NCBI RefSeq assembly: GCF_012926505.1
Contig: NZ_JABBNT010000001.1
Coordinates: forward strand, 1 to 64,000
Source of the DNA: Pacificispira spongiicola
GTDB lineage: Bacteria; Pseudomonadota; Alphaproteobacteria; UBA8366; Aestuariispiraceae
DNA length: 64,000 nucleotides
Direction: 5' to 3'
A program made the position numbers and the translations under genes. Below are positions 1 to 64,000 of the stretch, piece by piece (positions within the stretch are counted from its first letter, which is position 1; every line of letters begins with the position of its first letter). The notes below the pieces were generated by a model that saw nothing but the letters and a program-made list of their open reading frames with translations, had not been told where the DNA came from and ran no database searches.

Positions 1-466
1 TGCGTCCGCCATCGATCTGATCGATACCAGCGGCGGGACCTATTTCCCCGGCGCGAAGGCGGCGTCGGACGGGCGCGCCAAGGGTGCCTATTTCCGGGAC
101 TTCACACGCGCGGCCAAGAGGCGCACCAAGAAGCCGATCATGCTGACCGGCGGCATCAAAACCTGGGAAGAAGCCGCGGATATCCTGTCGGACAACAGCG
201 CCGACATGATCGGTCTGGCAAGAAGCCTTGTCATCGACCCTTCCCTACCGAAAAGCTGGGCTCAATCCCCACCCCGGAATCCCGTCTTCCCCCGGTTCGA
301 CAATCCACCCGACGGCGGGATCACAGCCTGGTACACGATGCACCTGACGCAAATCGCCGAAGACCGCGACGCCGAACCGCCGATGGATATCCCCGACGCA
401 ATCGACGCCTATGACAGCCGCGACAAGGACCGCATCCCGCTCTGGCGGGCGCGTTTCGGGAATTGA
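1..466 (+). CDS. NADH:flavin oxidoreductase (Old Yellow Enzyme family), 3' fragment
   Basis: The reading frame is open from base 2 to the TGA ending at 466, so the gene starts before the window. The visible 154 residues match the C-terminal part of an FMN-dependent TIM-barrel ene-reductase: the segment PIMLTGGIKTWEEA followed by MIGLARSLVIDPSLP is the strand-7/strand-8 phosphate-binding region of this family, where the gly-rich loop and the GLAR arginine hold FMN phosphate. The active-site residues lie upstream and cannot be seen, so the substrate is unknown. It points toward the LysR gene 60 bases downstream, which might regulate it. Confidence 0.75.
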   Translation, partial: ASAIDLIDTSGGTYFPGAKAASDGRAKGAYFRDFTRAAKRRTKKPIMLTGGIKTWEEAADILSDNSADMIGLARSLVIDPSLPKSWAQSPPRNPVFPRFDNPPDGGITAWYTMHLTQIAEDRDAEPPMDIPDAIDAYDSRDKDRIPLWRARFGN

Positions 467-526
467 TCTGCATCGAACCAAGGCAATAGTTTCAACAACA
501 GGCTTCATCCCAAGATAGGATGTACC

Positions 527-1429
527 ATGGAAAGCGCCTACGATATGCTATTGGTGATTGAAATTGCCGAAGCCGGTAATTTTACGCGCGCGGCAGCCAA
601 ACTTGGCATGCCGAAATCGACGGTCAGTCACCGTATCACCCAATTGGAAGCGCGTCTGGGCCTGCGGTTGTTCAACCGATCGACGCGGCGAGTGTCTCTG
701 ACCGGCACCGGTCAAACCTATCTCGAATATTGCCGCCGTATCCGCGCGGAAATTGCCGCAGCCAATATGGCGATGTCCAACCTGAAGGACCAACCGCATG
801 GGACACTGCGGATCACCTGCCCCGATGTTACCGCCACCTATTTCATGCCGGAGTTTCTTGGGCAATTCGCCGAGAGGTTTCCCCGAATCTCGATCGAATT
901 GCTAGCGACGAACCGACATCTCGATCTGATAAAAGAGAACGTGGATTTCGCATTTCGCGTCGGGCCGGTCGCCAGCCAGACCTTCATCACACGCAAGATA
1001 TCTTCCATTCGGCGCGTATTGGTCGCCGCTCCGGGCTACCTTGCCGCCAACCCAAAGATCAATGATCCCAACGATCTTATCCAGCATCGGTGCCTACTGC
1101 ACGATGCCCTGCCCGACTGGACGCTTTCGGACGGCACGACCCGGACCACCTTGGCGCCCCCCGCGGCGGCGAAAAGCGACTCGCTCGGTTTCCTGCTGCA
1201 ATCCTGCATTTTCGGGAGCGGTATTTCTTTGCTCCCCGCCTATATCTGCCAACCGGCGATCGCCGCCGGACGATTGACGGTTTTGCTCCCGAATTGGGAT
1301 TTGGTTCCTTACGATATGGCGCTGATATTTCCCGACCGCACAAACCAATCAAAGGCACAAACCGCCTTCCGGGATTTCGTTGATGCCTTTGATTTCTCGC
1401 GTTTCGCGGCTGGGATATCGACAGCCTAG
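527..1429 (+). CDS. LysR-family transcriptional regulator
   Basis: This 300-residue protein has the normal length and order of a LysR regulator. The N-terminal winged helix-turn-helix covers about residues 1-60 (FTRAAAKLGMPKSTVSHRI, then LEARLGLRLFNRSTRRVSLT), and a substrate-binding effector domain follows from about residue 90. The wording of the HTH and of GTLRITCPD places it with the CrgA/AaeR-like LysR group that often controls oxidoreductases. An AGGA motif precedes the ATG. It converges on the quinone oxidoreductase gene and shares the CTAG at its stop. The regulated gene is not known; either neighbour, both oxidoreductases, is plausible. Confidence 0.93.
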   Translation: MESAYDMLLVIEIAEAGNFTRAAAKLGMPKSTVSHRITQLEARLGLRLFNRSTRRVSLTGTGQTYLEYCRRIRAEIAAANMAMSNLKDQPHGTLRITCPDVTATYFMPEFLGQFAERFPRISIELLATNRHLDLIKENVDFAFRVGPVASQTFITRKISSIRRVLVAAPGYLAANPKINDPNDLIQHRCLLHDALPDWTLSDGTTRTTLAPPAAAKSDSLGFLLQSCIFGSGISLLPAYICQPAIAAGRLTVLLPNWDLVPYDMALIFPDRTNQSKAQTAFRDFVDAFDFSRFAAGISTA

Positions 1430-2430
1430 ACTTTCACCAACTGCTTACCGAAATTCTCGCCCTTCAGCATGCGGATGAAAGCGTGTGGCGTCGATTCGAT
1501 GCCATGGGAAATATCTTCTCGAGCTGTTAGGGCACCTTCCCTGTACCATTCCAGAAGCTGCGATCGTGCCGACACATAGTCGGATTCAAAGTCGTCGAGG
1601 AGGAACCCTTCCACGCGAACGCGCGAAACCAAGATACGACGAAGATGCCGCGGCCCGATATCCGGTTCGTCAAAGCGATCCGCAAGAGCCACGGTGCCGA
1701 CGATCACAACCCTTCCGAACAGGTTGATATTCATCATGGCGGCGTCATGGATCGGTCCCGCCGTATTATCTAAGTAAACATCGACCCCATTCGGACATGC
1801 GGCAGCCACCGCTTCGGTGATGTTTTCCACTGTTCGGTGATTGATACCGGTTCGATAGCCGATCGTTTTGCACCATTCGACTTTCTGGTCCGACCCGGCC
1901 ACCGCAACGACATCCAGTCCTTTGATGCGGGCAATTTGACCGGCAATTTGGCCGACGGCGCCCGATGCCGCCGAAATCAATACCGTCTCCCCCTGCTTCG
2001 GTCGTCCGACGTTCAGTAGGGAAAAATACGCCGTAAGGCCCGGCATGCCGAGACAGCCGAGAGAGGTTTGCACCGGTGCCGCTGCCGGATCCAGACGCAG
2101 GGCGGTATCGGCCGCAACAACCGTATACGGTTGCCAACCGAAATCGTCGGCCTGAACGATATCCCCGACGTTGAATAGGGATGATTCCGAGGCCATGACC
2201 TCCCCAACGCCCCCGCCGCGCATGATGTCCCCGATCTTTGCGCCCGCCGCATAGTTTTTGGCTGGGCTGAGCCGTCCGCGCATATATGGGTCGACCGACA
2301 ACCAAAGCGTACGAACAAGTAATTCGCCGGTACGCGGGGTGGGCACTGCATTTTCTTCAAAGGAAAAATCGTCCGGGATCGGCATTCCGGAAGAATGCCG
2401 CTTCAAAATCCAGGTGGGGTTTGTCGTCAT
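1426..2430 (-). CDS. Zinc-independent NADP-dependent oxidoreductase (CurA/YncB-like MDR family)
   Basis: A 334-residue medium-chain dehydrogenase/reductase. The opening (NPTWILKRHSSGMPIPDDF, then LLVRTLWLSVDPYMRGRLS) is typical of the leukotriene B4 12-hydroxydehydrogenase / curcumin reductase CurA group, which reduces the C=C bond of enones with NADPH. The nucleotide-binding motif is SAASGAVGQIAGQIARIKG near residues 153-171. There are no structural-zinc cysteines, as expected for this subgroup. GAGG lies about 8 bases before the ATG. A perfect 10-bp inverted repeat sits 78-100 bases upstream of the start and could be its operator. The substrate is unknown. Confidence 0.9.
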   Translation of the reverse strand: MTTNPTWILKRHSSGMPIPDDFSFEENAVPTPRTGELLVRTLWLSVDPYMRGRLSPAKNYAAGAKIGDIMRGGGVGEVMASESSLFNVGDIVQADDFGWQPYTVVAADTALRLDPAAAPVQTSLGCLGMPGLTAYFSLLNVGRPKQGETVLISAASGAVGQIAGQIARIKGLDVVAVAGSDQKVEWCKTIGYRTGINHRTVENITEAVAAACPNGVDVYLDNTAGPIHDAAMMNINLFGRVVIVGTVALADRFDEPDIGPRHLRRILVSRVRVEGFLLDDFESDYVSARSQLLEWYREGALTAREDISHGIESTPHAFIRMLKGENFGKQLVKV

Positions 2431-2507
2431 CGCGATGCCTCATGGTACGGTGTTTCACGGAACTCCAACCGGATATAACCGCCCGCACCATCTCGCTGTA
2501 GACGTCC

Positions 2508-2530
2508 ATTTTGAACAGATTGTTCAAAAT
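2508..2530. promoter_or_regulatory. Perfect palindrome, candidate operator
   Basis: ATTTTGAACA is followed by a 3-base spacer and its exact reverse complement. The palindrome lies 78-100 bases upstream of the start of the MDR oxidoreductase gene transcribed leftward. Such 10-bp arms with a short spacer are typical of a TetR- or MarR-type dimer site. No regulator of either family is seen next to it, so the partner is unknown. Confidence 0.5.
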
Positions 2531-2621
2531 ATCGGACAATAGAATTGCCGAAGCAATAGATAACCGCTTTTCTCAACGCCTCGGCAGAACCGGACGCTGG
2601 CAGCCGAAACCGAGTGCCCCG

Positions 2622-4661
2622 TCACACCGTCCTGACCAGCCGGAGCGCGTCATAGATTGCCGCATGCGTATTGCGGGCGGAGACCGCGTCCCCGATGCGG
2701 AAGAGCTGGAACCGGCCATCGGCGTTTCGGCTGACCGTCTGCATTTCCCCGGCAATCAGGGCGTCGTAGTCGACCTCCCCCAGATTGCGGGACAGCGGCT
2801 TCAGGTCGAAATACAAATCGTCCAACGGGATTGTGCCGTGATTGACGACGATCTGATCCACGGTTCGCTGCAGGGCGATCCCGCCGTAATCGCTGCCGAT
2901 ATGGGCGACGAGTTGGTTTCCGGCCTGCTCCGCCGCCAGCAGGCGATAGGTCACGGTGAAGACCGTATCCAGCTTTTGCAGCTTGCGCATATAGGGGACG
3001 AGATTGAGCCCCATGACCTCCGGCGCAAAGGATCGGTCGGGGGTCATGATTTCCACTCGCGCGCCGGATTCGGCGATGAATTCCGCCGCCTGAAGCCCGG
3101 CATGGTCGCCCGCATCGTCAAACAGCAGGACATTGTTCCCCGGCTTCACATCGCCGGAAATGATATCCCAGGCGGATACGACGAGTTCATTGCCCGCCGA
3201 CAGGATTTCGGTATTCGGCAAACCGCCCGTGGCGATGACGACGACGTCGGGGTTTTCCGCCTCGATTGTCGCGGCCTCCGCCCAGGTGTTGAAGCGGAAG
3301 GTCACGCCCAGTTTCTCGCATTGGGCCATGCGCCAGTCGACGATGCTGATCATTTCCTGACGACGCGGGCTTTGCGCGGTCAATCGGATCTGCCCGCCGG
3401 GCTTGTCGGCGACTTCGAACACGGTCACGTCATGGCCGCGCTCGCCCGCGACCCGCGCGGCCTCCAACCCCGCCGGGCCGGCGCCGACGATGACGAGCTT
3501 TTTTCGATCCGTCGCACGGTCGATCCGGTGCGGCATCGTCTCTTCGCGGCCCGTGGACGGATTATGGATGCACAGCGCCGCGCCGCCCTGATAGATGCGG
3601 TCCAGGCAGTAGGTCGCGCCGACGCAGGGGCGGATATCCTCCTCCCGCTTTTCCATAATCTTTCGGACGATATGCGGATCCGCGAGATGGGCGCGGGTCA
3701 TGCCGACCATATCCAGCTTCCCGGACGCGATCGCATGACGCGCGGTGGCGACATCCGGAATTTTCGCCGCATGGAAGGTCGGGATGGCGGCCGCCGCGCG
3801 GATTTCTCCGGCGAAATCCAAATGCGGCGAATTCGCCATGCCCTGTACCGGGATGACATCGGCCAGCGCCGCGTCGGTTTCGATATGCCCGCGGATCACG
3901 TTCAGAAAATCGACCAGCCCGCTTTGTTTCAGGCGCTGCGTGATCTCCAGCCCTTCTTCCTTGGTGATTCCGCCTTCCCAGGCCTCATCGGCGACATAGC
4001 GGATGCCGACGATGAAATCCTCCCCGACCCGCGACCGGATTTCCCGCAACACCTCGAAACAGAAGCGCATGCGGTTTTCCAGGCTGGGACCGCCATAGGG
4101 ACCGTCCAGATCGTTGGTATTCGGGGACCAGAACTGATCCATCAAATGGCCGTAGGATTCCAGTTCGATCCCATCCATGCCGCCTGCTTTCATCCGTTCG
4201 GCGGCATCGCCGTAATCCTTCACGATACGGGCGATGTCCCATTCTTCGATCCGTTTCGGAAAGGCGCGGTGGGCCGGTTCCCAATGCTGGGACGACGATA
4301 CGACCGGCAGCCAATCGTCCTTGTCCCAGCGTGTGCGGCGGCCCAGATGCGTCAGTTGGATCATCACCGCCGCGCCGTGCTCGTGCACCGCATCGGTCAG
4401 GTCCTTAATCCAGGGAACGACCTCGTCCTTATAGGCCAGGATATTGTTGAAGGCGGGGGGACTGTCCTTCGACACCGCCGCCGATCCCGCCGTCATGGTC
4501 AGCGCGATCCCGCCCTTCGCCCGTTCCGCGTGATAGGCGCGGTACCGCCCTTTCGGCATGCCGTCTTCCGGATAGGCCGGTTCGTGCGACGTCACGATGA
4601 TCCGGTTGCGCAGGGTCAGATGTTTCAGTTTGAAGGGCTGGAGAAGCGGGTCGTTGGACAT
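2622..4661 (-). CDS. OYE-type FMN/iron-sulfur/FAD oxidoreductase (2,4-dienoyl-CoA reductase / DgcA-like)
   Basis: This 679-residue protein (ATG at 4661 chosen because GGATGG precedes it and MSNDPLLQPFKLKHL starts the family alignment) has the architecture of trimethylamine dehydrogenase, 2,4-dienoyl-CoA reductase and the DgcA dimethylglycine-demethylation proteins. An FMN barrel covers residues 1-340, a cysteine cluster 346-364, and an FAD/NAD(P)-binding region begins at GAGPAG (393-398). The barrel contains the catalytic-loop segment LTHLGRR and ESYGHLMDQF. The cluster reads C346, A349, C352, C364: one of the four expected 4Fe-4S cysteines is alanine. It is the last gene of a four-gene operon, 87 bases after the racemase-like gene. 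Demethylation of a betaine-like compound or enoate reduction are both possible. Confidence 0.85.
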   Translation of the reverse strand: MSNDPLLQPFKLKHLTLRNRIIVTSHEPAYPEDGMPKGRYRAYHAERAKGGIALTMTAGSAAVSKDSPPAFNNILAYKDEVVPWIKDLTDAVHEHGAAVMIQLTHLGRRTRWDKDDWLPVVSSSQHWEPAHRAFPKRIEEWDIARIVKDYGDAAERMKAGGMDGIELESYGHLMDQFWSPNTNDLDGPYGGPSLENRMRFCFEVLREIRSRVGEDFIVGIRYVADEAWEGGITKEEGLEITQRLKQSGLVDFLNVIRGHIETDAALADVIPVQGMANSPHLDFAGEIRAAAAIPTFHAAKIPDVATARHAIASGKLDMVGMTRAHLADPHIVRKIMEKREEDIRPCVGATYCLDRIYQGGAALCIHNPSTGREETMPHRIDRATDRKKLVIVGAGPAGLEAARVAGERGHDVTVFEVADKPGGQIRLTAQSPRRQEMISIVDWRMAQCEKLGVTFRFNTWAEAATIEAENPDVVVIATGGLPNTEILSAGNELVVSAWDIISGDVKPGNNVLLFDDAGDHAGLQAAEFIAESGARVEIMTPDRSFAPEVMGLNLVPYMRKLQKLDTVFTVTYRLLAAEQAGNQLVAHIGSDYGGIALQRTVDQIVVNHGTIPLDDLYFDLKPLSRNLGEVDYDALIAGEMQTVSRNADGRFQLFRIGDAVSARNTHAAIYDALRLVRTV

Positions 4662-4748
4662 TGCAAACCATCCGTCTTTTGACTGAATACCATGGAATGG
4701 GAAGCTTCGCCTGCGTCGGTAAACCGGCACTCTTCCCTTTGCGTCATA

Positions 4749-5492
4749 TTACGTCCTGGAAAGCGCGCCGACCGATCGGTCCGCCAACGGTAGACCGGCG
4801 CTTCGACACATATGCCAGGCCAGCACCTGATTGCTGGACAGAACCGGCTTTCCGGCTTTCGTTTCGATTTCCTCGATCACGTCCAGGGTCCGCAGATTGG
4901 TGCAGGACAGGAAGACCGCGTCGACCCGATCCGATGCCGCCAGCGACAGCGCGCCGTCGATAACCGACTGCGGTGCGATCCGCGCGACCTTCGCCTCTTC
5001 CGCCTCCTCGAAGGATCCGAAAACGGGGGACTCGATCCCACGCGCCGCCAATTCTCCGCGCAGGGTTTCCGATACCGGCCCGACATAGGGCGACAGGAAT
5101 CCGAGGCGCGAGACGGACAGCGTATTGCAGGCGGCTACAAGCGCCGTCAGCGGTTCCGTCACCGCCTTTGTCGTGCAGGCCCCGGATATCAGGTCCGCCA
5201 CGCGCTGCGGTCCGATGACCGATGTACCGGAAGTACACCCATAACCGACAATATCGAACGCCGCCGGTCGCGGCAGCAGGGTCGCCGCCGCGGGCATATG
5301 GGTTTCCATCGCGGCCAGGGTTTCCGGCGTCACGTCCAGCCCGCTGGGCACGCGGCTGACATAGAAAGCGACACCGTCCATCGGCAGCAGGCGGCGGAAG
5401 TCGTGTTCGATCGTCTCATCCGATTGCAGGGCGATCAGCCCCATCGTCGCCCGTTGGCCCAGCGGGTCGGTCAGTTCGAATTCAAGACGCAT
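4749..5492 (-). CDS. Asp/Glu racemase / maleate isomerase / arylmalonate decarboxylase-like protein (EutA-like)
   Basis: A 247-residue cytosolic enzyme of the Asp/Glu racemase superfamily. The two catalytic cysteines expected for this fold are visible in GYGCTSGTSVIG (about residue 106) and VFLSCTNLRT (about residue 196). The layout fits maleate cis-trans isomerases and the EutA proteins found in ectoine gene clusters better than amino-acid racemases. A strong GAAGGGAAG site precedes the ATG. It lies 17 bases after the M24 hydrolase gene, in the same operon. The reaction cannot be read from sequence; isomerisation or decarboxylation of a dicarboxylate is the family-based guess. Confidence 0.82.
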   Translation of the reverse strand: MRLEFELTDPLGQRATMGLIALQSDETIEHDFRRLLPMDGVAFYVSRVPSGLDVTPETLAAMETHMPAAATLLPRPAAFDIVGYGCTSGTSVIGPQRVADLISGACTTKAVTEPLTALVAACNTLSVSRLGFLSPYVGPVSETLRGELAARGIESPVFGSFEEAEEAKVARIAPQSVIDGALSLAASDRVDAVFLSCTNLRTLDVIEEIETKAGKPVLSSNQVLAWHMCRSAGLPLADRSVGALSRT

Positions 5493-5509
5493 ACCCGCTT
5501 CCCTTCGCG

Positions 5510-6670
5510 TTAAATCACCCGCAAGTCTGAGCCGCAGGGCGTGGACAGCATCCGCGCCCCATCCGCCGTGACCACAATATTTTCTTCATGCACCATGATC
5601 CGCCCATCGCCGGTTTCGATTCCCGGCTCCAACGTCAAGACCATTCCCTCTGCCAGTTCGGTCCTATCGGCAGGGATAAGGGACGGAACTTCGGTCAACT
5701 GCATGCCCAACCCGTGGCCCAGACGCCCCGCATCGGATCCGCCCGCACCGCCGGTGACGATCCGGTCCATCGCATGGAACAAGTCGCAGGCCCGCGCGCC
5801 CGGCTTCGCGATCGCCATCGCGGCGTCGACCGCTTCGATCAATTTCGCATGCGCTGCCATGGATGCCGCATCCGCCCGTTCGACGGCGACATTCCGATCG
5901 AAGTCGCAGAAATAGCCGTCCCAAACCAATCCGGTATCCAGCATCAGGATATCGCCCGACGCCAACGGGGTTTCCGTCGCCGGAGAGATGACATCGGCAT
6001 AACCGCCCTGCCCTGCACCGCCCGCCAGATAGGGAACCCAATCCGCGCCCTCTTCCAGGCATAGAATCTGGAACTTGCGGAACACATCGGCCAAAGGCAC
6101 ACCGACCCGCACGATTTCCGGTAGCCGCGCGAAGGCGCGATCCGCGATCCGGCAGGCCGCTTCGATCTTGTCGATTTCGGCGGGGCTCTTGATCTGGCGT
6201 TGGCGTTTTACGATCCAGCCGTCATCCGACAACACACGCGGCGACAACAGCGCTTCCAATCGCTTCAAATCGGCCAGAGGCATGCGGGCCAGTGTTTCGT
6301 GCCCCATGGGCGTGCCGATCCGACCGGCGGGCCCGGCCACTTCGACCAAGGTATCGGCCAGCAAACCGATCCCGTCATCCGTCAAATCCGGCGCGCGCCA
6401 GGTTCGGATATCGGAAATCCAGGTCGTCGCCATCAAGGCCGCCCCGATGCTGGGGATAACGGCGATTGGCGGCCCCGATGCAGGCAACACAAGGTACCAA
6501 GGCCGTGTCGGACTTTCCCAGAAGCGGGTCAGGAAGCCGGTGAAATATCGGATATCCGGTTCGGTGGTCAGCAGGATCGCCGACAGGTCCTGTTCGGCCA
6601 TGGCATCCTGCGCCCGGCGGGTTCGGCTTTCAAATTCCGACTTAGGGAAACCCCGCGCGGGAAAGCTCAT
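5510..6670 (-). CDS. M24-family metallohydrolase (Xaa-Pro aminopeptidase-like; DoeA/EutD-like)
   Basis: This 386-residue protein has a creatinase-like N-terminal domain (residues about 15-150) and a pita-bread M24 catalytic domain. The five metal ligands are visible: D in MLDTG, D in CDFDRN, H in GHGLGMQLTE, E in LEPGIE and E in HEENIVV. Family members include prolidases, creatinase and the ectoine hydrolase DoeA/EutD. Its ATG overlaps the stop of the upstream lyase gene by 4 bases, so the two are translationally coupled. With an EutA-like gene next to it, opening of a cyclic or amide-bonded amino-acid derivative is a reasonable idea, but DoeB and the Ehu transporter are not in view. Confidence 0.85.
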   Translation of the reverse strand: MSFPARGFPKSEFESRTRRAQDAMAEQDLSAILLTTEPDIRYFTGFLTRFWESPTRPWYLVLPASGPPIAVIPSIGAALMATTWISDIRTWRAPDLTDDGIGLLADTLVEVAGPAGRIGTPMGHETLARMPLADLKRLEALLSPRVLSDDGWIVKRQRQIKSPAEIDKIEAACRIADRAFARLPEIVRVGVPLADVFRKFQILCLEEGADWVPYLAGGAGQGGYADVISPATETPLASGDILMLDTGLVWDGYFCDFDRNVAVERADAASMAAHAKLIEAVDAAMAIAKPGARACDLFHAMDRIVTGGAGGSDAGRLGHGLGMQLTEVPSLIPADRTELAEGMVLTLEPGIETGDGRIMVHEENIVVTADGARMLSTPCGSDLRVI

Positions 6671-7737
6671 GCGGCTGGCTCCTCGCTCAGGATTGTCAGG
6701 ATACGGCTGGTCGCGGTCAGACCGATTGCGTCCCGGCTATCGGACGCGCCCAAGAGCGCCGCCAACCCCGCCCCACCGGAAGCGGAGGTTTCCAATCCCG
6801 CCGCCGCAAGCGCCGGCAGGGCGGCCTTTGCCTCGGCTTCCGTGATCGTCACGAAGTCATCGGCATCGCGCGCCAATCCGCGCAACGCGATCAGGGACGG
6901 TTCCTTGCAATCCAACCGCCCCATACAGGAGACTGGGCCCGTCGTCGCGACGGCACGCCCCGCACGGATGCTTTCGGTCAGGGCAGGCGCGGCCTGTGGT
7001 TCGACGACGACGATCCGGGGATACGCACCCCAGACCTTGCGGGCATAGGCAGCAACCGCCCCGGCCAACCCGCCGACACCGGCTTGCAGGAAGATATGCG
7101 TCGGCCTTTCGGGTATCTGCCGCGCGGCCTCCGCCGCCATTTGCAGATAGCCTTCCATCAGGCGGTGCGGGCGATCCATATAGCCCGCCCAGGAACTGTC
7201 GGACAGAAGGTGCCAGCCTTCCTTTTCCGCCGTCTCCGCGGCGAAGGCCATGCTGTCTTCGTAGATCGCCCCGGCCCGCAGAACTTCCGCCCCTTTCGCG
7301 CGCAGGCGGTCGGCGAAGCTTTCCGGGACGGTTTCGGAGAGGACGACCGCAGCTTTCGCGCCGAAGACTCGCGCGCCCGCCGCCACGGACATACCGTGGT
7401 TCCCGGCACTGGCGGTGATATAGATCTCCCCCGCCAACGCCTTGGCCAGATCGTCTTTGCCCGTCGCCACGGCATCGCAGGCGATGACATAGGCCGCGCC
7501 CAGCGCCTTGAAGCTGCCCAGGCCCATGCGGCCCCGTTCGTCCTTCACATGGACGGAACCGACACCGGCCTGTCCGGCAATATCGGGGGAATCCACCAGC
7601 GGCGTTTCCATCGCCGCCGGACATCGGGACAGAAGCGCGCTTACCGCCTCTGCATCGGTGCTGGGATAGGGAACCGTCGCCCCATCAACCAGGGCCGCCT
7701 CACTATCCCCGCGAAACCGATTGTACAGAACCTGCAT
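6667..7737 (-). CDS. PLP-dependent ammonia-lyase, diaminopropionate ammonia-lyase-like (threonine dehydratase fold)
   Basis: A 356-residue fold-type II PLP enzyme. The ATG at 7737 is preferred over a longer frame because GGGGGAGAGG stands just upstream. Residue K77 in RMGLGSFKALG is the Schiff-base lysine and the motif is characteristic of 2,3-diaminopropionate ammonia-lyase. SAGNHGMSVA and the phosphate-cup segment QAGVGGLAG are also present. It is somewhat shorter than the E. coli YgeX enzyme (about 400 residues). Family members remove ammonia from 2,3-diaminopropionate or from hydroxy-amino acids; EutB of ectoine clusters is a distant relative. It is the first gene of the operon running to 2622. 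Confidence 0.85.
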   Translation of the reverse strand: MQVLYNRFRGDSEAALVDGATVPYPSTDAEAVSALLSRCPAAMETPLVDSPDIAGQAGVGSVHVKDERGRMGLGSFKALGAAYVIACDAVATGKDDLAKALAGEIYITASAGNHGMSVAAGARVFGAKAAVVLSETVPESFADRLRAKGAEVLRAGAIYEDSMAFAAETAEKEGWHLLSDSSWAGYMDRPHRLMEGYLQMAAEAARQIPERPTHIFLQAGVGGLAGAVAAYARKVWGAYPRIVVVEPQAAPALTESIRAGRAVATTGPVSCMGRLDCKEPSLIALRGLARDADDFVTITEAEAKAALPALAAAGLETSASGGAGLAALLGASDSRDAIGLTATSRILTILSEEPAA

Positions 7738-7794
7738 ACCAAGACCTCTCCCCCGGAACCGTTCCCTTGCGCGATCCGCCACCCTAGACAAAGT

Positions 7795-7820
7795 GACGGC
7801 TCCGTTGCAACGGAGCCGTC
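7795..7820. terminator. Perfect 13-bp hairpin between the small coiled-coil gene and the lyase operon
   Basis: GACGGCTCCGTTG is followed directly by its exact reverse complement. It lies downstream of the coiled-coil gene ending at 7845 and upstream of the lyase gene starting at 7737, both leftward. Only a short T run follows on the minus strand, so termination may be weak. It could instead be an operator for the lyase operon. Confidence 0.55.
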
Positions 7821-7844
7821 ATATAGGGGAAAGGTCGGTCGGTG

Positions 7845-8129
7845 TCAGAAGCGGCTCGAGGCCCGGTCGACGGAGTCCCGCAGGGTGTTCCACGCGCTTT
7901 CCGCCCCGGCCTTCACGTCTTCCCAGGCTTCGGAAGACGCCGCGTTCAGTTCGTCGACCCGTGCCTGCAAGTAATCGCGGTGTTCTTGGATTTCCGCGAT
8001 ATGCTTGTGATAGGTCAGCCGCGCGTCGGCATCGGCCTCATCCGCCTTGGCTTTCAGACGGTCGACTTCCGCCTCGGCCTTTCGAATTTGCGCATTCATT
8101 TTATCGGCATAAGCGTTCTGGATACTCAT
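7845..8129 (-). CDS. Small coiled-coil protein (sll1863-type stress protein)
   Basis: A 94-residue, highly charged protein with heptad-like Ala/Leu spacing through most of its length (NAQIRKAEAEVDRLKAKADE, then EIQEHRDYLQARVDELNAAS), ending in a WNTLRDSVDRA segment. It has no signal peptide or membrane segment. The pattern resembles the short coiled-coil family named after sll1863 that is reported as stress-induced. A GGAAAGGAG-like site precedes the ATG. It follows the DUF1328 gene by 48 bases and is probably cotranscribed with it. Its molecular role is unknown. Confidence 0.75.
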   Translation of the reverse strand: MSIQNAYADKMNAQIRKAEAEVDRLKAKADEADADARLTYHKHIAEIQEHRDYLQARVDELNAASSEAWEDVKAGAESAWNTLRDSVDRASSRF

Positions 8130-8177
8130 CAGATTGCTCCTTTCCTCGTTTACGATTTGGCTTTGTCCTCGGATCGA

Positions 8178-8354
8178 TCAGACCGGTGGGCGCCCACCCC
8201 GTAAAACGTGGACGACCAGGCTCAAGACAAAGAGCGCCAGGAAAATGAAGAACAGAATTTTTGCGATTCCGACGGCCGCGACCGCGATCCCGCCGAAACC
8301 GAAGACTGCGGCAATCACCGCGATGATGAAGAAGACGAGCGCCCAATACAGCAT
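8178..8354 (-). CDS. DUF1328 small membrane protein (YtjA family)
   Basis: A 58-residue protein beginning [22 protein letters not shown] and followed by a second hydrophobic stretch ([20 protein letters not shown]), ending in a short basic tail. This length, the MLYWA start and two helices are diagnostic of DUF1328. The ATG at 8354 is chosen because AAAGGAG lies 7 bases upstream, and a longer frame would add a non-conserved charged extension. These proteins are usually induced by envelope or general stress in proteobacteria, but their function is not established. Confidence 0.9.
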
Positions 8355-8593
8355 CGTCGATCTCCTTTCCGTAATTATTGAACGGGTCGAATTCCTATTC
8401 GCCCTCAATTCACGGAAAAGACATTGGTATCTGTGTAATCAGATCAACGCATAACAATGAATGTGACCGGAAATTCCAAATTCCTGACACAATTCAAACC
8501 ACCGTGATTACGCGCAACCCGCTCAATTAAGGGGCACAATGGAATTTTTCTTAATTCCGTGAAATACTGCTTTATTGATATCTATTCTTCGAC

Positions 8594-8621
8594 GGAGGCG
8601 GATTCGACCGAACCCGCCTCC
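8594..8621. terminator. GC-rich hairpin downstream of the OYE gene
   Basis: GGAGGCGG pairs with CCGCCTCC, and inside the loop TTCG pairs with CGAA, giving a long stem with one mismatch. It begins about 10 bases beyond the stop of the leftward OYE gene (8632). The minus strand lacks a clear T run after it, so it may be a processing or stabilising hairpin rather than a strict intrinsic terminator. The rest of 8355-8593 is AT-rich relative to the window and presumably holds the promoter for the DUF1328 gene; no clear motif was recognised. Confidence 0.5.
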
Positions 8622-8631
8622 CCCGATTGGT

Positions 8632-9747
8632 TTAGACGAGTTCGCCGAGGGCCGCCGGATCGAAGCCTTTCAATCCTTCCTTGTCGCCGATCCGAACCTT
8701 TTCGGCCCAATGCGGATCAGACAGCAGGGCGCGGCCGACCGCGATCAGGTCGAATTCACCACGATCCAGCCGATCCATGACACCGTCGATCCCCGTACTT
8801 TGGGAGGCCTGCCCCTGGAAGGCGGACACCATATCGCCGGTCAGGCCGACCGACCCGACGCTGATCGTCGCCGCGCCGGTCAGTTTCTTGGCCCAGCCCG
8901 CGAAATTCAGTCCGTGCTCCCCGTCGATTTCCGGGAATTCCGGTTCCCAGAACCGCCGTTGCGAACAATGCAGGATATCGACCCCGGCCGTCACCAAGGG
9001 ACCCAGCCAATCGGTCATCAGATCCGGCGTTTCCGCAAGCCGGACGGTAAAGTCCTGCTGCTTCCACTGACTGACGCGCAGGATGATGGGGAAATCGGGA
9101 CCGACTGCGGCCCGGACGGCAGCGACGACTTCACCGGCAAAGCGGGAACGGTCCTTGATCGTCTCACCGCCATACCGGTCCTCGCGCAAATTCGTGCCGG
9201 ACCAGAAGAACTGGTCGATCAAGTATCCATGTGCGCCGTGGATTTCGACGGTATCGAATCCCAGGCGCTTCGCGTCCGCCGCCGCGCGGGCAAAGGCCGC
9301 GACGGTATCCGCGATATCTTCTTCCGTCATCGCGACGCCGCGGGCGTCACCCGGGCCGACGAGGCCGGACGGGCTTTCGACCGGTACCGGCGGTTCCCAA
9401 CCGCCGGAGCCGCGAACCGATCCGGTATGCCAGATTTGCGGCGCCATACGGCCATCGGCATCATGCACTTCGTCGATCACGGATTTCCAACCCGCCAGAG
9501 CGGCATCACCGTGGAAGAAAGGAATATGGCCTTCGTTGCGAGAGGCCGGGCGATCGATCACCGTGCCTTCGGACAGGATCAGCCCCACCCCGCCTTCCGC
9601 GCGGCGGCGGTAATAGGCGGCGTTTGCCGGACCGGGAATACCGTCCTGGGCCTTGTTGCGCGTCATGGGGGCCATGACGATACGGTTCTTGAGCGTCAGC
9701 GAACCTAGGCTGAAAGGTTGGAAAAGAAGGTCGTAGGGGTCGGACAT
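8632..9747 (-). CDS. NADH:flavin oxidoreductase / 12-oxophytodienoate reductase-type (OYE family)
   Basis: A 371-residue single-domain OYE. It begins DLLFQPFSLGSLTLKNRIVMAPMTRN, the FMN-binding first strand, and contains the Gln-Ile-Trp-His segment APQIWHTGSV, the HGAHGYLIDQFFWSGTNLREDRYGG block with the substrate-binding His-x-x-His and FMN contacts, and IAVGRALLSDP at the phosphate loop. There is no iron-sulfur or NAD domain, unlike the gene at 2622. The family reduces activated alkenes with NAD(P)H. It is divergent from an HxlR regulator gene 98 bases away, a common arrangement for electrophile-sensing control of ene-reductases. Confidence 0.92.
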   Translation of the reverse strand: MSDPYDLLFQPFSLGSLTLKNRIVMAPMTRNKAQDGIPGPANAAYYRRRAEGGVGLILSEGTVIDRPASRNEGHIPFFHGDAALAGWKSVIDEVHDADGRMAPQIWHTGSVRGSGGWEPPVPVESPSGLVGPGDARGVAMTEEDIADTVAAFARAAADAKRLGFDTVEIHGAHGYLIDQFFWSGTNLREDRYGGETIKDRSRFAGEVVAAVRAAVGPDFPIILRVSQWKQQDFTVRLAETPDLMTDWLGPLVTAGVDILHCSQRRFWEPEFPEIDGEHGLNFAGWAKKLTGAATISVGSVGLTGDMVSAFQGQASQSTGIDGVMDRLDRGEFDLIAVGRALLSDPHWAEKVRIGDKEGLKGFDPAALGELV

Positions 9748-9776
9748 TTGGGTCTCCGTCTTGATTGGAGACCTGT

Positions 9777-9830
9777 AAGTATATCTTTTATCCTTGGGTT
9801 CAATTAGGTACTTTAAGTCGCCTAGGTATA
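9777..9830. promoter_or_regulatory. OYE / HxlR divergent control region
   Basis: The 98-base spacer between divergent starts holds AAGTATA (9777-9783) and GGTACTT (9807-9813) in near-inverted orientation, plus a repeated TAGGTA (9805 and 9823). GGTACTT also occurs upstream of the second HxlR gene in this window, at 22684. Autoregulation by the HxlR protein is inferred from layout, not shown. Confidence 0.4.
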
Positions 9831-9845
9831 CATGAGGAAACCACC

Positions 9846-10229
9846 ATGCTGCATGCCTGTGAAAAACACTTTGCCGCCAACTCCCCTTGCCGGGTGCTGT
9901 TCGACCAAATTGCGGACAAATGGTCCATGATGGTGTTGAGCGTCCTGGACGAAGGCCCCCTGAGATTCAACGAGGTAAAGCGTCGGCTGGAAGGAATAAC
10001 CCAGAAGGCCCTGACCCAATGCCTACGCCGCCTGGAACGCAACGGTTTGGTGGAACGCCGGGTGATCCCCGTGTCCCCCGTCGCCGTGGAATACGAAATC
10101 ACAGACCTGGGCCGGACGCTGCAACCCGCCTTTATGGCGCTGTACGGCTGGACCAAGGAGCATATGGCGGCGGTAGAGCGTGCCCGCGCCGCCTTCGACG
10201 CGAAAACCGAGGCGGGAACCGAGACGTGA
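9846..10229 (+). CDS. HxlR-family transcriptional regulator
   Basis: The 127-residue product is a typical HxlR/YodB winged-helix protein. CEKHFAANSPCRVLFDQIADKWSMMVL opens the domain, LRFNEVKRRLEGITQKALTQCLRRLERNGLVERR is the recognition helix and wing, and VEYEITDLGRTL ends the domain. The ATG at 9846 follows GAGGAAA and is preferred to an upstream in-frame ATG at 9765. Two cysteines near the N-terminus (residues 4 and 13) could sense electrophiles or quinones as in YodB/CatR, which is inferred. It faces the OYE gene divergently and ends 2 bases before the convergent MFS gene. Confidence 0.92.
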   Translation: MLHACEKHFAANSPCRVLFDQIADKWSMMVLSVLDEGPLRFNEVKRRLEGITQKALTQCLRRLERNGLVERRVIPVSPVAVEYEITDLGRTLQPAFMALYGWTKEHMAAVERARAAFDAKTEAGTET

Positions 10230-10231
10230 AT

Positions 10232-11437
10232 TCAGGCCGCTTTCGGGCGATGAACTGCCATCACGGCCAATGCCGCGACGGCCAATCCAACGCCCAGGAT
10301 GGAAACACCACCCCATCCGCCGACAGCCCAGGCATAGGTCGATAGAGCCGATCCTGCGGCTCCGCCCAGGAACATGCCCGTCATCAAAATCGTGTTCAGT
10401 CGACCGCGCGCCGCCTGCGCCAGGGAATAGACGATGTGCTGGTTCGAAATCAATGCTATCTGGAACCCGAAATCCATCACGATCACGGCGATAATCAGGG
10501 CGGCAATCGCAGCGAAACTGCCAGCCGCCCCCCAGGCGAAGATGCACAGGGCCACACCTGCCCAGACGGTAACGCGGGGATTGTACTTGTCCGACAGCTT
10601 CCCGGCGATGGGCGCGGCCGCGACGCCGACGACGCCCAAGACACCGAACAATCCGGCGACATCCGCCCCCAAGCCAAAGTTCGGCCCGGCGAGGTAGAGC
10701 GCCAAAATCGTCCAGAAGGCACTGAAAGACCCGAACAAACAGGCCTGCACAAGGGCGGCGGCCCGCAATTCGCGGTGTCGCATCCAAAGGTTCGCCAAAG
10801 ACCGCAGCGCTCTCCCATACGCCATCGGGGTATGAGGCGATAGCACCGGCAAGACACGCCTCATCAAACCCGCGCTGACCAACGCCAGCGGCACACCGAC
10901 CCAGAACATGTCGCGCCAGCCCAGATGTTCGCCGACAAATCCGGACAGGGTCCGGCTGAGAAGAATCCCGGACAGCAGTCCCGCCATCACGGTTCCGATC
11001 GCGCGTCCCCTGCGGGCCGGGTCCGACAAGGTGGCGGAGAGGGGAACGATCTGTTGCGCGACGGAGGCAGACGCACCGACCGCCAGAGAGGCCGCGACCA
11101 GAACCCAAGCACTCGTCGCCAAGGCCGCGCCGACCAGGGCAACGGCCAGCAACAGGAACTGCCCGACGATCAACCGCCGACGTTCGACGATATCCCCGAC
11201 CGGCAACAGAAAGAAAAGGCCAAGAGCATAGCCGAGTTGCGTCGCCGTCGGGATCAAACGGGTGATCTCCGGTTGTTCGAACTCCGCCTCGATAATGCCG
11301 ATCATCGGCTGATTGTAGTAAATATTCGCAACGGCAAGACCGCAGACCGCCGCCATGGCAAACAAGCCGGTCCGTTGAATAAAGGCGGGAGGTTGGCCGG
11401 TTCCGGACGAGCCGCCCGACAGAGGGGAGGAGGTCAT
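10232..11437 (-). CDS. MFS transporter
   Basis: A 401-residue membrane protein with about 12 hydrophobic helices. The N-terminal half starts FAMAAVCGLAVANIYYNQPMIG, and the loop-2/3 motif appears as LLPVGDIVERRRLI. The layout resembles YnfM/NreB-like proton antiporters that export small organic molecules. It has no close operon partner on the same strand and converges on the HxlR gene, with 2 bases between stops. The substrate cannot be assigned. No strong ribosome binding site is visible before the ATG at 11437. Confidence 0.88.
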   Translation of the reverse strand: MTSSPLSGGSSGTGQPPAFIQRTGLFAMAAVCGLAVANIYYNQPMIGIIEAEFEQPEITRLIPTATQLGYALGLFFLLPVGDIVERRRLIVGQFLLLAVALVGAALATSAWVLVAASLAVGASASVAQQIVPLSATLSDPARRGRAIGTVMAGLLSGILLSRTLSGFVGEHLGWRDMFWVGVPLALVSAGLMRRVLPVLSPHTPMAYGRALRSLANLWMRHRELRAAALVQACLFGSFSAFWTILALYLAGPNFGLGADVAGLFGVLGVVGVAAAPIAGKLSDKYNPRVTVWAGVALCIFAWGAAGSFAAIAALIIAVIVMDFGFQIALISNQHIVYSLAQAARGRLNTILMTGMFLGGAAGSALSTYAWAVGGWGGVSILGVGLAVAALAVMAVHRPKAA

Positions 11438-11560
11438 GCACTGAACTTTCTTGCTGCCACGTGGGATGGACCCGACAAATTTCGATCACAGATATCCCTG
11501 CCGCCGATCCGGACTATCGCCCCTAGACGACAAAGGTTTAATCCCGAAAGACAACAATGG

Positions 11561-12001
11561 TCACAGAAACTCATACGTCACGGCGGCAAGAACAAGGTAT
11601 CGCCCCGTCTTTGCAATCGTTACCAGGATCAGGAAAACCCAAAAAGGTTCGCGCAGGATGCCCGCGACGACGGTCAGCGGGTCCCCCACAATCGGCATCC
11701 AGCTCAGCAACAGCGACCATTTGCCAGTCCGTCGATACCATCGCCCGGCCTTTTCCATGCGTTCGGGGGATATGGGAAACCAGCGTCGATCCCGAAACCG
11801 CTCAACCCATCGGCCCAGAAGCCAGTTCACGACGGCCCCTAGAATATTGCCCAGACTGGCGGCGGCAAGCATCAGCCAGGGCGGATAGCCCGCTGCCAGC
11901 AAGCCGACCAAAACCGCCTCCGACTGCATCGGCAGGATCGTCGCAGCGGTGAAGGCGGACAGGAACAGCCCGCCCGCCGCCGCAACCGTATCCCAAATCA
12001 T
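11561..12001 (-). CDS. YqaA-like small VTT/DedA-superfamily membrane protein
   Basis: A 146-residue inner-membrane protein with about four hydrophobic segments. The pattern FLSAFTAATILPMQSEAVLVGLLAAGY, then ASLGNILGAVVNWLLGRW, matches the YqaA group of the SNARE-associated (VTT) family, including the conserved glycine-asparagine pair of the first re-entrant segment. LSWMPIVGDPLTVVAGILR is the second re-entrant-like segment. Related DedA proteins are linked to undecaprenyl-phosphate or lipid translocation, but YqaA itself is uncharacterised. It lies 21 bases after the leftward GMC gene and may be cotranscribed. Confidence 0.85.
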   Translation of the reverse strand: MIWDTVAAAGGLFLSAFTAATILPMQSEAVLVGLLAAGYPPWLMLAAASLGNILGAVVNWLLGRWVERFRDRRWFPISPERMEKAGRWYRRTGKWSLLLSWMPIVGDPLTVVAGILREPFWVFLILVTIAKTGRYLVLAAVTYEFL

Positions 12002-12022
12002 CGTCGGCCCCGCGCCTGTCTG

Positions 12023-13678
12023 TTACGCACGGGCATCCGTCAGAATCATATCCGCCGCTTTTTCCGCGATCATGACGACAGGGGAATTCGTATTCCCAGA
12101 TGTAATCGTCGGCATGATCGACGCATCCGCAATGCGAAGGCCCGCTATGCCATAGACCTTCAGGGTCGGATCGACCACGGCGTCGGGATCGGAAGACGGC
12201 CCCATCTTAGCGGTGCCGACCGGATGAAAGATCGTCGTCGCGATGTCGCCTGCGGCCTTCGCCAACTGGTCGTCGCCGTCGATTTCCGGGCCGGGTTTGA
12301 ATTCGGTCGCCTTGAACCTCTGCAAGGCCGGGGCTTTCGCGATTTGGCGTGTCAGGCGGATCGCCGCCGCCGCGACCTGACGGTCCCCCACCGCTTGCAG
12401 GTAATTCGGACGGATCACCGGCTTGTCGAAGGGATTCGCCGACCGCATCGTAACGGTGCCCCGGCTTTCGGGACGCAAGTTGCAGACGGATGCCGTGAAG
12501 CCGGGGAAAGGATGCAGCGCCTCCCCCAATTTTTCCGTCGATAGAGGCTGGACATGGAATTGCAGATTCGGCGTTTCCCGAGCCGGATCGGATTTCACGA
12601 AACAGCCCAACTGGCTGGGCGCCATGCTCAACGGGCCGCTTTGGAACAGGGCGTATTCGATCCCCATCGCCGCACGGCGCAGCGGATTGTGGCTGATTTC
12701 GTTCAGGGTTCGAACCCCTTCGACCTTGAATGCCAGCCGGACTTGAAGGTGATCCTGCAAATTTTCGCCGACGCCAGGCATCTCATGCAGGACGTCGACG
12801 CCCCGGTCCTTAAGCAGGGCACCGGGTCCGATCCCGGATCGTTGCAGGATGACGGGCGACGCAACGGCCCCGGCGGCCAGCACGACCTCTCCCCGGCAGC
12901 GCGCTTCCGCGTCGCGGCCGTCGACGGTCAGTTTAACCCCCGTCACGCGACCGTTCTCTATCGTCAGCGTCTTGCAATGGGCCTTCGTGACCACTTTCAG
13001 GTTCGGACGCTTCCGGGCCGGTTTCAGGAAACCTTTCGCGGAGGACCAGCGAATTCCCCGCTTCTGATTGACCTGGAAGTAACCCACCCCTTCATTCGTG
13101 CCGGTATTGAAATCGTCCGTCGCCGGAATGCCCGATTCGATCGCGGCCTCGCGAAAGGCGTCCAGAATGTCCCAACGCAGCCGTTGATGTTCGACGCGCC
13201 AATTGCCGCCCGTTCCGTGGGCTTCCGACGGCCCGTCGACATGATCTTCCGACTTCTTGAAATACGGCAGGACGTCATCCCAGCCCCAACCCGGATTTCC
13301 AGCCTGCCGCCATCCGTCGTAATCGCGTGCCTGACCACGCATATAGATCATGCCGTTGATCGACGAACAGCCGCCCAGAACCTTGCCGCGGGGATAATCC
13401 AGAGCGCGCCCGTTCAGGCCCGGTTCCGATTCCGTTTTAAACAGCCAATCCGTCCTTGGGTTACCCATGGTAAACAGATACCCGACGGGAATATGGATCC
13501 ACGGATAGGTATCCTTGCCGCCCGCTTCCAGCAAAAGCACGGTATACTTGGTGTTTTCGCTCAGCCTATTGGCCAGCACACAACCTGCCGTTCCGGCGCC
13601 GATGACGATAAAATCGTATTCCCCAAGACTGGAAATGCCCAAATTCGACAAATTATGTCCCCCCAGGAAATGTTGCAT
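12023..13678 (-). CDS. GMC-family FAD-dependent dehydrogenase (choline/alcohol dehydrogenase-like)
   Basis: A 551-residue GMC oxidoreductase. The FAD dinucleotide motif is [19 protein letters not shown], preceded by about 20 extra residues. GMC signature 1 appears around [20 protein letters not shown], signature 2 around [16 protein letters not shown], and the C-terminal HPVGTAKMG holds the catalytic histidine, with a downstream N in TSGNTNSPV. Family members oxidise choline or long-chain alcohols to aldehydes. The extended N-terminus leaves the start uncertain: a TTG after GGGGGG in the first 15 codons is an alternative. Gene context (methylated-amine genes nearby) makes an amine alcohol possible. 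Confidence 0.9.
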
Positions 13679-13842
13679 TGATTTCCGGACATGTTAGCCT
13701 TGCTTTGTGATCACGGAAAGGTCGGCAGGCGTTCGGGTGAAACTGATTCAACCTTTCAAGAATGAATAACACCTGACAGCGTGCTCCGCTTGGCGTTACC
13801 TTCCGCTGGGCTTTTTACGGACAGGAACAGGGAGTTACCTAA

Positions 13843-15471
13843 ATGTCTCAGAAAATGGATGGAGAACTTCTCCATAAATTCGAACGCATGAAGCGCGCCC
13901 TCGCCAAAGGGGAACTGGACCGGCGCGGATTCATCGTTGCGGCACTCGGTGCCGGTGTCGCCGGAAGCTCCGTCTTCGGCCATGTTAAGAAGGTACAGGC
14001 CGCGACCCCGAAAAAGGGTGGTCGTTTCGTTCAGGCCCTGACCGGCGGCGGGTCGGGCGATACGCTGGATCCGGCGCAGATTCTCGATTCCTACATGATC
14101 AACGTCAGCTCCGGCATGCTGCGCAACAACCTGACGGAAATCGCGCCGGACGGTCAGTTGGTCGGCGAATTGGCGACCAGCTGGGAAGCCTCGCCGGACG
14201 CGATGACCTGGACGTTCAAAATCCGTCCGGGCGTCGAATTCCACAACGGCAAGACCTTGGAAGCGGCGGATGTCGTCGCCTCCCTGAACCATCACCGTGG
14301 TGAAAACAGCAAATCGGCCGCCTCCGGTATCGTGTCCAACATTTCCGACGTGAAAGCGGACGGCAAGGACACTGTCGTGGTCACGCTCAGCGGCGGCAGC
14401 GCCGACTTCCCGTTCCTGATGTCCGACTATCACCTGGGTATTTGCCCGGCGAAGGACGACGGTTCGATCGACTGGGAATCGGGCGTTGGTACGGGCGGTT
14501 ACGCGCTGACCAGCTTCGAGCCGGGCGTCCGCACGGAAGTGAAGCGCAACCCGAACTACTGGAAAGAAGGCCGCGCTTGGTTCGACGAAGTCGAATCGCT
14601 GTTCGTTGCCGACGCCAACGCGCGTAACACCGGTCTTCAGACGGGTGAGCTGCACTCCATCGCGAACCTCGACCTGAACACGGTCAGCCTGATGCGTCAG
14701 GTGCCGACGCTGAAGGTCTTCGAAACCTTCGGTAACAAGCATGCGACGCTGCCGATGATGTGCGACACGGCCCCGTTCGATAATCCGGACGTCCGTCTTG
14801 CCCTGAAATACGCCATCGACCGTAAGGAACTGGTCGAAAAGATCCTGCAGGGTCTGGGCGAAGTCGGTAACGACCATCCGATCGGCCCGGCGAACATTTA
14901 CCGCGCCACACAGGAAGAACTGCCACAGCGTCAGTTCGACCCGGAAAAGGCCAAGTTCCACCTGAAACAGGCGGGCCTGGACAGCCTCAGCGTCGATCTG
15001 CACCTGGCCGACACGGCCTTCGAAGGCGCGATCAACGCCGGCCAGCTCTATGCCGAAACGGCGAAGCAGTGCGGCATCAACATCAACGTCGTCAGCGAGC
15101 CGGATGATGGTTACTGGTCGAACGTCTGGTTGGCGAAGCCGTGGTGCGCGAGCTACTGGGGCGGCCGTCCGACGGAAGATTGGGTCTTCAGCCAGATTTA
15201 CGCCTCGGGCGCGGAATGGAACGAGTCGAAGTGGGACAACGCGCGGTTCAACGAACTGCTTGTCATGGCCCGCGCCGAACTCGACTCCACGAAACGTCGC
15301 GAGATGTATGTCGAAATGCAGACGATCTGCAACGAAGATTGCGGTTCGATCATTCCGATCTTCATGGCCTACACCCACGCCGTCAGCGCGAAAATCGGCC
15401 TGCCCGATCAAATCGCCAACAACTGGGAACTGGATGGTCACAAGAACGCCGAACGTTGGTGGTTCGAATAA
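13843..15471 (+). CDS. ABC transporter substrate-binding protein, family 5 (peptide/opine type), Tat-exported
   Basis: A 542-residue extracytoplasmic solute-binding protein of the DppA/OppA family. The N-terminus has a twin-arginine signal (DRRGFIVAALGAGVAGSSVF) about 27 residues in, then GGRFVQALTGGGSGDTLDPA begins the mature lobe. RPGVEFHNGKTLEAADVVAS and the lobe-II segment VRLALKYAIDRKELVEKIL are family hallmarks. No permease or ATPase gene lies beside it. Its codons use GGT and CGT far more than neighbours, suggesting high expression. A strong terminator follows. Ligand unknown; peptides, opines or betaine-like compounds are possible. Confidence 0.93.
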   Translation: MSQKMDGELLHKFERMKRALAKGELDRRGFIVAALGAGVAGSSVFGHVKKVQAATPKKGGRFVQALTGGGSGDTLDPAQILDSYMINVSSGMLRNNLTEIAPDGQLVGELATSWEASPDAMTWTFKIRPGVEFHNGKTLEAADVVASLNHHRGENSKSAASGIVSNISDVKADGKDTVVVTLSGGSADFPFLMSDYHLGICPAKDDGSIDWESGVGTGGYALTSFEPGVRTEVKRNPNYWKEGRAWFDEVESLFVADANARNTGLQTGELHSIANLDLNTVSLMRQVPTLKVFETFGNKHATLPMMCDTAPFDNPDVRLALKYAIDRKELVEKILQGLGEVGNDHPIGPANIYRATQEELPQRQFDPEKAKFHLKQAGLDSLSVDLHLADTAFEGAINAGQLYAETAKQCGININVVSEPDDGYWSNVWLAKPWCASYWGGRPTEDWVFSQIYASGAEWNESKWDNARFNELLVMARAELDSTKRREMYVEMQTICNEDCGSIIPIFMAYTHAVSAKIGLPDQIANNWELDGHKNAERWWFE

Positions 15472-15497
15472 GATCTGCCCAAAGGTTTGTTACGGAG

Positions 15498-15526
15498 CGG
15501 CCCGGTTTGACCGGGCCGTTCTTTTT
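15498..15526 (+). terminator. Rho-independent terminator after the binding-protein gene
   Basis: CGGCCCGG pairs with CCGGGCCG around a 5-base TTTGA loop, followed by TTCTTTTT. It stands 26 bases after the TAA of the substrate-binding protein, so that gene appears to be monocistronic. Confidence 0.92.
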
Positions 15527-15609
15527 ATGTAACACCCGCGCCTCGTGTCTTTTAAACTGGTCGTGCTTGGGGGCGGGGACCAGCGAATAACGCTTAGGAG
15601 CGTCCGTCA

Positions 15610-16071
15610 TTGGGCTACGCCATCCGCCACCTGCCGAAGTACAATCTCGTCTATTGCGTTCACTGGGGTATTTGCGATCCGAAGCAAATGCTGGCTGAAA
15701 TTCGGTCGCCGGGGTTTGAGCCCCGAGACACCTTTCGCGCGGATACACTGGTCCAAATAATGCCCAATGCGGACCTCAGCACGATCACGCCGGAATTCGC
15801 CGTGGAAATCTGGAAAGCGGATCAAGAAACGTTCTTTGAGCCGTTTGGCGAAAAGCCGTCTTCCAAACTGGCCTTCGTCTGCCCGGAAAACCTGGACCGT
15901 ATCATCATGCGTATGATCGTTACGCTGGGCCATGCTTCCACCGAAGGGTCGGAAGAACCCGACACCTTCACCGATCTCACGGATGCACTGTCCTGGTTGG
16001 GCAACGACCGGATCGCCGCGGAAGCCGAATTGACCGCCATCGCCACGGCCCTGGTCGCGAAACCGGAATAG
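15610..16071 (+). CDS. Conserved-type hypothetical protein with a TTG start
   Basis: A 153-residue soluble protein, not recognised. The start is TTG at 15610, supported by AGGAG nine bases upstream and by the lack of an earlier ATG. The sequence opens GYAIRHLPKYNLVYCVHWG, then has mixed alpha/beta character and ends in an alanine-rich helix. The pattern of short strands and helices could suit a STAS- or SpoIIAA-like fold, but no diagnostic motif is seen. It lies between two terminators and is therefore probably an independent unit. Base composition and codon use match the neighbours. Confidence 0.7.
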   Translation: MGYAIRHLPKYNLVYCVHWGICDPKQMLAEIRSPGFEPRDTFRADTLVQIMPNADLSTITPEFAVEIWKADQETFFEPFGEKPSSKLAFVCPENLDRIIMRMIVTLGHASTEGSEEPDTFTDLTDALSWLGNDRIAAEAELTAIATALVAKPE

Positions 16072-16089
16072 CCCCGCACAAAAAAGCAA

Positions 16090-16123
16090 AACGCCCGGCC
16101 GAAATGATCGGCCGGGCGTTTTT
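16090..16123. terminator. Bidirectional intrinsic terminator
   Basis: AACGCCCGGCCGA (16090-16102) pairs perfectly with 16108-16120 around an AATGA loop. T runs follow on the plus strand and A runs precede it, so it can end both the rightward hypothetical gene (stop 16071) and the leftward methyltransferase gene (stop 16153). Confidence 0.93.
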
Positions 16124-16152
16124 CCTATACGTTCACGCGTTTTTGCGCGACG

Positions 16153-17739
16153 TCAGTATGCGGCGTCGGGCATCGATGACTTCCGCTGTTCGATGAACGC
16201 CAGCAAGGCCTCGTCGACCGCCGGATCGATGGCCGGCGCTTCGTATTCGCGCAGCAGTTTCTTCCAATAGGCATTCGCGCGCTGGTTCATATCCAGGCTG
16301 CCTTCGGCTTCCCACTGTTCGTAGGAATTGTTGTCCGCCAGCGGGGACCGATAGAAGGCGGTTTCGAAGTTCCGCTGGGTATGCGCGCAGCCCAGATAAT
16401 GCATGCCCGGACCGACTTCGCGGATCGCGTCCATCGCCTGACCGTTTTCCGACAGGTCCGGCCCGTTCAGCAGACGGCCCAGCATGGAGGCCTGATCGGC
16501 ATCCATGACAAACTTCTCATAGCCCATGGACAGGCCGCCTTCCAGCCAGCCGGCCGTGTGCAGCATGAAGTTCACGCCGCCCAGCGCCGCCGTCTGCAAC
16601 GTGTTCGCAGATTCGTAGGCTGCCTGTGCATCGGCGATCTTGGACGCCGTGAACCCGCCGCCCGACCGGAAGGGCACACCCAGTCGCCGCGCCAACTGCG
16701 CCGCGCCGTACAGGACCAGCGACGGTTCCGGCGTGCCGAAAGTCGGTGCGCCGGACTGCATGGAAATGGACGATGCGAAGGTACCGAAGACGACCGGCGC
16801 GCCGGGGCGGCAAACCTGGGTCAACGCCATGCCCGCCAGCGCTTCGGCATAAAGCTGCGTCAGGGTGCCAATAATCGTCACCGGGCTCATCGCGCCGGAC
16901 AGGATGAAGGGCGAGATCACCGTTGCCTGATTATTGCGCGCATACACTTTCAACGCGCCCAGCATGGTGTCGTCCCAAACCATGGGAGAGTTCGCGTTGA
17001 TCAGGTTGATGACGACGCAATTCTGATCGACGAAATCGGCGCCGAACAGGATCTTGCACATATCGACCGTGTCCTGCGCGCGCTCCGGCGCCGTGACGGA
17101 GCCCATGAACGGCTTATCGGACCAGCGCATATGGCTGTAGACCATGTCCAGGTGACGCTTGTTCACCGGGACGTCCACCGGCTCACACAGCGTTCCGCCG
17201 GAATGGTGCAGACCCGTCGACATATAGGCCAGCTTCACGAAATTGCGGAAATCCTCGATCGTGCCGTAGCGGCGGCCCTTGTCGAGGTCGCGCACGAAGG
17301 GAGGGCCATAGGCCGGAACCAGGACCGTATTGCCCTCGCCCATCTTCACGGTACGCTCCGGATTGCGGGCATGCTGGGTGATCAGCGACGGCGCCGTGTC
17401 TTGGATCAGCTTTTTGCAGAGGCCTTTCGGGAAGTGAACGCGTTCGCCGCGAACGTCGCAGCCTTGGTCGCGCCACATCTGCAGCACTTCCTCATCGCCG
17501 CGGAAATCGAGGCCGATCTCCTCCAGCACCGTGTCGGCGTTGCGTTCGATCAGATCCAGGGTTTCTTCGTTCAGAAGATCGAAATAGCCGATCTGCCGAG
17601 TGATATAAGCGGGCGCCGTCTTACCCGCGCTGGCCCGTGCCGCCTGCCGGGCCGCCCGACCGCCGCCGCGCGCCGCGCGGCGTCCGCCGCCCGTGCTTCC
17701 CGATTCCGCCTGTTCCGACGCGACCATTTCCTCACTCAT
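16153..17739 (-). CDS. Trimethylamine methyltransferase (MttB) superfamily protein, non-pyrrolysine
   Basis: A 528-residue TIM-barrel methyltransferase of the MttB superfamily. After a low-complexity Gly/Arg/Ala N-terminus (residues 15-40), the family region starts ITRQIGYFDLLNEETLDLIE and continues through LVPAYGPPFVRDLDKGRR, GGTLCEPVDVP and PEPSLVLYGAAQLARRLGVPFR. No in-frame amber codon interrupts the gene, so it is a non-Pyl homologue like glycine betaine:corrinoid methyltransferase MtgB. The ATG at 17739 follows AAAGGGA. Such enzymes move a methyl group from a quaternary amine to a corrinoid protein. No corrinoid protein gene is seen nearby, which is odd. A PAS protein gene lies upstream on the same strand. 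Confidence 0.9.
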   Translation of the reverse strand: MSEEMVASEQAESGSTGGGRRAARGGGRAARQAARASAGKTAPAYITRQIGYFDLLNEETLDLIERNADTVLEEIGLDFRGDEEVLQMWRDQGCDVRGERVHFPKGLCKKLIQDTAPSLITQHARNPERTVKMGEGNTVLVPAYGPPFVRDLDKGRRYGTIEDFRNFVKLAYMSTGLHHSGGTLCEPVDVPVNKRHLDMVYSHMRWSDKPFMGSVTAPERAQDTVDMCKILFGADFVDQNCVVINLINANSPMVWDDTMLGALKVYARNNQATVISPFILSGAMSPVTIIGTLTQLYAEALAGMALTQVCRPGAPVVFGTFASSISMQSGAPTFGTPEPSLVLYGAAQLARRLGVPFRSGGGFTASKIADAQAAYESANTLQTAALGGVNFMLHTAGWLEGGLSMGYEKFVMDADQASMLGRLLNGPDLSENGQAMDAIREVGPGMHYLGCAHTQRNFETAFYRSPLADNNSYEQWEAEGSLDMNQRANAYWKKLLREYEAPAIDPAVDEALLAFIEQRKSSMPDAAY

Positions 17740-17850
17740 TGTCGTCCCTTTCAGATCTGTCCCGGCGTTTTGCGAACACCGACCGATCGACCATCCCAAA
17801 TAACAAGAAACAGACCTCGACGGACTCTTCATTGGAATACCGTCGCTGCC

Positions 17851-17879
17851 AGCGCCCTCTTTATCGCCCGAAGGGCGCT
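17851..17879 (-). promoter_or_regulatory. Leader with two competing hairpins upstream of the MttB-like gene
   Basis: The strand 17873-17879 can pair either with AGCGCCC at 17851-17857 or with CGCCC at 17865-17869 (GAA loop). The two pairings exclude each other, as in attenuators or riboswitches. It lies 112-140 bases upstream of the chosen ATG. A longer in-frame reading of the methyltransferase would place it inside coding sequence, so the regulatory reading is tentative. Confidence 0.3.
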
Positions 17880-17948
17880 TCAGGACGTTCGTATTCGCGA
17901 CTTCCTTTTCGTCAAGCCGCGTCATCGCCGCATTCGTTTCGACACGAG

Positions 17949-18536
17949 TCAGGGCGTTAATGGGCGAACACCGTCCGTCGGATCACGCAGCCGATCCGGA
18001 TAATTGATCGCGACAATCCGCGCGACCGCACCGGTAGCATCGACCAGCGGCGCCAGCACGCGCGACCATGTGGCGATCTTGAAATGGACCGGGGGATGGT
18101 GCTCCGTGAACAACAGATCTCGCCGCGATACGACCGCACCATAACAAGCCATCATGAAATCGCGCGTCACCGGCGGGATATGGGTCTCGCTCAACCTCAT
18201 TCCGGTCAAGTCGAAGCCCGATACCTGTGAAATGCCGGTGCCGTAAACCCGATACTGGAAATCCGCGCCGCCGTCCAACACGTCCAGATACATCAGATAT
18301 TTCATGGGTTTCCGGAAATCGACGATATCAAAGTCATCAACGGACGGCAGCCCCCCATCCACCCTGGGCATGTCGCGCCAAGACCTGACGAAGCTGGTGA
18401 GCAATGGGAAGGGAAGGCTGTCCGGATCGGGATGCCAGACGATCTGCGGCGGAAAGGGCGTATCCATCAGGAAACGCTGCCGCATCCAATCCCGATCCGC
18501 GTCGATAATTCGACGGACATCCTCGGTGAGTCCCAT
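17949..18536 (-). CDS. PAS-domain protein (PAS_5-like)
   Basis: From the ATG at 18536 the protein is about 195 residues. The core LPSVDDFDIVDFRKPMKYLMYLDVLDGGADFQYRVYGTGISQVSGFDLTG resembles the short PAS family common in Rhodospirillales, in which a PAS fold stands alone without an output domain. VLAPLVDATGAVARIVAINYP is the final PAS strand pair. A longer start at 18656 is open, but its extra 40 residues look non-conserved. It is transcribed toward the MttB-like gene, about 210 bases away, and is divergent from the dehydrogenase gene at 18802. A sensory role for this block is inferred. Confidence 0.72.
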   Translation of the reverse strand: MGLTEDVRRIIDADRDWMRQRFLMDTPFPPQIVWHPDPDSLPFPLLTSFVRSWRDMPRVDGGLPSVDDFDIVDFRKPMKYLMYLDVLDGGADFQYRVYGTGISQVSGFDLTGMRLSETHIPPVTRDFMMACYGAVVSRRDLLFTEHHPPVHFKIATWSRVLAPLVDATGAVARIVAINYPDRLRDPTDGVRPLTP

Positions 18537-18801
18537 ATCCGAAACCTTCGCGATCTCTGGCGGCGTTCCCACGTTATGCGGGTATAGTGATACAAGTTTC
18601 GATATCTGTCGAATGGTGCGCGTTCCCCTTTGCTTTCCCCGGTGCTTCCGCGACACCCGCTTGTGACGTAGGATTTACCGTCGGCGTCGCATTTTCGAAA
18701 GCCGGGCGGTCGCGTTCTGATCATTCTGCGACCGGTTGGCGCCAGGGTCACTCGCGGCGGTCCAGTCTTACGCAAATTCTTCTAGTACGGAGACGGTATT
18801 A

Positions 18802-21366
18802 ATGGCGCAGTTCCATAAAAAGGCAGATGTCGTCATCATCGGCCTGGGCGGCATCGTCGGCGCGTCGGTGGTCCACCACCTGATCGAACGCGGCTGGGAA
18901 AACATCATCGGCATCGACAAGTCGGGCATTCCGACGGATATCGGCTCCACCGGTCATGCTTCGGATTTCTGCTTCAACACGATGCATGATCCGATCACGA
19001 TGTTCACGACGAAGTATTCCATCGACTTCTTCGAATCCCGTGGCCGCTATGAACGGATCGGCGGGATCGAGGTTGCGCGCAAGGACGACGACGAGCGTAT
19101 GCGCGAACTGGAACGCCGCGTCAGCTCCGGCCGTGCCTTCGGCAACCGCGTGCGCATGATCTCCGCCAAGGAAGCGAAGGAAATGATGCCGCTTCTGGAA
19201 GAAGACGTGATCCAGGGCGCGCTTTACGACCCGGATGCGGGCCTTGTCGTGCCGCGGTCCCAGACGGTCGCGGGCGAATTGGTCCAGGAAGCCGTGGATA
19301 GCGGCAAGCTGGAAACCATCCCGAACACGCCCTGCACCGGCCTGGATATCGAAGACGGCAAGATCAAGGGCGTGCACACGACGCGCGGCTATATCGAAAC
19401 TTCCAAGGTCGTCGTTTGTGCCGGTCTCTGGGGCCGTCTGATCGCCGAAATGGCGGGCGAAGACCTGCCGGTCATGCCGGTCGACCACCCGTTGACCTTC
19501 TTCGGGCCGTATAACGAATTCGAAGGCACGGGCAAGGAAATCGGCTATCCGCTACTGCGCGACCAGGGCAACTCCGCCTATCTGCGCGACACGGGCGCCG
19601 CCGGAACGACCGAAGGCGGCCAAATCGAATGGGGCTATTACGAAGAAAAGGAACCGCGTCTGGTTCACCCGCGCGATATCCTGGAAAAGGAACAAGCCCG
19701 CCTGTCCCCGTCCCAGCGCGATCTGGACATGGAACAGATCATGGAGCCGCTGGAACGCGCCCTTGAACTGACGCCGATCCTGGGCGAGTTGGGTTACAAC
19801 GAGAAACATTCCTTCAACGGTCTGCTGCAAGTCACCGCCGACGGCGGCCCGTCCATTGGGGAATCCCCGACTGTCCGTGGTCTGTGGTACGGCGTGTCGG
19901 TCTGGGTCAAGGACGGCCCCGGCACGGGTAAGCTGATCGCCGACTGGATGACGGACGGCCGCACCCATATCGACCATCACGCCATCGATTACGCGCGCTT
20001 CTATCCGATCCAGAAGTCGGAGAAATACATCTACGACCGCTGCTTCGAATCCGCGTTCAAGATTTACAACCCGCCGGTCCATAACCGCGAACCCTATTCC
20101 AAGGGTCGCAACCTGCGCACCGCCCCGTACTATCTGCGGGAAAAGGAACTGGGGGCGCATTTCATGGAAATCGCCGGTTGGGAACGCGCCCACGGTTACG
20201 CCTGCAACGATCACCTGTTGGAAAAATACGCCGACCGCGTGCCGGTGCGCGAAAACGAATGGGACAACCGCCATTTCTGGCGCGTCTCCAACGCCGAACA
20301 TCTGGAGCTTTCCGAGAATGTCGGCATGGTGAACCTGTCTCACTTCGCCATCTATGACATCACGGGCCGCGATGCCGCGACGCTGATGGAATATGTTTCC
20401 TCCTCCAAGGTCGCGGGCGATACCGCCGTGGGCAAGGGCGTCTACACCAACTTCCTGGACGATACCGGGGGGGTGATGGCGGATTTGACCGTCCTGCGTC
20501 TGGGCGAAAACCGCTTCCAGATGATCGACGGCGGCGATGCCGGGAACCGCGACGCCACCTATCTGCGCCGCATGGCCCAGGACAAGGAATGGGACGTCTT
20601 CGTCGAAGACCGCACCGACCATTACGGCTGCATCGGCGTCTGGGGACCGAATGCCCGCGAGACGCTGAAGCAATTGGCCGACGATCCGGCCGGGCTCGAC
20701 CTTGACAACTTCGCCTTCGGCGCTTGCAAGGACTTCACCCTGCGCGGCGTTCCGGTGAAGGGTTTCCGCATCTCCTATGTCGGGGAACAGGGTTGGGAAC
20801 TGCACTTCTCCATGTCGTATGGCCTGGCGCTCTGGGACATGTTCCGCGAGGTCGGCATCACCCCGATCGGCGTTGAGACCTATGCCAACAGCCGCCGTCT
20901 GGAAAAGAGCCTGCGTCTGCAGAACGCGGACCTGCTGACCGAATATAACCTGCTTGAGGCAGGCCTGGCCCGTCCGAAGGTGAAAGCCGCCGACTTTCGC
21001 GGCAAGGACGCCAACATCGCCCAGCGCGACCTGCCGCATCAGGCGGCCATGCTGTGCACGATGACGGTGACCGACAACATCGACAAGGACGGCGTCGCCC
21101 GCTTCATGATGGGCAGCTGCCCGATCGTCGATCCGAAAACCAACGAGGTCCTGATCGACAGTAAGGGCCGCCGGTCCTACACGACCTCGCTGGCCTACGG
21201 CCCGTCGGTCGGCAAGAACATCGCCATGGGCTACCTGCCCCACGACTATTGCCAGGAAGGCCTGGAACTGGAGATCGAATATTTCGACCAGAAATTCCCA
21301 GTCAAAGTCGAAGGCATCGGCATGAAATCCCTCTACGACCCGACCAATGCGCGCATGAAGTCTTAA
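18802..21366 (+). CDS. FAD/GcvT-domain dehydrogenase (dimethylglycine/sarcosine dehydrogenase-like)
   Basis: An 854-residue protein starting at ATG 18802 after a GGAG site. The N-terminal half is a DAO-type FAD domain (GLGGIVG at residues 14-20). GSTGHASD carries H52 at the place where dimethylglycine dehydrogenase binds FAD covalently. The C-terminal half is GcvT-like (VNLSHFAIYDITGRDAATLME, GVMADLTVLRL, GIGVWGPN-like CIGVWGPNARETL, and SYVGEQGWELHF), which binds tetrahydrofolate and accepts the released one-carbon unit. Oxidative N-demethylation of a methylated glycine or related amine is the likely reaction. It is followed by a terminator and is divergent from the PAS/MttB genes. Confidence 0.9.
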   Translation: MAQFHKKADVVIIGLGGIVGASVVHHLIERGWENIIGIDKSGIPTDIGSTGHASDFCFNTMHDPITMFTTKYSIDFFESRGRYERIGGIEVARKDDDERMRELERRVSSGRAFGNRVRMISAKEAKEMMPLLEEDVIQGALYDPDAGLVVPRSQTVAGELVQEAVDSGKLETIPNTPCTGLDIEDGKIKGVHTTRGYIETSKVVVCAGLWGRLIAEMAGEDLPVMPVDHPLTFFGPYNEFEGTGKEIGYPLLRDQGNSAYLRDTGAAGTTEGGQIEWGYYEEKEPRLVHPRDILEKEQARLSPSQRDLDMEQIMEPLERALELTPILGELGYNEKHSFNGLLQVTADGGPSIGESPTVRGLWYGVSVWVKDGPGTGKLIADWMTDGRTHIDHHAIDYARFYPIQKSEKYIYDRCFESAFKIYNPPVHNREPYSKGRNLRTAPYYLREKELGAHFMEIAGWERAHGYACNDHLLEKYADRVPVRENEWDNRHFWRVSNAEHLELSENVGMVNLSHFAIYDITGRDAATLMEYVSSSKVAGDTAVGKGVYTNFLDDTGGVMADLTVLRLGENRFQMIDGGDAGNRDATYLRRMAQDKEWDVFVEDRTDHYGCIGVWGPNARETLKQLADDPAGLDLDNFAFGACKDFTLRGVPVKGFRISYVGEQGWELHFSMSYGLALWDMFREVGITPIGVETYANSRRLEKSLRLQNADLLTEYNLLEAGLARPKVKAADFRGKDANIAQRDLPHQAAMLCTMTVTDNIDKDGVARFMMGSCPIVDPKTNEVLIDSKGRRSYTTSLAYGPSVGKNIAMGYLPHDYCQEGLELEIEYFDQKFPVKVEGIGMKSLYDPTNARMKS

Positions 21367-21392
21367 GCCGCGACGTCATCGGCAGAGACGAA

Positions 21393-21431
21393 AGCCGCCG
21401 GGGCCAAACAGGTCTCGGCGGCTATTTTATT
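21393..21431 (+). terminator. Rho-independent terminator after the dehydrogenase gene
   Basis: A 13-bp stem (21393-21405 with 21411-21423, two G-U wobbles, AAACA loop) is followed by ATTTTATT. It lies 26 bases after the stop of the FAD/GcvT gene and ends that transcript before the convergent SDR gene. Confidence 0.85.
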
Positions 21432-21476
21432 CGCGCCCAGGGTCGCCGCTACAGGATAGCGGGCGCAACGCGCATA

Positions 21477-22259
21477 TCACGCCGTCGGCACAGTGCCGCC
21501 GTCGATCACGAAATCGGACCCGGTGATTGCGCCCGCCCTCGGCGATGCCAGAAACGCGATCAAGTCCGCAACTTCCGACGGCTTTGCCGGCCGTCCCAGA
21601 GGAATACCGCCCAATGCGTCCATAATGATCCGCCGACCTCCCTCGTTGTCCGTTCCTGCTTCCTTGGCGATACGCTCGACAAGATGTTCCGCAGCTTCCG
21701 TCTCAATCCATCCAGGCGACACGCGCAGCACTCGGATGCCTTTCGGTGCGACTTCTTTGGATAGACTTTTGCTGTAGGTCGAAAGGGCAGCCTTCGCAGC
21801 GGCATAGGCCGTCGTCGACTCCGGCAACGGCAGCAGATGCTGGATGGAGGCAACATGGACAATGACCCCCGTCCCTTGCCCGATCATTAGCGGTAGGAGG
21901 GCGCGATCGAGCCGGACTGCGGGCATCAGGTTCAGGTTAATTTCCCGCATCCAGACGTCATCGTCCAAAGTGGCAAATCCGCCAGCCGGGGCTTGGGACC
22001 CGCCCAAGACATGAACGATTATATCGATGGTGCTCAAATGCTCCCTGACCGCCTCAGCCACCGCATCGCATCCATCTGGCGAGGTCAAATCAGCGGCAAC
22101 GTAGTGCACGTTATCCAGAAATACGTCCGGGACGGTTCGGGCCGTCGTTACAACCCTAGCCCCCGCTTGGGCCAGAATATTCACAACAGCCGCACCAAGG
22201 CCTTTTGTCCCGCCTGTCACCAACGCAAGACGCCCTTCGAGTTCTAGAGAAAAGCTCAT
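21477..22259 (-). CDS. Short-chain dehydrogenase/reductase
   Basis: A 260-residue classical SDR. The cofactor motif is [14 protein letters not shown] (TGxxxGxG form), the active-site serine lies in [10 protein letters not shown], and the YxxxK catalytic pair is in [17 protein letters not shown]. The C-terminal [12 protein letters not shown] and [13 protein letters not shown] complete the fold. Cofactor preference is not clear: there is an Arg after the second strand (TTARTVP), which often favours NADPH. Its ATG overlaps the SnoaL gene stop by 4 bases, and the pair is divergent from an HxlR gene. The substrate is unknown; small carbonyl or quinone compounds are plausible. Confidence 0.92.
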
Positions 22260-22582
22260 AGCGCGATCTCCAGGGAATCGATTTCGCCGTCGGCCAGGAC
22301 AAATCGGTATTTAAGGTCCACGGGGCTGCCCGGGAAGTTCCCGGATACATGGCCGGTCACGATGACGGCCTCACCGTCGGTTCGTACCGAAAAAGGTTCA
22401 ACGGTATATGTGTACTGGCTTGTAGCCTCCTCACGCCATTTCCGAATGGCATCGCGCCCACGATAGGTCTGCTTCTCGTCGGTAACGCGTCCAGTTTCCG
22501 TAAAGCACTGAGCCACCGCTGCGCCGTCCGATTTATCAGCGGCAAAGTATCGGGAGATAGGATCAGGTAATGTGGTCTGCAT
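22256..22582 (-). CDS. SnoaL-like / NTF2-fold protein
   Basis: A 108-residue protein starting at ATG 22582 after GGAAGGATACGTC. It has the NTF2-like pattern [46 protein letters not shown], in which the acid and aromatic residues line the pocket. Such small proteins act as isomerases, cyclases or ligand-binding partners. It is the first gene of a two-gene operon, coupled by a 4-base overlap to the SDR. The reaction cannot be assigned. Confidence 0.85.
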
Positions 22583-22663
22583 GACGTATCCTTCCATTCC
22601 GCGCCGGAAACAGCGCATATCCGTTGTACGGAACGAAAGATCGACATAACGTTACCCGATAAC

Positions 22664-22690
22664 AAGTACCGACAAAAAAGTATGGTACTT
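22664..22690. promoter_or_regulatory. Inverted repeat in the SnoaL / HxlR divergent region
   Basis: AAGTACC (22664-22670) and GGTACTT (22684-22690) form exact 7-bp arms with a 13-base spacer, in the 124 bases between divergent starts and 17 bases before the HxlR ATG. This is the natural place for an autoregulated HxlR operator. The same GGTACTT half-site occurs upstream of the other HxlR gene. Confidence 0.6.
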
Positions 22691-22706
22691 ACGAGAAGGT
22701 AAGTTA

Positions 22707-23087
22707 ATGGAAAACAAGCTGCCCGAGACCGAACCTTCAAAGGGTTCCAAACACAGTTACACCCGCGAGACGGCGGCTGAAGGTGTTGAACATGCTCTTA
22801 AACTTCTCGAAGGACGATGGAAGCTTATCATTCTCTTTCATTTGTTCGGCGGTCAAATAAAGCGGTTCTCAGAACTGGAACGCGGGATTCAGGGAATTTC
22901 TCAAAAGATGTTGATCCAGCAACTTCGCCAAATGGAAGCGGACGGTATCGTTCGGCGTATTGTTTACCATCAAGTTCCGCCGAAAGTGGAATACGCCCTG
23001 ACCGATTGGGGGCAGGCCTTGTGTCCTGCGCTGGACGCCTTGCTGACCTGGGCCGAGGAACAGCCGACACAGACCGTCCAACCCTGA
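22707..23087 (+). CDS. HxlR-family transcriptional regulator
   Basis: A 126-residue winged-helix regulator. ALKLLEGRWKLIILFHLFGGQIKRFSELERGIQGISQKMLIQQLRQMEADGIVRR is the family core, and PPKVEYALTDWGQAL closes it. Unlike the other HxlR protein here it has no N-terminal cysteine pair. An inverted repeat just upstream probably serves as its operator. It is divergent from the SnoaL-SDR operon and likely controls it, which is inferred from layout and family habit. Confidence 0.92.
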   Translation: MENKLPETEPSKGSKHSYTRETAAEGVEHALKLLEGRWKLIILFHLFGGQIKRFSELERGIQGISQKMLIQQLRQMEADGIVRRIVYHQVPPKVEYALTDWGQALCPALDALLTWAEEQPTQTVQP

Positions 23088-23128
23088 CTAACGATGCGCC
23101 TCCGGAATTCGAGAGAGGAACGGCATCT

Positions 23129-23364
23129 CTACTCCCGAACGAATTCCTTTCCGTTGATCGTCAACACGCGGCCGTTATAGGCGCAGGTGGAATCGCCGCC
23201 GGGAACGTCGATGGTGCAGAGGACCGTGTTGGACATATCCTTGTAGATGGCGGGCATTCGAACCGCATGGAATCCTGCGGCCGCTATAGGCGAAATCGAT
23301 GTCGAAGGTATAGACTTTCAACCCGCCATTGGTTCGCTGCCACTTATGGCCGGATTCATCATTC
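23129..23364 (-). pseudogene. Decayed gene remnant, one frameshift
   Basis: Two minus-strand frames read protein-like sequence that joins end to end. The upstream one gives NDESGHKWQRTNGGLKVYTF and then DIDFAYSGR; the downstream one gives AAAGFHAVRMPAIYKDM and then a Cys-containing stretch ending INGKEFVRE before TAG at 23129-23131. The shift lies near 23285. No start codon with a ribosome binding site precedes the first part, where a TAG at 23365-23367 closes the frame. A short 42-codon gene starting at the ATG in the second part is the alternative. The parent family was not recognised. Confidence 0.4.
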
Positions 23365-23382
23365 TAACGGCAGACGATACGG

Positions 23383-23952
23383 ATGGCGCGATACATGCGG
23401 CAGGAACGGACAGTCCTTTGGAACCGGTTGGACATGGACGGGATGGAGGCCTGCCGCTTCCGCCCGATGGGCGACGGCTGGGAAATCCAGGGAACCGCGT
23501 CCTATCGGGAAAACAGCACGGTCGTCAGTCTGACCTATTCTGTCCTCTGCACCGACGACTGGATATCCCGAAGCGCCCGTATCGTCGGCTGGCAAGGGGA
23601 CCGAGACATCCATATCGACCTGAACCGCGCGCCTAACGGCAAATGGACCGTAAACGGCCGGCATATCGACGGCACCGACGGCCTGTTCGACGTCGATCTG
23701 GGCTTCACCCCCGCCACCAACACAATCGCCATCCGCCGCCTGAACCTCGCCATCGGCGAGGAGGCTGAATCGACCGCCGTGTGGTTGGACGTCACGGATT
23801 GGTCTTGGAAGCCACTAAGGCAGATGTATCGACGGATTGCGGAAAACGAATATTGGTATGTTTCTCCGGAGCATTCGTATGAAGCAGTTTTGACAATCGA
23901 TCCGTTTGGCGTCGTCGCGACCTATCCGTCCCTATGGTCGGCACTTCCTTAA
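23383..23952 (+). CDS. Putative glycolipid-binding domain protein (PA1994-like)
   Basis: A 189-residue soluble protein; the true start may be the second Met (23395). VLWNRLDMDGMEACRFRPMGDGWEIQGTA opens a beta-rich domain that matches the putative glycolipid-binding family (PF06475, P. aeruginosa PA1994), and the ending NEYWYVSPEHSYEAVLTIDPFGVVATYP is the conserved C-terminal strand block. The family has a spin/DUF1089-like two-fold barrel with a long pocket. The physiological ligand is unknown. It stands alone, just after a decayed gene on the other strand. Confidence 0.82.
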   Translation: MARYMRQERTVLWNRLDMDGMEACRFRPMGDGWEIQGTASYRENSTVVSLTYSVLCTDDWISRSARIVGWQGDRDIHIDLNRAPNGKWTVNGRHIDGTDGLFDVDLGFTPATNTIAIRRLNLAIGEEAESTAVWLDVTDWSWKPLRQMYRRIAENEYWYVSPEHSYEAVLTIDPFGVVATYPSLWSALP

Positions 23953-24072
23953 ACGTCGCCATGTTCATCCGAACATTCATTCGAATGTCATGAAATCGAA
24001 GCGGTCGTGTCATGGCCGGACTGTATTCCTGCTGCCCTCAAGATATGCGGATCGGGTTTTGGGCCGGGGGCG

Positions 24073-24855
24073 ATGGTCGGGGATATTACGGAGCGGCAGG
24101 CGCAGATTGCGGAGCGGGTGCGGGAGCGCGGGTTTCAGACCGTGGCCGACCTGGCGACGCATTTTGACGTCACGACCCAGACGATCCGGCGCGATATCTC
24201 GGAACTGGCGGAACTGGGCGTTCTGAAACGGCGGCATGGCGGGGTCGAATTGCCGGTTCCGACGGCCAATCTGAGCTTCGGTCAACGGCGTATCCTGAAT
24301 TTCGACGCGAAACAGCGTATCGCGCGGACCGTGGCGCGGCATGTCCCGAACGGGGCCAGCGTTGCCGTCAGCATCGGGACGACGCCGGAATTGGTGATCC
24401 ATGCCCTGTCGGCGCATCTTCATTTGAAGGTCTATACCAACAACATCATGGCGGCCCTGACCGCCTGCGCCATTCCGACGGCGGAGGTCACGATCCCCGG
24501 CGGGCCGCTGCGCTCTGCCGAACGCGACGTGGTCGGCAGCGCGGTGGAGGATTTCTTCGCCCGCTACAAGGTCGATATCGGCATCTACGGCGTCGGCGGG
24601 GTCGATGCCACGGGCGAGTTGATGGATTTCCATGAAGAGGAAGTGCAGGTGCGCGAGGCGATCCGGCGCAACAGCCGCCGATCCTTCCTGATCCTCGACG
24701 CCAGCAAATTCGGCCGCGCCGGTCATGTGCGCGGCGGCCTGATCGACGAAGCGGATGTAATTTTTTGCGACGGCACCCCGCCGCCCGGCATCGCGGCGAT
24801 GCTGCGCAAGGCGGGGCGGCAGGTCATCTATTGCGGTGAAGAGGAAGCGGCATGA
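24073..24855 (+). CDS. DeoR-family transcriptional repressor
   Basis: A 260-residue DeoR/GlpR-type regulator from ATG 24073. The HTH is GFQTVADLATHFDVTTQTIRRDISELAELGVLKRRHGG, the family signature. The effector domain keeps VSIGTTPELVIHAL, TNNIMAA, GVGGVD and LILDASKFGRAGHVR, which bind sugar phosphates in relatives such as GlpR. Its stop overlaps the ABC ATPase ATG by 4 bases, so it is encoded in the importer operon and very likely represses it. The effector is not known. Confidence 0.92.
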   Translation: MVGDITERQAQIAERVRERGFQTVADLATHFDVTTQTIRRDISELAELGVLKRRHGGVELPVPTANLSFGQRRILNFDAKQRIARTVARHVPNGASVAVSIGTTPELVIHALSAHLHLKVYTNNIMAALTACAIPTAEVTIPGGPLRSAERDVVGSAVEDFFARYKVDIGIYGVGGVDATGELMDFHEEEVQVREAIRRNSRRSFLILDASKFGRAGHVRGGLIDEADVIFCDGTPPPGIAAMLRKAGRQVIYCGEEEAA

Positions 24856-26003
24856 GCGGGGCCAACAAGACCGGGGTCACTATCGATATCCGGCACCTCA
24901 GCAAGGTCTGGCGAGACAAGGCGGGGAAAGAAACAGCGGCGGTCGACGGCGTATCCTTCACGGCGGAGGCCGGGAAGTTCACGGTCCTGCTGGGCCCGTC
25001 CGGCTGCGGCAAGTCGACGACGCTGCGCCTGATCGCGGGGCTGGAGGCGGCCAGCGACGGCGGTATCCTGATCGACGGCAAGGACATGACGCGCCGCCCG
25101 CCGACCGATCGCGGCATCGCCATGGTCTTCCAATCCTACGCCCTGTTCCCGCATCTGAATGTGGAGGAAAACATCCTGTTCGGCCTGAAGGTCCGCAAGG
25201 TGCCGCCGGTCGAACGCGCCGTGCGCCTGCGCCGGGTCGCGGAACTGTTGGGATTGCAGGAGCTGCTGGACCGCAAGCCCAACCAACTGTCCGGCGGGCA
25301 GCAGCAGCGCGTCGCTTTGGGCCGCGCGATCATCGCGGAAAAGCCGATCTGCCTGATGGACGAGCCGTTGTCCAACCTGGACGCCAAGCTGCGCCATGAA
25401 ATGCGTGTGGAGCTGCGCGCGCTGCAGCAGAAGCTGGGCCTGACCATGGTCTATGTCACCCACGATCAGGCGGAAGCGATCAGCATGGCCGACCGTATCG
25501 TGGTGATGAATGGCGGACGCATCGAACAGGTCGGCACCCCGACCGATATCTATGACCGGCCCGCCAGCGCCTTCACTGCCCGCTTTATCGGCACGCCGCC
25601 GATGAACCTGATCGAGCTGAAGCGCGGCCTGCGCGGCTGGACGATACCGGGCACGGATGCGCCCCTACCGCTGGCCATTGATCCCGCGCAGGGCGACACC
25701 GCGCTGCTGGGCGTCCGGCCGGAGGATATCCGCCGCGACCCGTCGGGCATCGAGGCTGTCGTGGAAGCCGTGGAATATCTGGGCGCGGACAATCTGGTCG
25801 ATTGCCGATTGGGGGAGGCCGTGCTGACCGCCCGCCTGCCCCGCCATGCCGGGATGAAACCCGGCGACCGGTTGCGCCTCGGCTGGGGCGACGAGGCCAT
25901 GCATCTGTTCAATTCCGTCAACGGCGAGCGTCTTCCCCTAACGGGACAGGGCTCCGCGCCGACACCGAAACATGACGCCGCCAAGCAGATGGCGTCGTCA
26001 TAG
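24852..26003 (+). CDS. ABC transporter ATP-binding protein (MalK/UgpC family)
   Basis: A 383-residue carbohydrate-type ABC ATPase. Walker A is GPSGCGKST, the Q-loop is in VFQSYALFPHL, the signature is LSGGQQQR, Walker B is ICLMDEP and the H-loop is YVTHD. The C-terminal regulatory TOBE/OB domain spans about residue 240 onward (TRFIGTPPMNLIEL-like). This fits MalK-type importers of sugars or sugar phosphates with two permease genes downstream. It is translationally coupled to the DeoR regulator. A hairpin follows its stop. Confidence 0.95.
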   Translation: MSGANKTGVTIDIRHLSKVWRDKAGKETAAVDGVSFTAEAGKFTVLLGPSGCGKSTTLRLIAGLEAASDGGILIDGKDMTRRPPTDRGIAMVFQSYALFPHLNVEENILFGLKVRKVPPVERAVRLRRVAELLGLQELLDRKPNQLSGGQQQRVALGRAIIAEKPICLMDEPLSNLDAKLRHEMRVELRALQQKLGLTMVYVTHDQAEAISMADRIVVMNGGRIEQVGTPTDIYDRPASAFTARFIGTPPMNLIELKRGLRGWTIPGTDAPLPLAIDPAQGDTALLGVRPEDIRRDPSGIEAVVEAVEYLGADNLVDCRLGEAVLTARLPRHAGMKPGDRLRLGWGDEAMHLFNSVNGERLPLTGQGSAPTPKHDAAKQMASS

Positions 26004-26006
26004 AAA

Positions 26007-26044
26007 GGACCGTTCGGCCCTCCGCTAAAAGTTCCGAACGGTCC
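26007..26044 (+). promoter_or_regulatory. Intercistronic hairpin between ATPase and binding-protein genes
   Basis: GGACCGTTCGG (26007-26017) pairs exactly with 26034-26044 around a 16-base loop. There is no T run after it, so it more probably blocks RNA decay or sets relative expression than terminates. The binding-protein ATG is 55 bases further on, after AAAGGAG. Confidence 0.6.
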
Positions 26045-26099
26045 AATGCCTTGGTTAGCAAGTGATCTCGTAAACCGAAGACAAAAGGAGCATAAACCA

Positions 26100-27386
26100 A
26101 TGTCTTTCATGCGAAAAGTTGGGGCCGGTCTCGGCGCCGCCGCGCTGTCGGGCCTGATGGCCAGCACCGCCTTTGCCGTCGACCTTCAATTCTACTTCCC
26201 GGTCGCCGTCGGCGGTAAGGCCGCGACGACGATCCAGGAACTGACCGACGAATATGCGGCAGCTCATCCGGACGTCAAAATCGACGCCGTCTATGCCGGC
26301 AGCTATCAGGACACGATCACCAAGACCCTGACCGCGGCGCGCGGCGGCACCCCGCCGCAATTGGCCGTGATCCTGTCGGTCGACATGTTCACCCTGATCG
26401 ACGAAGACGTCATCATCCCCTTCGACGACGTTGCGACGACGGATGAAGACAAGAAGTGGCTGACCTCCTTCTATCCGGGCTTCATGGACAATTCCATGAC
26501 CGACGGGAAGACCTACGGTATCCCCTTCCAGCGCTCGACCCCGGTCATGTACTGGAACAAGGAAGCCTTCAAGGAAGCCGGTCTGGACCCGGAACTCCCG
26601 CCCGCGACCTGGGATGAAATGGTCGAATTCGGCAAGAAGCTGACCAAGAAGGACGCCAACGGCACGGTTACCCAGTGGGGCCTGCGCATCCCGTCCTCCG
26701 GCTTCCCCTACTGGCTGTTTCAGGGCCTGACCACGGAAAACGACGTGATCCTGGCCAACGACGCCGGCAACAAGACCAACTTCGACGATCCGAAGGTTGT
26801 CGAAGCCTTGAACTTCATGGTCGACCTGTCCAAGAAGCACGGCATCATGCAGCCGGGCATCATCGAATGGGGTGCCACGCCGAAGGCCTTCTTCGAGCGC
26901 CAGGCCGCCATTATGTGGACGACCACGGGTAACCTGACCAACGTCCGCGAAAACGCGCCGTTCGATTTCGGCGTCGCCATGCTGCCGGCCCACAAGCGTC
27001 GCGGCGCCCCGACCGGCGGCGGCAACTTCTACATCTTCAAGGACTCGACGGACGAACAGAAGGCTGCGTCCCTCGACTTCATCAAGTGGATCACGGCCCC
27101 GGAACAGGCCGCCCGCTGGACCATCGCGACCGGCTATGTCGCGCCGAGCCCGGCCGCTTGGGAAACCCAGGCGATGATCGACTACGTGAAGGGCTTCCCG
27201 CAGGCGCTGGTCGCCCGCGAGCAGCTTGAATTCGCGGTGGCCGAACTGGCGACCTATCAGAACCAGCGCGTTACCGGCATCCTGAACGATGCTTTGGAAG
27301 CCGCGATCACCGGCACGATGTCGGCGGAAGAAGCCCTGAAGAACGCCCAGGCCGAAGCCGACAAGGTTCTGGCGGATTATCGCTAA
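26100..27386 (+). CDS. ABC transporter substrate-binding protein (sugar / glycerol-phosphate type, family 1)
   Basis: A 428-residue protein starting at ATG 26100 after AAGGAG. The signal peptide covers about residues 1-23 (MSFMRKVGAGLGAAALSGLM, cleaved after AFA). VDLQFYFPVAVGGKAATTIQELTDEY resembles UgpB-like proteins, and YGIPFQRSTPVMYWNKEAF is the ligand-cleft region of family 1 solute-binding proteins. It lacks a lipobox, so it is probably a free periplasmic protein. The operon carries two permeases and an ATPase. Ligand unknown; oligosaccharide, polyol or glycerophosphodiester are typical. Confidence 0.93.
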   Translation: MSFMRKVGAGLGAAALSGLMASTAFAVDLQFYFPVAVGGKAATTIQELTDEYAAAHPDVKIDAVYAGSYQDTITKTLTAARGGTPPQLAVILSVDMFTLIDEDVIIPFDDVATTDEDKKWLTSFYPGFMDNSMTDGKTYGIPFQRSTPVMYWNKEAFKEAGLDPELPPATWDEMVEFGKKLTKKDANGTVTQWGLRIPSSGFPYWLFQGLTTENDVILANDAGNKTNFDDPKVVEALNFMVDLSKKHGIMQPGIIEWGATPKAFFERQAAIMWTTTGNLTNVRENAPFDFGVAMLPAHKRRGAPTGGGNFYIFKDSTDEQKAASLDFIKWITAPEQAARWTIATGYVAPSPAAWETQAMIDYVKGFPQALVAREQLEFAVAELATYQNQRVTGILNDALEAAITGTMSAEEALKNAQAEADKVLADYR

Positions 27387-27406
27387 GTCTTAGCTACTCC
27401 CAACTT

Positions 27407-27433
27407 CCGGCGGCGCCTTACCCGCGCCGCCGG
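27407..27433 (+). promoter_or_regulatory. GC-rich hairpin between binding-protein and permease genes
   Basis: CCGGCGGCGC (27407-27416) pairs exactly with 27424-27433 around a CTTACCC loop. It lies 20 bases after the binding-protein stop. Such hairpins commonly hold the binding-protein transcript at a higher level than the permease part. Partial termination is likely; GGGTTTTCG follows. Confidence 0.7.
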
Positions 27434-27462
27434 GACGCGGGTTTTCGATAAGGAATTCGGAC

Positions 27463-28338
27463 ATGATGGGACGGCGCGAATGGATCCACGGCTGGCTGCT
27501 CTTAAGCCCGGCACTGATCCTGCTTTTCGCCTTCACCCACTATCCGGCGGTCGTGACCTTCTGGGCCAGTTTCTTTTCGACGCCGCGCGGCAAGCGATCG
27601 GCGAAATTCGTCGGCCTGGAAAATTACCAAACCCTGCTGACGGACGATAAGTTCTGGCAGGTCCTGTACAACAACCTGCTCTATGCCGGGATCACCATTC
27701 CGGTTTCCGTGGCGCTGGCGCTGATCATGGCGCTGTTCGTGAACAGCAAGCTGCATGGCCGCGGCTTCGTGCGCATGACCTATTTCGCACCGACCGTGCT
27801 GCCGCTGATCGCCGTCGCCAATATCTGGCTTTTCTTCTACACGCCGGGCTTCGGCTTCATCGATCAGGTCCGCGGCCTCTGGGGCGCGGGCGAGGCGAAC
27901 TGGCTCGGCAATCCCGACACGGTCCTGGGCGCGCTCATGGTCGTCGCCGTCTGGAAGGAAGCAGGCTTCTTCATGATCTTCTATCTCGCCGCCCTTCAGA
28001 CGATCCCGCCCAGCCTGCGTGAGGCCGCCGCCATCGAAGGCAGCAGCCGATGGACCTTTTTCCGGCGCGTGACATTCCCGCTGCTGATGCCGACGACGCT
28101 ATTCGTGTCGGTGAACGCGGTCATCAATTCCTTCCGTCTGGTCGACCATATCTTCGTGATGACGGAAGGCGGGCCGGACAATGCCAGCTCCCTGCTGCTC
28201 TATTACATCTATGAGGCCGGGTTTAAATTCTGGGATACGGCGCATGCGGCGACCGCCACCATCGCCCTGCTGGTCCTGCTGTCCGTGCTCGCCATCGGGC
28301 AGTTCTTCCTGGTCGATCGAAAGGTGCATTACCGATGA
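27463..28338 (+). CDS. ABC transporter permease (UgpA/MalF-like)
   Basis: A 291-residue inner-membrane protein with about six helices (first: WLLLSPALILLFAFTHYPAV). The EAA-loop for the ATPase contact reads EAAAIEGSSRWTFFRRVTFPLL near residue 190. Size and sequence fit the UgpA-type half of a sugar importer. An AAGGA site precedes the ATG. Its stop overlaps the next permease by 4 bases. Confidence 0.95.
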   Translation: MMGRREWIHGWLLLSPALILLFAFTHYPAVVTFWASFFSTPRGKRSAKFVGLENYQTLLTDDKFWQVLYNNLLYAGITIPVSVALALIMALFVNSKLHGRGFVRMTYFAPTVLPLIAVANIWLFFYTPGFGFIDQVRGLWGAGEANWLGNPDTVLGALMVVAVWKEAGFFMIFYLAALQTIPPSLREAAAIEGSSRWTFFRRVTFPLLMPTTLFVSVNAVINSFRLVDHIFVMTEGGPDNASSLLLYYIYEAGFKFWDTAHAATATIALLVLLSVLAIGQFFLVDRKVHYR

Positions 28339-29177
28339 GCGTGGACACGATGGAAATCGCCGTCGATACCAGCCGTTACGACAGGATTCTGAACACGATC
28401 GGGGCCTGGGCCCTCGGCCTGTTGTGGTTCCTGCCTCTGATCTACGCGGTTTGGACCGCGTTCCATCCCGGCGCCTATGCCACACGCTTCGAACCCTTCG
28501 CGCCGTTGACGCTGCAGAACTTCGTCAATGCCTGGAACGCCGCACCCTTCGCGCATTATTTCGTCAACACGGTGATGCTGGTGACGATGGTCACGCTCAG
28601 CCAATTCGTGCTGTGCACCCTCGCCGCCTATGCCTTCGCGCGGTTCGAGTTTCCCGGCAAGACGCTGCTGTTCACGCTGGTGCTGCTGCAATTGCTGGTC
28701 ATGCCGGAAATGCTGATCGTCGAAAACTATCAGACCATGCGCGTCCTGGGCCTGATCGATACGATCGCCGCCATCGCCTTGCCCTATGTCGCGTCGGGCT
28801 TCGGCATCTTCCTGCTGCGCCAGACCTTCATGACCGTCCCAAAGGAGTTGGAGGAAGCCGCCCGCATCGAAGGGGCCGGAACGCTCGGCATCTTGTGGAA
28901 GGTCTATGTTCCGCTCGCCAAACCGACCTACCTCGCCTACGGCTTGGTGTCCGTCAGTTACCATTGGAACAATTTCCTATGGCCGCTGATCGTAACGAAT
29001 TCCGTCGAAACACGACCTGTCACGGTGGGTCTGTCGGTCTTTTCCTCCGTCGATCAGGGGATCGACTGGTCGATCATCACGGCGGCGACGCTGATGACCT
29101 CAGGCCCGCTGCTCATCGCGTTCCTGCTGTTCCAACGCCAATTCGTGCAGAGCTTCATGCGCGCCGGGATCAAGTGA
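28335..29177 (+). CDS. ABC transporter permease (UgpE/MalG-like)
   Basis: A 280-residue inner-membrane permease with six predicted helices. The EAA-loop is EAARIEGAGTLGILWKVYVPLAKP. It is the last gene of the importer operon, and pairs with the preceding permease. The C-terminal LFQRQFVQSFMRAGIK is typical of MalG-like subunits. The convergent GntR gene ends 4 bases after it. Confidence 0.95.
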   Translation: MSVDTMEIAVDTSRYDRILNTIGAWALGLLWFLPLIYAVWTAFHPGAYATRFEPFAPLTLQNFVNAWNAAPFAHYFVNTVMLVTMVTLSQFVLCTLAAYAFARFEFPGKTLLFTLVLLQLLVMPEMLIVENYQTMRVLGLIDTIAAIALPYVASGFGIFLLRQTFMTVPKELEEAARIEGAGTLGILWKVYVPLAKPTYLAYGLVSVSYHWNNFLWPLIVTNSVETRPVTVGLSVFSSVDQGIDWSIITAATLMTSGPLLIAFLLFQRQFVQSFMRAGIK

Positions 29178-29181
29178 TGCA

Positions 29182-29904
29182 TCAGGCGGTAAGCACCGAC
29201 TCCATCTGGCGGCCCGTATCGCGATAGTGTTCGGTCAACAGCGCCGCGGCGGCATCTTCGTCCCGCGCCAAGACGGCACGGACCAAGGCTTCGTGTTCCG
29301 TACAAACGTCCCGTTCGCCGAGATCGACGGATCGGTGCAGTGCCGTCAGGCGATAGCGTTCGGTTTCCATATACAGCGTATCCGCCATGCGCAGCAGCCG
29401 CGTCGATCCGCAGGCCGCGATCAATGCGTGGTGGAACCGGCGGTGTCGGCGTTCCAGATCCGTCATGTCGACATCAAATCCATCCGACGCTCGGCGCAGG
29501 GATTTCGTCAGTTCGTGGGCGGCGGCCAGAATTTCCGCCTCCCATGCGTCGCCGCCGTTTCGGATCGCCCGCTGCAAGGCCTCCCCCTCAACCAGGATAC
29601 GCGCGTCGATGGCGTCGTTCATTTCGTCTCGGGACAGTGGCGCGACGACGAATCCGCGCAGGGATTGCGAAACGACCAGCCGTTCCCCCTGCAACCGGTT
29701 CAACGCTTCCCGCAAGGGCGAGAAACCGGCGCTGTAGCGATCTTTCAACTGTTCCAGGCGTAACGGCATGCCGGGCGGCAGCTCGCCCCGCACGATGTCC
29801 CAGCGCATCCGGTCATAGACCGTATCCGCCAGGGTCCGCTTACCGGTATCGGGCGTTATTCCGACCGCAATGTCGGCATAGGGGGACGGCGAAACCTGAG
29901 ACAT
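29182..29904 (-). CDS. GntR-family regulator, FCD (FadR) subgroup
   Basis: A 240-residue regulator. The winged HTH at residues 20-85 (LADTVYDRMRWDIVRGELPPGMPLRLEQLKDRYSAGFSPLREALNRLQGERLV) is GntR-type, and the C-terminal all-helical FCD domain has the metal-binding His pattern RRHRRFHHALIAACG and CTEHEALVRAVLARD. AAGGAG precedes the ATG. It is divergent from the gentisate operon, with a 28-bp near-perfect palindrome between them, so it most likely controls that operon in response to an organic acid. Confidence 0.92.
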   Translation of the reverse strand: MSQVSPSPYADIAVGITPDTGKRTLADTVYDRMRWDIVRGELPPGMPLRLEQLKDRYSAGFSPLREALNRLQGERLVVSQSLRGFVVAPLSRDEMNDAIDARILVEGEALQRAIRNGGDAWEAEILAAAHELTKSLRRASDGFDVDMTDLERRHRRFHHALIAACGSTRLLRMADTLYMETERYRLTALHRSVDLGERDVCTEHEALVRAVLARDEDAAAALLTEHYRDTGRQMESVLTA

Positions 29905-29949
29905 GGATTGTTGCTCCTTCGGCCAACTTTCTACTCATATTTTCGCAAA

Positions 29950-29977
29950 TAAACAAGATTTTCGAAAATTTTGTTTA
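29950..29977. promoter_or_regulatory. 28-bp near-perfect palindrome, candidate GntR operator
   Basis: The arms 29950-29963 and 29964-29977 are reverse complements with one mismatch, centred on TTTTCGAAAA. It lies in the 134 bases between the divergent GntR and gentisate dioxygenase starts, 46 bases from the GntR ATG. The position and symmetry suit a FadR-type dimer. Confidence 0.7.
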
Positions 29978-30038
29978 CAATATCCGCGTCGACCGTCACT
30001 CTTTCGACAACAAAGGGCATTTTGAGGGAGGCACGACC

Positions 30039-31175
30039 ATGCCGTCGACCCGACAGAACTATCGCGAGGACGTTGCCGGGCGGGCGAATGTCGAGGATTC
30101 ACCGGAACTGGACGCCTATTATAACGAGTTGGAACAGCTCAGCGCGGGGGCCTTATGGACCGTCGCGAACAAGATCGAACCCTGGGAGCCGAAATCTGAA
30201 TCGGTGCCGATGATCTGGCGCTACAACGACCTGCGCGATCATGTCCTGCGATCCGTCGATCTGGTGACACCGGAAAAGGCGGGCCGCCGCGTCATCTATC
30301 TGGAAAATCCGGGCCGCAAGGAAGTCGCCGCGGCGGTCGGCTGGATTTATTCCGGGCTTCAGGTCATGCATCCGGGGGAATGCGCCTCCGCGCATCGGCA
30401 TTCCGCCTCCGCCCTGCGTTTCATCATGGAAGGGTCCGGCGCCTATACTATTGTGGATGGCCACAAGATGACGCTGGGCCGCAACGATTTCGTGCTGACG
30501 CCGAACGGCACCTGGCACGAACACGGCGTATCCGAAGACGGCGCCCCCTGCATCTGGCAGGACGGGTTGGACATTCCGCTGGTCAATTGCCTGGAAGCGA
30601 ATTTCTACGAGGTGCATCCCGATCTTTCGCAAGCGACGAACTATCCGGTCGACGATATGACGAAGGCCTGGGGCAATCCCGGTCTGACACCGGCGAACTC
30701 TCCTCTTGGCGGCGCTTGGGACAAACCCTATTCCCCGATGTTCAAATACGAATGGGAACCGACCTATGAAGCGCTGTCCCGTTTGGCGGATACCAGTGAC
30801 GGGTCGCCCTATGACGGGATCATGATGAACTACATAAACCCGGTCACCGGCGGCCCGGTGATGCCGACCACCGGCGCCAGCATGCAGATGCTGCGTCCGG
30901 GTGAGAAAACCAAGGCCCACCGGCATACCGGCAGTTACCTGTACCAATGTTCCAAAGGCTCCGGCTATTCCGTGATCAACGGTAAGAAGTTCGAATGGTC
31001 GGAACGGGATATCTTCTGCGTTCCGTCCTGGGCCTGGCACGAACATGCCAATGCGTCCGACAGCGAGGATGCCTGCCTGTTCTGCTTCAACGATCTACCG
31101 GTAATGCGGGCGCTCGGCCTCTATCGCGAGGAAGCCTTCGGCGACAATGGCGGCCACCAGCCGCTGATCGACTAA
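30039..31175 (+). CDS. gtdA: Gentisate 1,2-dioxygenase (bicupin)
   Basis: A 378-residue bicupin, starting at ATG 30039 after GGGAGG. The first cupin has HRHSASALRFIMEGSGAYTIVDGHKMTLGRNDFVLTPNGTWHEHG, containing the Fe(II) histidines; the second cupin repeats the layout (KTKAHRHTGSYLY and WAWHEHANA). Family members open gentisate to maleylpyruvate with O2. Length is close to characterised enzymes (about 340-380). It begins an operon with a fumarylacetoacetate-hydrolase-family gene 22 bases downstream. The related 1-hydroxy-2-naphthoate or salicylate dioxygenases are alternatives. Confidence 0.85.
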   Translation: MPSTRQNYREDVAGRANVEDSPELDAYYNELEQLSAGALWTVANKIEPWEPKSESVPMIWRYNDLRDHVLRSVDLVTPEKAGRRVIYLENPGRKEVAAAVGWIYSGLQVMHPGECASAHRHSASALRFIMEGSGAYTIVDGHKMTLGRNDFVLTPNGTWHEHGVSEDGAPCIWQDGLDIPLVNCLEANFYEVHPDLSQATNYPVDDMTKAWGNPGLTPANSPLGGAWDKPYSPMFKYEWEPTYEALSRLADTSDGSPYDGIMMNYINPVTGGPVMPTTGASMQMLRPGEKTKAHRHTGSYLYQCSKGSGYSVINGKKFEWSERDIFCVPSWAWHEHANASDSEDACLFCFNDLPVMRALGLYREEAFGDNGGHQPLID

Positions 31176-31197
31176 TCTAAAAAAGTAGGGATAGAAG

Positions 31198-32112
31198 ATG
31201 AAACTGGTTACTTTCCGGCCGACAGTGGATGCCGCGGCCCGTCTGGGCGTGATTGAAGAAGGCCTTGTCGTGGACGTCGCCTATCTGGGTGCGGTGATGG
31301 GCGAGGACTTTCCGGATACGATGCTGGACCTGATCGATTTGGGCCCGGCGGCATTGGCCCGGATTTCCGACGCTCTGGACGAATGCCGCAGCACTTGGCC
31401 CATCGGTTCGGCCCTGCCCATCGAAAACGTCAAATTGCTGGCGCCCATCCCCCGTCCCCGCAAGAACATCTTCGGGATCGGCTTGAACTATCTGGAACAT
31501 GTCGCGGAATCCAGCCGTACGCTGGACACGTCGAAGGACCTGCCGACCCAGCCGGTGATCTTTTCCAAACCGCCGACGACCGTGATCGGGCCGGGCGACG
31601 CGATCGAACACAACGCCGCGATCACCCAACAACTGGACTGGGAGGTCGAACTGGCCGTCATCATGGGCCGCACCGCCCGCCGCGTGACGGAAGACGACGC
31701 GTTGCGCCACGTCTTCGGCTATAGCGTGATGATCGATGTCTCCGCCCGCGACAATCGCCGCGCCGGACAGTGGATTTATTCCAAGGGCATGGATACCTAC
31801 GCCCCCTTCGGCCCCTGCATCGTCACGGCCGATGAAATCGCCGATCCGCAGAACCTGAACCTGTGGCTGACGGTCAACGGCGTGGAAAAGCAAAACTCGA
31901 ACACCAAGTTCATGCTGTTCAAAATCCCGACCCTGATTTCCGATATTTCCCAGGGAATTACGCTGGAACCGGGCGACATCATCGCGACCGGCACGCCGGA
32001 AGGCGTCGGCGCGGGCCGCGACCCGCAGGAATGGCTGTGGCCGGGCGATGTCGTCGAAGCCCATGTCGAAGCCATCGGCACGATCCGCCATCCCGTGGTA
32101 AAGGTCGGCTGA
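31198..32112 (+). CDS. Fumarylacetoacetate hydrolase family protein (fumarylpyruvate/maleylpyruvate hydrolase)
   Basis: A 304-residue FAH-fold hydrolase. The metal-binding region is LDWEVELAVIMGRTARRV (Glu-x-Glu), with FGIGLNYLEHV before it and AVMID-like FGYSVMIDVSARDN after it. ILEPGDIIATGTPEGVG-like LEPGDIIATGTPEGVG is the C-terminal signature. Adjacent to gentisate dioxygenase, it should split fumarylpyruvate to fumarate and pyruvate, or maleylpyruvate directly. No maleylpyruvate isomerase gene is seen in the operon. Confidence 0.88.
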   Translation: MKLVTFRPTVDAAARLGVIEEGLVVDVAYLGAVMGEDFPDTMLDLIDLGPAALARISDALDECRSTWPIGSALPIENVKLLAPIPRPRKNIFGIGLNYLEHVAESSRTLDTSKDLPTQPVIFSKPPTTVIGPGDAIEHNAAITQQLDWEVELAVIMGRTARRVTEDDALRHVFGYSVMIDVSARDNRRAGQWIYSKGMDTYAPFGPCIVTADEIADPQNLNLWLTVNGVEKQNSNTKFMLFKIPTLISDISQGITLEPGDIIATGTPEGVGAGRDPQEWLWPGDVVEAHVEAIGTIRHPVVKVG

Positions 32113-32137
32113 CGCCACCCGGAAAGGAAGCGATTTC

Positions 32138-32788
32138 ATGTTCTTCGACGTTAGCCGGATCGAACCGCAAAACGCCTACAAGCTGATGACCTCCACCGTC
32201 GTTCCCCGGCCGATTGCCTGGGTATCGACGCTGTCGGAGGACGGGGTGGCGAACGCCGCCCCCTACAGCTTCTTCAACGTGATGGGCAGCGATCCGGCGA
32301 CCGTCGTGATCGGCATTCAGAAAGATGCCAAGCGCGGCTTCAAGGATTCCGCCCATAATATCCTCACGACCGGCGAATTCGTCGTGAATCTGGTGAATGA
32401 GGCGGTGGCGGAGAAAATGAATATAAGCTGTATCGACGCACCCCGCGACGTCAGCGAATTCGACATTGCCGGCCTGACGCAGCGCCCGTCGCAACTCGTA
32501 AAGCCGCCGCAGATTGCGGAATCGCCCGTCTCTTTCGAATGCGTCAATCTGACATCGTTGGTCACCGGTCCTCGGCAGACATTGGTCGTCGGCCGCGTGG
32601 TCGGCATTCGGATCGAAGACGAATATATCCTGGATGCCGACAAGGCCTATGTCGACACACCGGCCCTGCACATGATCGGACGGACTTACGGTAGCGGTTG
32701 GTACACGAAGACGGCGGATCAGTTTCAGATGGGCCGTCCCGTCTACGACGACTGGATCGCGAAAAACGGCGACCCGAAAAAGGGTTAG
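32138..32788 (+). CDS. Flavin reductase family protein (FMN-binding, DIM6/NTAB type)
   Basis: A 216-residue split-barrel flavoprotein. YKLMTSTVVPRPIAWVSTLSEDGVANAAPYSFFNVMGSDPATVVIGI is the FMN-binding region, followed by LTTGEFVVNLVNEAVAEKMN. GGAAAGGA precedes the ATG. Such proteins supply reduced FMN to monooxygenases or act as small oxidoreductases. It is third in the gentisate operon, where a two-component aromatic hydroxylase partner might be expected, but none is in view. Confidence 0.88.
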   Translation: MFFDVSRIEPQNAYKLMTSTVVPRPIAWVSTLSEDGVANAAPYSFFNVMGSDPATVVIGIQKDAKRGFKDSAHNILTTGEFVVNLVNEAVAEKMNISCIDAPRDVSEFDIAGLTQRPSQLVKPPQIAESPVSFECVNLTSLVTGPRQTLVVGRVVGIRIEDEYILDADKAYVDTPALHMIGRTYGSGWYTKTADQFQMGRPVYDDWIAKNGDPKKG

Positions 32789-32868
32789 CCGCCCCGCGAC
32801 ACCGTATACCTCGACATCGGACGCCACGCTTTGTATCGTTCGGCGAGTATCGTTGGGGGAAATCGACT

Positions 32869-33291
32869 ATGCGGGACGGGGAAAAACCCCTGAAATTGCG
32901 CGCCTACGACCTGGAGGATCTCAGCATCCTGTCGGGCATGGTGCAGGATTCCCTGGTGCCGCTTGCCGATATGCGTTTCATGGCGGATGAGGGCAGCTTC
33001 ATCCTGGCGCTGAACCGGTTCTGCTGGGAACGGGATGACGGTGCACCGCCCTATGCCCGTGTCCATTCGGGCCTGCGTTTCGATTTCGTCCGCAAGGTCG
33101 CCCGCCGCGGCATCGACGGCCGCGCGCGCGATAAGCTCCTATCCCTTTTGGCCATCGCCTATCACGACGGCACCGTCGTCCTAACCTTTTCCGGCGACGG
33201 CGCGATCCGTCTGGATGTCGAAAAATTGACGGTCGCCTTGGAAGACCTCGGGCCGACCTGGCCGACGGACTGGAAACCGGGACACTCTTAA
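32869..33291 (+). CDS. DUF2948 family protein
   Basis: A 140-residue soluble protein from ATG 32869. PLKLRAYDLEDLSILSGMVQDSLVPLADMRFMADEGSFILALNRFCWE is the conserved start of DUF2948, a family found almost only in alphaproteobacteria, often next to murA and hisD. Here it sits after the gentisate operon and 145 bases before paaA, which is an unusual place. Function unknown. Confidence 0.85.
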   Translation: MRDGEKPLKLRAYDLEDLSILSGMVQDSLVPLADMRFMADEGSFILALNRFCWERDDGAPPYARVHSGLRFDFVRKVARRGIDGRARDKLLSLLAIAYHDGTVVLTFSGDGAIRLDVEKLTVALEDLGPTWPTDWKPGHS

Positions 33292-33352
33292 GTCACTGAA
33301 AATAAATTGTATTCGGTCGAAGAAACCGACAACAATCAATCGCTGGTGCGAT

Positions 33353-33393
33353 ATGATACGATATATTGAACTAATTTAAAAAAAGTGTATCAT
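33353..33393. promoter_or_regulatory. paa promoter with an inverted repeat, candidate operator
   Basis: ATGATAC (33353-33359) and GTATCAT (33387-33393) are exact inverted arms 27 bases apart. Between and overlapping them lie TTGAAC (33366-33371) and TATCAT (33388-33393), a plausible -35/-10 pair with a 16-base spacer. The AT-rich stretch is 43-83 bases before paaA. A TetR-type PaaR or a PaaX regulator is a likely user; neither gene is in the window. Confidence 0.5.
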
Positions 33394-33435
33394 GTTAGTC
33401 AGAAAGCAGAACAACCCGCTTTAGGGAGAAATGGG

Positions 33436-34410
33436 ATGAGCGACCAAGCCCATCTGTCGCCGGAGGATGAATCCGGCGCGGCGCGTTTCCAGGCGTTGCT
33501 GGACCGGGAGGAGAAGATCGAACCCCGCGATTGGATGCCCGACAGGTATCGCAAACTGCTGGTCCGACAGATTTCCCAACACGCGCATTCCGAAGTCGTC
33601 GGCATGTTGCCCGAAGGCAATTGGCTGACCCGCGCGCCGACCCTGAAACGCAAGGCGGTCCTGCTGGCCAAGATCCAGGACGAGGCCGGGCACGCGCTCT
33701 ACCTCTACAGCGCCTGCGAAACCTTGGGCACCAGCCGCGAGGAAACGATTGAAGCCCTGCTGGACGGACGCGCCAAATATTCGTCCATCTTCAACTATCC
33801 GGTCCCGACCTGGGCGGATGTCGGGGCGATCGGCTGGCTGGTCGACGGCGCGGCCATCGTCAATCAAGTCATGCTGTGCCGCTGTTCCTACGGTCCCTAT
33901 GCCCGCGCGATGGAACGCATCTGTAAGGAAGAAAGCTTCCACCAGCGCCAGGGCTACGAAATCATGATCAAGCTGGCCCAGGGCACCCCGGCTCAGAAAA
34001 AACTGGCGCAGGACGCGTTGAACCGCTGGTGGTGGCCGTCGCTGATGATGTTCGGCCCGCATGACAGCGAGTCGACGCACGGCAACCAGAGCACGGAATG
34101 GAAGATCAAACGCCGCTCCAACGACGACCTGCGTCAGCATTTCATCGACATGACCGTACCGCAGGCCGAATTCCTCGGCCTAACCGTCCCCGACCCGGAT
34201 TTGAAATGGAACGAGGACCGCGGCCACTACGATTTCGGGCCAATTAACTGGGACGAATTCAAGGCTGTCCTGAAAGGCGGCGGTCCGGTCGGGCGGGAAC
34301 GTATGGCGGCGCGCCGCGCCGCCCATGACGACGGCGCCTGGGTCCGCGAAGCCGCCATTGCCCATGCCGAAAAACGCAAGGCGCGGCAGCACGCCGCCGC
34401 AGCTGAATAA
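33436..34410 (+). CDS. paaA: 1,2-phenylacetyl-CoA epoxidase, subunit A (catalytic)
   Basis: A 324-residue ferritin-like di-iron protein starting at ATG 33436. The iron-binding helices show [20 protein letters not shown] and [15 protein letters not shown], each with a Glu-x-x-His pair. It forms the catalytic subunit that epoxidises phenylacetyl-CoA. GGGAGAAATGGG precedes the ATG. paaB to paaE follow in the usual order. Length agrees with E. coli PaaA (about 309), with a slightly longer C-terminus. Confidence 0.96.
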
Positions 34411-34462
34411 CAAGCCGCGCTAACAAGCCGCGAATACCAAATACGCTTAGGAAGGAAACCGC

Positions 34463-34756
34463 ATGTCCACGAATGCCAAGGAATGGCCGCTCTGGGAAGT
34501 CTTCGTCCGCAGCCGTCAGGGCCTGAGCCATAAGCATGCCGGGTCCCTGCGTGCCGTGGATGCCGAAATGGCGATCCAGAACGCCCGCGACGTCTATACC
34601 CGCCGCCGCGAAGGCGAGAGCGTCTGGGTCGTATTGGCCAGCGATATCCATGCCTCCCAGCCGGAGGAACGCGGCGCGTTCTTCGACCCGGCGGACGACA
34701 AGATTTTCCGGCATCCTACCTTCTATACGGTGCCGGACGGCGTGGAGAATATGTAG
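34463..34756 (+). CDS. paaB: 1,2-phenylacetyl-CoA epoxidase, subunit B
   Basis: A 97-residue protein with the family opening EWPLWEVFVRSRQGLSHKHAGSLRAVDAEMAIQNARDVYTRRREG. PaaB is a small accessory subunit that stabilises the PaaAC complex. Preceded by AGGAAGGAA. It ends 3 bases before paaC. Confidence 0.96.
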   Translation: MSTNAKEWPLWEVFVRSRQGLSHKHAGSLRAVDAEMAIQNARDVYTRRREGESVWVVLASDIHASQPEERGAFFDPADDKIFRHPTFYTVPDGVENM

Positions 34757-34759
34757 GCC

Positions 34760-35551
34760 ATGACGACAGAAACCCAACAGATCGACGCCCAGCAGATCGA
34801 TCGGGCCGACTTGGTCGAATACCTGCTGCGCCTGGGCGACAATTCCATGATCCTGGGCCAGCGCCTGTGCGAATGGTGCGGCCACGGCCCGGTCCTGGAA
34901 GAGGATATCGCCCTGTCGAACGTCGCCCTGGACCTGATCGGTCAGGCACGCCTGATCTACACCCATGCCGGGGAGGTCGAGGGAAAAGGTCAAACCGAAG
35001 ACGACATCGCCTTCCTGCGCGACGTGTTCGACTGGAAGAATGTGCATCTGGTGGAACAACCGAACGGCGATTTCGCCGATACGATGGCGCGCCAGTTCAT
35101 GATCGACTGTTACAATGTCGAACTGTTTTCCGCACTGACCAAAAGCACCGACGATCAATTGGCCGCCATCGCCGCCAAGACGCTGAAGGAAGTCACCTAT
35201 CACCGTCGTCATTCCGGCGAATGGGTGATCCGGCTGGGCGACGGAACGGACGAAAGCCATCGCCGCATTCAGGCGGCCTTCGACCGGCACTGGATATTCG
35301 TCGAGGAACTGTTCGAAAGCGACGACCTGGACGCGCGGATCACCGCCGCCGGGATCGGCCCGGATCCGAAAAGCCTGCGCCCGGCCTGGGATTCGATGAT
35401 GGACCGCGTCCTATCCGAAGCCACCCTGACCCGCCCGACCGCGGACTTCCCGCGCAGTGGCGGTCGCAAGGGCGAACATTCGGAATATCTGGGATACATC
35501 CTGGCCGACATGCAATTCATGCAGCGCGCCTATCCGGGCATGGACTGGTAA
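34760..35551 (+). CDS. paaC: 1,2-phenylacetyl-CoA epoxidase, subunit C (structural)
   Basis: A 263-residue ferritin-like subunit homologous to PaaA. LVEYLLRLGDNSMILGQRLCEWCGHGPVLEEDIALSNVALDLIGQAR is the family start, and HSEYLGYILADMQFMQRAYPG ends it. PaaC supports the catalytic PaaA subunit. The stop lies 4 bases before the ATG of paaD (35556). Confidence 0.96.
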   Translation: MTTETQQIDAQQIDRADLVEYLLRLGDNSMILGQRLCEWCGHGPVLEEDIALSNVALDLIGQARLIYTHAGEVEGKGQTEDDIAFLRDVFDWKNVHLVEQPNGDFADTMARQFMIDCYNVELFSALTKSTDDQLAAIAAKTLKEVTYHRRHSGEWVIRLGDGTDESHRRIQAAFDRHWIFVEELFESDDLDARITAAGIGPDPKSLRPAWDSMMDRVLSEATLTRPTADFPRSGGRKGEHSEYLGYILADMQFMQRAYPGMDW

Positions 35552-35555
35552 TGTC

Positions 35556-36089
35556 ATGCCCGTCGTGTCGCTAGACCAGCAGCGGAAATTTCCAACGGAA
35601 GCGGCCATCTGGCGGCTACTGGAGGAGGTTCCCGACCCGGAAGTGCCGGTCCTCACGATCCTGGACCTCGGGGTCGTCCGATCCGTTGCCGTGGCGGAAA
35701 ACGGCGCGATCCGGATCGGTGTCACGCCGACCTATTCCGGCTGTCCGGCGACGGCGGCGATCAATATGGCGATCCGCGACCGGCTGCTGCAGGCGGGACA
35801 TGATACGGTGACCATCGACACGATCCTGGCCCCTGCCTGGACGACGGATTGGATCAGCGAGGACGGCAAGCGCAAGCTGCGCGACTACGGCATCGCGCCG
35901 CCGGTCGGCACGGCGGCAGGAGAAGGCGCCGGACGCGGGACCTTGTTCGGGGCCGACCCGGACGTTCCCTGCCCGCATTGCGGGTCCGCGCATACCGAAA
36001 AAGTCAGCGAATTCGGGTCCACGGCCTGCAAGGCACAATACCGCTGCACGGACTGCCTGGAACCCTTTGAATATTTCAAGTGTATCTGA
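35556..36089 (+). CDS. paaD: Phenylacetate-CoA oxygenase assembly protein, MIP18-like
   Basis: A 177-residue protein from ATG 35556. LLEEVPDPEVPVLTILDLGVVRSV is the MIP18/DUF59 domain that helps iron or iron-sulfur loading. The C-terminus has two CxxC pairs (CPHCGSAHTEK and RCTDCLEPFEYFKC), a zinc-ribbon tail typical of PaaD. It lies between paaC and paaE and is needed for maturation of the epoxidase. Confidence 0.94.
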   Translation: MPVVSLDQQRKFPTEAAIWRLLEEVPDPEVPVLTILDLGVVRSVAVAENGAIRIGVTPTYSGCPATAAINMAIRDRLLQAGHDTVTIDTILAPAWTTDWISEDGKRKLRDYGIAPPVGTAAGEGAGRGTLFGADPDVPCPHCGSAHTEKVSEFGSTACKAQYRCTDCLEPFEYFKCI

Positions 36090-36105
36090 TCTCGGGAGGA
36101 TCAAC

Positions 36106-37200
36106 GTGGCCGGTTTTCATTCGCTCGAAATTGCCGAAGTCCGTCGTGAAACGGACGATTCCGTGTCCATCGGCTTCACCGTGCCGGAAGACCTGCGCGA
36201 CGCCTTCCGCTTCCTACCCGGTCAGTATCTGACCCTGCGCACCATGATCGACGGGGAAGAAGTCCGCCGCAGCTATTCCATCTGTAGCGGCGTCAACGAC
36301 AACGACCTGCGCGTCGCCGTGAAGCAGATCGCCGACGGTCGATTTTCCACCTTCGCCAACAGCAAACTGGCGAAGGGCGACCGCATCGACGTCATGGCCC
36401 CCGAAGGCCGCTTCACCGCGCCGATCGACCCGGCCCATGCGAAGAATTACCTGATGATCGCGGCGGGCAGCGGCATCACGCCGATCCTGTCCCTGATCAA
36501 AAGCTATCTGGCCGGAGAACCGAACAGCTCCGTGACCCTGATCTACGGTAACCGCAATGCCGGTTCCATCCTGTTCCTGGAGGAGTTGCAGGGCGTGAAG
36601 GATCACTATCCGACGCGGTTCAGCATGATCAACGTCCTGTCGCGGCAACCGCGCGAGGTCCCGTTGCTGAACGGTCGTATCGATGCGGATAAATGCCGGT
36701 CCCTGTTCGCCGGACCGGTCGACCCGACCCATGCGGATGAGGTCTTTTTGTGCGGCCCGCAAGGCATGGTCGACGACGCCCGCGCCGCCCTGGAAGAGGC
36801 CGGCGTCGATCCGAAGAAAGTCCATATGGAGTTGTTCACCCCGGCGGATGGCAGCGTGGCGGCGGCGAAGGCGCGTGAGGACCGTGCGGCGACGATGAGC
36901 GAGGCCGACCGCGCGAAACTGCGCCATGTGACGGTGATTTTCGATGGGATTGAAAGCGAACTCGACATCGCCTCCGACGGCGAAACGATCCTGGACGCAG
37001 CGTCGGAAAATCGTGCGGACCTGCCTTTCTCCTGCAAGGGCGGCATGTGTTGCACCTGCCGGTGCAAGGTCCTGGAGGGCGAGGTCGCGATGGACGTGAA
37101 CTATGCCCTCACCCCGGAAGAGGTGGAGGCCGGATTCGTCCTGTCTTGCCAGTCGCATCCGATGACCGACCGCGTCGTGGTGGATTTCGATATCAAGTGA
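36106..37200 (+). CDS. paaE: 1,2-phenylacetyl-CoA epoxidase, subunit E (reductase)
   Basis: The GTG at 36106, preceded by GGGAGGATCAAC, gives 364 residues, close to E. coli PaaE (356). The FAD domain (RSYSICSG near residue 60), the NADPH domain (AAGSGITPILSLIKSYL) and the C-terminal 2Fe-2S ferredoxin domain (SCKGGMCCTCRCKVLEGEV) occur in the right order. It passes electrons from NADPH to the di-iron site. A longer frame from 36067 overlaps paaD and is less likely. Confidence 0.95.
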   Translation: MAGFHSLEIAEVRRETDDSVSIGFTVPEDLRDAFRFLPGQYLTLRTMIDGEEVRRSYSICSGVNDNDLRVAVKQIADGRFSTFANSKLAKGDRIDVMAPEGRFTAPIDPAHAKNYLMIAAGSGITPILSLIKSYLAGEPNSSVTLIYGNRNAGSILFLEELQGVKDHYPTRFSMINVLSRQPREVPLLNGRIDADKCRSLFAGPVDPTHADEVFLCGPQGMVDDARAALEEAGVDPKKVHMELFTPADGSVAAAKAREDRAATMSEADRAKLRHVTVIFDGIESELDIASDGETILDAASENRADLPFSCKGGMCCTCRCKVLEGEVAMDVNYALTPEEVEAGFVLSCQSHPMTDRVVVDFDIK

Positions 37201-37201
37201 C

Positions 37202-37225
37202 CGTCACGCGCCTGTGACCGTGACG
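37202..37225 (+). terminator. Weak hairpin after paaE
   Basis: CGTCACG pairs with CGTGACG around a 10-base loop just after the paaE stop. No T run follows. It may be an RNA end or a stabilising element; evidence is weak. Confidence 0.3.
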
Positions 37226-37267
37226 CCTCTTGCCTGACGCGGGCGGGGGACACATCATCGCGGGGTT

Positions 37268-37888
37268 ATGTTCGATGCCCGTCTTCGCCCCCTGATCGAC
37301 CCGCCTCTCGCCTGGATGGCCAGGGGGCTTGTCCGCTATCGGATCAACGCCAATCAGGTGACCCTCCTGGGGGCGGTGCCGGGCTTCGCGGCGGCGGTCT
37401 GCATCGGATTTGAACTCTATCTCACCGGACTGGTCCTGATCCTGCTGAACCGTCTGTCGGACGGATTGGACGGCGCGGTGGCCCGTCAGACGAGGGCGAC
37501 CGACTTCGGCGGGTATCTGGATATCGTCTTGGATTTCCTGTTCTACGCCGTGATCCCCCTGGGATTCGCGGTCGCCCATCCCGAAGTGAACGCCCTGCCC
37601 GCCGCCGTCCTGATTGCCAGTTTCATCGGCACGGGCAGCAGTTTCCTCGCCTATGCCATCGTCGCCGCGAAGCGGGGTATCTCCACCGAAATCCGGGGGA
37701 AGAAGAGTTTCTATCATCTGGGGGGCCTGACGGAGGGGACGGAGACCATCGCCTTCCTGGTCCTGTGCTGCCTTCTGCCGAACCACTTCCCGGTCTTGGC
37801 CTATGGGTTTGCCGCGCTATGCTGTGTCACGACGGCGACGCGGATCGCCGCCGCCTACCAAACTTTCACGAATGGGGAAGCCAGTTAG
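37268..37888 (+). CDS. CDP-alcohol phosphatidyltransferase family protein
   Basis: A 206-residue membrane enzyme with about six helices. The family active-site motif is present as LSDGLDGAVARQTRATDFGGYLDIVLDF, i.e. the DGxxAR, Gly and DxxxD acids that bind Mg2+ and CDP. It transfers a phosphatidyl or alcohol-phosphate group in phospholipid synthesis. A phosphatidylglycerol-phosphate or inositol-type synthase cannot be told apart by sight. It follows paaE by 67 bases and abuts the SRAP gene. Confidence 0.9.
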   Translation: MFDARLRPLIDPPLAWMARGLVRYRINANQVTLLGAVPGFAAAVCIGFELYLTGLVLILLNRLSDGLDGAVARQTRATDFGGYLDIVLDFLFYAVIPLGFAVAHPEVNALPAAVLIASFIGTGSSFLAYAIVAAKRGISTEIRGKKSFYHLGGLTEGTETIAFLVLCCLLPNHFPVLAYGFAALCCVTTATRIAAAYQTFTNGEAS

Positions 37889-37890
37889 AC

Positions 37891-38616
37891 ATGTGCGGTC
37901 GTTTCGCCCTGACCCTGCCGGTCGACCGGCTTCGGGAACTGTTCGGCTTTCGTCAATTGCCGAACCTGACGGAACGCTGGAACATCGCGCCGACCCAGGC
38001 CGTTCTTGCGGTGCGTCAGGAACCGGACGGCCCGGCGGCCTTTCCCGCTCGCTGGGGCCTGATCCCGAGTTGGTCAAAGGATCCCTCCATAGGCGCCAAA
38101 CTGATCAATGCCCGCGCCGAAACGGTGCGGGAGAAACCGTCCTTCAAGACCGCTTTTCAACGGCGCCGCTGCCTGATCCCGGCCGATAGCTTCTACGAAT
38201 GGAAGACCCTTCACGGCATCAAGCAGCCCTACCGCATCCGGTTCGAGGACGATGGCCCCTTCGCTTTCGCGGGTCTCTGGGAACGCTGGTTGGGGGCGGA
38301 CGGATCGGATGTCGATACCTGCAGTATCGTCACCACGGATGCGAACGAAATCCTGTCCCCGCTGCACCACCGCATGCCGGTCATCCTGGATTCGAACGGA
38401 TTCCAAACCTGGCTGACCGGCCCGCAGAATGACGCCGCCGATCTGATGCGCCCTTATCAAGGCCCGCGCCGTCTGACCTACTATCCGATTTCGCGAAAGC
38501 TGAACGACGTGCGCAATGATGACGCATCCGTCTGGGAGGAAGCTCCCCTGCCGATGGAACCGGAACCAGCCGCACAGCCGAAGAAGCTGGCGGACGACCA
38601 ACTGTCGCTGTTTTGA
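37891..38616 (+). CDS. SRAP family protein (YedK/HMCES-like abasic-site protein)
   Basis: A 241-residue protein starting MCGRFALTLP at ATG 37891. Cys2, exposed after Met removal, forms the thiazolidine link to abasic sites in single-stranded DNA. Further conserved elements are WNIAPTQAVLAVR, NARAETVREKPSF, CLIPADSFYEW and HHRMPVIL. It protects abasic sites at replication forks. It starts 2 bases after the preceding gene, so cotranscription is likely. Confidence 0.95.
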   Translation: MCGRFALTLPVDRLRELFGFRQLPNLTERWNIAPTQAVLAVRQEPDGPAAFPARWGLIPSWSKDPSIGAKLINARAETVREKPSFKTAFQRRRCLIPADSFYEWKTLHGIKQPYRIRFEDDGPFAFAGLWERWLGADGSDVDTCSIVTTDANEILSPLHHRMPVILDSNGFQTWLTGPQNDAADLMRPYQGPRRLTYYPISRKLNDVRNDDASVWEEAPLPMEPEPAAQPKKLADDQLSLF

Positions 38617-38624
38617 CTAGCCTC

Positions 38625-38706
38625 GTCACCCTGGCGAAGGCCAGGGTCCATAGCGACGGGGACTGTTGAGCGGGCATCCCTGGATCCTGACCTTCGCCAG
38701 GATGAC
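38625..38706. repeat. Imperfect inverted intergenic repeat
   Basis: The 26-base arms 38625-38650 and 38681-38706 are inverted copies with 3 mismatches, separated by 30 bases. Each arm carries the GGCGAAGG / CCTTCGCC core common in alphaproteobacterial intergenic palindromes. It sits between convergent genes, so it may also work as an RNA end. A dispersed, REP-like family is inferred from form only. Confidence 0.6.
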
Positions 38707-38714
38707 AAGAATGC

Positions 38715-39494
38715 TTAGGGGGCTATCCGGTCGAATTCGGATAGGAAGGCCGCAAAATTTTCCGCGGCCTTGTCCAGCAGTGCAGAGCCGGTTTCCGCCG
38801 TCGCCGCTGCGGCATTCCCCGACGCGCCGTCCGCGTTCAAATCCTGCATCAACCAGCCCAGCTTGACCGGCTTGCCGCCGACACCGACGAAACGGTTCTC
38901 CTTCGCCCAATCCTCGCCTTTCGATGGGAAGTTTTGGGCCTTATCCATACGCACGCGATCTTCGGCCAGCGCTAACATCGCCGCCGTTTCCGCGTGTCCC
39001 CCGTGAATGCCGTGGGTCAGTTCGTGCAGGTCCAGATGCTTGTCCTGTTCGGCCAACGTGAACCAGGATGTATGCGCCGTCAGCATCCCGAAGCGGGCGC
39101 GCAGATCGCGGGCGACGATGTCCATGGTCGACACATTGCCGCCATGCCCGTTGAAGATCACGAATTTCCGGATTCCCGCCTTCGCGACCCCCTCCCCGAT
39201 ATCCATCCAAAGACGGATCAAGGTTTCCGCCGACAGGCTCAACGTGCCGGGAAAGGCCTCGTGCTCCACGCTACGGCCAATCGGCTGAAGCGGCAGAACC
39301 AGGACGGTCAGGTCCGGGTCGATCTTCGGCATTGCCCGCGCCAGAACGCCGGACGCCAGGTCGCTGTCCACCGACAGGGGCAGATGCGGCCCATGTTGTT
39401 CCGTCGCGCCGACCGGCAAAACGGCAATCGCCCGCCCGGTATCGAGCGCGCGAAAATCCTCCACCGTCAGGTCTGACCAATATCCTATCGTCAT
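38715..39494 (-). CDS. Creatininase family amidohydrolase
   Basis: A 259-residue metallo-amidohydrolase from ATG 39494 (GTG at 39554 is an alternative with 20 more residues). The creatininase features are LPVGATEQHGPHLPLSVDSD (metal ligands Glu and His), then HEAFPGTLSLSAETL, FNGHGGNVST (Asn-Gly-His) and HGGHAETA. It hydrolyses creatinine or related cyclic amides such as formamidopyrimidine derivatives. It stands alone on this strand, convergent with the SRAP gene across the inverted repeat. Confidence 0.88.
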   Translation of the reverse strand: MTIGYWSDLTVEDFRALDTGRAIAVLPVGATEQHGPHLPLSVDSDLASGVLARAMPKIDPDLTVLVLPLQPIGRSVEHEAFPGTLSLSAETLIRLWMDIGEGVAKAGIRKFVIFNGHGGNVSTMDIVARDLRARFGMLTAHTSWFTLAEQDKHLDLHELTHGIHGGHAETAAMLALAEDRVRMDKAQNFPSKGEDWAKENRFVGVGGKPVKLGWLMQDLNADGASGNAAAATAETGSALLDKAAENFAAFLSEFDRIAP

Positions 39495-39624
39495 GGGCGG
39501 GAGTGTGGCGTCCACGCCGCCAAGCTTCAAGCGTAACCGTGAGACGGTCGCCACCTTTCAAACACGGCTTGAATGCGTTACGCCTGTGGCATCGCACATC
39601 CATTCAGTTCAGAAGGAGGCCCCG

Positions 39625-40167
39625 ATGCGGCGTCGCCTATCCCTTGCCGGTCTGTCCCTCGTCGCCCTAACGGTTTTCGCCGGTCCCGCGTCCGCGGAAT
39701 CCGGCACCGTGTCAGTCCCCCTACCCGCACCGGCGGATTGTGGGACCGATACGGCCCTGACCTTCGTGCGCAAGCATCTGCACCCAGCTAGCCATATGGG
39801 GTCCATGATGATCCGCATCGCCTCCCTGACGCCGAACTATAAGGAAGCGCTGGCAAAAGCCAAAGAGGAGGGGTTTGAGGAAGAAGCCTCCAAACATTTT
39901 ATCGGTGCATTGCGAGAAAGCGTTCAGCGGCACCTGCCGATTTGGGAATGTAACCTGTCGGAAACCTATGCGACCTTCCTGACGGACGCCCAATTGGCAT
40001 CGATTATGGAAAGCGGGGACAGTTCTCCCGAATTTGAAAAGATGACCGCCGCGATGGGCAAGATCGACGAGAAGATGAAGACCCTGTCGGAAGACATGAT
40101 GAAGGCCGCGCTCGCCGATTTCATCAACGACGCCTACACCTTCGCAATGGAATACAAAAAGCCGTAA
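39625..40167 (+). CDS. Secreted protein of unknown function
   Basis: A 180-residue protein from ATG 39625 after AGAAGGAGG. It has a signal peptide (MRRRLSLAGLSLVALTVFAG, cleaved after ASA at about residue 25). The mature part is mostly helical and polar (NYKEALAKAKEEGFEEEASKHFIGAL, then FEKMTAAMGKIDEKMKTLSED), with two cysteines that may form a disulfide. It resembles DUF2059-type periplasmic proteins in shape, but no motif confirms this. It is divergent from the creatininase gene. Confidence 0.8.
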   Translation: MRRRLSLAGLSLVALTVFAGPASAESGTVSVPLPAPADCGTDTALTFVRKHLHPASHMGSMMIRIASLTPNYKEALAKAKEEGFEEEASKHFIGALRESVQRHLPIWECNLSETYATFLTDAQLASIMESGDSSPEFEKMTAAMGKIDEKMKTLSEDMMKAALADFINDAYTFAMEYKKP

Positions 40168-40170
40168 GGA

Positions 40171-40983
40171 TCAGCGCAGGTCCGGATAACCTGCCGCCGC
40201 CGCATCCGCCTTCCAATCCAGCACGGTTTGATAGGTGGAAAAATCCGCCGGCGTGAATCCGCCAATCAGCAAGGCGTGCCGAACGGATGCCAGCGACGGA
40301 TCGGCTGCCGCGGCCGCAAGGGCTTGAAACAGCAGTGCCCGCACCGCCTCCGGCGCATCGATCCGCGTCGCATAGGGCAGCGACGGCGCGTAATCCGTAT
40401 TGCCGATAACGCGAAGGCGCTGGGTCAGGGCAGACCGTTCCCGCGACAACAAAGCCCAGGTCACTGCGTCGACGGCCGCGATATCGGCCTTGCCTTCCGC
40501 CACCGCTTGCGCCGATGCGGCATGCCCGCCCGTCCACAAAACCCGACCGAAGAATCGACCATCCGTTGCAAGAGGAGCCACGCAATGGCGCAAGGCGTTC
40601 ATGCCGGAATGGGAATTCCGATTATTCGCCGCCGCAACCTTTCCCCGCGCATCCTCCAAGCGATGCAACGGACCGTCGGTTCGGACGATCAGAACGCTGG
40701 AATAGGTCGCACCCCGGCAACCGTCGCACCGATAGATTGGAGTCGCCACGGGCCGCAAGCAATCCGACAGTTCCGTCATCAGCGGATAACCGCAGGTCTG
40801 CGTCAATAGGATATGCGGATCGCGCCACAGCGCCTCCGCATCCTCCGCCCGCGTCAGGACTTGGGGCACGTCATCCAGGCCCACGACCCGCATATGGCGC
40901 GCGATCCCGGTCCACCACGCATCCGTCGCCTGCCGCAGTTCCGGAAGATCGTATTGCGGCAGGGACGCGATCCGGTCCGGCAT
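40171..40983 (-). CDS. PhnD-like phosphate/phosphonate-binding protein without a signal peptide
   Basis: A 270-residue protein from ATG 40983, starting 7 bases after the murA stop. It has the two-lobe periplasmic-binding fold of PhnD (TQTCGYPLMTELSDCLRPVATPIYRCDG, NNRNSHSGMNALRH, ADIAAVDAVTWALLSRER), but the first residues (MPDRIASLPQYDLPELRQAT) show no signal peptide. The Ser-His-Ser and Asp-Ala-Val pocket segments look intact. Such leaderless PhnD-like proteins may act as cytosolic sensors. The ligand and any link to murA are unknown. Confidence 0.8.
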   Translation of the reverse strand: MPDRIASLPQYDLPELRQATDAWWTGIARHMRVVGLDDVPQVLTRAEDAEALWRDPHILLTQTCGYPLMTELSDCLRPVATPIYRCDGCRGATYSSVLIVRTDGPLHRLEDARGKVAAANNRNSHSGMNALRHCVAPLATDGRFFGRVLWTGGHAASAQAVAEGKADIAAVDAVTWALLSRERSALTQRLRVIGNTDYAPSLPYATRIDAPEAVRALLFQALAAAAADPSLASVRHALLIGGFTPADFSTYQTVLDWKADAAAAGYPDLR

Positions 40984-40990
40984 GTGGCGA

Positions 40991-42265
40991 TTACCCGGCA
41001 ACCCGTTCGATCTGAGCGCCACAGGCGGCAAGCTTGCGGTCCAATCGCTCATAGCCGCGATCCAGGTGATAGATACGGTTCACCATGGTTTCGCCCTGGG
41101 CCGCCAGCCCGGCAATGACCAGCGCGACGGAGGCGCGAAGGTCCGTCGCCATGACCGGTGCCCCGGTCAGGCGCGGCACGCCCCGCACCATCGCGGACCG
41201 ACCATGCAAATTGATATTCGCCCCCATGCGCATCAGTTCCGGCACATGCATGAAACGGTTCTCGAAAATCGTTTCGGTCAACATGGACGCGCCCTGCGCC
41301 GTCACCATCAGGGCCATCATCTGGGCCTGCAGATCGGTCGGGAAGCCCGGATAGGGTTCCGTCATGACGTCGGTGCCGACCAACGCGCCGCAGCGAATCC
41401 GCATGCCGTTCGGCACATGATCGACGATCACGCCCGCCGCCGCCATGGAGGCGATGGCCGCGCCCAGTGTTTCCGGCAATGCTCCGACGAGCACCGCATC
41501 CCCGCGCGTCGCCGCGACGGCCATGGCATAGGTACCGGTTTCGATCCGGTCCGGCATGACGGTGTGGGTGGCGCCCGACAGACTGTCCACGCCTTCGATT
41601 TCGATCGTATCGCTGCCCGCGCCGCTAATTCGCGCGCCCATCGCGATCAGGCAATTGGCAAGATCGACGATTTCCGGTTCCCGCGCCGCATTGACCAGAC
41701 GGGTCGTGCCCTTGGCCAGCGTCGCCGCCATGATCAGGTTTTCCGTCGCACCGACTGAAACGAAGGGGAACGTCACCTCCGCCCCGATCAGTCCGTTCGG
41801 CGCGGCCGCCACGATATAACCGCCATCCAGGTCGATTTCCGCGCCCAACTGCTGCAATCCCTTGAGGTGCAGATCGACCGGCCGCGTGCCAATGGCGCAG
41901 CCGCCGGGCAGTGAGACCCGCGCCTTCCCATGCTTCGCCAGCAACGGGCCCAGGACCAGCACACCCGCGCGCATCTTCCGCACGATGTCGTAATCCGCCA
42001 GGGTGCTGTTCAGGCTGCCGCCGCCGAGAGTCAGACGCTGTGGCGCGTCTTCGCCCTCCGGCTCCGCGAAGGTCACGCCCACGCCCATGCTTTCCAGCAA
42101 TTGCGCCGTCGTGCGAATGTCCGCCAGGCGCGGGACGTTTTCCAGGACCAGATCGCCGTCGGTCAGGATCGACGTGCACATCAGCTTCAGGGCGGAGTTT
42201 TTAGCGCCGCCGATTCTGATTTCGCCCTTCAGGGGCGTGCCGCCCACAATTCGTATCTTGTCCAT
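40991..42265 (-). CDS. murA: UDP-N-acetylglucosamine 1-carboxyvinyltransferase
   Basis: A 424-residue enzyme from ATG 42265. [29 protein letters not shown] is the typical start (Lys22 region), and C123 in [16 protein letters not shown] is the catalytic cysteine that reacts with fosfomycin. It catalyses the first committed step of peptidoglycan synthesis, in the cytosol. GGAAAG precedes the start. It is upstream of the PhnD-like gene on the same strand. Confidence 0.97.
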
Positions 42266-42455
42266 ACCGCTCGTCTTTCCGGCACCCTCCGCAGAGAGCC
42301 CTACCGGGTTCGTACCAACTGTGTCGAGATAAGCATTATCGAGATCGTGCGGCGACATAAATCCTCACAAAAACCATGGTATCGGCCCGGCCCCGCGCCG
42401 TCGGCCCCTCAGGCGCGGACGATGGCGGTGGACTGGGGCGTTGGTACGACGCTGT

Positions 42456-42677
42456 CTAGGCTTTTTCGGGTCCGGAATCGGACGGCGTTTCACCTTCGGG
42501 AAGAATAGACGATTCGTCTCCGGTCATCTCTGCTGTCGCGTCAGGTTCTTCCTCGGGAGTCGCCTGCTTGCGCGCGCGCTGCTGCGCCTTGCGCCGCTGC
42601 AGATTCGCACGCAGGCGTTCGGCCTGCCGTTCGGCCCGCGCCCGCTCGCTGTCGCTGAGGTTCCGGTCTTTCGTCAT
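42456..42677 (-). CDS. Small basic protein near murA (conserved alphaproteobacterial type)
   Basis: A 73-residue protein from ATG 42677 beginning LSDSERARAERQAERLRANLQRRKAQQRARK, a helical basic segment followed by an acidic Glu/Asp/Ser-rich tail. Short proteins with this Arg/Lys-rich start occur near murA in many alphaproteobacteria. No function is known. The ribosome binding site is weak. It lies about 190 bases upstream of murA on the same strand. Confidence 0.65.
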   Translation of the reverse strand: MTKDRNLSDSERARAERQAERLRANLQRRKAQQRARKQATPEEEPDATAEMTGDESSILPEGETPSDSGPEKA

Positions 42678-42792
42678 GCCCCGGAAATGCCGTCCGTCCG
42701 GCGCGGAGTCAAGGCCGTGAAAAAGAGCGGACAGAGGCGCTTGCACATCCCCCGCCCCTATGCCATAAGCGCGCCGCTCGCAACGACGCGAC

Positions 42793-42867
42793 GCTGCCGT
42801 AGCTCAGGGGTAGAGCACTCCCTTGGTAAGGGAGAGGCCCGGGGTTCAATTCCCCGCGGCAGCACCA
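42793..42867 (+). tRNA. tRNA-Thr(GGT)
   Basis: A full cloverleaf can be folded. Acceptor GCTGCCG (42793) pairs with CGGCAGC (42857-42863), the D arm contains AGCTCAGGGGTAGAGC, the anticodon stem CTCCC/GGGAG surrounds TTGGTAA with anticodon GGT, and the T arm is GGGGTTCAATTCCCC. The 3' CCA is encoded. A hairpin terminator follows 4 bases later. Confidence 0.96.
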
Positions 42868-42870
42868 TCG

Positions 42871-42896
42871 AAAACCCTCGGGAGACCGAGGGTTTT
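42871..42896. terminator. Bidirectional terminator between tRNA-Thr and the ligase gene
   Basis: AAAACCCTCGG pairs exactly with 42886-42896 around GAGA. With A and T ends on both strands it can stop both the tRNA transcript and the leftward ligase transcript, which ends at 42912. Confidence 0.9.
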
Positions 42897-42911
42897 CGCA
42901 TTTTCGCATCG

Positions 42912-44339
42912 TCACTTGGATTTCGTTGGACGCGCCAGGGCGGCGGAGACGAACTGTCGGATTTCCTCCCGGCGGAGCTTTCCGCTTTGCGTGCGCGGCA
43001 GGTCCTCCCGTTGGAAGAACTTGGCGGTCGTCACCTGGGGGATTTCGGTCAGGATGGATCGGACCGCCACTTCCATCGTCATACCGGGATCGAGAACAAG
43101 AACAAAGATCGTGCCGATCGTCGCCTCCTTACCGAAGAGGGACACGATACACGCATCGCGAATTCCGGGTAGCGCGATCACGCGCGCCTCCAATACCTCC
43201 GGCGCCATCTTGATGCCGGATAGGTTCAAAACGTCGTCGGCCCGCCCCATGACCTGCAGACGACCCGGCGCGGTGAGGCGTCCGATATCGCCGGTCAAGA
43301 ACCATTCCCCATCGAATCGACGCGCGTCTTCCGGGTATGGATCAAGATAGCCGGTCAGATTACCCGGACCTGCGGATCGGATACGGCCCACCACCCCCAT
43401 CGGCAGAACCCGGTTGTCGTCGTCGACGATTTCGACCCGGACATCCGCGTCGATAACACCGTCGCCATTCTCATCCATGACCGCGATGGTCCCGGTCTCA
43501 TTGGTTCCGTACAGCTCCATCAAGTCGATCTTGTTCGCGAGACCGGCGACGGCACGGCGCTGCGCGGCCGGGACGCGTCCACCGACAGCCATAATCGTCA
43601 GATGCGGTACGGCGGAACCGGTCATGTCCTTTCCGGATATCGACATCAAATCCAGAGGCACACAGACCGCATGGGTAATCGCGCGCTCCCGAATGACGGT
43701 CGAAAACGGTCTGTCCCTGTCGAAGACCACTGTCGCCCCGGCACGCAGGCACGACATTGTGGTCAGGTGGGTCGCCTGAAAGGTGAACGTCCCGCGCAGC
43801 AGCATCCGCGTTGCGGCATCGATGGTGTTCCGGCTGCCGTTGCGATGGGTCTTATGCTCGCTTTGTCCGTAGGTTCGAAGTGTCGCGCGCGGAGTTCCGG
43901 TCGTCCCCGAACTGCTGGCGAGGCGATGGGGCATCTCTGGCCGCCAGGGGACGGGCACGCCGCGGTCGAAAGCGCCGAGCCCCCGCCACCATGCCTCATC
44001 CGCGATCACTATCGGACGGTTGACGGGAGTATCAGGCGGCCTCATCGCAATCACCGCATCGCTTTGCATTATCAATCCGGCGGATGCGGAATCGCCGATG
44101 CCGAGGATACTGCCGCTGCACAGGCCCAGCCCTTCCAGCGCCAATGTCAGGACGACGTGCCGGTAAACGTCCCCCCATTCCACGACAACGCGCTGATGGT
44201 CGGTGAGCGGCCCCTGTAACGCCGACATCGCCCGCAGGACATCCACCTGCAATTGCCCATACGAGTAGTGACGTTCCCCGACCTCAATCGCGGTCCGGGC
44301 CTTTTCGACGGCGGCTATCAGGTCAAGGGTTCGCGACAT
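42912..44339 (-). CDS. Acyl-adenylate ligase (AMP-binding superfamily)
   Basis: A 475-residue ANL enzyme from ATG 44339. The nucleotide P-loop is SSSGTTGTPRAT, the adenine/Mg region is YGTNETGTIAVMD, the hinge Asp is in FLTGDIGRLT, and the C-terminal lysine is in RTQSGKLRREEI. It activates a carboxylic acid as its adenylate, for CoA or a carrier protein. It is slightly shorter than acyl-CoA synthetases. No carrier or tailoring gene is adjacent, so the acid is unknown. Confidence 0.85.
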   Translation of the reverse strand: MSRTLDLIAAVEKARTAIEVGERHYSYGQLQVDVLRAMSALQGPLTDHQRVVVEWGDVYRHVVLTLALEGLGLCSGSILGIGDSASAGLIMQSDAVIAMRPPDTPVNRPIVIADEAWWRGLGAFDRGVPVPWRPEMPHRLASSSGTTGTPRATLRTYGQSEHKTHRNGSRNTIDAATRMLLRGTFTFQATHLTTMSCLRAGATVVFDRDRPFSTVIRERAITHAVCVPLDLMSISGKDMTGSAVPHLTIMAVGGRVPAAQRRAVAGLANKIDLMELYGTNETGTIAVMDENGDGVIDADVRVEIVDDDNRVLPMGVVGRIRSAGPGNLTGYLDPYPEDARRFDGEWFLTGDIGRLTAPGRLQVMGRADDVLNLSGIKMAPEVLEARVIALPGIRDACIVSLFGKEATIGTIFVLVLDPGMTMEVAVRSILTEIPQVTTAKFFQREDLPRTQSGKLRREEIRQFVSAALARPTKSK

Positions 44340-44463
44340 CCTACGGTCCGGTAAAGTCCGCTGCGCCGGACGGCGATGCGGGGTCACCTGATCGTATCGC
44401 AGTTCACCCCGGCCCGCCGACCTTTATCGCGAGGGGAACCATAAGGCAGAGCCGAGTGGCGGA

Positions 44464-45588
44464 TCAGACCAGTTCCGCCAGTTCCTCATCCGTATCGGCG
44501 AAGGCGGCGGCGATTTCATCGAAACGGTCTGCAATTTCCGCGAATGCGTCGACAATCCGCGGGTCGAAATGCCCGCCGCGTCCTTCCAGAATCAGGGAAA
44601 CAGCCTTTTCATGCGGGAAAGCGGGCTTGTAAACCCGTTTGGAGATCAATGCGTCATAGACATCCGCCACGGCCATCAAGCGGCCGGACACTGGAATGTC
44701 GTCCCCCTTCAACCCGAATGGATAGCCAGACCCGTCCCATTTTTCATGGTGGTATTGCGAAATTTCCCGCGCATAGCGCAGGAAGGAACTGTCCTTCTCA
44801 TCCAACCCCTCTTCCGCCGCGCTGATCGCTTCCGCGCCCAGGGTCGGATGGGTTTTCATGATCTCGAACTCATCCGGCGTCAGCTTACCGGGTTTCAGCA
44901 GGATGCTGTCCGGAATGCCGACCTTGCCGATATCGTGCAGGGGCGCGGATTTATAGAGGAGTTCTACCGCTTCGGGCGTCAGTTCCGATGCGAAATCGGG
45001 ATGGGTGCTCAAATGCTCCGCCAAAGCGCGCACGTAGTTCTGTGTACGGCGGATATGGTTGCCCGTTTCGTTGTCGCGGGTTTCCGCGAGCGACGCCATG
45101 GCGACAATGGTCACTTCCTTGATGCGTTCGATATCGCGTGTCCGGGCCTGAACCTCGCTTTCCAGCCAATCCGCCTTGTCGCGCAATAGGTCGGCATGCG
45201 TTTTGACGATCAGGTGATTGCGCACGCGCGCCTGAACCAGGGGCGGGTTCACCGGCTTTGTGATGAAATCGACCGCCCCCAGTTCCAAACCGACCCGTTC
45301 GTCTTCCGGATCGGTCCGGGCGGTCAGGAAGATAATGGGGATGTCCTTGGTCGCCGGATCGGCCTTCAACCGTCGACAGACCTCATACCCGTCCATACCC
45401 GGCATCATGACGTCGAGAAGGATCATATCGGGCCCGGAATCGCCCGCCGCGATGCGCAGGGCCTTCTCGCCGTTCGTCGCAACCTTCACACGGTAGTCGT
45501 CGCGCAGTAGATCGCTCATCAACGATAAATTTTCCGGCGTATCGTCCACGACCAGAATAGTGGCCGTTCGACCATTCGCATTTACCAT
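44464..45588 (-). CDS. Response regulator with HD-GYP domain (RpfG-like c-di-GMP phosphodiesterase)
   Basis: A 374-residue protein. The receiver domain at residues 8-125 (ILVVDDTPENLS, phosphoacceptor Asp in LLDVMMPGMDGYEV, Lys in KPVNPP) is followed by a coiled link and an HD-GYP domain with SAPLHDIGKVGIPD and YHHEKWDGSGYPFGL, so the metal residues and the GYP motif are kept. It should hydrolyse cyclic-di-GMP when phosphorylated. AGGAG precedes the ATG. It follows the hybrid kinase gene by 49 bases, and that kinase is its likely partner. Confidence 0.95.
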   Translation of the reverse strand: MVNANGRTATILVVDDTPENLSLMSDLLRDDYRVKVATNGEKALRIAAGDSGPDMILLDVMMPGMDGYEVCRRLKADPATKDIPIIFLTARTDPEDERVGLELGAVDFITKPVNPPLVQARVRNHLIVKTHADLLRDKADWLESEVQARTRDIERIKEVTIVAMASLAETRDNETGNHIRRTQNYVRALAEHLSTHPDFASELTPEAVELLYKSAPLHDIGKVGIPDSILLKPGKLTPDEFEIMKTHPTLGAEAISAAEEGLDEKDSSFLRYAREISQYHHEKWDGSGYPFGLKGDDIPVSGRLMAVADVYDALISKRVYKPAFPHEKAVSLILEGRGGHFDPRIVDAFAEIADRFDEIAAAFADTDEELAELV

Positions 45589-45637
45589 CCCACACCACTC
45601 CTAAGCTCCAAGCGTCCGGCTTCCATAAACCGACGCC

Positions 45638-48600
45638 TTAGGCATATTTTTGAACGAGACTGAGTGCTTCCTCGAACTCGAATTTTTCCGTCAGGGCAAT
45701 GGCCGCCTTCGCGTCCGTATCGCCCATGACACCGCGCAGCGCGGACCGGTTCGACCGTGCCCATTCCGCCGCTTCCGCGTCGTCGTCCTCCAACAGCGCG
45801 ATAAACCGCGCCATAACTTCGGCGATATCGGCATTGGGCGCATGATTGCTGTCGCCATCCGTGTCGGTTGCCGCCGCGGCATCCGGTTCGGGTTCGGATT
45901 CCGCAAGTTCAATCGTAATCGCGGCTGTCAACTGTTCCGCCGCCCCCAGCACGGCGACCACGTCATCTTCCAGTGCCTCGACCGATAGGCTGGAACCGGC
46001 ACGCGCCTCCAGCATCCCGGCCAATTCGGCGAGTTCGATTGCCCCCAGAGTCGCGGCCAGCCCCTTCAACGTGTGGGCTTCCCGTTCCAGCGTTGTCGAA
46101 TCCGGATCCCCCAGACCCGCGCGGAAGGATGCTTCCATGCGCGGCCAGCCTTCACAGAACCGCTTCAACGCCGCCCGATAACGATCGACCCGACCGCCAA
46201 GACAGGCCAAACCACGCCCCGTGTTCAAGCCCGGCACGGTTACGCCGACACCGGATTCGTCCACGGGGTGGTCTGTGGTGTCCGCCCGGATATGAACAGG
46301 CCGAGCGTCCCCCGCCTGTCGGTGGCAGAAAAACGCAAGTGTTCTGAAAAAGACGTCGACATCGATGGGCTTGCCCAGATGTTCGTTCATCCCCGCGTCT
46401 AGGAAGCGCTGACGGTCACCCGCCATCACATTGGCGGTCATGGCGATGATCGGCAGGCTGTCGAACCGTTCGTCCTTGCGTAGGATCTTGGTCGCGGCGA
46501 CGCCGTCCAGAACCGGCATCTGCCCATCCATCAGCACAACATCGAAGGGTTCTTCCTGAATACGGTCCACGGCCTGACGTCCATCCGAAACGATCGTGAC
46601 CATCGCACCTGTGTCTTGCAACAGCTCCGCGATGATTTCCTGATTCGTTTCATTGTCTTCGGCCAGCAGGATACGCTTGCCGCTCAAGTCCGGTGCCTGC
46701 GGAATCGCCGAGGGGGCGGCATCGGACAGCGTCCGGGGGTGTCCCACGCGTTCGCCGTTCAGCAGCCGCACAACGACATCATAGAGAACCGACGGGCTGA
46801 CCGGCTTCACAAGGACCGTATCGATTTCGCAGTCCTTCGCATTGTGCAACAGTTCTTCCTGACCGTAAGCCGTGACCATCACCAAGCCCGGCACGGCGCG
46901 CGGGGAAAGCGACCGGATTCGGCGTGCGACCTCGCAACCGTCCATTTCCGGCATGCGCCAGTCGAGAAAAACCAAGGCATGCGGAGATCCGGAATCGGAG
47001 GCCGAGCGGAACAATTCCAGCGCCTGAGGACCGGACTCGGCCATATCGACCGTCAGTCCCATGTCTTGGAGCATATTCGCCAGGATCGTGCGCGCACTTT
47101 CGTTATTGTCGACCACAAGCACCCGGTCGCCGATCGCCCGGGCACGGTTATCCCAAATCGAGCGCTGCTTTTCGTCCTTCGCGAACGGAGCCTCGAACCA
47201 GAAGACGCTGCCTTCGCCATAAGCGCTTTCCAGGCCGACCTCGCCGCCCATCAGGCTCGCCAGGTTCTTGGTGATCGCCAGCCCCAGACCGGTACCGCCG
47301 TATTCCCGCGTCGTCGTGACATCCGCCTGATGGAACGACTGGAACAGTTTCTGCTGCTGTTCCTGGGTCAGGCCGATTCCGGTATCGCGCACCGCGAAAC
47401 GCAGCCGTACTGTCGTTTCATCGTCGGTCACGACCCGTACGGTAAGCGCGACCTCCCCTTTTTCGGTGAACTTCACGGCATTGTTGGCGTAGTTGGTCAG
47501 GATCTGACCCAACCGCAACGGATCGCCGACCAGCGACAACCGCACATCCGGCGCGATGTCCAAGAGGAATTCCAGATTCTTCGCCGCTGCCTTCTGCATC
47601 ACGATATCGGCAACATCGCGCAGGACCTTTTCCAGATCGAAAGGCGTGTGTTCGATTTCCAGCTTCCCGGCTTCGATCTTGGAATAGTCCAGGATGTCGT
47701 TGACGATGGCCAAAAGGCTTTTGCTCGCGCGGCTGATCTTATCGACAAAACCCGCCTGCCGTCCGTTCAGACTGGTCGTCCGCAATAAATGCGTCATGCC
47801 GACAATGGCATTCAGCGGTGTGCGGATTTCATGGCTCATATTCGCCAGGAAGGCGGATTTCGCCTCATTCGCCGCATCCGCCATATGACGCGCGTCGATC
47901 AGGGCTTCCTCGATCTTCTTGCGCGCTGTGATATCGCGCAGCACCCCGGTGAAAAGGACCGTGCCGTCGATCGGTGTTTCCGACACGGACAGGTCCAGGG
48001 GAATCAGCGTGCCGTCACGATGCCGACCTGTGACCTCTCGCCCGATACCAATGATATGGGCCTCCCGCGTTTTACGGTACCGGTTGATGAAACCGTCATG
48101 TTCGCTGTTGGAGATACCGTTGGTCAGCATGGCGACATTCTGGCCCAGCATTTCGTCCGCCGAATAACCGAACATACGTTCCGCGCTGCGGCTCCATTGT
48201 TGGATGCAGCCATTGCTGTCGATCACGACGATCGCTTCCACGACAGTATCGAAAATCGCCTGCAGCCGGGCCTGACCGGCACGGGCGGCGTGTTCCGCCG
48301 CCTTGCGCTGCACGACTTCTTCCTCCAGCGACCGCGCGGTTTCCTTCTGCCGGGCGGCGAAGGACGCGGCGATAACGCCGACCGCCAGGGCCAACGTGCC
48401 CAGCCCCACAAACAAGGCCAGGACCTCGGCGGGCAGGTCCTGCGTCGGCTGCGACGTCGCCTGGACCGGGTAGAAGACGGCGGCCTGCATCGCGACATAA
48501 TGCATGGTCGCGACCGCCGCCCCCAGAAAGACAGAGGCAATCACCCGGCGCCAAATGGCCTGATGTTCGCTGCCTTCCTGTTCGATGGATGCGACGCGCA

Positions 48601-49135
48601 GCGCGATATAGGACAGCGCGACGGCCGCCACGACAGAAATCCCCACCGTCACCGGGTCGTAGATCAGCATCGCGGGCATCCGCATCGCGGCCATGCCCAT
48701 GTAATGCATCGTGCCGATCCCGGCCCCCATCAGAACCGACCCGGCGAGAAGCCGCGTCTGACGCCGCAAGTCCGACCGCCCGATCACGACCAGCGCCGTC
48801 AAGCTGGCCAGAATACCGGGGATGATTGAAATGGACGTGGTCAGGAAATCATAGGAAACGCCGCATGGCAGGGTGAAGGCCAGCATGCCCACGAAATGCA
48901 TGCCCCAGATGGACCCGCCGAACCCCAGTGCCCCGGAAAACTTCCAAAGCAACTCATTGACGGTATCGCCTTTCCGCACCGCCTGAGACCGGACGAGACC
49001 GGAAAGTCCCGCCCAGGCGCCGCCGATCGCGATAATCACCGAAAGGACGACAAGTTCGGGACTGTAGAAACCGAGGAGAGGGATCAGATCACCCGGAATC
49101 TCGACGAAACCGTCGAAGTACATGCTCAAATACAT
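45638..49135 (-). CDS. MHYT-PAS hybrid sensor histidine kinase with two receivers and an HPt domain
   Basis: About 1165 residues (start ATG 49135; GTG 49147 is possible). Domains in order: MHYT membrane sensor with motifs [18 protein letters not shown] and [12 protein letters not shown] ([20 protein letters not shown]); kinase ([18 protein letters not shown], then [16 protein letters not shown] and [18 protein letters not shown]); receiver 1 ([11 protein letters not shown] in [13 protein letters not shown]); receiver 2 ([13 protein letters not shown] in [12 protein letters not shown]); HPt with His in [18 protein letters not shown] domains are thought to bind copper and sense O2, CO or NO. 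It probably phosphorylates the HD-GYP regulator downstream. Confidence 0.93.
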
Positions 49136-49328
49136 TGTGGACCGCACCCTCTCATATCTGCCTCAAATTATATGACCTAAACTCGAGAGTTTGCCAGCCT
49201 TGAGCTGAGAGATTTCGAGTGTTTCTAATCCGCCTTCGTTAAAAGAAACTTTACGGTTCCTATGATTTGAGAGGTTCTTTCAGGATCGGCGTCGGAAAGA
49301 ACTGGCCGGGCGGCACACGCTTGTTAGA

Positions 49329-50906
49329 ATGCAGCCCCATCGCACCTGTGACAGCCCCCTGATGAAACCGCCCTTCGCCCCCTTACCCGCTGCCAACCGA
49401 CCGATGTCCGTGCCGCGAACCGTGGCCGGCTTGATGCAAGCCGGACGCATGGCGGAAGCGGAAACACTGTGCCGCCGCCATCTGACGCAATTGCCGAAAG
49501 ACGGCAGTGTCTGGTTTCTTTTGGCCGGCATTCTGACGCGACGGGGCGACGGCGACGGGGCGATGGAGGCCCTGAGCACCTGCCTGTCATTGTCACCGGA
49601 CAATATGGAGGCGCTGCAACAACGCGCCTTCCTGAATTACAAGCGCAATGCGCTGGATGACGCATTGGCCGATCTTGACCGCGTTTTGAAGAAACAGCCC
49701 CGGAATGTCGCCGCCCTGTATCATCGGGGCACCGTGCTGGACGCGAAGGGCCGTTTGGCGGAGGCGGAAGTCAGCTTCAAAAAGGCGCTGAAACTGGACC
49801 CGAAACAGGTTCCGATCTGGATCAGCCTGTCGACCACGCAGAAACGTCAGGCCAAGGAACATCCGAAAAAGGAAGACGACGCTATCGCGTCTTGTCGAAA
49901 GGCCCTGGCGCTCGCGCCGGACGATATCCCGGCCAACAACAATCTGGGCAATATGCTGGCCGCCCGCGGCGACAGGACGGAAGCGCAGCAATTGTTCGAA
50001 AAGGTTCTGGCCCGCGTTCCGGACATGAAGCAGACACGTCTGAATCTGGCGGAATTGTTCTTCAAGTCGGGCGATTTCCAAACCGCGCGCGACCACTACC
50101 TGAAGGCCGATAGCCTCATCAGCCGTGCTAGGGCCCTGGAATGCCTTGTGCACATGCAGGATTGGGAAACCTACGATCGGGAAGCGCCGGACCGTGCTGC
50201 CAAGGAACAGAACAACCTGCGCATGGCGTCGATATCCTGCTATGTCGCGGATCGACGCGGCACGGAAGACCCCTTCCCCTTCTGCCCAGACCCGATGGCC
50301 CATGTGGCGATCTTCAAGAATCTGGGGTTGGACGAGCCGGCCGAGCCGTTCCTGGAAGCCCTATCGGACCAGTTGCTTCAACGCGATGCGGTTTGGGAGC
50401 CGCTCGGCTCCACCACGACGAAGGGTTACCAGACCCAAGTGAACCTGTTGCGCGCAGCGGAAGGGCCCGCGGCGCGTATAGAACCGATCCTACAGGCCGC
50501 CGTGGCGCGTTATCGCGCAAAATTCGCGGGGTCGAAATGCGGGTTGATTCGGGATTGGCCGGAAAATTACGCGCTGGATGCGTGGTTCGTGAACCTGCGC
50601 AAGGGCGGGCATCAGCGGGCGCACAACCATCCTTACGGCTGGTTAAGCGGCGTATTCTATCTGAAGCTTCCCACCGAACAGGGACCGCCGGAAGGGTCCA
50701 TCGAATTCGATCTGTTGGGCAGCACCTACCCGGTTCTGGGCGACACGCCGACACCGACGACGCGGCACGACCCGATGGTGGGGGATTTGGTCTTGTTCCC
50801 GTCGACCTTGTTCCACCGCACCATTCCATTCTCGTCTGAAGAATCGCGGCTCAGCGTCGCCTTCGATCTGGTCCCGATCAGCGAAGCGCCTCATAGGCCT
50901 TCGTAA
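49329..50906 (+). CDS. TPR protein with C-terminal 2OG-Fe(II) oxygenase-like domain
   Basis: A 525-residue protein; the start could also be ATG 49362. TPR-like repeats fill residues about 30-270 (MEALQQRAFLNYKRNALDDALADLD, NVAALYHRGTVLDAKGRLAEAEVSFKKALKLDP, PANNNLGNMLAARGDRTEAQQLFEKVL). The C-terminal half has GGHQRAHNHPYGWLSGVFYL and LVLFPSTLFHRTIPFSSEESRLSVAFDL, with the His, His and Arg expected in putative 2OG-Fe(II) oxygenases (PF13759-like). Substrate unknown; protein or small-molecule hydroxylation is possible. Its end overlaps the convergent IalB gene by 29 bases. Confidence 0.85.
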   Translation: MQPHRTCDSPLMKPPFAPLPAANRPMSVPRTVAGLMQAGRMAEAETLCRRHLTQLPKDGSVWFLLAGILTRRGDGDGAMEALSTCLSLSPDNMEALQQRAFLNYKRNALDDALADLDRVLKKQPRNVAALYHRGTVLDAKGRLAEAEVSFKKALKLDPKQVPIWISLSTTQKRQAKEHPKKEDDAIASCRKALALAPDDIPANNNLGNMLAARGDRTEAQQLFEKVLARVPDMKQTRLNLAELFFKSGDFQTARDHYLKADSLISRARALECLVHMQDWETYDREAPDRAAKEQNNLRMASISCYVADRRGTEDPFPFCPDPMAHVAIFKNLGLDEPAEPFLEALSDQLLQRDAVWEPLGSTTTKGYQTQVNLLRAAEGPAARIEPILQAAVARYRAKFAGSKCGLIRDWPENYALDAWFVNLRKGGHQRAHNHPYGWLSGVFYLKLPTEQGPPEGSIEFDLLGSTYPVLGDTPTPTTRHDPMVGDLVLFPSTLFHRTIPFSSEESRLSVAFDLVPISEAPHRPS

Positions 50907-51414
50907 AACCGCTCAAGGAAATCGATACCGACACGGTCCGATCCGGCGACGCGATCGGCACGAAGGCGATATTCGCGCGCGCACCGCGCTTCAAGGCCGC
51001 GACCTGCGCGTCCGGCAAGGCGATATTCGCCGCGCACCCGGCCGGGGTGCAGACATCGAATATGTAATGTCGAACCTCTCCACCATCGACGGACAGGGCC
51101 AATCCTTCCGGCAAGGCAGTGCCCAATGGCACGATGATGGTCGCGCCCGCCGCGGCCTGCCGACCTTCCCCGAACCGAACGAGACTGAATTCCGCCATCG
51201 GATTCCCCGCGGCATCATAGCCGAGCTGTACCATGTAACAGTCGCCGGGCCTGGCGGCACTGCACCGGATCGCCCAGTCGCCATGGGTCTCCCGCACCGT
51301 TTCCGGTTGCGGTTCGGCGGCAACGGAAGCGTTGCAAACCCAAGTCAGCGCGATCCCGGTCAAAACAACCGAAAGGACCATCCCTGCCCGCTGTTTCAAT
51401 AAAAACAATCTCAT
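50878..51414 (-). CDS. Invasion-associated locus B (IalB) family protein
   Basis: A 178-residue periplasmic protein from ATG 51414. It has a signal peptide (MRLFLLKQRAGMVLSVVLTG, cleaved near ASVAAEP). The mature region opens RETHGDWAIRCSAARPGDCYMVQLGYDAAG and contains FDVCTPAGCAANIALPDAQVAALKRGARANIAF, the conserved IalB pattern with four cysteines. IalB proteins are envelope proteins first tied to Bartonella invasion but are also common in free-living alphaproteobacteria. Confidence 0.88.
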   Translation of the reverse strand: MRLFLLKQRAGMVLSVVLTGIALTWVCNASVAAEPQPETVRETHGDWAIRCSAARPGDCYMVQLGYDAAGNPMAEFSLVRFGEGRQAAAGATIIVPLGTALPEGLALSVDGGEVRHYIFDVCTPAGCAANIALPDAQVAALKRGARANIAFVPIASPDRTVSVSISLSGFTKAYEALR

Positions 51415-51584
51415 CCGGTTCCCCGCTTTCGCCGACCTGACACTACTAGCCGAACTCTCGCCACGCGAAAAGTCGGTGCGGGAACGTTTTCCCGGCGGCA
51501 ATCACCATGCTAGGGATATAAACAGGCGGTTGAGAAGATGGGCAAGACCGTCCCCGCCGCGCCGTCTAGGGAGACTATCGAAGA

Positions 51585-53441
51585 ATGGAATTCGCCGATG
51601 TGAAGGCCCTGGAGATGATCCTGGTCTTCATCCTGATCGCCGGGTCGCTGTATTTTTATGCGACGGAGAAACTGCCGCTTGAGGTCACGTCTCTAGCGGT
51701 GATCTGCGCCCTTATGGTGGTTTTCCACCTGCTGCCGATCACGGGACCGGACGGCAAGAATATCCTGACCGCCCATGAATTACTGGCCGGGTTCGCCAAT
51801 CCGGCCATGCTGACGGTCCTGGCATTGCTGATCCTGGGCGAAGGCCTGAACCGGACCGGCGCGTTGGATACGGCGGCAAGCGTGGTCTATGCGGCATCGC
51901 GCGGGCGGCCGGTCGCGGCGGCGGGTATGGCGCTTCTGCTGGTCTGTATCGTGTCGGCGGTGCTGAACAACATTCCGGTGGTGGTTCTGTTCATCCCGAT
52001 CATGCAGGCACTGGCCGTCCGGTCGAACCGGTCCGCCGGGCGGTTGATGATGCCGCTCAGCTTCGCGGCGATCCTGGGCGGTATGACGACACTGATCGGG
52101 TCTTCGACGAACCTTCTGGTGTCCAGTGCGATGATCGAACTGGGCGAAGACGGGTTCGATTTCTTCAGCTTCACCATACCGGGCTTGGTCGTGGCCGCCG
52201 TTGGCTTTCTCTATGTCGCCTTCGTCCTGCCGCGACTGATGCCGGACCGTGAGGGCGAAACCGCCACCCTTCAGCGCGAAGCCAAGCAGTTCAAGGCTCA
52301 GATCACGGTGAAGCGCCACAGCAAGCTGGACGGCATGACGCCGACCGCCGGATTTTTCCCCGGCCTCGCGGGTATCACGGTCCTGTCCATCGAACGGGAC
52401 GGGGACGTTATATTGCCGCCTTACGAGGACGTCCCCCTACAGCCGGACGACGCCCTGATTGTCGCCGCGACGCGCGAGAAACTACTGCAATTCCAAAAGG
52501 AAAATCCCGGTGCGCTGACGCCGGACATTATGGCCCACAGCGGCTTGGCCCGCATGATCGACCGCAGCGCGCCCTGGCAATCGGGCGCGCAGTCCGTCGC
52601 CGAAGTCATGGTGACGCCGGGATCGCGCATGGTCGGCCGCACCTTGGATACGATCGGCTTTCGCTATCGCCACGACTGCGTGGTTCTGGGTGTCGAACGG
52701 CGGAGCCGCATGCAGCGCACCAAGCCGACGGAAATCCCGCTGGAACCGGGCGATATTCTTCTGATCCAAGGCCGCCGGGCGGATATCGAGGCCCTGCGCG
52801 GCAGTCAGGAAGTCGTCCTGCTGGAATGGTCGGCGGAAGACTTGCCGAAGCCGCATCACGCGAAACGCGCCGGGCTCATCTTCCTGGCGACGGTCGGCGC
52901 CGCGGCCACCGGTCTGCTGCCGACGGAGGTCGCGACCCTATCCGGCGCCGCGGCGATGGTGATTGTCGGCGCTCTGTCCGCGGAAGAGGCCATCCGGGCG
53001 CTGGACCACAAGATCATCATGCTGATCGCTGCCGCCCTGTCTCTCGGCACCGCGATGCAGGCGACAGGCGGGGCGGCCTTCCTGGCGCATACAATGGTCT
53101 ATGCGCTGGGGGATGCCAGCCCGGCAATCATCCTGTCGGGTTTCTTCCTGCTGACGGCCTGTTTGGCGAATATCCTGTCGACCAAGGCGACGGCGGTGCT
53201 GTTTACCCCCATCGCGGTGGCAATCGCGCATGGGATCGGCGTTCCCGCCGAACCCTTCGCCGTTGCCGTCGTCTTCGCCGCCAACTGTTCCTTCGCCAGT
53301 CCGGTCGGCTATCAGACGAACCTGCTGGTGATGGCGCCGGGGGGATACAAGTTCAAGGATTTCGTCCGGGCGGGAACGCCCTTGCTGATCCTGTGCTGGA
53401 TCACCTTCAGTCTATTCGCCCCCTATTGGTACGACCTTTGA
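51585..53441 (+). CDS. SLC13/DASS-type anion symporter with two TrkA-C domains
   Basis: A 618-residue membrane protein. A first set of helices (residues about 1-210) includes LLLVCIVSAVLNNIPVVVLFIPIM and GMTTLIGSSTNLLVSSAM, with SNT-type cation/anion motif TLIGSSTNL. Two cytosolic RCK_C/TrkA-C domains follow (FFPGLAGITVLSIERDGDVILPPYEDVPLQPDDALIVAAT and GSRMVGRTLDTIGF...LEPGDILLIQG), then a second helical set (FAANCSFASPVGYQTNLLVMAPGGYKF). This is the usual layout of SLC13-related carriers of sulfate, citrate or dicarboxylates. The ligand is unknown. Confidence 0.92.
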   Translation: MEFADVKALEMILVFILIAGSLYFYATEKLPLEVTSLAVICALMVVFHLLPITGPDGKNILTAHELLAGFANPAMLTVLALLILGEGLNRTGALDTAASVVYAASRGRPVAAAGMALLLVCIVSAVLNNIPVVVLFIPIMQALAVRSNRSAGRLMMPLSFAAILGGMTTLIGSSTNLLVSSAMIELGEDGFDFFSFTIPGLVVAAVGFLYVAFVLPRLMPDREGETATLQREAKQFKAQITVKRHSKLDGMTPTAGFFPGLAGITVLSIERDGDVILPPYEDVPLQPDDALIVAATREKLLQFQKENPGALTPDIMAHSGLARMIDRSAPWQSGAQSVAEVMVTPGSRMVGRTLDTIGFRYRHDCVVLGVERRSRMQRTKPTEIPLEPGDILLIQGRRADIEALRGSQEVVLLEWSAEDLPKPHHAKRAGLIFLATVGAAATGLLPTEVATLSGAAAMVIVGALSAEEAIRALDHKIIMLIAAALSLGTAMQATGGAAFLAHTMVYALGDASPAIILSGFFLLTACLANILSTKATAVLFTPIAVAIAHGIGVPAEPFAVAVVFAANCSFASPVGYQTNLLVMAPGGYKFKDFVRAGTPLLILCWITFSLFAPYWYDL

Positions 53442-53908
53442 CGGGTACGGATCGACAGGACCGCCAGCCCGCAGACCAGAATCGCAATCGCGACATACCC
53501 CAGTTCAGGAAAGTCGCCGAAGAGGACGGCATTCATGCGACGCCCCGGCAATAGCGTAAAAGCACCGGCGACGCCCAACGACCAGAAGGCCAAACCGCGC
53601 ATGATGCCCTGATGCCGCCGCACATTCCCGGCCCGGATCGCGGCGATCGCCCAGATCAAGGCAGCCAGAGTCGTAATGGATAACAGGTGGATCGGGCTGA
53701 AATCGCCGATCAGCCGGATCTCCCTAACCCAGAAGGACGACAAGGCCGTCAGCGTCATCGCCGACACCCAGACATACCCCATGGCTTTATGCATCCGGTC
53801 CCGCCGCCGCCTCGCGATAATCAGCGGGGCCAGGCAAACCGCCAGCACCGCGGCGGCAACGTGAATTTGGATCGCGATTGACGATCCGGCAATCGGCGCA
53901 ATTGTCAT
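53423..53908 (-). CDS. DUF2306 membrane protein
   Basis: A 161-residue protein with about four hydrophobic helices. The family block IAIQIHVAAAVLAVCLAPLIIARRRRDRMHKAMGYVWVSAM carries the conserved His residues, and RRHQGIMRGLAFW repeats a His-containing loop. The pattern suggests a membrane heme- or quinone-linked role, but this is not established. It overlaps the 3' end of the SLC13 gene by 19 bases, convergently. GGAAGGA precedes the ATG. Confidence 0.85.
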   Translation of the reverse strand: MTIAPIAGSSIAIQIHVAAAVLAVCLAPLIIARRRRDRMHKAMGYVWVSAMTLTALSSFWVREIRLIGDFSPIHLLSITTLAALIWAIAAIRAGNVRRHQGIMRGLAFWSLGVAGAFTLLPGRRMNAVLFGDFPELGYVAIAILVCGLAVLSIRTRQRSYQ

Positions 53909-54002
53909 GCTTTCCGTCCTTCCCTAGTCCGGTCTTGAATTGGTCCGCCCCCGTCCTGTAATCGAAAGGGACCGAAGACCAGCGCGGATACGTGGAAGGA
54001 CG

Positions 54003-54782
54003 ATGGGCATCGTGAACGACAGTGCCGTGCAGTTCACGAAGCGCAGGATGCAAACGCTCCTGCGCAACCGATCCCTGTGGATCGCGCTTGCGGCGGTGAC
54101 AGCGATCCTGACCGTGGCGGGTCCCTTCGGAACGTCGGGAACCCTGCCCCCGGCCCCGCGTTTCTTCTATTGGGCCGCCATCGTCATCGCCTGTTTCTTT
54201 ACCGGTGCGACGGCGACGACCCTTGTCATGCGGTTGTTGAAGTCGGGCGGCATCGGGCATTATCCCGCCCTTGCGACGGGTGCGGCGGTCGCGGGCATCC
54301 TGAATTTCGCGATCGTAAGTGCCCTGACCGCGCTTTGGACCGGGCTTCCGCTGCTCGATCGGGTCTGGATCGACGAACAAGCCCTGCCTGTTATCCTGAT
54401 CACAATGGTCGTTTCCGCCGCCTACGACTCCATCGCGATACCGAAAGCCGGCGCAGCGGAAAGGCGAGCCGACGAACCACCCGCGATCCTGCGTCGAGTG
54501 CCCTTCGACAAGCGCGGGACGCTGATTTCCCTGTCGGTCCAGGACCACTATGTCGATATCGCCACGACGGCAGGGCGCGAACTCGTCCTGATGCGTTTGT
54601 CCGATGCGATTGACGAGGCCGGGCCGGGGCACCGGATTCATCGGTCGCATTGGGTCGCATCAGGTCAAATCCGCGCGATCAAGCGCGACGGCGCGCGCGC
54701 GATCCTAACGCTTTCCGACGGGCGCGACCTTCCGGTCAGCCGAAGCTATGTTCCCGCTCTAAAGGACGCCGGGTTGCTCTGA
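54003..54782 (+). CDS. Membrane-bound LytTR DNA-binding regulator
   Basis: A 259-residue protein from ATG 54003 after GGAAGGACG. Four hydrophobic helices cover residues 20-150 (SLWIALAAVTAILTVAGP, FFYWAAIVIACFFTGATATT, ATGAAVAGILNFAIVSALTAL, LPVILITMVVSAAYDSIAI). The C-terminal LytTR domain follows (LISLSVQDHYVDIATTAGRELVLMRLSDAIDEA, HRIHRSHWVASGQIRAIKRDG). Such proteins bind DNA while anchored in the membrane and often regulate neighbouring membrane genes. The target is unknown. Confidence 0.9.
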   Translation: MGIVNDSAVQFTKRRMQTLLRNRSLWIALAAVTAILTVAGPFGTSGTLPPAPRFFYWAAIVIACFFTGATATTLVMRLLKSGGIGHYPALATGAAVAGILNFAIVSALTALWTGLPLLDRVWIDEQALPVILITMVVSAAYDSIAIPKAGAAERRADEPPAILRRVPFDKRGTLISLSVQDHYVDIATTAGRELVLMRLSDAIDEAGPGHRIHRSHWVASGQIRAIKRDGARAILTLSDGRDLPVSRSYVPALKDAGLL

Positions 54783-54911
54783 GTTTGTATTTCGCGCAAA
54801 TGCGACTATTTTTTCGCTGTCCGCGACCATATGGGAATTGACGAATCGGCGGAACGCGGCATAGGTTCCCCGCCCATCCACTCTGCATCTCAATTCCCGG
54901 AGCGACCCATC

Positions 54912-56057
<1,146 letters not shown>

Positions 56058-56081
56058 ACGACCCACGCGGGAGCCTGATAT

Positions 56082-57662
56082 ATGCCCAAGGTACTGATTT
56101 CCGATAAATTGAGCGACCGCGCGGTCGAAATCTTCAAGGAACGCGGGATTGAGGTCGATTTCGAACCCGGCCTGCCCGCCGAAGATTTGCTGAAACGCAT
56201 CGGCGACTATGACGGTTTGGCCATCCGCTCCGCGACCAAAGTGACCGAAGAGGTCCTGAATGCCGGGGCCGGACGATTGAAAGTCGTCGGCCGCGCCGGG
56301 ATCGGCGTGGACAATGTCGACCTGCCCGCCGCGACGCGCAACGGCACCGTTGTCATGAACACACCCTTCGGCAATTCGATCACCACCGCCGAACATGCCA
56401 TTGCCATGATGATGGCGCTGGCCCGGCAAATTCCCGCCGCCGATGCGTCGACCCGCGCCGGGAAGTGGGAGAAGTCGAAATTCATGGGCGTCGAACTGTT
56501 CGGCAAAACACTGGGCCTCGTCGGGGCGGGCAATATCGGCTGCATCGTCGCGGATCGGGCGCAGGGCTTGAAGATGAAGGTTGTCGCCTTCGATCCCTTC
56601 CTGTCGCCGGAACGGGCGCGGGAACTGGGCGTCGAGCGCGTCACGATCGACGAACTTCTGGCACGAGCCGATTTTATCACCTTGCACACCCCACTGACCG
56701 ACGGCACGCGCAACCTGCTGAACGCCGACGCCTTCGCGAAATGCCGTAAGGGCGTGCGCATCATCAACTGCGCGCGCGGGGGGATCGTGAACGAGGCCGA
56801 CCTGAAGGACGCCCTGGAGTCCGGTCAGGTCGCAGGCGCGGCGCTGGATGTGTTTGAGGTCGAACCGGCCCGCGACAATCCTTTGTTCGCGATGGATAAT
56901 GTTGTGGCCACCCCGCATCTGGGAGCAGCAACGGAGGAAGCGCAGGAAAACGTCGCCCTGCAGGTCGCGGAACAGATGTCCGATTATCTGCTGACGGGCG
57001 CCGTCAGCAACGCATTGAACATGCCTTCCATTTCCGCCGAGGACGCCCCGCGCCTTCAGCCCTACATGACTCTCGCCTGCCAATTGGGGTCTTTCGCCGG
57101 TCAAGTGACGGAAACCGCGATCAAGGCCGTCACCGTCGAATTCGAAGGCCATGTCGCGAAACTGAACGTCAAACCCTTGGTTCAGGCGGCTTTGGCGGAA
57201 GTCATGAAGCCGTTCTCCGATGCCGTGAACATGGTCAATGCACCCGTCTTCGCCCGGGAACGCGGGATCGAGGTATCGGAAATCGTCCATGACCGCCCCG
57301 GCGATTACCAGACGCTGATCAAACTGACGGTGAAAACCGAACGGTTCGAACGGTCGGTATCCGGCACGCTGTTCGGCGGGAAACTGCCGCGTCTGGTAAA
57401 TATCAAGGGCATTTCGGTTGAGGCCGAATTGACCGAACACATGCTCTACATCACCAACCACGATAAGCCGGGGCTGATCGGCGGGCTGGGCTCCGTTCTG
57501 GCGGACGCGGGCATCAACATCGCGACCTTCCATCTGGGCCGTGCGGCAGCCGGTGGCGATGCCATCGCCCTGATCGCCGTCGACGACTCGGTGCCGCCAG
57601 ATGTGATGGAAAAGCTTCAGGCGCTGCCGCAAATCATGCAGGTTAAGACGTTAAACTTCTGA
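56082..57662 (+). CDS. serA: D-3-phosphoglycerate dehydrogenase
   Basis: A 526-residue long-form SerA. VLISDKLSDRAVEIFKERGIEVDF starts the substrate domain, LGLVGAGNIGCIVADRAQGL is the NAD fold, and the active-site Arg, Glu and His lie in INCARGGIVNEADL, DVFEVEPARDNP and ATPHLGAATEEAQ. An extra ASB domain (about 310-440) and a C-terminal ACT domain (ELTEHMLYITNHDKPGLIGGLGSVLADAGINIATFHLG) permit serine feedback. GGGAG precedes the ATG. It starts L-serine synthesis. Confidence 0.97.
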   Translation: MPKVLISDKLSDRAVEIFKERGIEVDFEPGLPAEDLLKRIGDYDGLAIRSATKVTEEVLNAGAGRLKVVGRAGIGVDNVDLPAATRNGTVVMNTPFGNSITTAEHAIAMMMALARQIPAADASTRAGKWEKSKFMGVELFGKTLGLVGAGNIGCIVADRAQGLKMKVVAFDPFLSPERARELGVERVTIDELLARADFITLHTPLTDGTRNLLNADAFAKCRKGVRIINCARGGIVNEADLKDALESGQVAGAALDVFEVEPARDNPLFAMDNVVATPHLGAATEEAQENVALQVAEQMSDYLLTGAVSNALNMPSISAEDAPRLQPYMTLACQLGSFAGQVTETAIKAVTVEFEGHVAKLNVKPLVQAALAEVMKPFSDAVNMVNAPVFARERGIEVSEIVHDRPGDYQTLIKLTVKTERFERSVSGTLFGGKLPRLVNIKGISVEAELTEHMLYITNHDKPGLIGGLGSVLADAGINIATFHLGRAAAGGDAIALIAVDDSVPPDVMEKLQALPQIMQVKTLNF

Positions 57663-57756
57663 TTTGAATGTCGGATTCGGAATACCGAAAAAGGTCTTTC
57701 GCAGGTGCAGCATAAACCGTTAAAATAGTTCCCCGAAACATTGTTCGAGGACGGTT

Positions 57757-59019
57757 ATGCTGTATTCGCTTTACGACGCCCGCAACCGGGCGCTCGCGCC
57801 GGTCCGCTGGATGGCGGAGGCTACGCGCCTTGCCTTCGTCAACCCGCTGCATCCGATGAGCTGGACGCCGATGGGCCGTATGATCGCGGCGGGATCCGGC
57901 GTGGTGGAAAGCCTGTTGGCCGAACGCGGCAAGCCCGACTGGGACATCGACACGGTCGAAAGCGAAGGCAAGAAACGCCCCATCGCCATCGAAACCGTCC
58001 TGGAAAAACCGTTCGGCAATTTGGTCCGCTTCCGCAAGGTCGGAATGTCCAAGAAGCAGACCCGAATCCTTCTGGTCGCGCCGATGTCCGGTCACTTCGC
58101 AACGCTGCTGCGCGACACCGTACGCGCGCTGTTGAAGGAAAACGAGGTCTGGATCACCGATTGGGCGAACGCGTCCGACGTGCCGGATGCGGAAGGCAAG
58201 TTCGGCATCGAACGCTACATGGAATACCTGATGGATTTCATGGCCTTCCTGCATGAGGAGGATTCCAGCCGTCCGTTCCATATCATGGCGGTGTGTCAGC
58301 CCGCGCCGCTGGTTCTGGCCAGCACGGCGATCCTGGCGGAAGACAAGGCCCCGCATTGCCCGGCCAGCATGATCCTGATGGGCGGGCCGATCGATACCCG
58401 CGCATCCGAAACCGCCGTGACCCGCGCCGCCTTGAACCGCAGCATCGACTGGTTCCGCACGCATATGATCCACCGCGTTCCGCCCAGCTTCCGCGGCGCG
58501 AACCGCCGGGTCTATCCGGGCTTCCTGCAATTGCGCGCCTTCTGGTCGATGAACCCGGCGCGCCACGCCGGGGCGCATTGGAACATGTTCAAGCATTTGA
58601 GCCAGGGGGACGGCGAATCCGCCGACCGGACGCGCGCCTTCTACGACGAATATATGGCCGTCGCCGATGTCGCCGCCGATTTCTTCCTGGAAACCGTGGA
58701 TCACGTCTTCAAGAAACACTCCCTGCCGAAAGGGGAGTTGATGTGGAACGGCCGCAAGGTGAACCCGGAAGCGATCACCGATGTCGGGCTGCTGACCGTC
58801 GAAGGCGAATTGGACGATATCTCCAGCCCGGCCCAAACCGAAGCGGCGCACGATATCTGCCCGAATATCCCGGAAAGCCTGCGCGATCATCTACTGCAGG
58901 AAAATGTCGGTCACTACGGTATCTTCAACGGACGGCGCTGGCGCGATAATATATGCCCGCATATCGGGGAATTCGTGCGCGGGATCGAGGCGCAAAAGGC
59001 CAAGAAGCAAGCCGCCTGA
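57757..59019 (+). CDS. phaZ: Intracellular polyhydroxyalkanoate depolymerase
   Basis: A 420-residue protein of the PhaZ (Ralstonia PhaZa) family. The nucleophile is C180 in FHIMAVCQPAPLVLAS, where a cysteine replaces the usual lipase serine, and the charged segments of the family (PMSGHFATLLRDTVRALL, VWITDWANASDVP) are present. The C-terminus has the His-bearing LLQENVGHYGIFNGRRW. It mobilises stored PHB in the cell. No phaC, phaR or phasin gene is adjacent. CGAGGA precedes the ATG. Confidence 0.93.
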   Translation: MLYSLYDARNRALAPVRWMAEATRLAFVNPLHPMSWTPMGRMIAAGSGVVESLLAERGKPDWDIDTVESEGKKRPIAIETVLEKPFGNLVRFRKVGMSKKQTRILLVAPMSGHFATLLRDTVRALLKENEVWITDWANASDVPDAEGKFGIERYMEYLMDFMAFLHEEDSSRPFHIMAVCQPAPLVLASTAILAEDKAPHCPASMILMGGPIDTRASETAVTRAALNRSIDWFRTHMIHRVPPSFRGANRRVYPGFLQLRAFWSMNPARHAGAHWNMFKHLSQGDGESADRTRAFYDEYMAVADVAADFFLETVDHVFKKHSLPKGELMWNGRKVNPEAITDVGLLTVEGELDDISSPAQTEAAHDICPNIPESLRDHLLQENVGHYGIFNGRRWRDNICPHIGEFVRGIEAQKAKKQAA

Positions 59020-59044
59020 CCCCGCCACAACGGGAACGGGATCG

Positions 59045-59944
59045 GTGACGCGAACCTTTGTCGCACTTCTAGTCTGGCTAACCATCGCGCCACCTATGGC
59101 GATGGCGGGCACACGCCTGCCCGACGGTGGGGAGGCGCGCCTTGAGGGCCTGACCGCCTATTATAGCGACCCGACCGACCGATACGACCACGGTATTCTG
59201 GGGGATGAGATCGAGGCGGCATCTCTGACGATCGAAACCGGCGGCCGTACAATCCGGGTTTCCCTACCGGAAGACCAGGTCTTCGAGGACCTTACCCCAC
59301 GCATCGTCGATGCGGATGGCGACGGTAGGCCGGAAATCCTGACGGTTCTGTCCTCCCTCGATCACGGTGCGGCCATCGCCCTCTACAGCCCGGAAGGCAA
59401 GCAGTTGGCCCTCTCGCCTTTCATCGGAAAGCCCCACCGCTGGCTCAACCCTGTCGGGGTCGCCGATTTTACCGGAGACGGTCATCCGGAAATCGCCGTC
59501 GTGGAAACGCCGCATATCGCCGGCGTTCTGGTGCTGTACCGTTGGGACGGTCAATCCGGCACGCTGGTGGAACGTCAGCGCGTTCCGGGCTTTTCCACCC
59601 ATGTCATCGGAAGCCGCGATCAGGACCTGTCCATTATCGTCGATTGGGACGGCGACGGCGTAGCGGACATCCTGCTGCCGTCCCAGGATCGAACGGCGCT
59701 GATCGGTGCCAGTTTCGCCGGGGATATGTTTCGAGAGGTCGACCGCTTTTCCCTAAGGCGGGAAATATCGGGAAACCTGATTCTTCAGGGCAATTTCCTG
59801 ATCGTGCCGATCAAGGGACGACCGAACCGAACCTTTACCCGCCCCTACAATCCGGCGGAAGCCGCCCTGAAGAAATCCCACCATCTGCCGCCGCCGTCAC
59901 CGGCACAGGCGGAAATGCCGTCAGGGGCGCCAGCGGCGCAGTAG
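59045..59944 (+). CDS. FG-GAP/VCBS repeat-type secreted protein
   Basis: A 299-residue protein from GTG 59045 after GGGAACGGG. A signal peptide ([17 protein letters not shown]) is followed by repeats with Ca-binding-like acidic loops: [31 protein letters not shown] and [15 protein letters not shown]. These are FG-GAP/VCBS blades, so a beta-propeller in the periplasm is likely. The last 40 residues are Pro/Ala-rich. Function unknown. It overlaps the convergent copA 3' end by 24 bases. Confidence 0.85.
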
Positions 59945-62095
59945 CAGCGAACTCGTCACCACGCTGACGGAACTCATCGCCATGGCCGCCCCGGCGACGG
60001 CGGGACTCAGGAAGCCCAGGGCCGCGAGCGGCAGGCCGATCACGTTGTAGATGAAGGCCCAGAACAAGTTCTGCCGGATTTTCGAGACCGTCTTTCGGCA
60101 GATGTCCAGAACCGCCGGAACCAGCATCAGGTCCGACCGCATCAGGGTGACCGGCGCCGCGTCCAGTGCGACATCGCTGCCCGTCCCCATAGCGATCCCC
60201 AGATCGGCCTGCACCAGCGCGGGGGCGTCATTGATCCCGTCACCGACCATGGCAACCCTCGCCCCGTCCTGCTGACGGGCGGCGACGGTCTTCGCCTTAC
60301 GGTCCGGGCGCACCCCGGCCAGCACGAGGTCCATGCCCAAATCCCGACCGACCCGATCGGCCGCAGCCTGACTGTCGCCCGATACCATGCCGGTCGCCAA
60401 TCCGCGTTCCTTCAACCGCGCCAAGGCCGCAACCGCCATCGGGCGCGGCGCATCCCGGAAACCGAAAACCGCCGCCGGTTTCCCGTCCCGAACCAGATAG
60501 ACCACGGTCTCCCCCAATTCTTCCATCTTTTGCGCGGCGTTGGTGTCCAACGCGACGCCAAGACGGCTGAGCAACGCACGATTGCCCAGCGCGACGGAGA
60601 CACCGTCGACCTCTCCCGCGACGCCTTCGCCGGGGCGATTGGTGAAATTACGCGGCGACGGCAAGGAGGCCGCATCCCCATCCGCGGCCTCAAACGCGCT
60701 TCGGAAGGCCTTGGCCAGCGGGTGGTCGCTGCCGCGCTGCAAGGCGGTCGCGAGCCGCAGGTGGTCCGACGTATCCACGCCCGAAAGATCGACAGTGTCC
60801 GACAGAACCGGATGCCCTTCGGTCAGGGTTCCCGTCTTGTCGAACAGAACGGTATCGATCGACGCGGCGCGTTCCATCGCCTCAATATCCTTAATCAGGA
60901 TACCCGCCTTCGCCGCCGCGCCGGTGCCCGCCACCATCGCCGTCGGCGTGGCGAGGCCCAGGGCGCAGGGGCAGGCGATGACCAGGACGGACACGCCCGC
61001 CGTGACCGCCTGTTCCAAACCGTAACCGGCGACCAGCCAGCCGACGAAGGTCACAAGGGCGATCCCCAATACCGTCGGCACGAAGATCGCGCTGACCCGG
61101 TCCACCAGTTTCTGCACCGGGGCTTTCCCGGCCTGGGCGCGTTCGACCAGACGGGTGATCTTGGACAGGGTCGTATCGCGCCCGACGGCGACGGCCTCCA
61201 CCTTCAACAGCCCGTCACCGTTGACGGCTCCGCCGGTTACCGGATCGCCGGGCTTCTTCGGCACCGGGAGGCTTTCCCCGGTGATCAGGGATTCATCGCT
61301 GTCGGATTGTCCTTCCAGGATACGGCCATCCACCGGAATCCGTTCGCCGGGCAGGACTATCAGAACATCGCCGGTCGCAACCGCCTCAATCGCGACGGTT
61401 TCCTCCCGGCCGTTTGCATCGACGCGGCGCGCGGTTGCCGGGCGCAGATTCATCAGGCTGCGCAGTGCGGCACTCGTCCCCTGCTTCGCCCAGGCTTCCA
61501 GACGCTTGCCGAACAGAACCAGCGTCACGATGACGGCGGCGGCCTCGAAATACAAATGCCCCTCCGATCCGGCCCCCAGCGTCAGAACCAGATAGAGACT
61601 GTAGAAATAGGCCGCCCCGGTTCCCATCGCGACCAAGACATCCATCGTGCCTGACCGGGTCAGCACCGCATGCCAGGCGCCGGAGAAGAACCGCGCGCCC
61701 GCCCCGAAAACGACCGGCGCGGCCAGCAAAGGCTCCAGCCAATACGGCATCATCAGCGCATGGATACCCAACGCCATGGCCACCATCTGCACCAGGAATG
61801 GCAGGGTCAGGACAACCGATACACCAACCCAAACCCAAGCCTGTCGATCCGCCGCACGAGCGCGGGCGGCCTGTTCCTCCGGATCAGTGTCTTCCTTCAG
61901 CCACGCTGCATATCCGGCCTTTTCGACCGCCGTGACAAGGCTGCGCGCGTCGCCGTCGCTTTCCACGGACGCCCGTTCCAGCGCCAGATTGACGCTGGCC
62001 GCCGAAACGCCCGGCACCGACGCCAAAGCCTTTTCGACCCGCGACGCACATCCGGCGCAAGTCATGCCGTCGATTTCGAGTTCTACCGTACTCAT
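59921..62095 (-). CDS. copA: Copper-exporting P1B-type ATPase
   Basis: A 724-residue P-type ATPase. One N-terminal metal-binding domain carries GMTCAGC (C13, C16). The transmembrane metal site is [10 protein letters not shown], the phosphorylated Asp lies in [10 protein letters not shown], and TGES and [10 protein letters not shown] motifs are also present. CPC marks a copper/silver exporter. It is divergent from cueR across two CueR-type sites, with a 19-base-spacer promoter. A GAAAGG/CCTTTC inverted repeat overlaps its ribosome binding site. Confidence 0.96.
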
Positions 62096-62137
62096 TGGAA
62101 AGGGACCCTTTCGACATTTCGAATTTCAGTCCCATAT

Positions 62138-62168
62138 CAGATAGGGTTTCCAGTCACTGGAAGGTCAA
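62138..62168 (-). promoter_or_regulatory. CueR-type copA promoter with 19-base spacer
   Basis: On the minus strand TTGACC (62163-62168) and TATCTG (62138-62143) are 19 bases apart, the stretched spacing that MerR-family activators need. The dyad TTTCCAGTCACTGGAA lies in the spacer. It drives copA toward 62095 and its activator is very probably the adjacent CueR homologue. Confidence 0.85.
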
Positions 62169-62183
62169 GGGGTATTTCTGCAC

Positions 62184-62205
62184 TTGACCTTCCAGTGGGA
62201 GGAAG
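62184..62205 (+). promoter_or_regulatory. Second CueR-like half-palindrome, toward cueR
   Basis: TTGACCTTCCAGTG repeats the copA operator sequence in the opposite orientation, then CTTCC and GGAAG form an imperfect dyad around AGTGGGA. It lies 33 bases before the cueR ATG. No good -10 is seen 19 bases on, so autoregulation by blocking may be more likely than activation. Confidence 0.55.
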
Positions 62206-62238
62206 CTGCAAACACTGCTGCGTTAAGGAGCCACCGGC

Positions 62239-62634
62239 ATGAACATTTCCGAAGCGTCGAAACGCACGGGCCTACCCGCGAAAACCATCCGTTACTATGA
62301 AGACATCAATCTTGTCGTGCCCGACCGGCATGACAACGGGTACCGGGACTTCAGCACCGACGATGTCGGGATGCTGCATTTCCTGAAGCGGTCGCGGGAC
62401 CTCGGCTTTTCCATCGACGATTGTCGTTTGCTGCTGAGCCTCTATACCGACGAACACCGAACCAGCGCGGAGGTAAAGTCGATCGCCGCCAAACATCTGG
62501 ACGAAATCCGCGCGAAGATTGCGGAACTGGAAAGCATGCATCGCACGCTGTCGCATCTCGTCCACTGTTGCGACGGCGATTCCCGCCCCTCCTGCCCGAT
62601 CTTGGACAGCCTAGCCGGAGATAAAATCGCGTGA
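62239..62634 (+). CDS. cueR: Cu(I)-responsive MerR-family regulator (CueR/HmrR)
   Basis: A 131-residue MerR protein. MNISEASKRTGLPAKTIRYYEDINLVVPDRHDNGYRDFS is the HTH and wing, followed by a coiled dimer helix. HCCDGDSRPSCPIL holds the metal-binding cysteines with the Cys-x7-Cys spacing of CueR (C112/C120), indicating +1 metal sensing. AAGGAG precedes the ATG. It shares a divergent region with copA, and its stop overlaps the cytochrome gene start by 4 bases. Confidence 0.94.
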   Translation: MNISEASKRTGLPAKTIRYYEDINLVVPDRHDNGYRDFSTDDVGMLHFLKRSRDLGFSIDDCRLLLSLYTDEHRTSAEVKSIAAKHLDEIRAKIAELESMHRTLSHLVHCCDGDSRPSCPILDSLAGDKIA

Positions 62635-63059
62635 AATACGCCCTTCCCCTACTTCTTCTTGCCTTAGCCGGACCTATCCAAGCCAGCGCGGAAGGCCTGC
62701 TGGCCCCAATGGACGAAACCTTCGTCGCCATGGGGAAGGTGATTTACGATTCCGAATGCGCGGCCTGCCACGGGGCGCAATTGGAGGGACAGGCAAATTG
62801 GCGCGAGCGACTGCCGGACGGAAAGCTGCCCGCACCGCCGCATGACGAAACGGGCCATACTTGGCATCACCCGGATCGGCAGCTTTTCAATATCACGAAA
62901 TTGGGCCTCGCCCCCTTCGCCGGTCCAGACTATCCGACGGACATGCCTGCTTTCGGCTCTCGCCTGACAGATGCCGAAATCATCGCCGTGCTGTCCTATA
63001 TCAAGAGCACTTGGCCCGAAAACATCCAAAAACAACACGACCTTAGGAACGGTTCCTAA
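62631..63059 (+). CDS. c-type cytochrome, coupled to cueR
   Basis: A 142-residue class I cytochrome c from GTG 62631. The signal peptide is MKYALPLLLLALAGPIQASA, the haem site is CAACH, and the distal Met lies in DMPAFGSRL. It is exported and matured in the periplasm. It is translationally coupled to cueR by a GTGA overlap. Small cytochromes of this sort are found in copper loci of other proteobacteria, where a role in copper or electron transfer is assumed. No oxidase gene is nearby. Confidence 0.88.
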   Translation: MKYALPLLLLALAGPIQASAEGLLAPMDETFVAMGKVIYDSECAACHGAQLEGQANWRERLPDGKLPAPPHDETGHTWHHPDRQLFNITKLGLAPFAGPDYPTDMPAFGSRLTDAEIIAVLSYIKSTWPENIQKQHDLRNGS

Positions 63060-63162
63060 TTTCTTAACTGTTTAGTCACCCCTTGCATTTACTACCCAAA
63101 GGGATGGAAACTGCCGACACCGCCGTCGCAGGAGCCTTTGAGGACAAGGGAGTTTCGGCTGG

Positions 63163-64000
63163 ATGGGAGAAATTGTCGTAACGGCACCGTATGACGGGGC
63201 CGAAATCGGGACCGTGCCGACGACCGACCAGGCGGGCATAGAGGCCGCGCTGGACGCTGCCTATGGCATATATCGAAACCGCGCGTCCTGGATCCCAAAG
63301 GCACGGCGGATCACGATCCTGCGCCGCACGGCGGAACTGATCCGCGAACGGCGTCAGGCGCTTGCCGTCGCCGCCGCACGGGAGGGTGGAAAGCCCCTCC
63401 GGGACTCGCTGGTCGAAATCGACCGCGCCGCCGACGGCGTGGATACCTGCATCGAACAACTGCGCAACGAGGCCGGATCGGTCATCCCGATGCGGGTCAA
63501 TCCGGCGTCTTCCGGACGGATCGCCTTCACGCAATACGAACCGATCGGCGTCGTTGTCGCGGTCAGCGCCTTCAACCACCCATTCAACCTGATCGTCCAT
63601 CAGGTGGCCCCGGCCATCGCCACGGGCTGCCCCGTCATCGTGAAGCCCGCGGCGACAACGCCGCTGAGCTGCCGCGCCTTTCTGGATATCCTGTATGAGG
63701 CTGGATTGCCGGAATCCTATGCCCGGATGGTGATGCCCGAAACACATGAGCAGGCGACCGCGATGGTCGCCGATCCGCGGGTCGGATTCTTCAGCTTCAT
63801 CGGGTCCAGCCGCGTCGGTTGGATGTTGCGGTCCAAACTGGCGCCCGGCGCACGCTGCGCCCTGGAACATGGCGGGGTCGCCCCGGTAATCGTGGCAAGC
63901 GATGCGGATTTGGATTCCGCCCTGCCCCGTTTGGCCAAGGGCGGCTTCTATCATGCGGGTCAGGTTTGCGTTTCGGTGCAACGCATCTTCTGCGAACGCA
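63163..64000 (+). CDS. Aldehyde dehydrogenase family protein, 5' part
   Basis: ATG 63163 to the window end gives 279 residues; the rest lies outside. The NAD-binding and catalytic parts are present: AVSAFNHPFNLIVHQVAPAIATGCPVIVKPA (Asn and Lys of the cofactor site), FIGSSRVGWMLRSKL, catalytic Glu in LEHGGVAPVIV, and Cys in HAGQVCVSVQRIFCER. It oxidises an aldehyde to the acid or CoA ester. The short FIGSS motif and the GQVC Cys resemble the succinate-semialdehyde / lactaldehyde group. The substrate is unknown. Confidence 0.92.
   Translation, partial: MGEIVVTAPYDGAEIGTVPTTDQAGIEAALDAAYGIYRNRASWIPKARRITILRRTAELIRERRQALAVAAAREGGKPLRDSLVEIDRAADGVDTCIEQLRNEAGSVIPMRVNPASSGRIAFTQYEPIGVVVAVSAFNHPFNLIVHQVAPAIATGCPVIVKPAATTPLSCRAFLDILYEAGLPESYARMVMPETHEQATAMVADPRVGFFSFIGSSRVGWMLRSKLAPGARCALEHGGVAPVIVASDADLDSALPRLAKGGFYHAGQVCVSVQRIFCER

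Follow-up and report, generated by a model that had tools for sequence, protein, structure and literature searches.

The window, by which we mean the whole 64,000-nucleotide stretch of Pacificispira spongiicola DNA analysed here, contains a block of three genes that, judging from sequence comparison, most probably (about 0.78) accounts for the opening two steps in the breakdown of glycine betaine, with an MtgB-type methyltransferase and a dimethylglycine dehydrogenase. The MttB-superfamily protein, acting as an MtgB, would transfer one methyl group from glycine betaine to cob(I)alamin bound to the cell's single MtgC-type protein, from which MtgD would pass it to tetrahydrofolate or MtgE to methionine, with a RamA-like protein re-reducing the corrinoid cofactor. 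The FAD/GcvT protein would then oxidise dimethylglycine, hand the one-carbon unit to tetrahydrofolate and leave sarcosine. We infer both substrates and the order of the steps, for which glycine betaine to dimethylglycine to sarcosine is most simply the route.

Arrangement of the locus

The features to which we refer below are as follows.

16153-17739, minus strand: MttB-superfamily methyltransferase, 528 amino acids, without pyrrolysine; orthologue of the Sinorhizobium meliloti MtgB-type gene
about 17949-18536, minus strand: free-standing PAS-fold protein, 195 amino acids from the ATG at 18536
18537-18801: divergent intergenic region, where promoters are expected from the gene layout
18802-21366, plus strand: FAD/GcvT protein, 854 amino acids; probable tetrahydrofolate-dependent dimethylglycine dehydrogenase
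16122-16088, minus strand: terminator-like hairpin 3' of the MttB gene, 15 pairs and a T tail
21393-21423, plus strand: terminator-like hairpin 3' of the FAD/GcvT gene, 13 pairs and a T tail
12023-13678, minus strand: GMC oxidoreductase, choline dehydrogenase-like; possible upstream step

The original prediction described a packed block of these three gene families, all of which were confirmed by domain or structure searches. The genes and their adjacency stand, but a shared operon does not, since the FAD/GcvT gene lies on the opposite strand, divergent from the PAS and MttB genes, which rules out a single transcription unit for all three. The proposal that both outer genes end at terminators agrees with the hairpins listed above, the two longest among the 11 terminator-like hairpins found in 15500-22500, where shuffled sequence gives an expectation of 6.8. 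A scan of the same interval for sigma-70-like promoters returned 1 site against 2.5 expected, and none inside the divergent region. The GMC oxidoreductase, which retains its place next to the block in the close relatives L095 and L113 (81%), scores below the cut-offs of both the PRK02106 choline dehydrogenase model (589.2 bits, cut-off 605) and the BetA model (497.5 bits, cut-off 732.1).

The MttB paralogue closest to a solved glycine betaine methyltransferase

The methyltransferase matches Pfam PF06253 with 761.6 bits and contains no internal stop or in-frame amber codon, as expected for the MttB homologue without an amber codon that had been called. Its translation likely starts at the ATG at 17739 (MSEEM...) and not at the open reading frame start at 17925, because the former resembles the Sinorhizobium start (MSDVT...). 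Two other assignments were rejected, the pyrrolysine-containing trimethylamine methyltransferase MttB (TIGR02369; 255.1 bits, cut-off 525, and no amber codon) and TMAO demethylase (NF053776; 115.7 bits, cut-off 1100).

Comparison with solved structures gave 797.7 bits against 4yyc, deposited only as a putative methyltransferase and, by eye from its first residues, seemingly the MttB of S. meliloti pSymB; 430.3 bits against 9yce, deposited as "Glycine betaine methyltransferase"; and 118 bits against the pyrrolysine MttB 7xcl, whose pyrrolysine position aligns with Phe363. The genome encodes five MttB paralogues, and the one in the window is the closest to 9yce (430 bits, the others scoring 332, 298, 294 and 198). 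At the pyrrolysine position, phenylalanine is found in the window protein and in G379, and leucine in the remaining 12 rows of the clade; positions 363-364 read Phe-Thr in the window protein and Leu-Cys or Leu-Asn in the other clade members examined.

These residues bear on a reading in which the same two-step mechanism and the same MtgC serve another trimethylammonium substrate (proline betaine, carnitine, gamma-butyrobetaine and choline are examples), whose dimethyl product would go to the FAD/GcvT protein. Besides the Phe-Thr pair, such a shift is consistent with the presence of five paralogues and with the use of several betaines through one corrinoid protein by MttB relatives in Eubacterium, as described in PMC12478193. 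Set against it are the proximity of this paralogue to the solved glycine betaine methyltransferase and the company that FAD/GcvT orthologues keep with GbcAB-like and sarcosine oxidase genes (see below), which together leave it a small but appreciable chance of being right.

The corrinoid protein lies elsewhere in the genome

The block had seemed odd in lacking a corrinoid-protein gene, which raised the idea of a different methyl acceptor. Such a gene is indeed absent nearby but not genome-wide: the check for MtgC-like corrinoid-binding genes, set beforehand, identified by profile search one protein in the whole genome with both PF02607 and PF02310, encoded on contig C14 (493.8-494.4 kb). This MtgC-type protein is 80% identical to S. 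meliloti MtgC, its best NCBIfam model being MtgC_2 (212.8 bits, under the cut-off of 370). Behind it is a DUF1638-like gene (57%), and 16-20 kb past it are genes for a RamA-like reactivase (59%; 377.6 bits against its best NCBIfam model, under the cut-off of 800) and MtgD (66%), while MtgE/bmt is encoded elsewhere in the genome (57%; 452.8 bits, cut-off 338). In the genome profile search PF00809, PF02310 and PF02574 never share a frame, and therefore no fused MetH was found. The apparent anomaly of a methyltransferase without a corrinoid partner is resolved by this distant gene. A distant, co-regulated corrinoid-protein gene had been named beforehand as the finding that would make the block ordinary, and the distant gene itself is present. 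The chance that the MttB protein hands its methyl group to something other than a corrinoid protein, an idea supported only by there being no corrinoid gene in the vicinity, is vanishingly small, given the MtgC, MtgD, MtgE, DUF1638-like and RamA-like genes and the adjacency of MttB orthologues to mtgC in other genomes, and we reject it.

This type of system has already been described in marine bacteria, and the present genome probably holds another example. In Ruegeria pomeroyi, MtgBCDE, with scattered genes, was demonstrated genetically (PMC12478193). By that description, strain DSS-3 likewise has dispersed genes, an MtgC with DUF1638, MtgD, MtgE and RamA, and shares with the present genome several PF06253 paralogues and no fused MetH found; unlike there, the MttB gene of the window adjoins FAD/GcvT and PAS genes. 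In S. meliloti pSymB, the gene beside mtgC is 70.1% identical to the window MttB; there MttB, MtgC, MtgD and bmt all lie in one cluster, and the annotation of the 21 kb examined includes no FAD/GcvT gene.

The FAD/GcvT protein

The protein was predicted to resemble dimethylglycine dehydrogenase, in keeping with its four Pfam domains (DAO, FAO_M, GCV_T and GCV_T_C) and its full-length match to 1pj5 (362.6 bits). It also matches 4pab over its full length, both being remote in sequence; we take 1pj5 to be the Arthrobacter dimethylglycine oxidase and 4pab the mammalian dimethylglycine dehydrogenase. Its start is the ATG at 18802, with M1 invariant across 16 aligned sequences. Equally invariant in that alignment are H52, H229, Y260 and D561, which align with key residues of the oxidase, presumably, in numbering and role, the flavin-linking histidine of GST-x-HA, the His225/Tyr259 pair and Asp552. 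The catalytic aspartate, kept here as D561, is alanine in 3gsi. Counting against the assignment are the distance in sequence from characterised enzymes and the presence of six further proteins of this size and kind in the genome; a tetrahydrofolate-dependent dimethylglycine dehydrogenase is nevertheless the probable identity. Because ETF genes adjoin some orthologues, electrons would probably pass to ETF and not to oxygen as in the oxidase. The gene has its nearest counterparts in Hwanghaeella-type bacteria; the literature was searched for Hwanghaeella together with betaine, without a hit.

Neighbourhoods and co-occurrence

MttB orthologues adjoin mtgC, DUF1638, mtgD and ramA in P. methylovorus, S. 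meliloti and P. aminovorans (Sinorhizobium/Paracoccus), and one in Azoarcus has betA, betB and the gene of a choline transporter protein as neighbours. MttB, FAD/GcvT, mtgC, mtgD and RamA-like genes occur together in a Sneathiellales MAG (G001), along with SoxA and SoxG, and in Halomonas urumqiensis (L141), while two Pelagibius litoralis loci (L119 and L120) carry divergent MttB and FAD/GcvT genes followed by an MtgE homologue. In Thalassospira and G267, the FAD/GcvT orthologue lies with a GbcAB-like pair, ETF, PurU and SoxBDAG. Neither MttB nor GbcAB accompanies it within the 19 kb of G355, nor MttB or evident betaine genes in two Rhizobium plasmid regions.

MttB is present in 12 of the 14 surveyed alphaproteobacterial genomes that have the FAD/GcvT orthologue, and lies within 0.2-3 kb of it in 8 of the 14. 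Co-occurrence, which had been proposed as a check across alphaproteobacteria, is thus borne out (Fisher p 1.5e-7 by genome, 4.5e-5 by genus), the counts by genus being 8/10 for co-occurrence and 4/10 for adjacency. In a scan of named genomes, the FAD/GcvT family was often found without MttB: an MttB of at least 40% was near it in 8 of 36 loci with at least 5 kb on both sides, and in 8 of 80 overall, one of the eight at only 44%. That GbcAB commonly replaces MttB there was not borne out, with GbcA or GbcB at ≥40% in 0 of the 80 loci; L129, L178 and L187 gave GbcA matches of 34-35%, the two scanned being Rieske oxygenases.

The many named-genome loci with no MttB in view, and the divergent transcription, would suit mere neighbours with unrelated substrates. 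The adjacency and co-occurrence by genus, the clusters shared with mtgC, mtgD and RamA-like genes in G001 and L141, and the case of G105, where in place of an orthologue a remote FAD/GcvT protein (28%) occupies the same divergent position, make this very unlikely. Gene context supports the proposal that one quaternary amine is demethylated twice in succession, though not through a non-corrinoid acceptor.

The PAS-fold protein

The start of the free-standing PAS protein at 18536 is itself a prediction, the frame being open to 18656, and its match to Pfam PAS_5 reaches 17.7 bits, under the cut-off of 22. A structure predicted from an alignment of 3 sequences (best model with mean pLDDT 76; two of five models below 40) resembles PAS/LOV domains most closely among solved structures (8 matches with E ≤0.001, the best at 1.3e-5), with TM-scores, taken by query length, that are low at 0.34-0.44; because these domains top the structure matches, the PAS label is very probably right. 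Relatives sit between MttB and FAD/GcvT in L095, L113 and L114. The PAS protein near the S. meliloti MttB, considered as a counterpart, belongs to a different family (PAS_6 and HTH_22).

The protein changes fast and was found here only in lineage relatives.

We regard it as a lineage-restricted accessory, perhaps a sensor. We regard as doubtful, if conceivable, a further step in which the MtgB substrate has shifted in this lineage, marked by Phe-Thr, and expression of the divergent pair is set by the PAS-fold protein in response to that new betaine or to the redox state of the shared corrinoid pool.

Implications

Glycine betaine demethylation by an MtgB and a dimethylglycine dehydrogenase, as we read this locus, adds neighbourhood support for the modular coupling of glycine betaine degradation to methionine synthesis that was described recently. 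A single subfamily of dimethylglycine dehydrogenases appears able to act after MtgB or, as seen in at least two genomes, after a GbcAB-like pair, and its partnering offers a useful guide to the annotation of betaine users.

Gene content and layout of the block

The three genes named in the original prediction were all borne out:

16153-17739, minus strand, MttB methyltransferase
about 17949-18536, minus strand, PAS-fold protein
18802-21366, plus strand, FAD/GcvT protein

In the profile search of the window, MttB is intact and matches PF06253 at 761.6 bits, with a likely start at the ATG at 17739, which aligns with the start of the Sinorhizobium orthologue, and the FAD/GcvT protein presents DAO, FAO_M, GCV_T and GCV_T_C domains. 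Because the latter gene runs in the opposite direction, away from PAS-MttB, the two sides form a divergent pair, and a single operon is ruled out. Both ends of the block are closed by the region's two longest terminator-like hairpins, in agreement with the terminators claimed for the outer genes.

Around the block, a choline-dehydrogenase-like GMC oxidoreductase and a family 5 solute-binding protein occupy 12023-15471; the same genes adjoin the block in the surveyed genome G379 and at locus L113. Consecutive genes for a DeoR regulator, an ABC ATPase with a TOBE domain, a solute-binding protein and two permeases at 24007-29177 look like a complete ABC transporter set. At 33385-37170 lies a PaaA/PaaC-type gene, and 36136-37170 has about 29% likeness to the GbcB-like reductase.

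The middle gene matches PAS_5 at 17.7 bits, under the cut-off of 22, but the original PAS label is very probably right, since PAS and LOV domains are the best solved matches of its predicted structure (eight at E <=0.001, with modest TM-scores). This prediction used three input sequences and gave five models with mean pLDDT from 76 down to 35, the best having a pTM of 0.77. In G379 (47%) and at loci L113 (43%) and L114 (38%) a relative sits between MttB and FAD/GcvT, and one adjoins MttB in G105 (33%), a genome of the window's genus. As MttB is 90-94% identical to that of the window in G379, L113 and G105, the PAS protein is a rapidly changing accessory. Among the block neighbourhoods compared, its relatives were found in close relatives only; that it acts as a sensor is a guess.

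Assignment of the methyltransferase

Against 9yce, whose deposited name is glycine betaine methyltransferase, the window MttB reaches 430.3 bits, and against 4yyc, a putative trimethylamine methyltransferase by its deposited name, 797.7 bits. The four other paralogues reach 331.7, 297.7, 294.2 and 198.1 bits with 9yce and no more than 340.5 with 4yyc. The host genome (G000) has five MttB paralogues in total and one MtgC-type protein. The other four paralogues are as follows:

G000:C18:58642-60150, MttB paralogue
G000:C1:1094169-1095677, MttB paralogue
G000:C1:546496-547992, MttB paralogue
G000:C12:380766-382256, MttB paralogue

In a tree of 18 rows, the window MttB clusters with S. meliloti, Paracoccus, Azoarcus and related orthologues, away from its own paralogues; the fork of the 14-row clade is shown open (82/95), and support is limited by long branches. 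The pyrrolysine position is occupied by Phe363 in the window, Phe in G379 and also in L113, and Leu in the 12 other clade rows.

MttB at >=60% identity occurs in nine plasmid records, four regions of which were read. It adjoins mtgC, DUF1638, MTHFR, mtgD and ASKHA (RamA-like) genes in Paracoccus methylovorus, P. aminovorans and S. meliloti pSymB, where the cluster additionally has bmt and a glycine betaine/proline transporter gene. The Azoarcus MttB adjoins betA, betB, folD and a choline-binding transporter protein, with no mtgC in the 21 kb shown.

A corrinoid protein on another contig

The original prediction noted that no corrinoid-protein gene lies nearby and raised the possibility of a different methyl acceptor. 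In the host genome (4.20 Mb, 19 contigs, 97.85% complete), a profile search returned PF02607 once and PF02310 four times, and a single protein, on contig C14, carries both; the remaining PF02310 frames (639, 718 and 728 aa, all without PF02607) are probably mutase-like and radical-SAM proteins. With S. meliloti MtgC the C14 protein shares 80% identity, and the next gene is DUF1638-like (57%). A distant corrinoid gene co-regulated with MttB had been said to make the block ordinary; the finding bears out the part of this that concerns a distant gene.

At 16-20 kb beyond MtgC, C14 also carries a RamA-like reactivase (59%; PF14574 occurs once in the genome) and MtgD (66%; PF00809 occurs twice), and contig C1 has an MtgE/bmt orthologue (57%) some 970 kb away from the block. 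MtgE/bmt reaches 452.8 bits with the NCBIfam model for betaine-homocysteine methyltransferase (cut-off 338) and MtgD is likewise above its cut-off (367.9 vs 259), with MtgC (212.8 vs 370) and the RamA-like protein (377.6 vs 800) under those of their best models. Fused MetH was not found in the genome by profile search, because PF02310, PF00809 and PF02574 matches never share one frame.

In Ruegeria pomeroyi, mtgC and mtgD mutants require methionine and fail to grow on glycine betaine as a usable substrate, the genes are scattered, and such bacteria frequently have several PF06253 genes, up to seven (PMC12478193); the host genome has the same arrangement, including scattered genes and several PF06253 paralogues.

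Assignment of the dehydrogenase

The FAD/GcvT protein aligns end to end with dimethylglycine oxidase (362.6 bits), retains the Asp at the position where 3gsi has Ala, and has residues matching His225, Tyr259 and the GST-x-HA His of that oxidase. The four equivalents are invariant (4/4) across 16 aligned sequences. Counting the 18802-21366 protein, the host genome encodes seven FAD/GcvT proteins with the size of a dimethylglycine dehydrogenase; the six others are 28-31% identical to it.

In Thalassospira marina, the orthologue (66.6%) accompanies a Rieske/reductase pair, named from context as of the GbcAB kind, together with a BCCT transporter, ETF subunits, PurU, GlyA and SoxBDAG. The surveyed genome G267 has this set plus FdhA, without BCCT and GlyA in view, and Celeribacter neighbours comprise ETF, PurU, FolD and formaldehyde dehydrogenase. 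Since one dehydrogenase pairs with two different ways of making dimethylglycine, the evidence points to dimethylglycine as the probable substrate.

Co-occurrence and its limits

The proposed co-occurrence across alphaproteobacteria was recovered in a class survey of 385 genomes (E <=1e-100), where MttB matched in 78 and FAD/GcvT in 17; excluding three FAD/GcvT matches at 33-34% identity, from one genus, left 14 genomes of 10 genera. MttB, at >=65% identity each, is present in 12/14 of these genomes and 8/10 genera and absent at this threshold from G267 and G355 (Fisher's test, p 1.5e-7 by genome and 4.5e-5 by genus, ignoring kinship and including the window's own genome). The two genes lie 0.2 to 3.0 kb apart in 8/14 genomes and 4/10 genera.

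Several clusters hold both. A 19-kb stretch of the surveyed genome G001 contains SoxA (cut by the edge), SoxG, MttB, FAD/GcvT and a GlxA-like regulator, together with mtgC, a DUF1638-like gene, two MTHFR-type genes, mtgD and a RamA-like gene. Halomonas urumqiensis (L141) has consecutive RamA-like, mtgD, MTHFR, DUF1638-like, mtgC, folD, MttB (68%) and FAD/GcvT (71%) genes, and Pelagibius litoralis (L119) and a Rhodospirillales MAG (L120) share the window's divergent arrangement of the pair, with an MtgE homologue (52%) after it. L113 (CP051228.1), on a chromosome labelled as a Mesoflavibacter MAG, carries the block at 93-94%, next to the GMC and solute-binding genes that also flank it in the window; given these genes, the label seems mistaken. 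G105 has MttB and lacks the FAD/GcvT orthologue, and a remote FAD/GcvT protein (28%) takes the same divergent place beyond the PAS gene (L110:5177-10639), which suggests an exchange of the partner.

A scan of named genomes, which overlaps the class survey (L117 = G001, L118 = G096), argues against a tight link. Among the best 80 FAD/GcvT loci, MttB at >=40% identity occurs at eight, one a 44% match, all among the 36 with >=5 kb on both sides; these well-flanked loci show MtgC at 6/36, MtgD at 8/36, and MttB, MtgC or MtgD at 14/36 (rows read by eye). GbcA or GbcB at >=40% was found at 0 of the best 80. Rhizobium plasmids account for 126/153 plasmid records with the FAD/GcvT gene, and neither MttB nor evident betaine genes lie beside it in the two regions read. 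In a Comamonadaceae MAG, the genes ahead of FAD/GcvT encode a Hydantoinase_A protein and one of 240 aa that has no Pfam match (L135:7094-12565, L092:11560-12264); this 240-aa protein shows about 40% likeness to the 'ferredoxin' that adjoins MttB in S. meliloti, a partner common to both.

The FAD/GcvT family is thus broader than the MttB pair, as expected of a second step able to follow several first steps, and having MttB as a neighbour therefore does not by itself settle its substrate. Judged from sequence, the block is a predicted member of the known MtgB and dimethylglycine dehydrogenase route, with a shared and distant MtgC.
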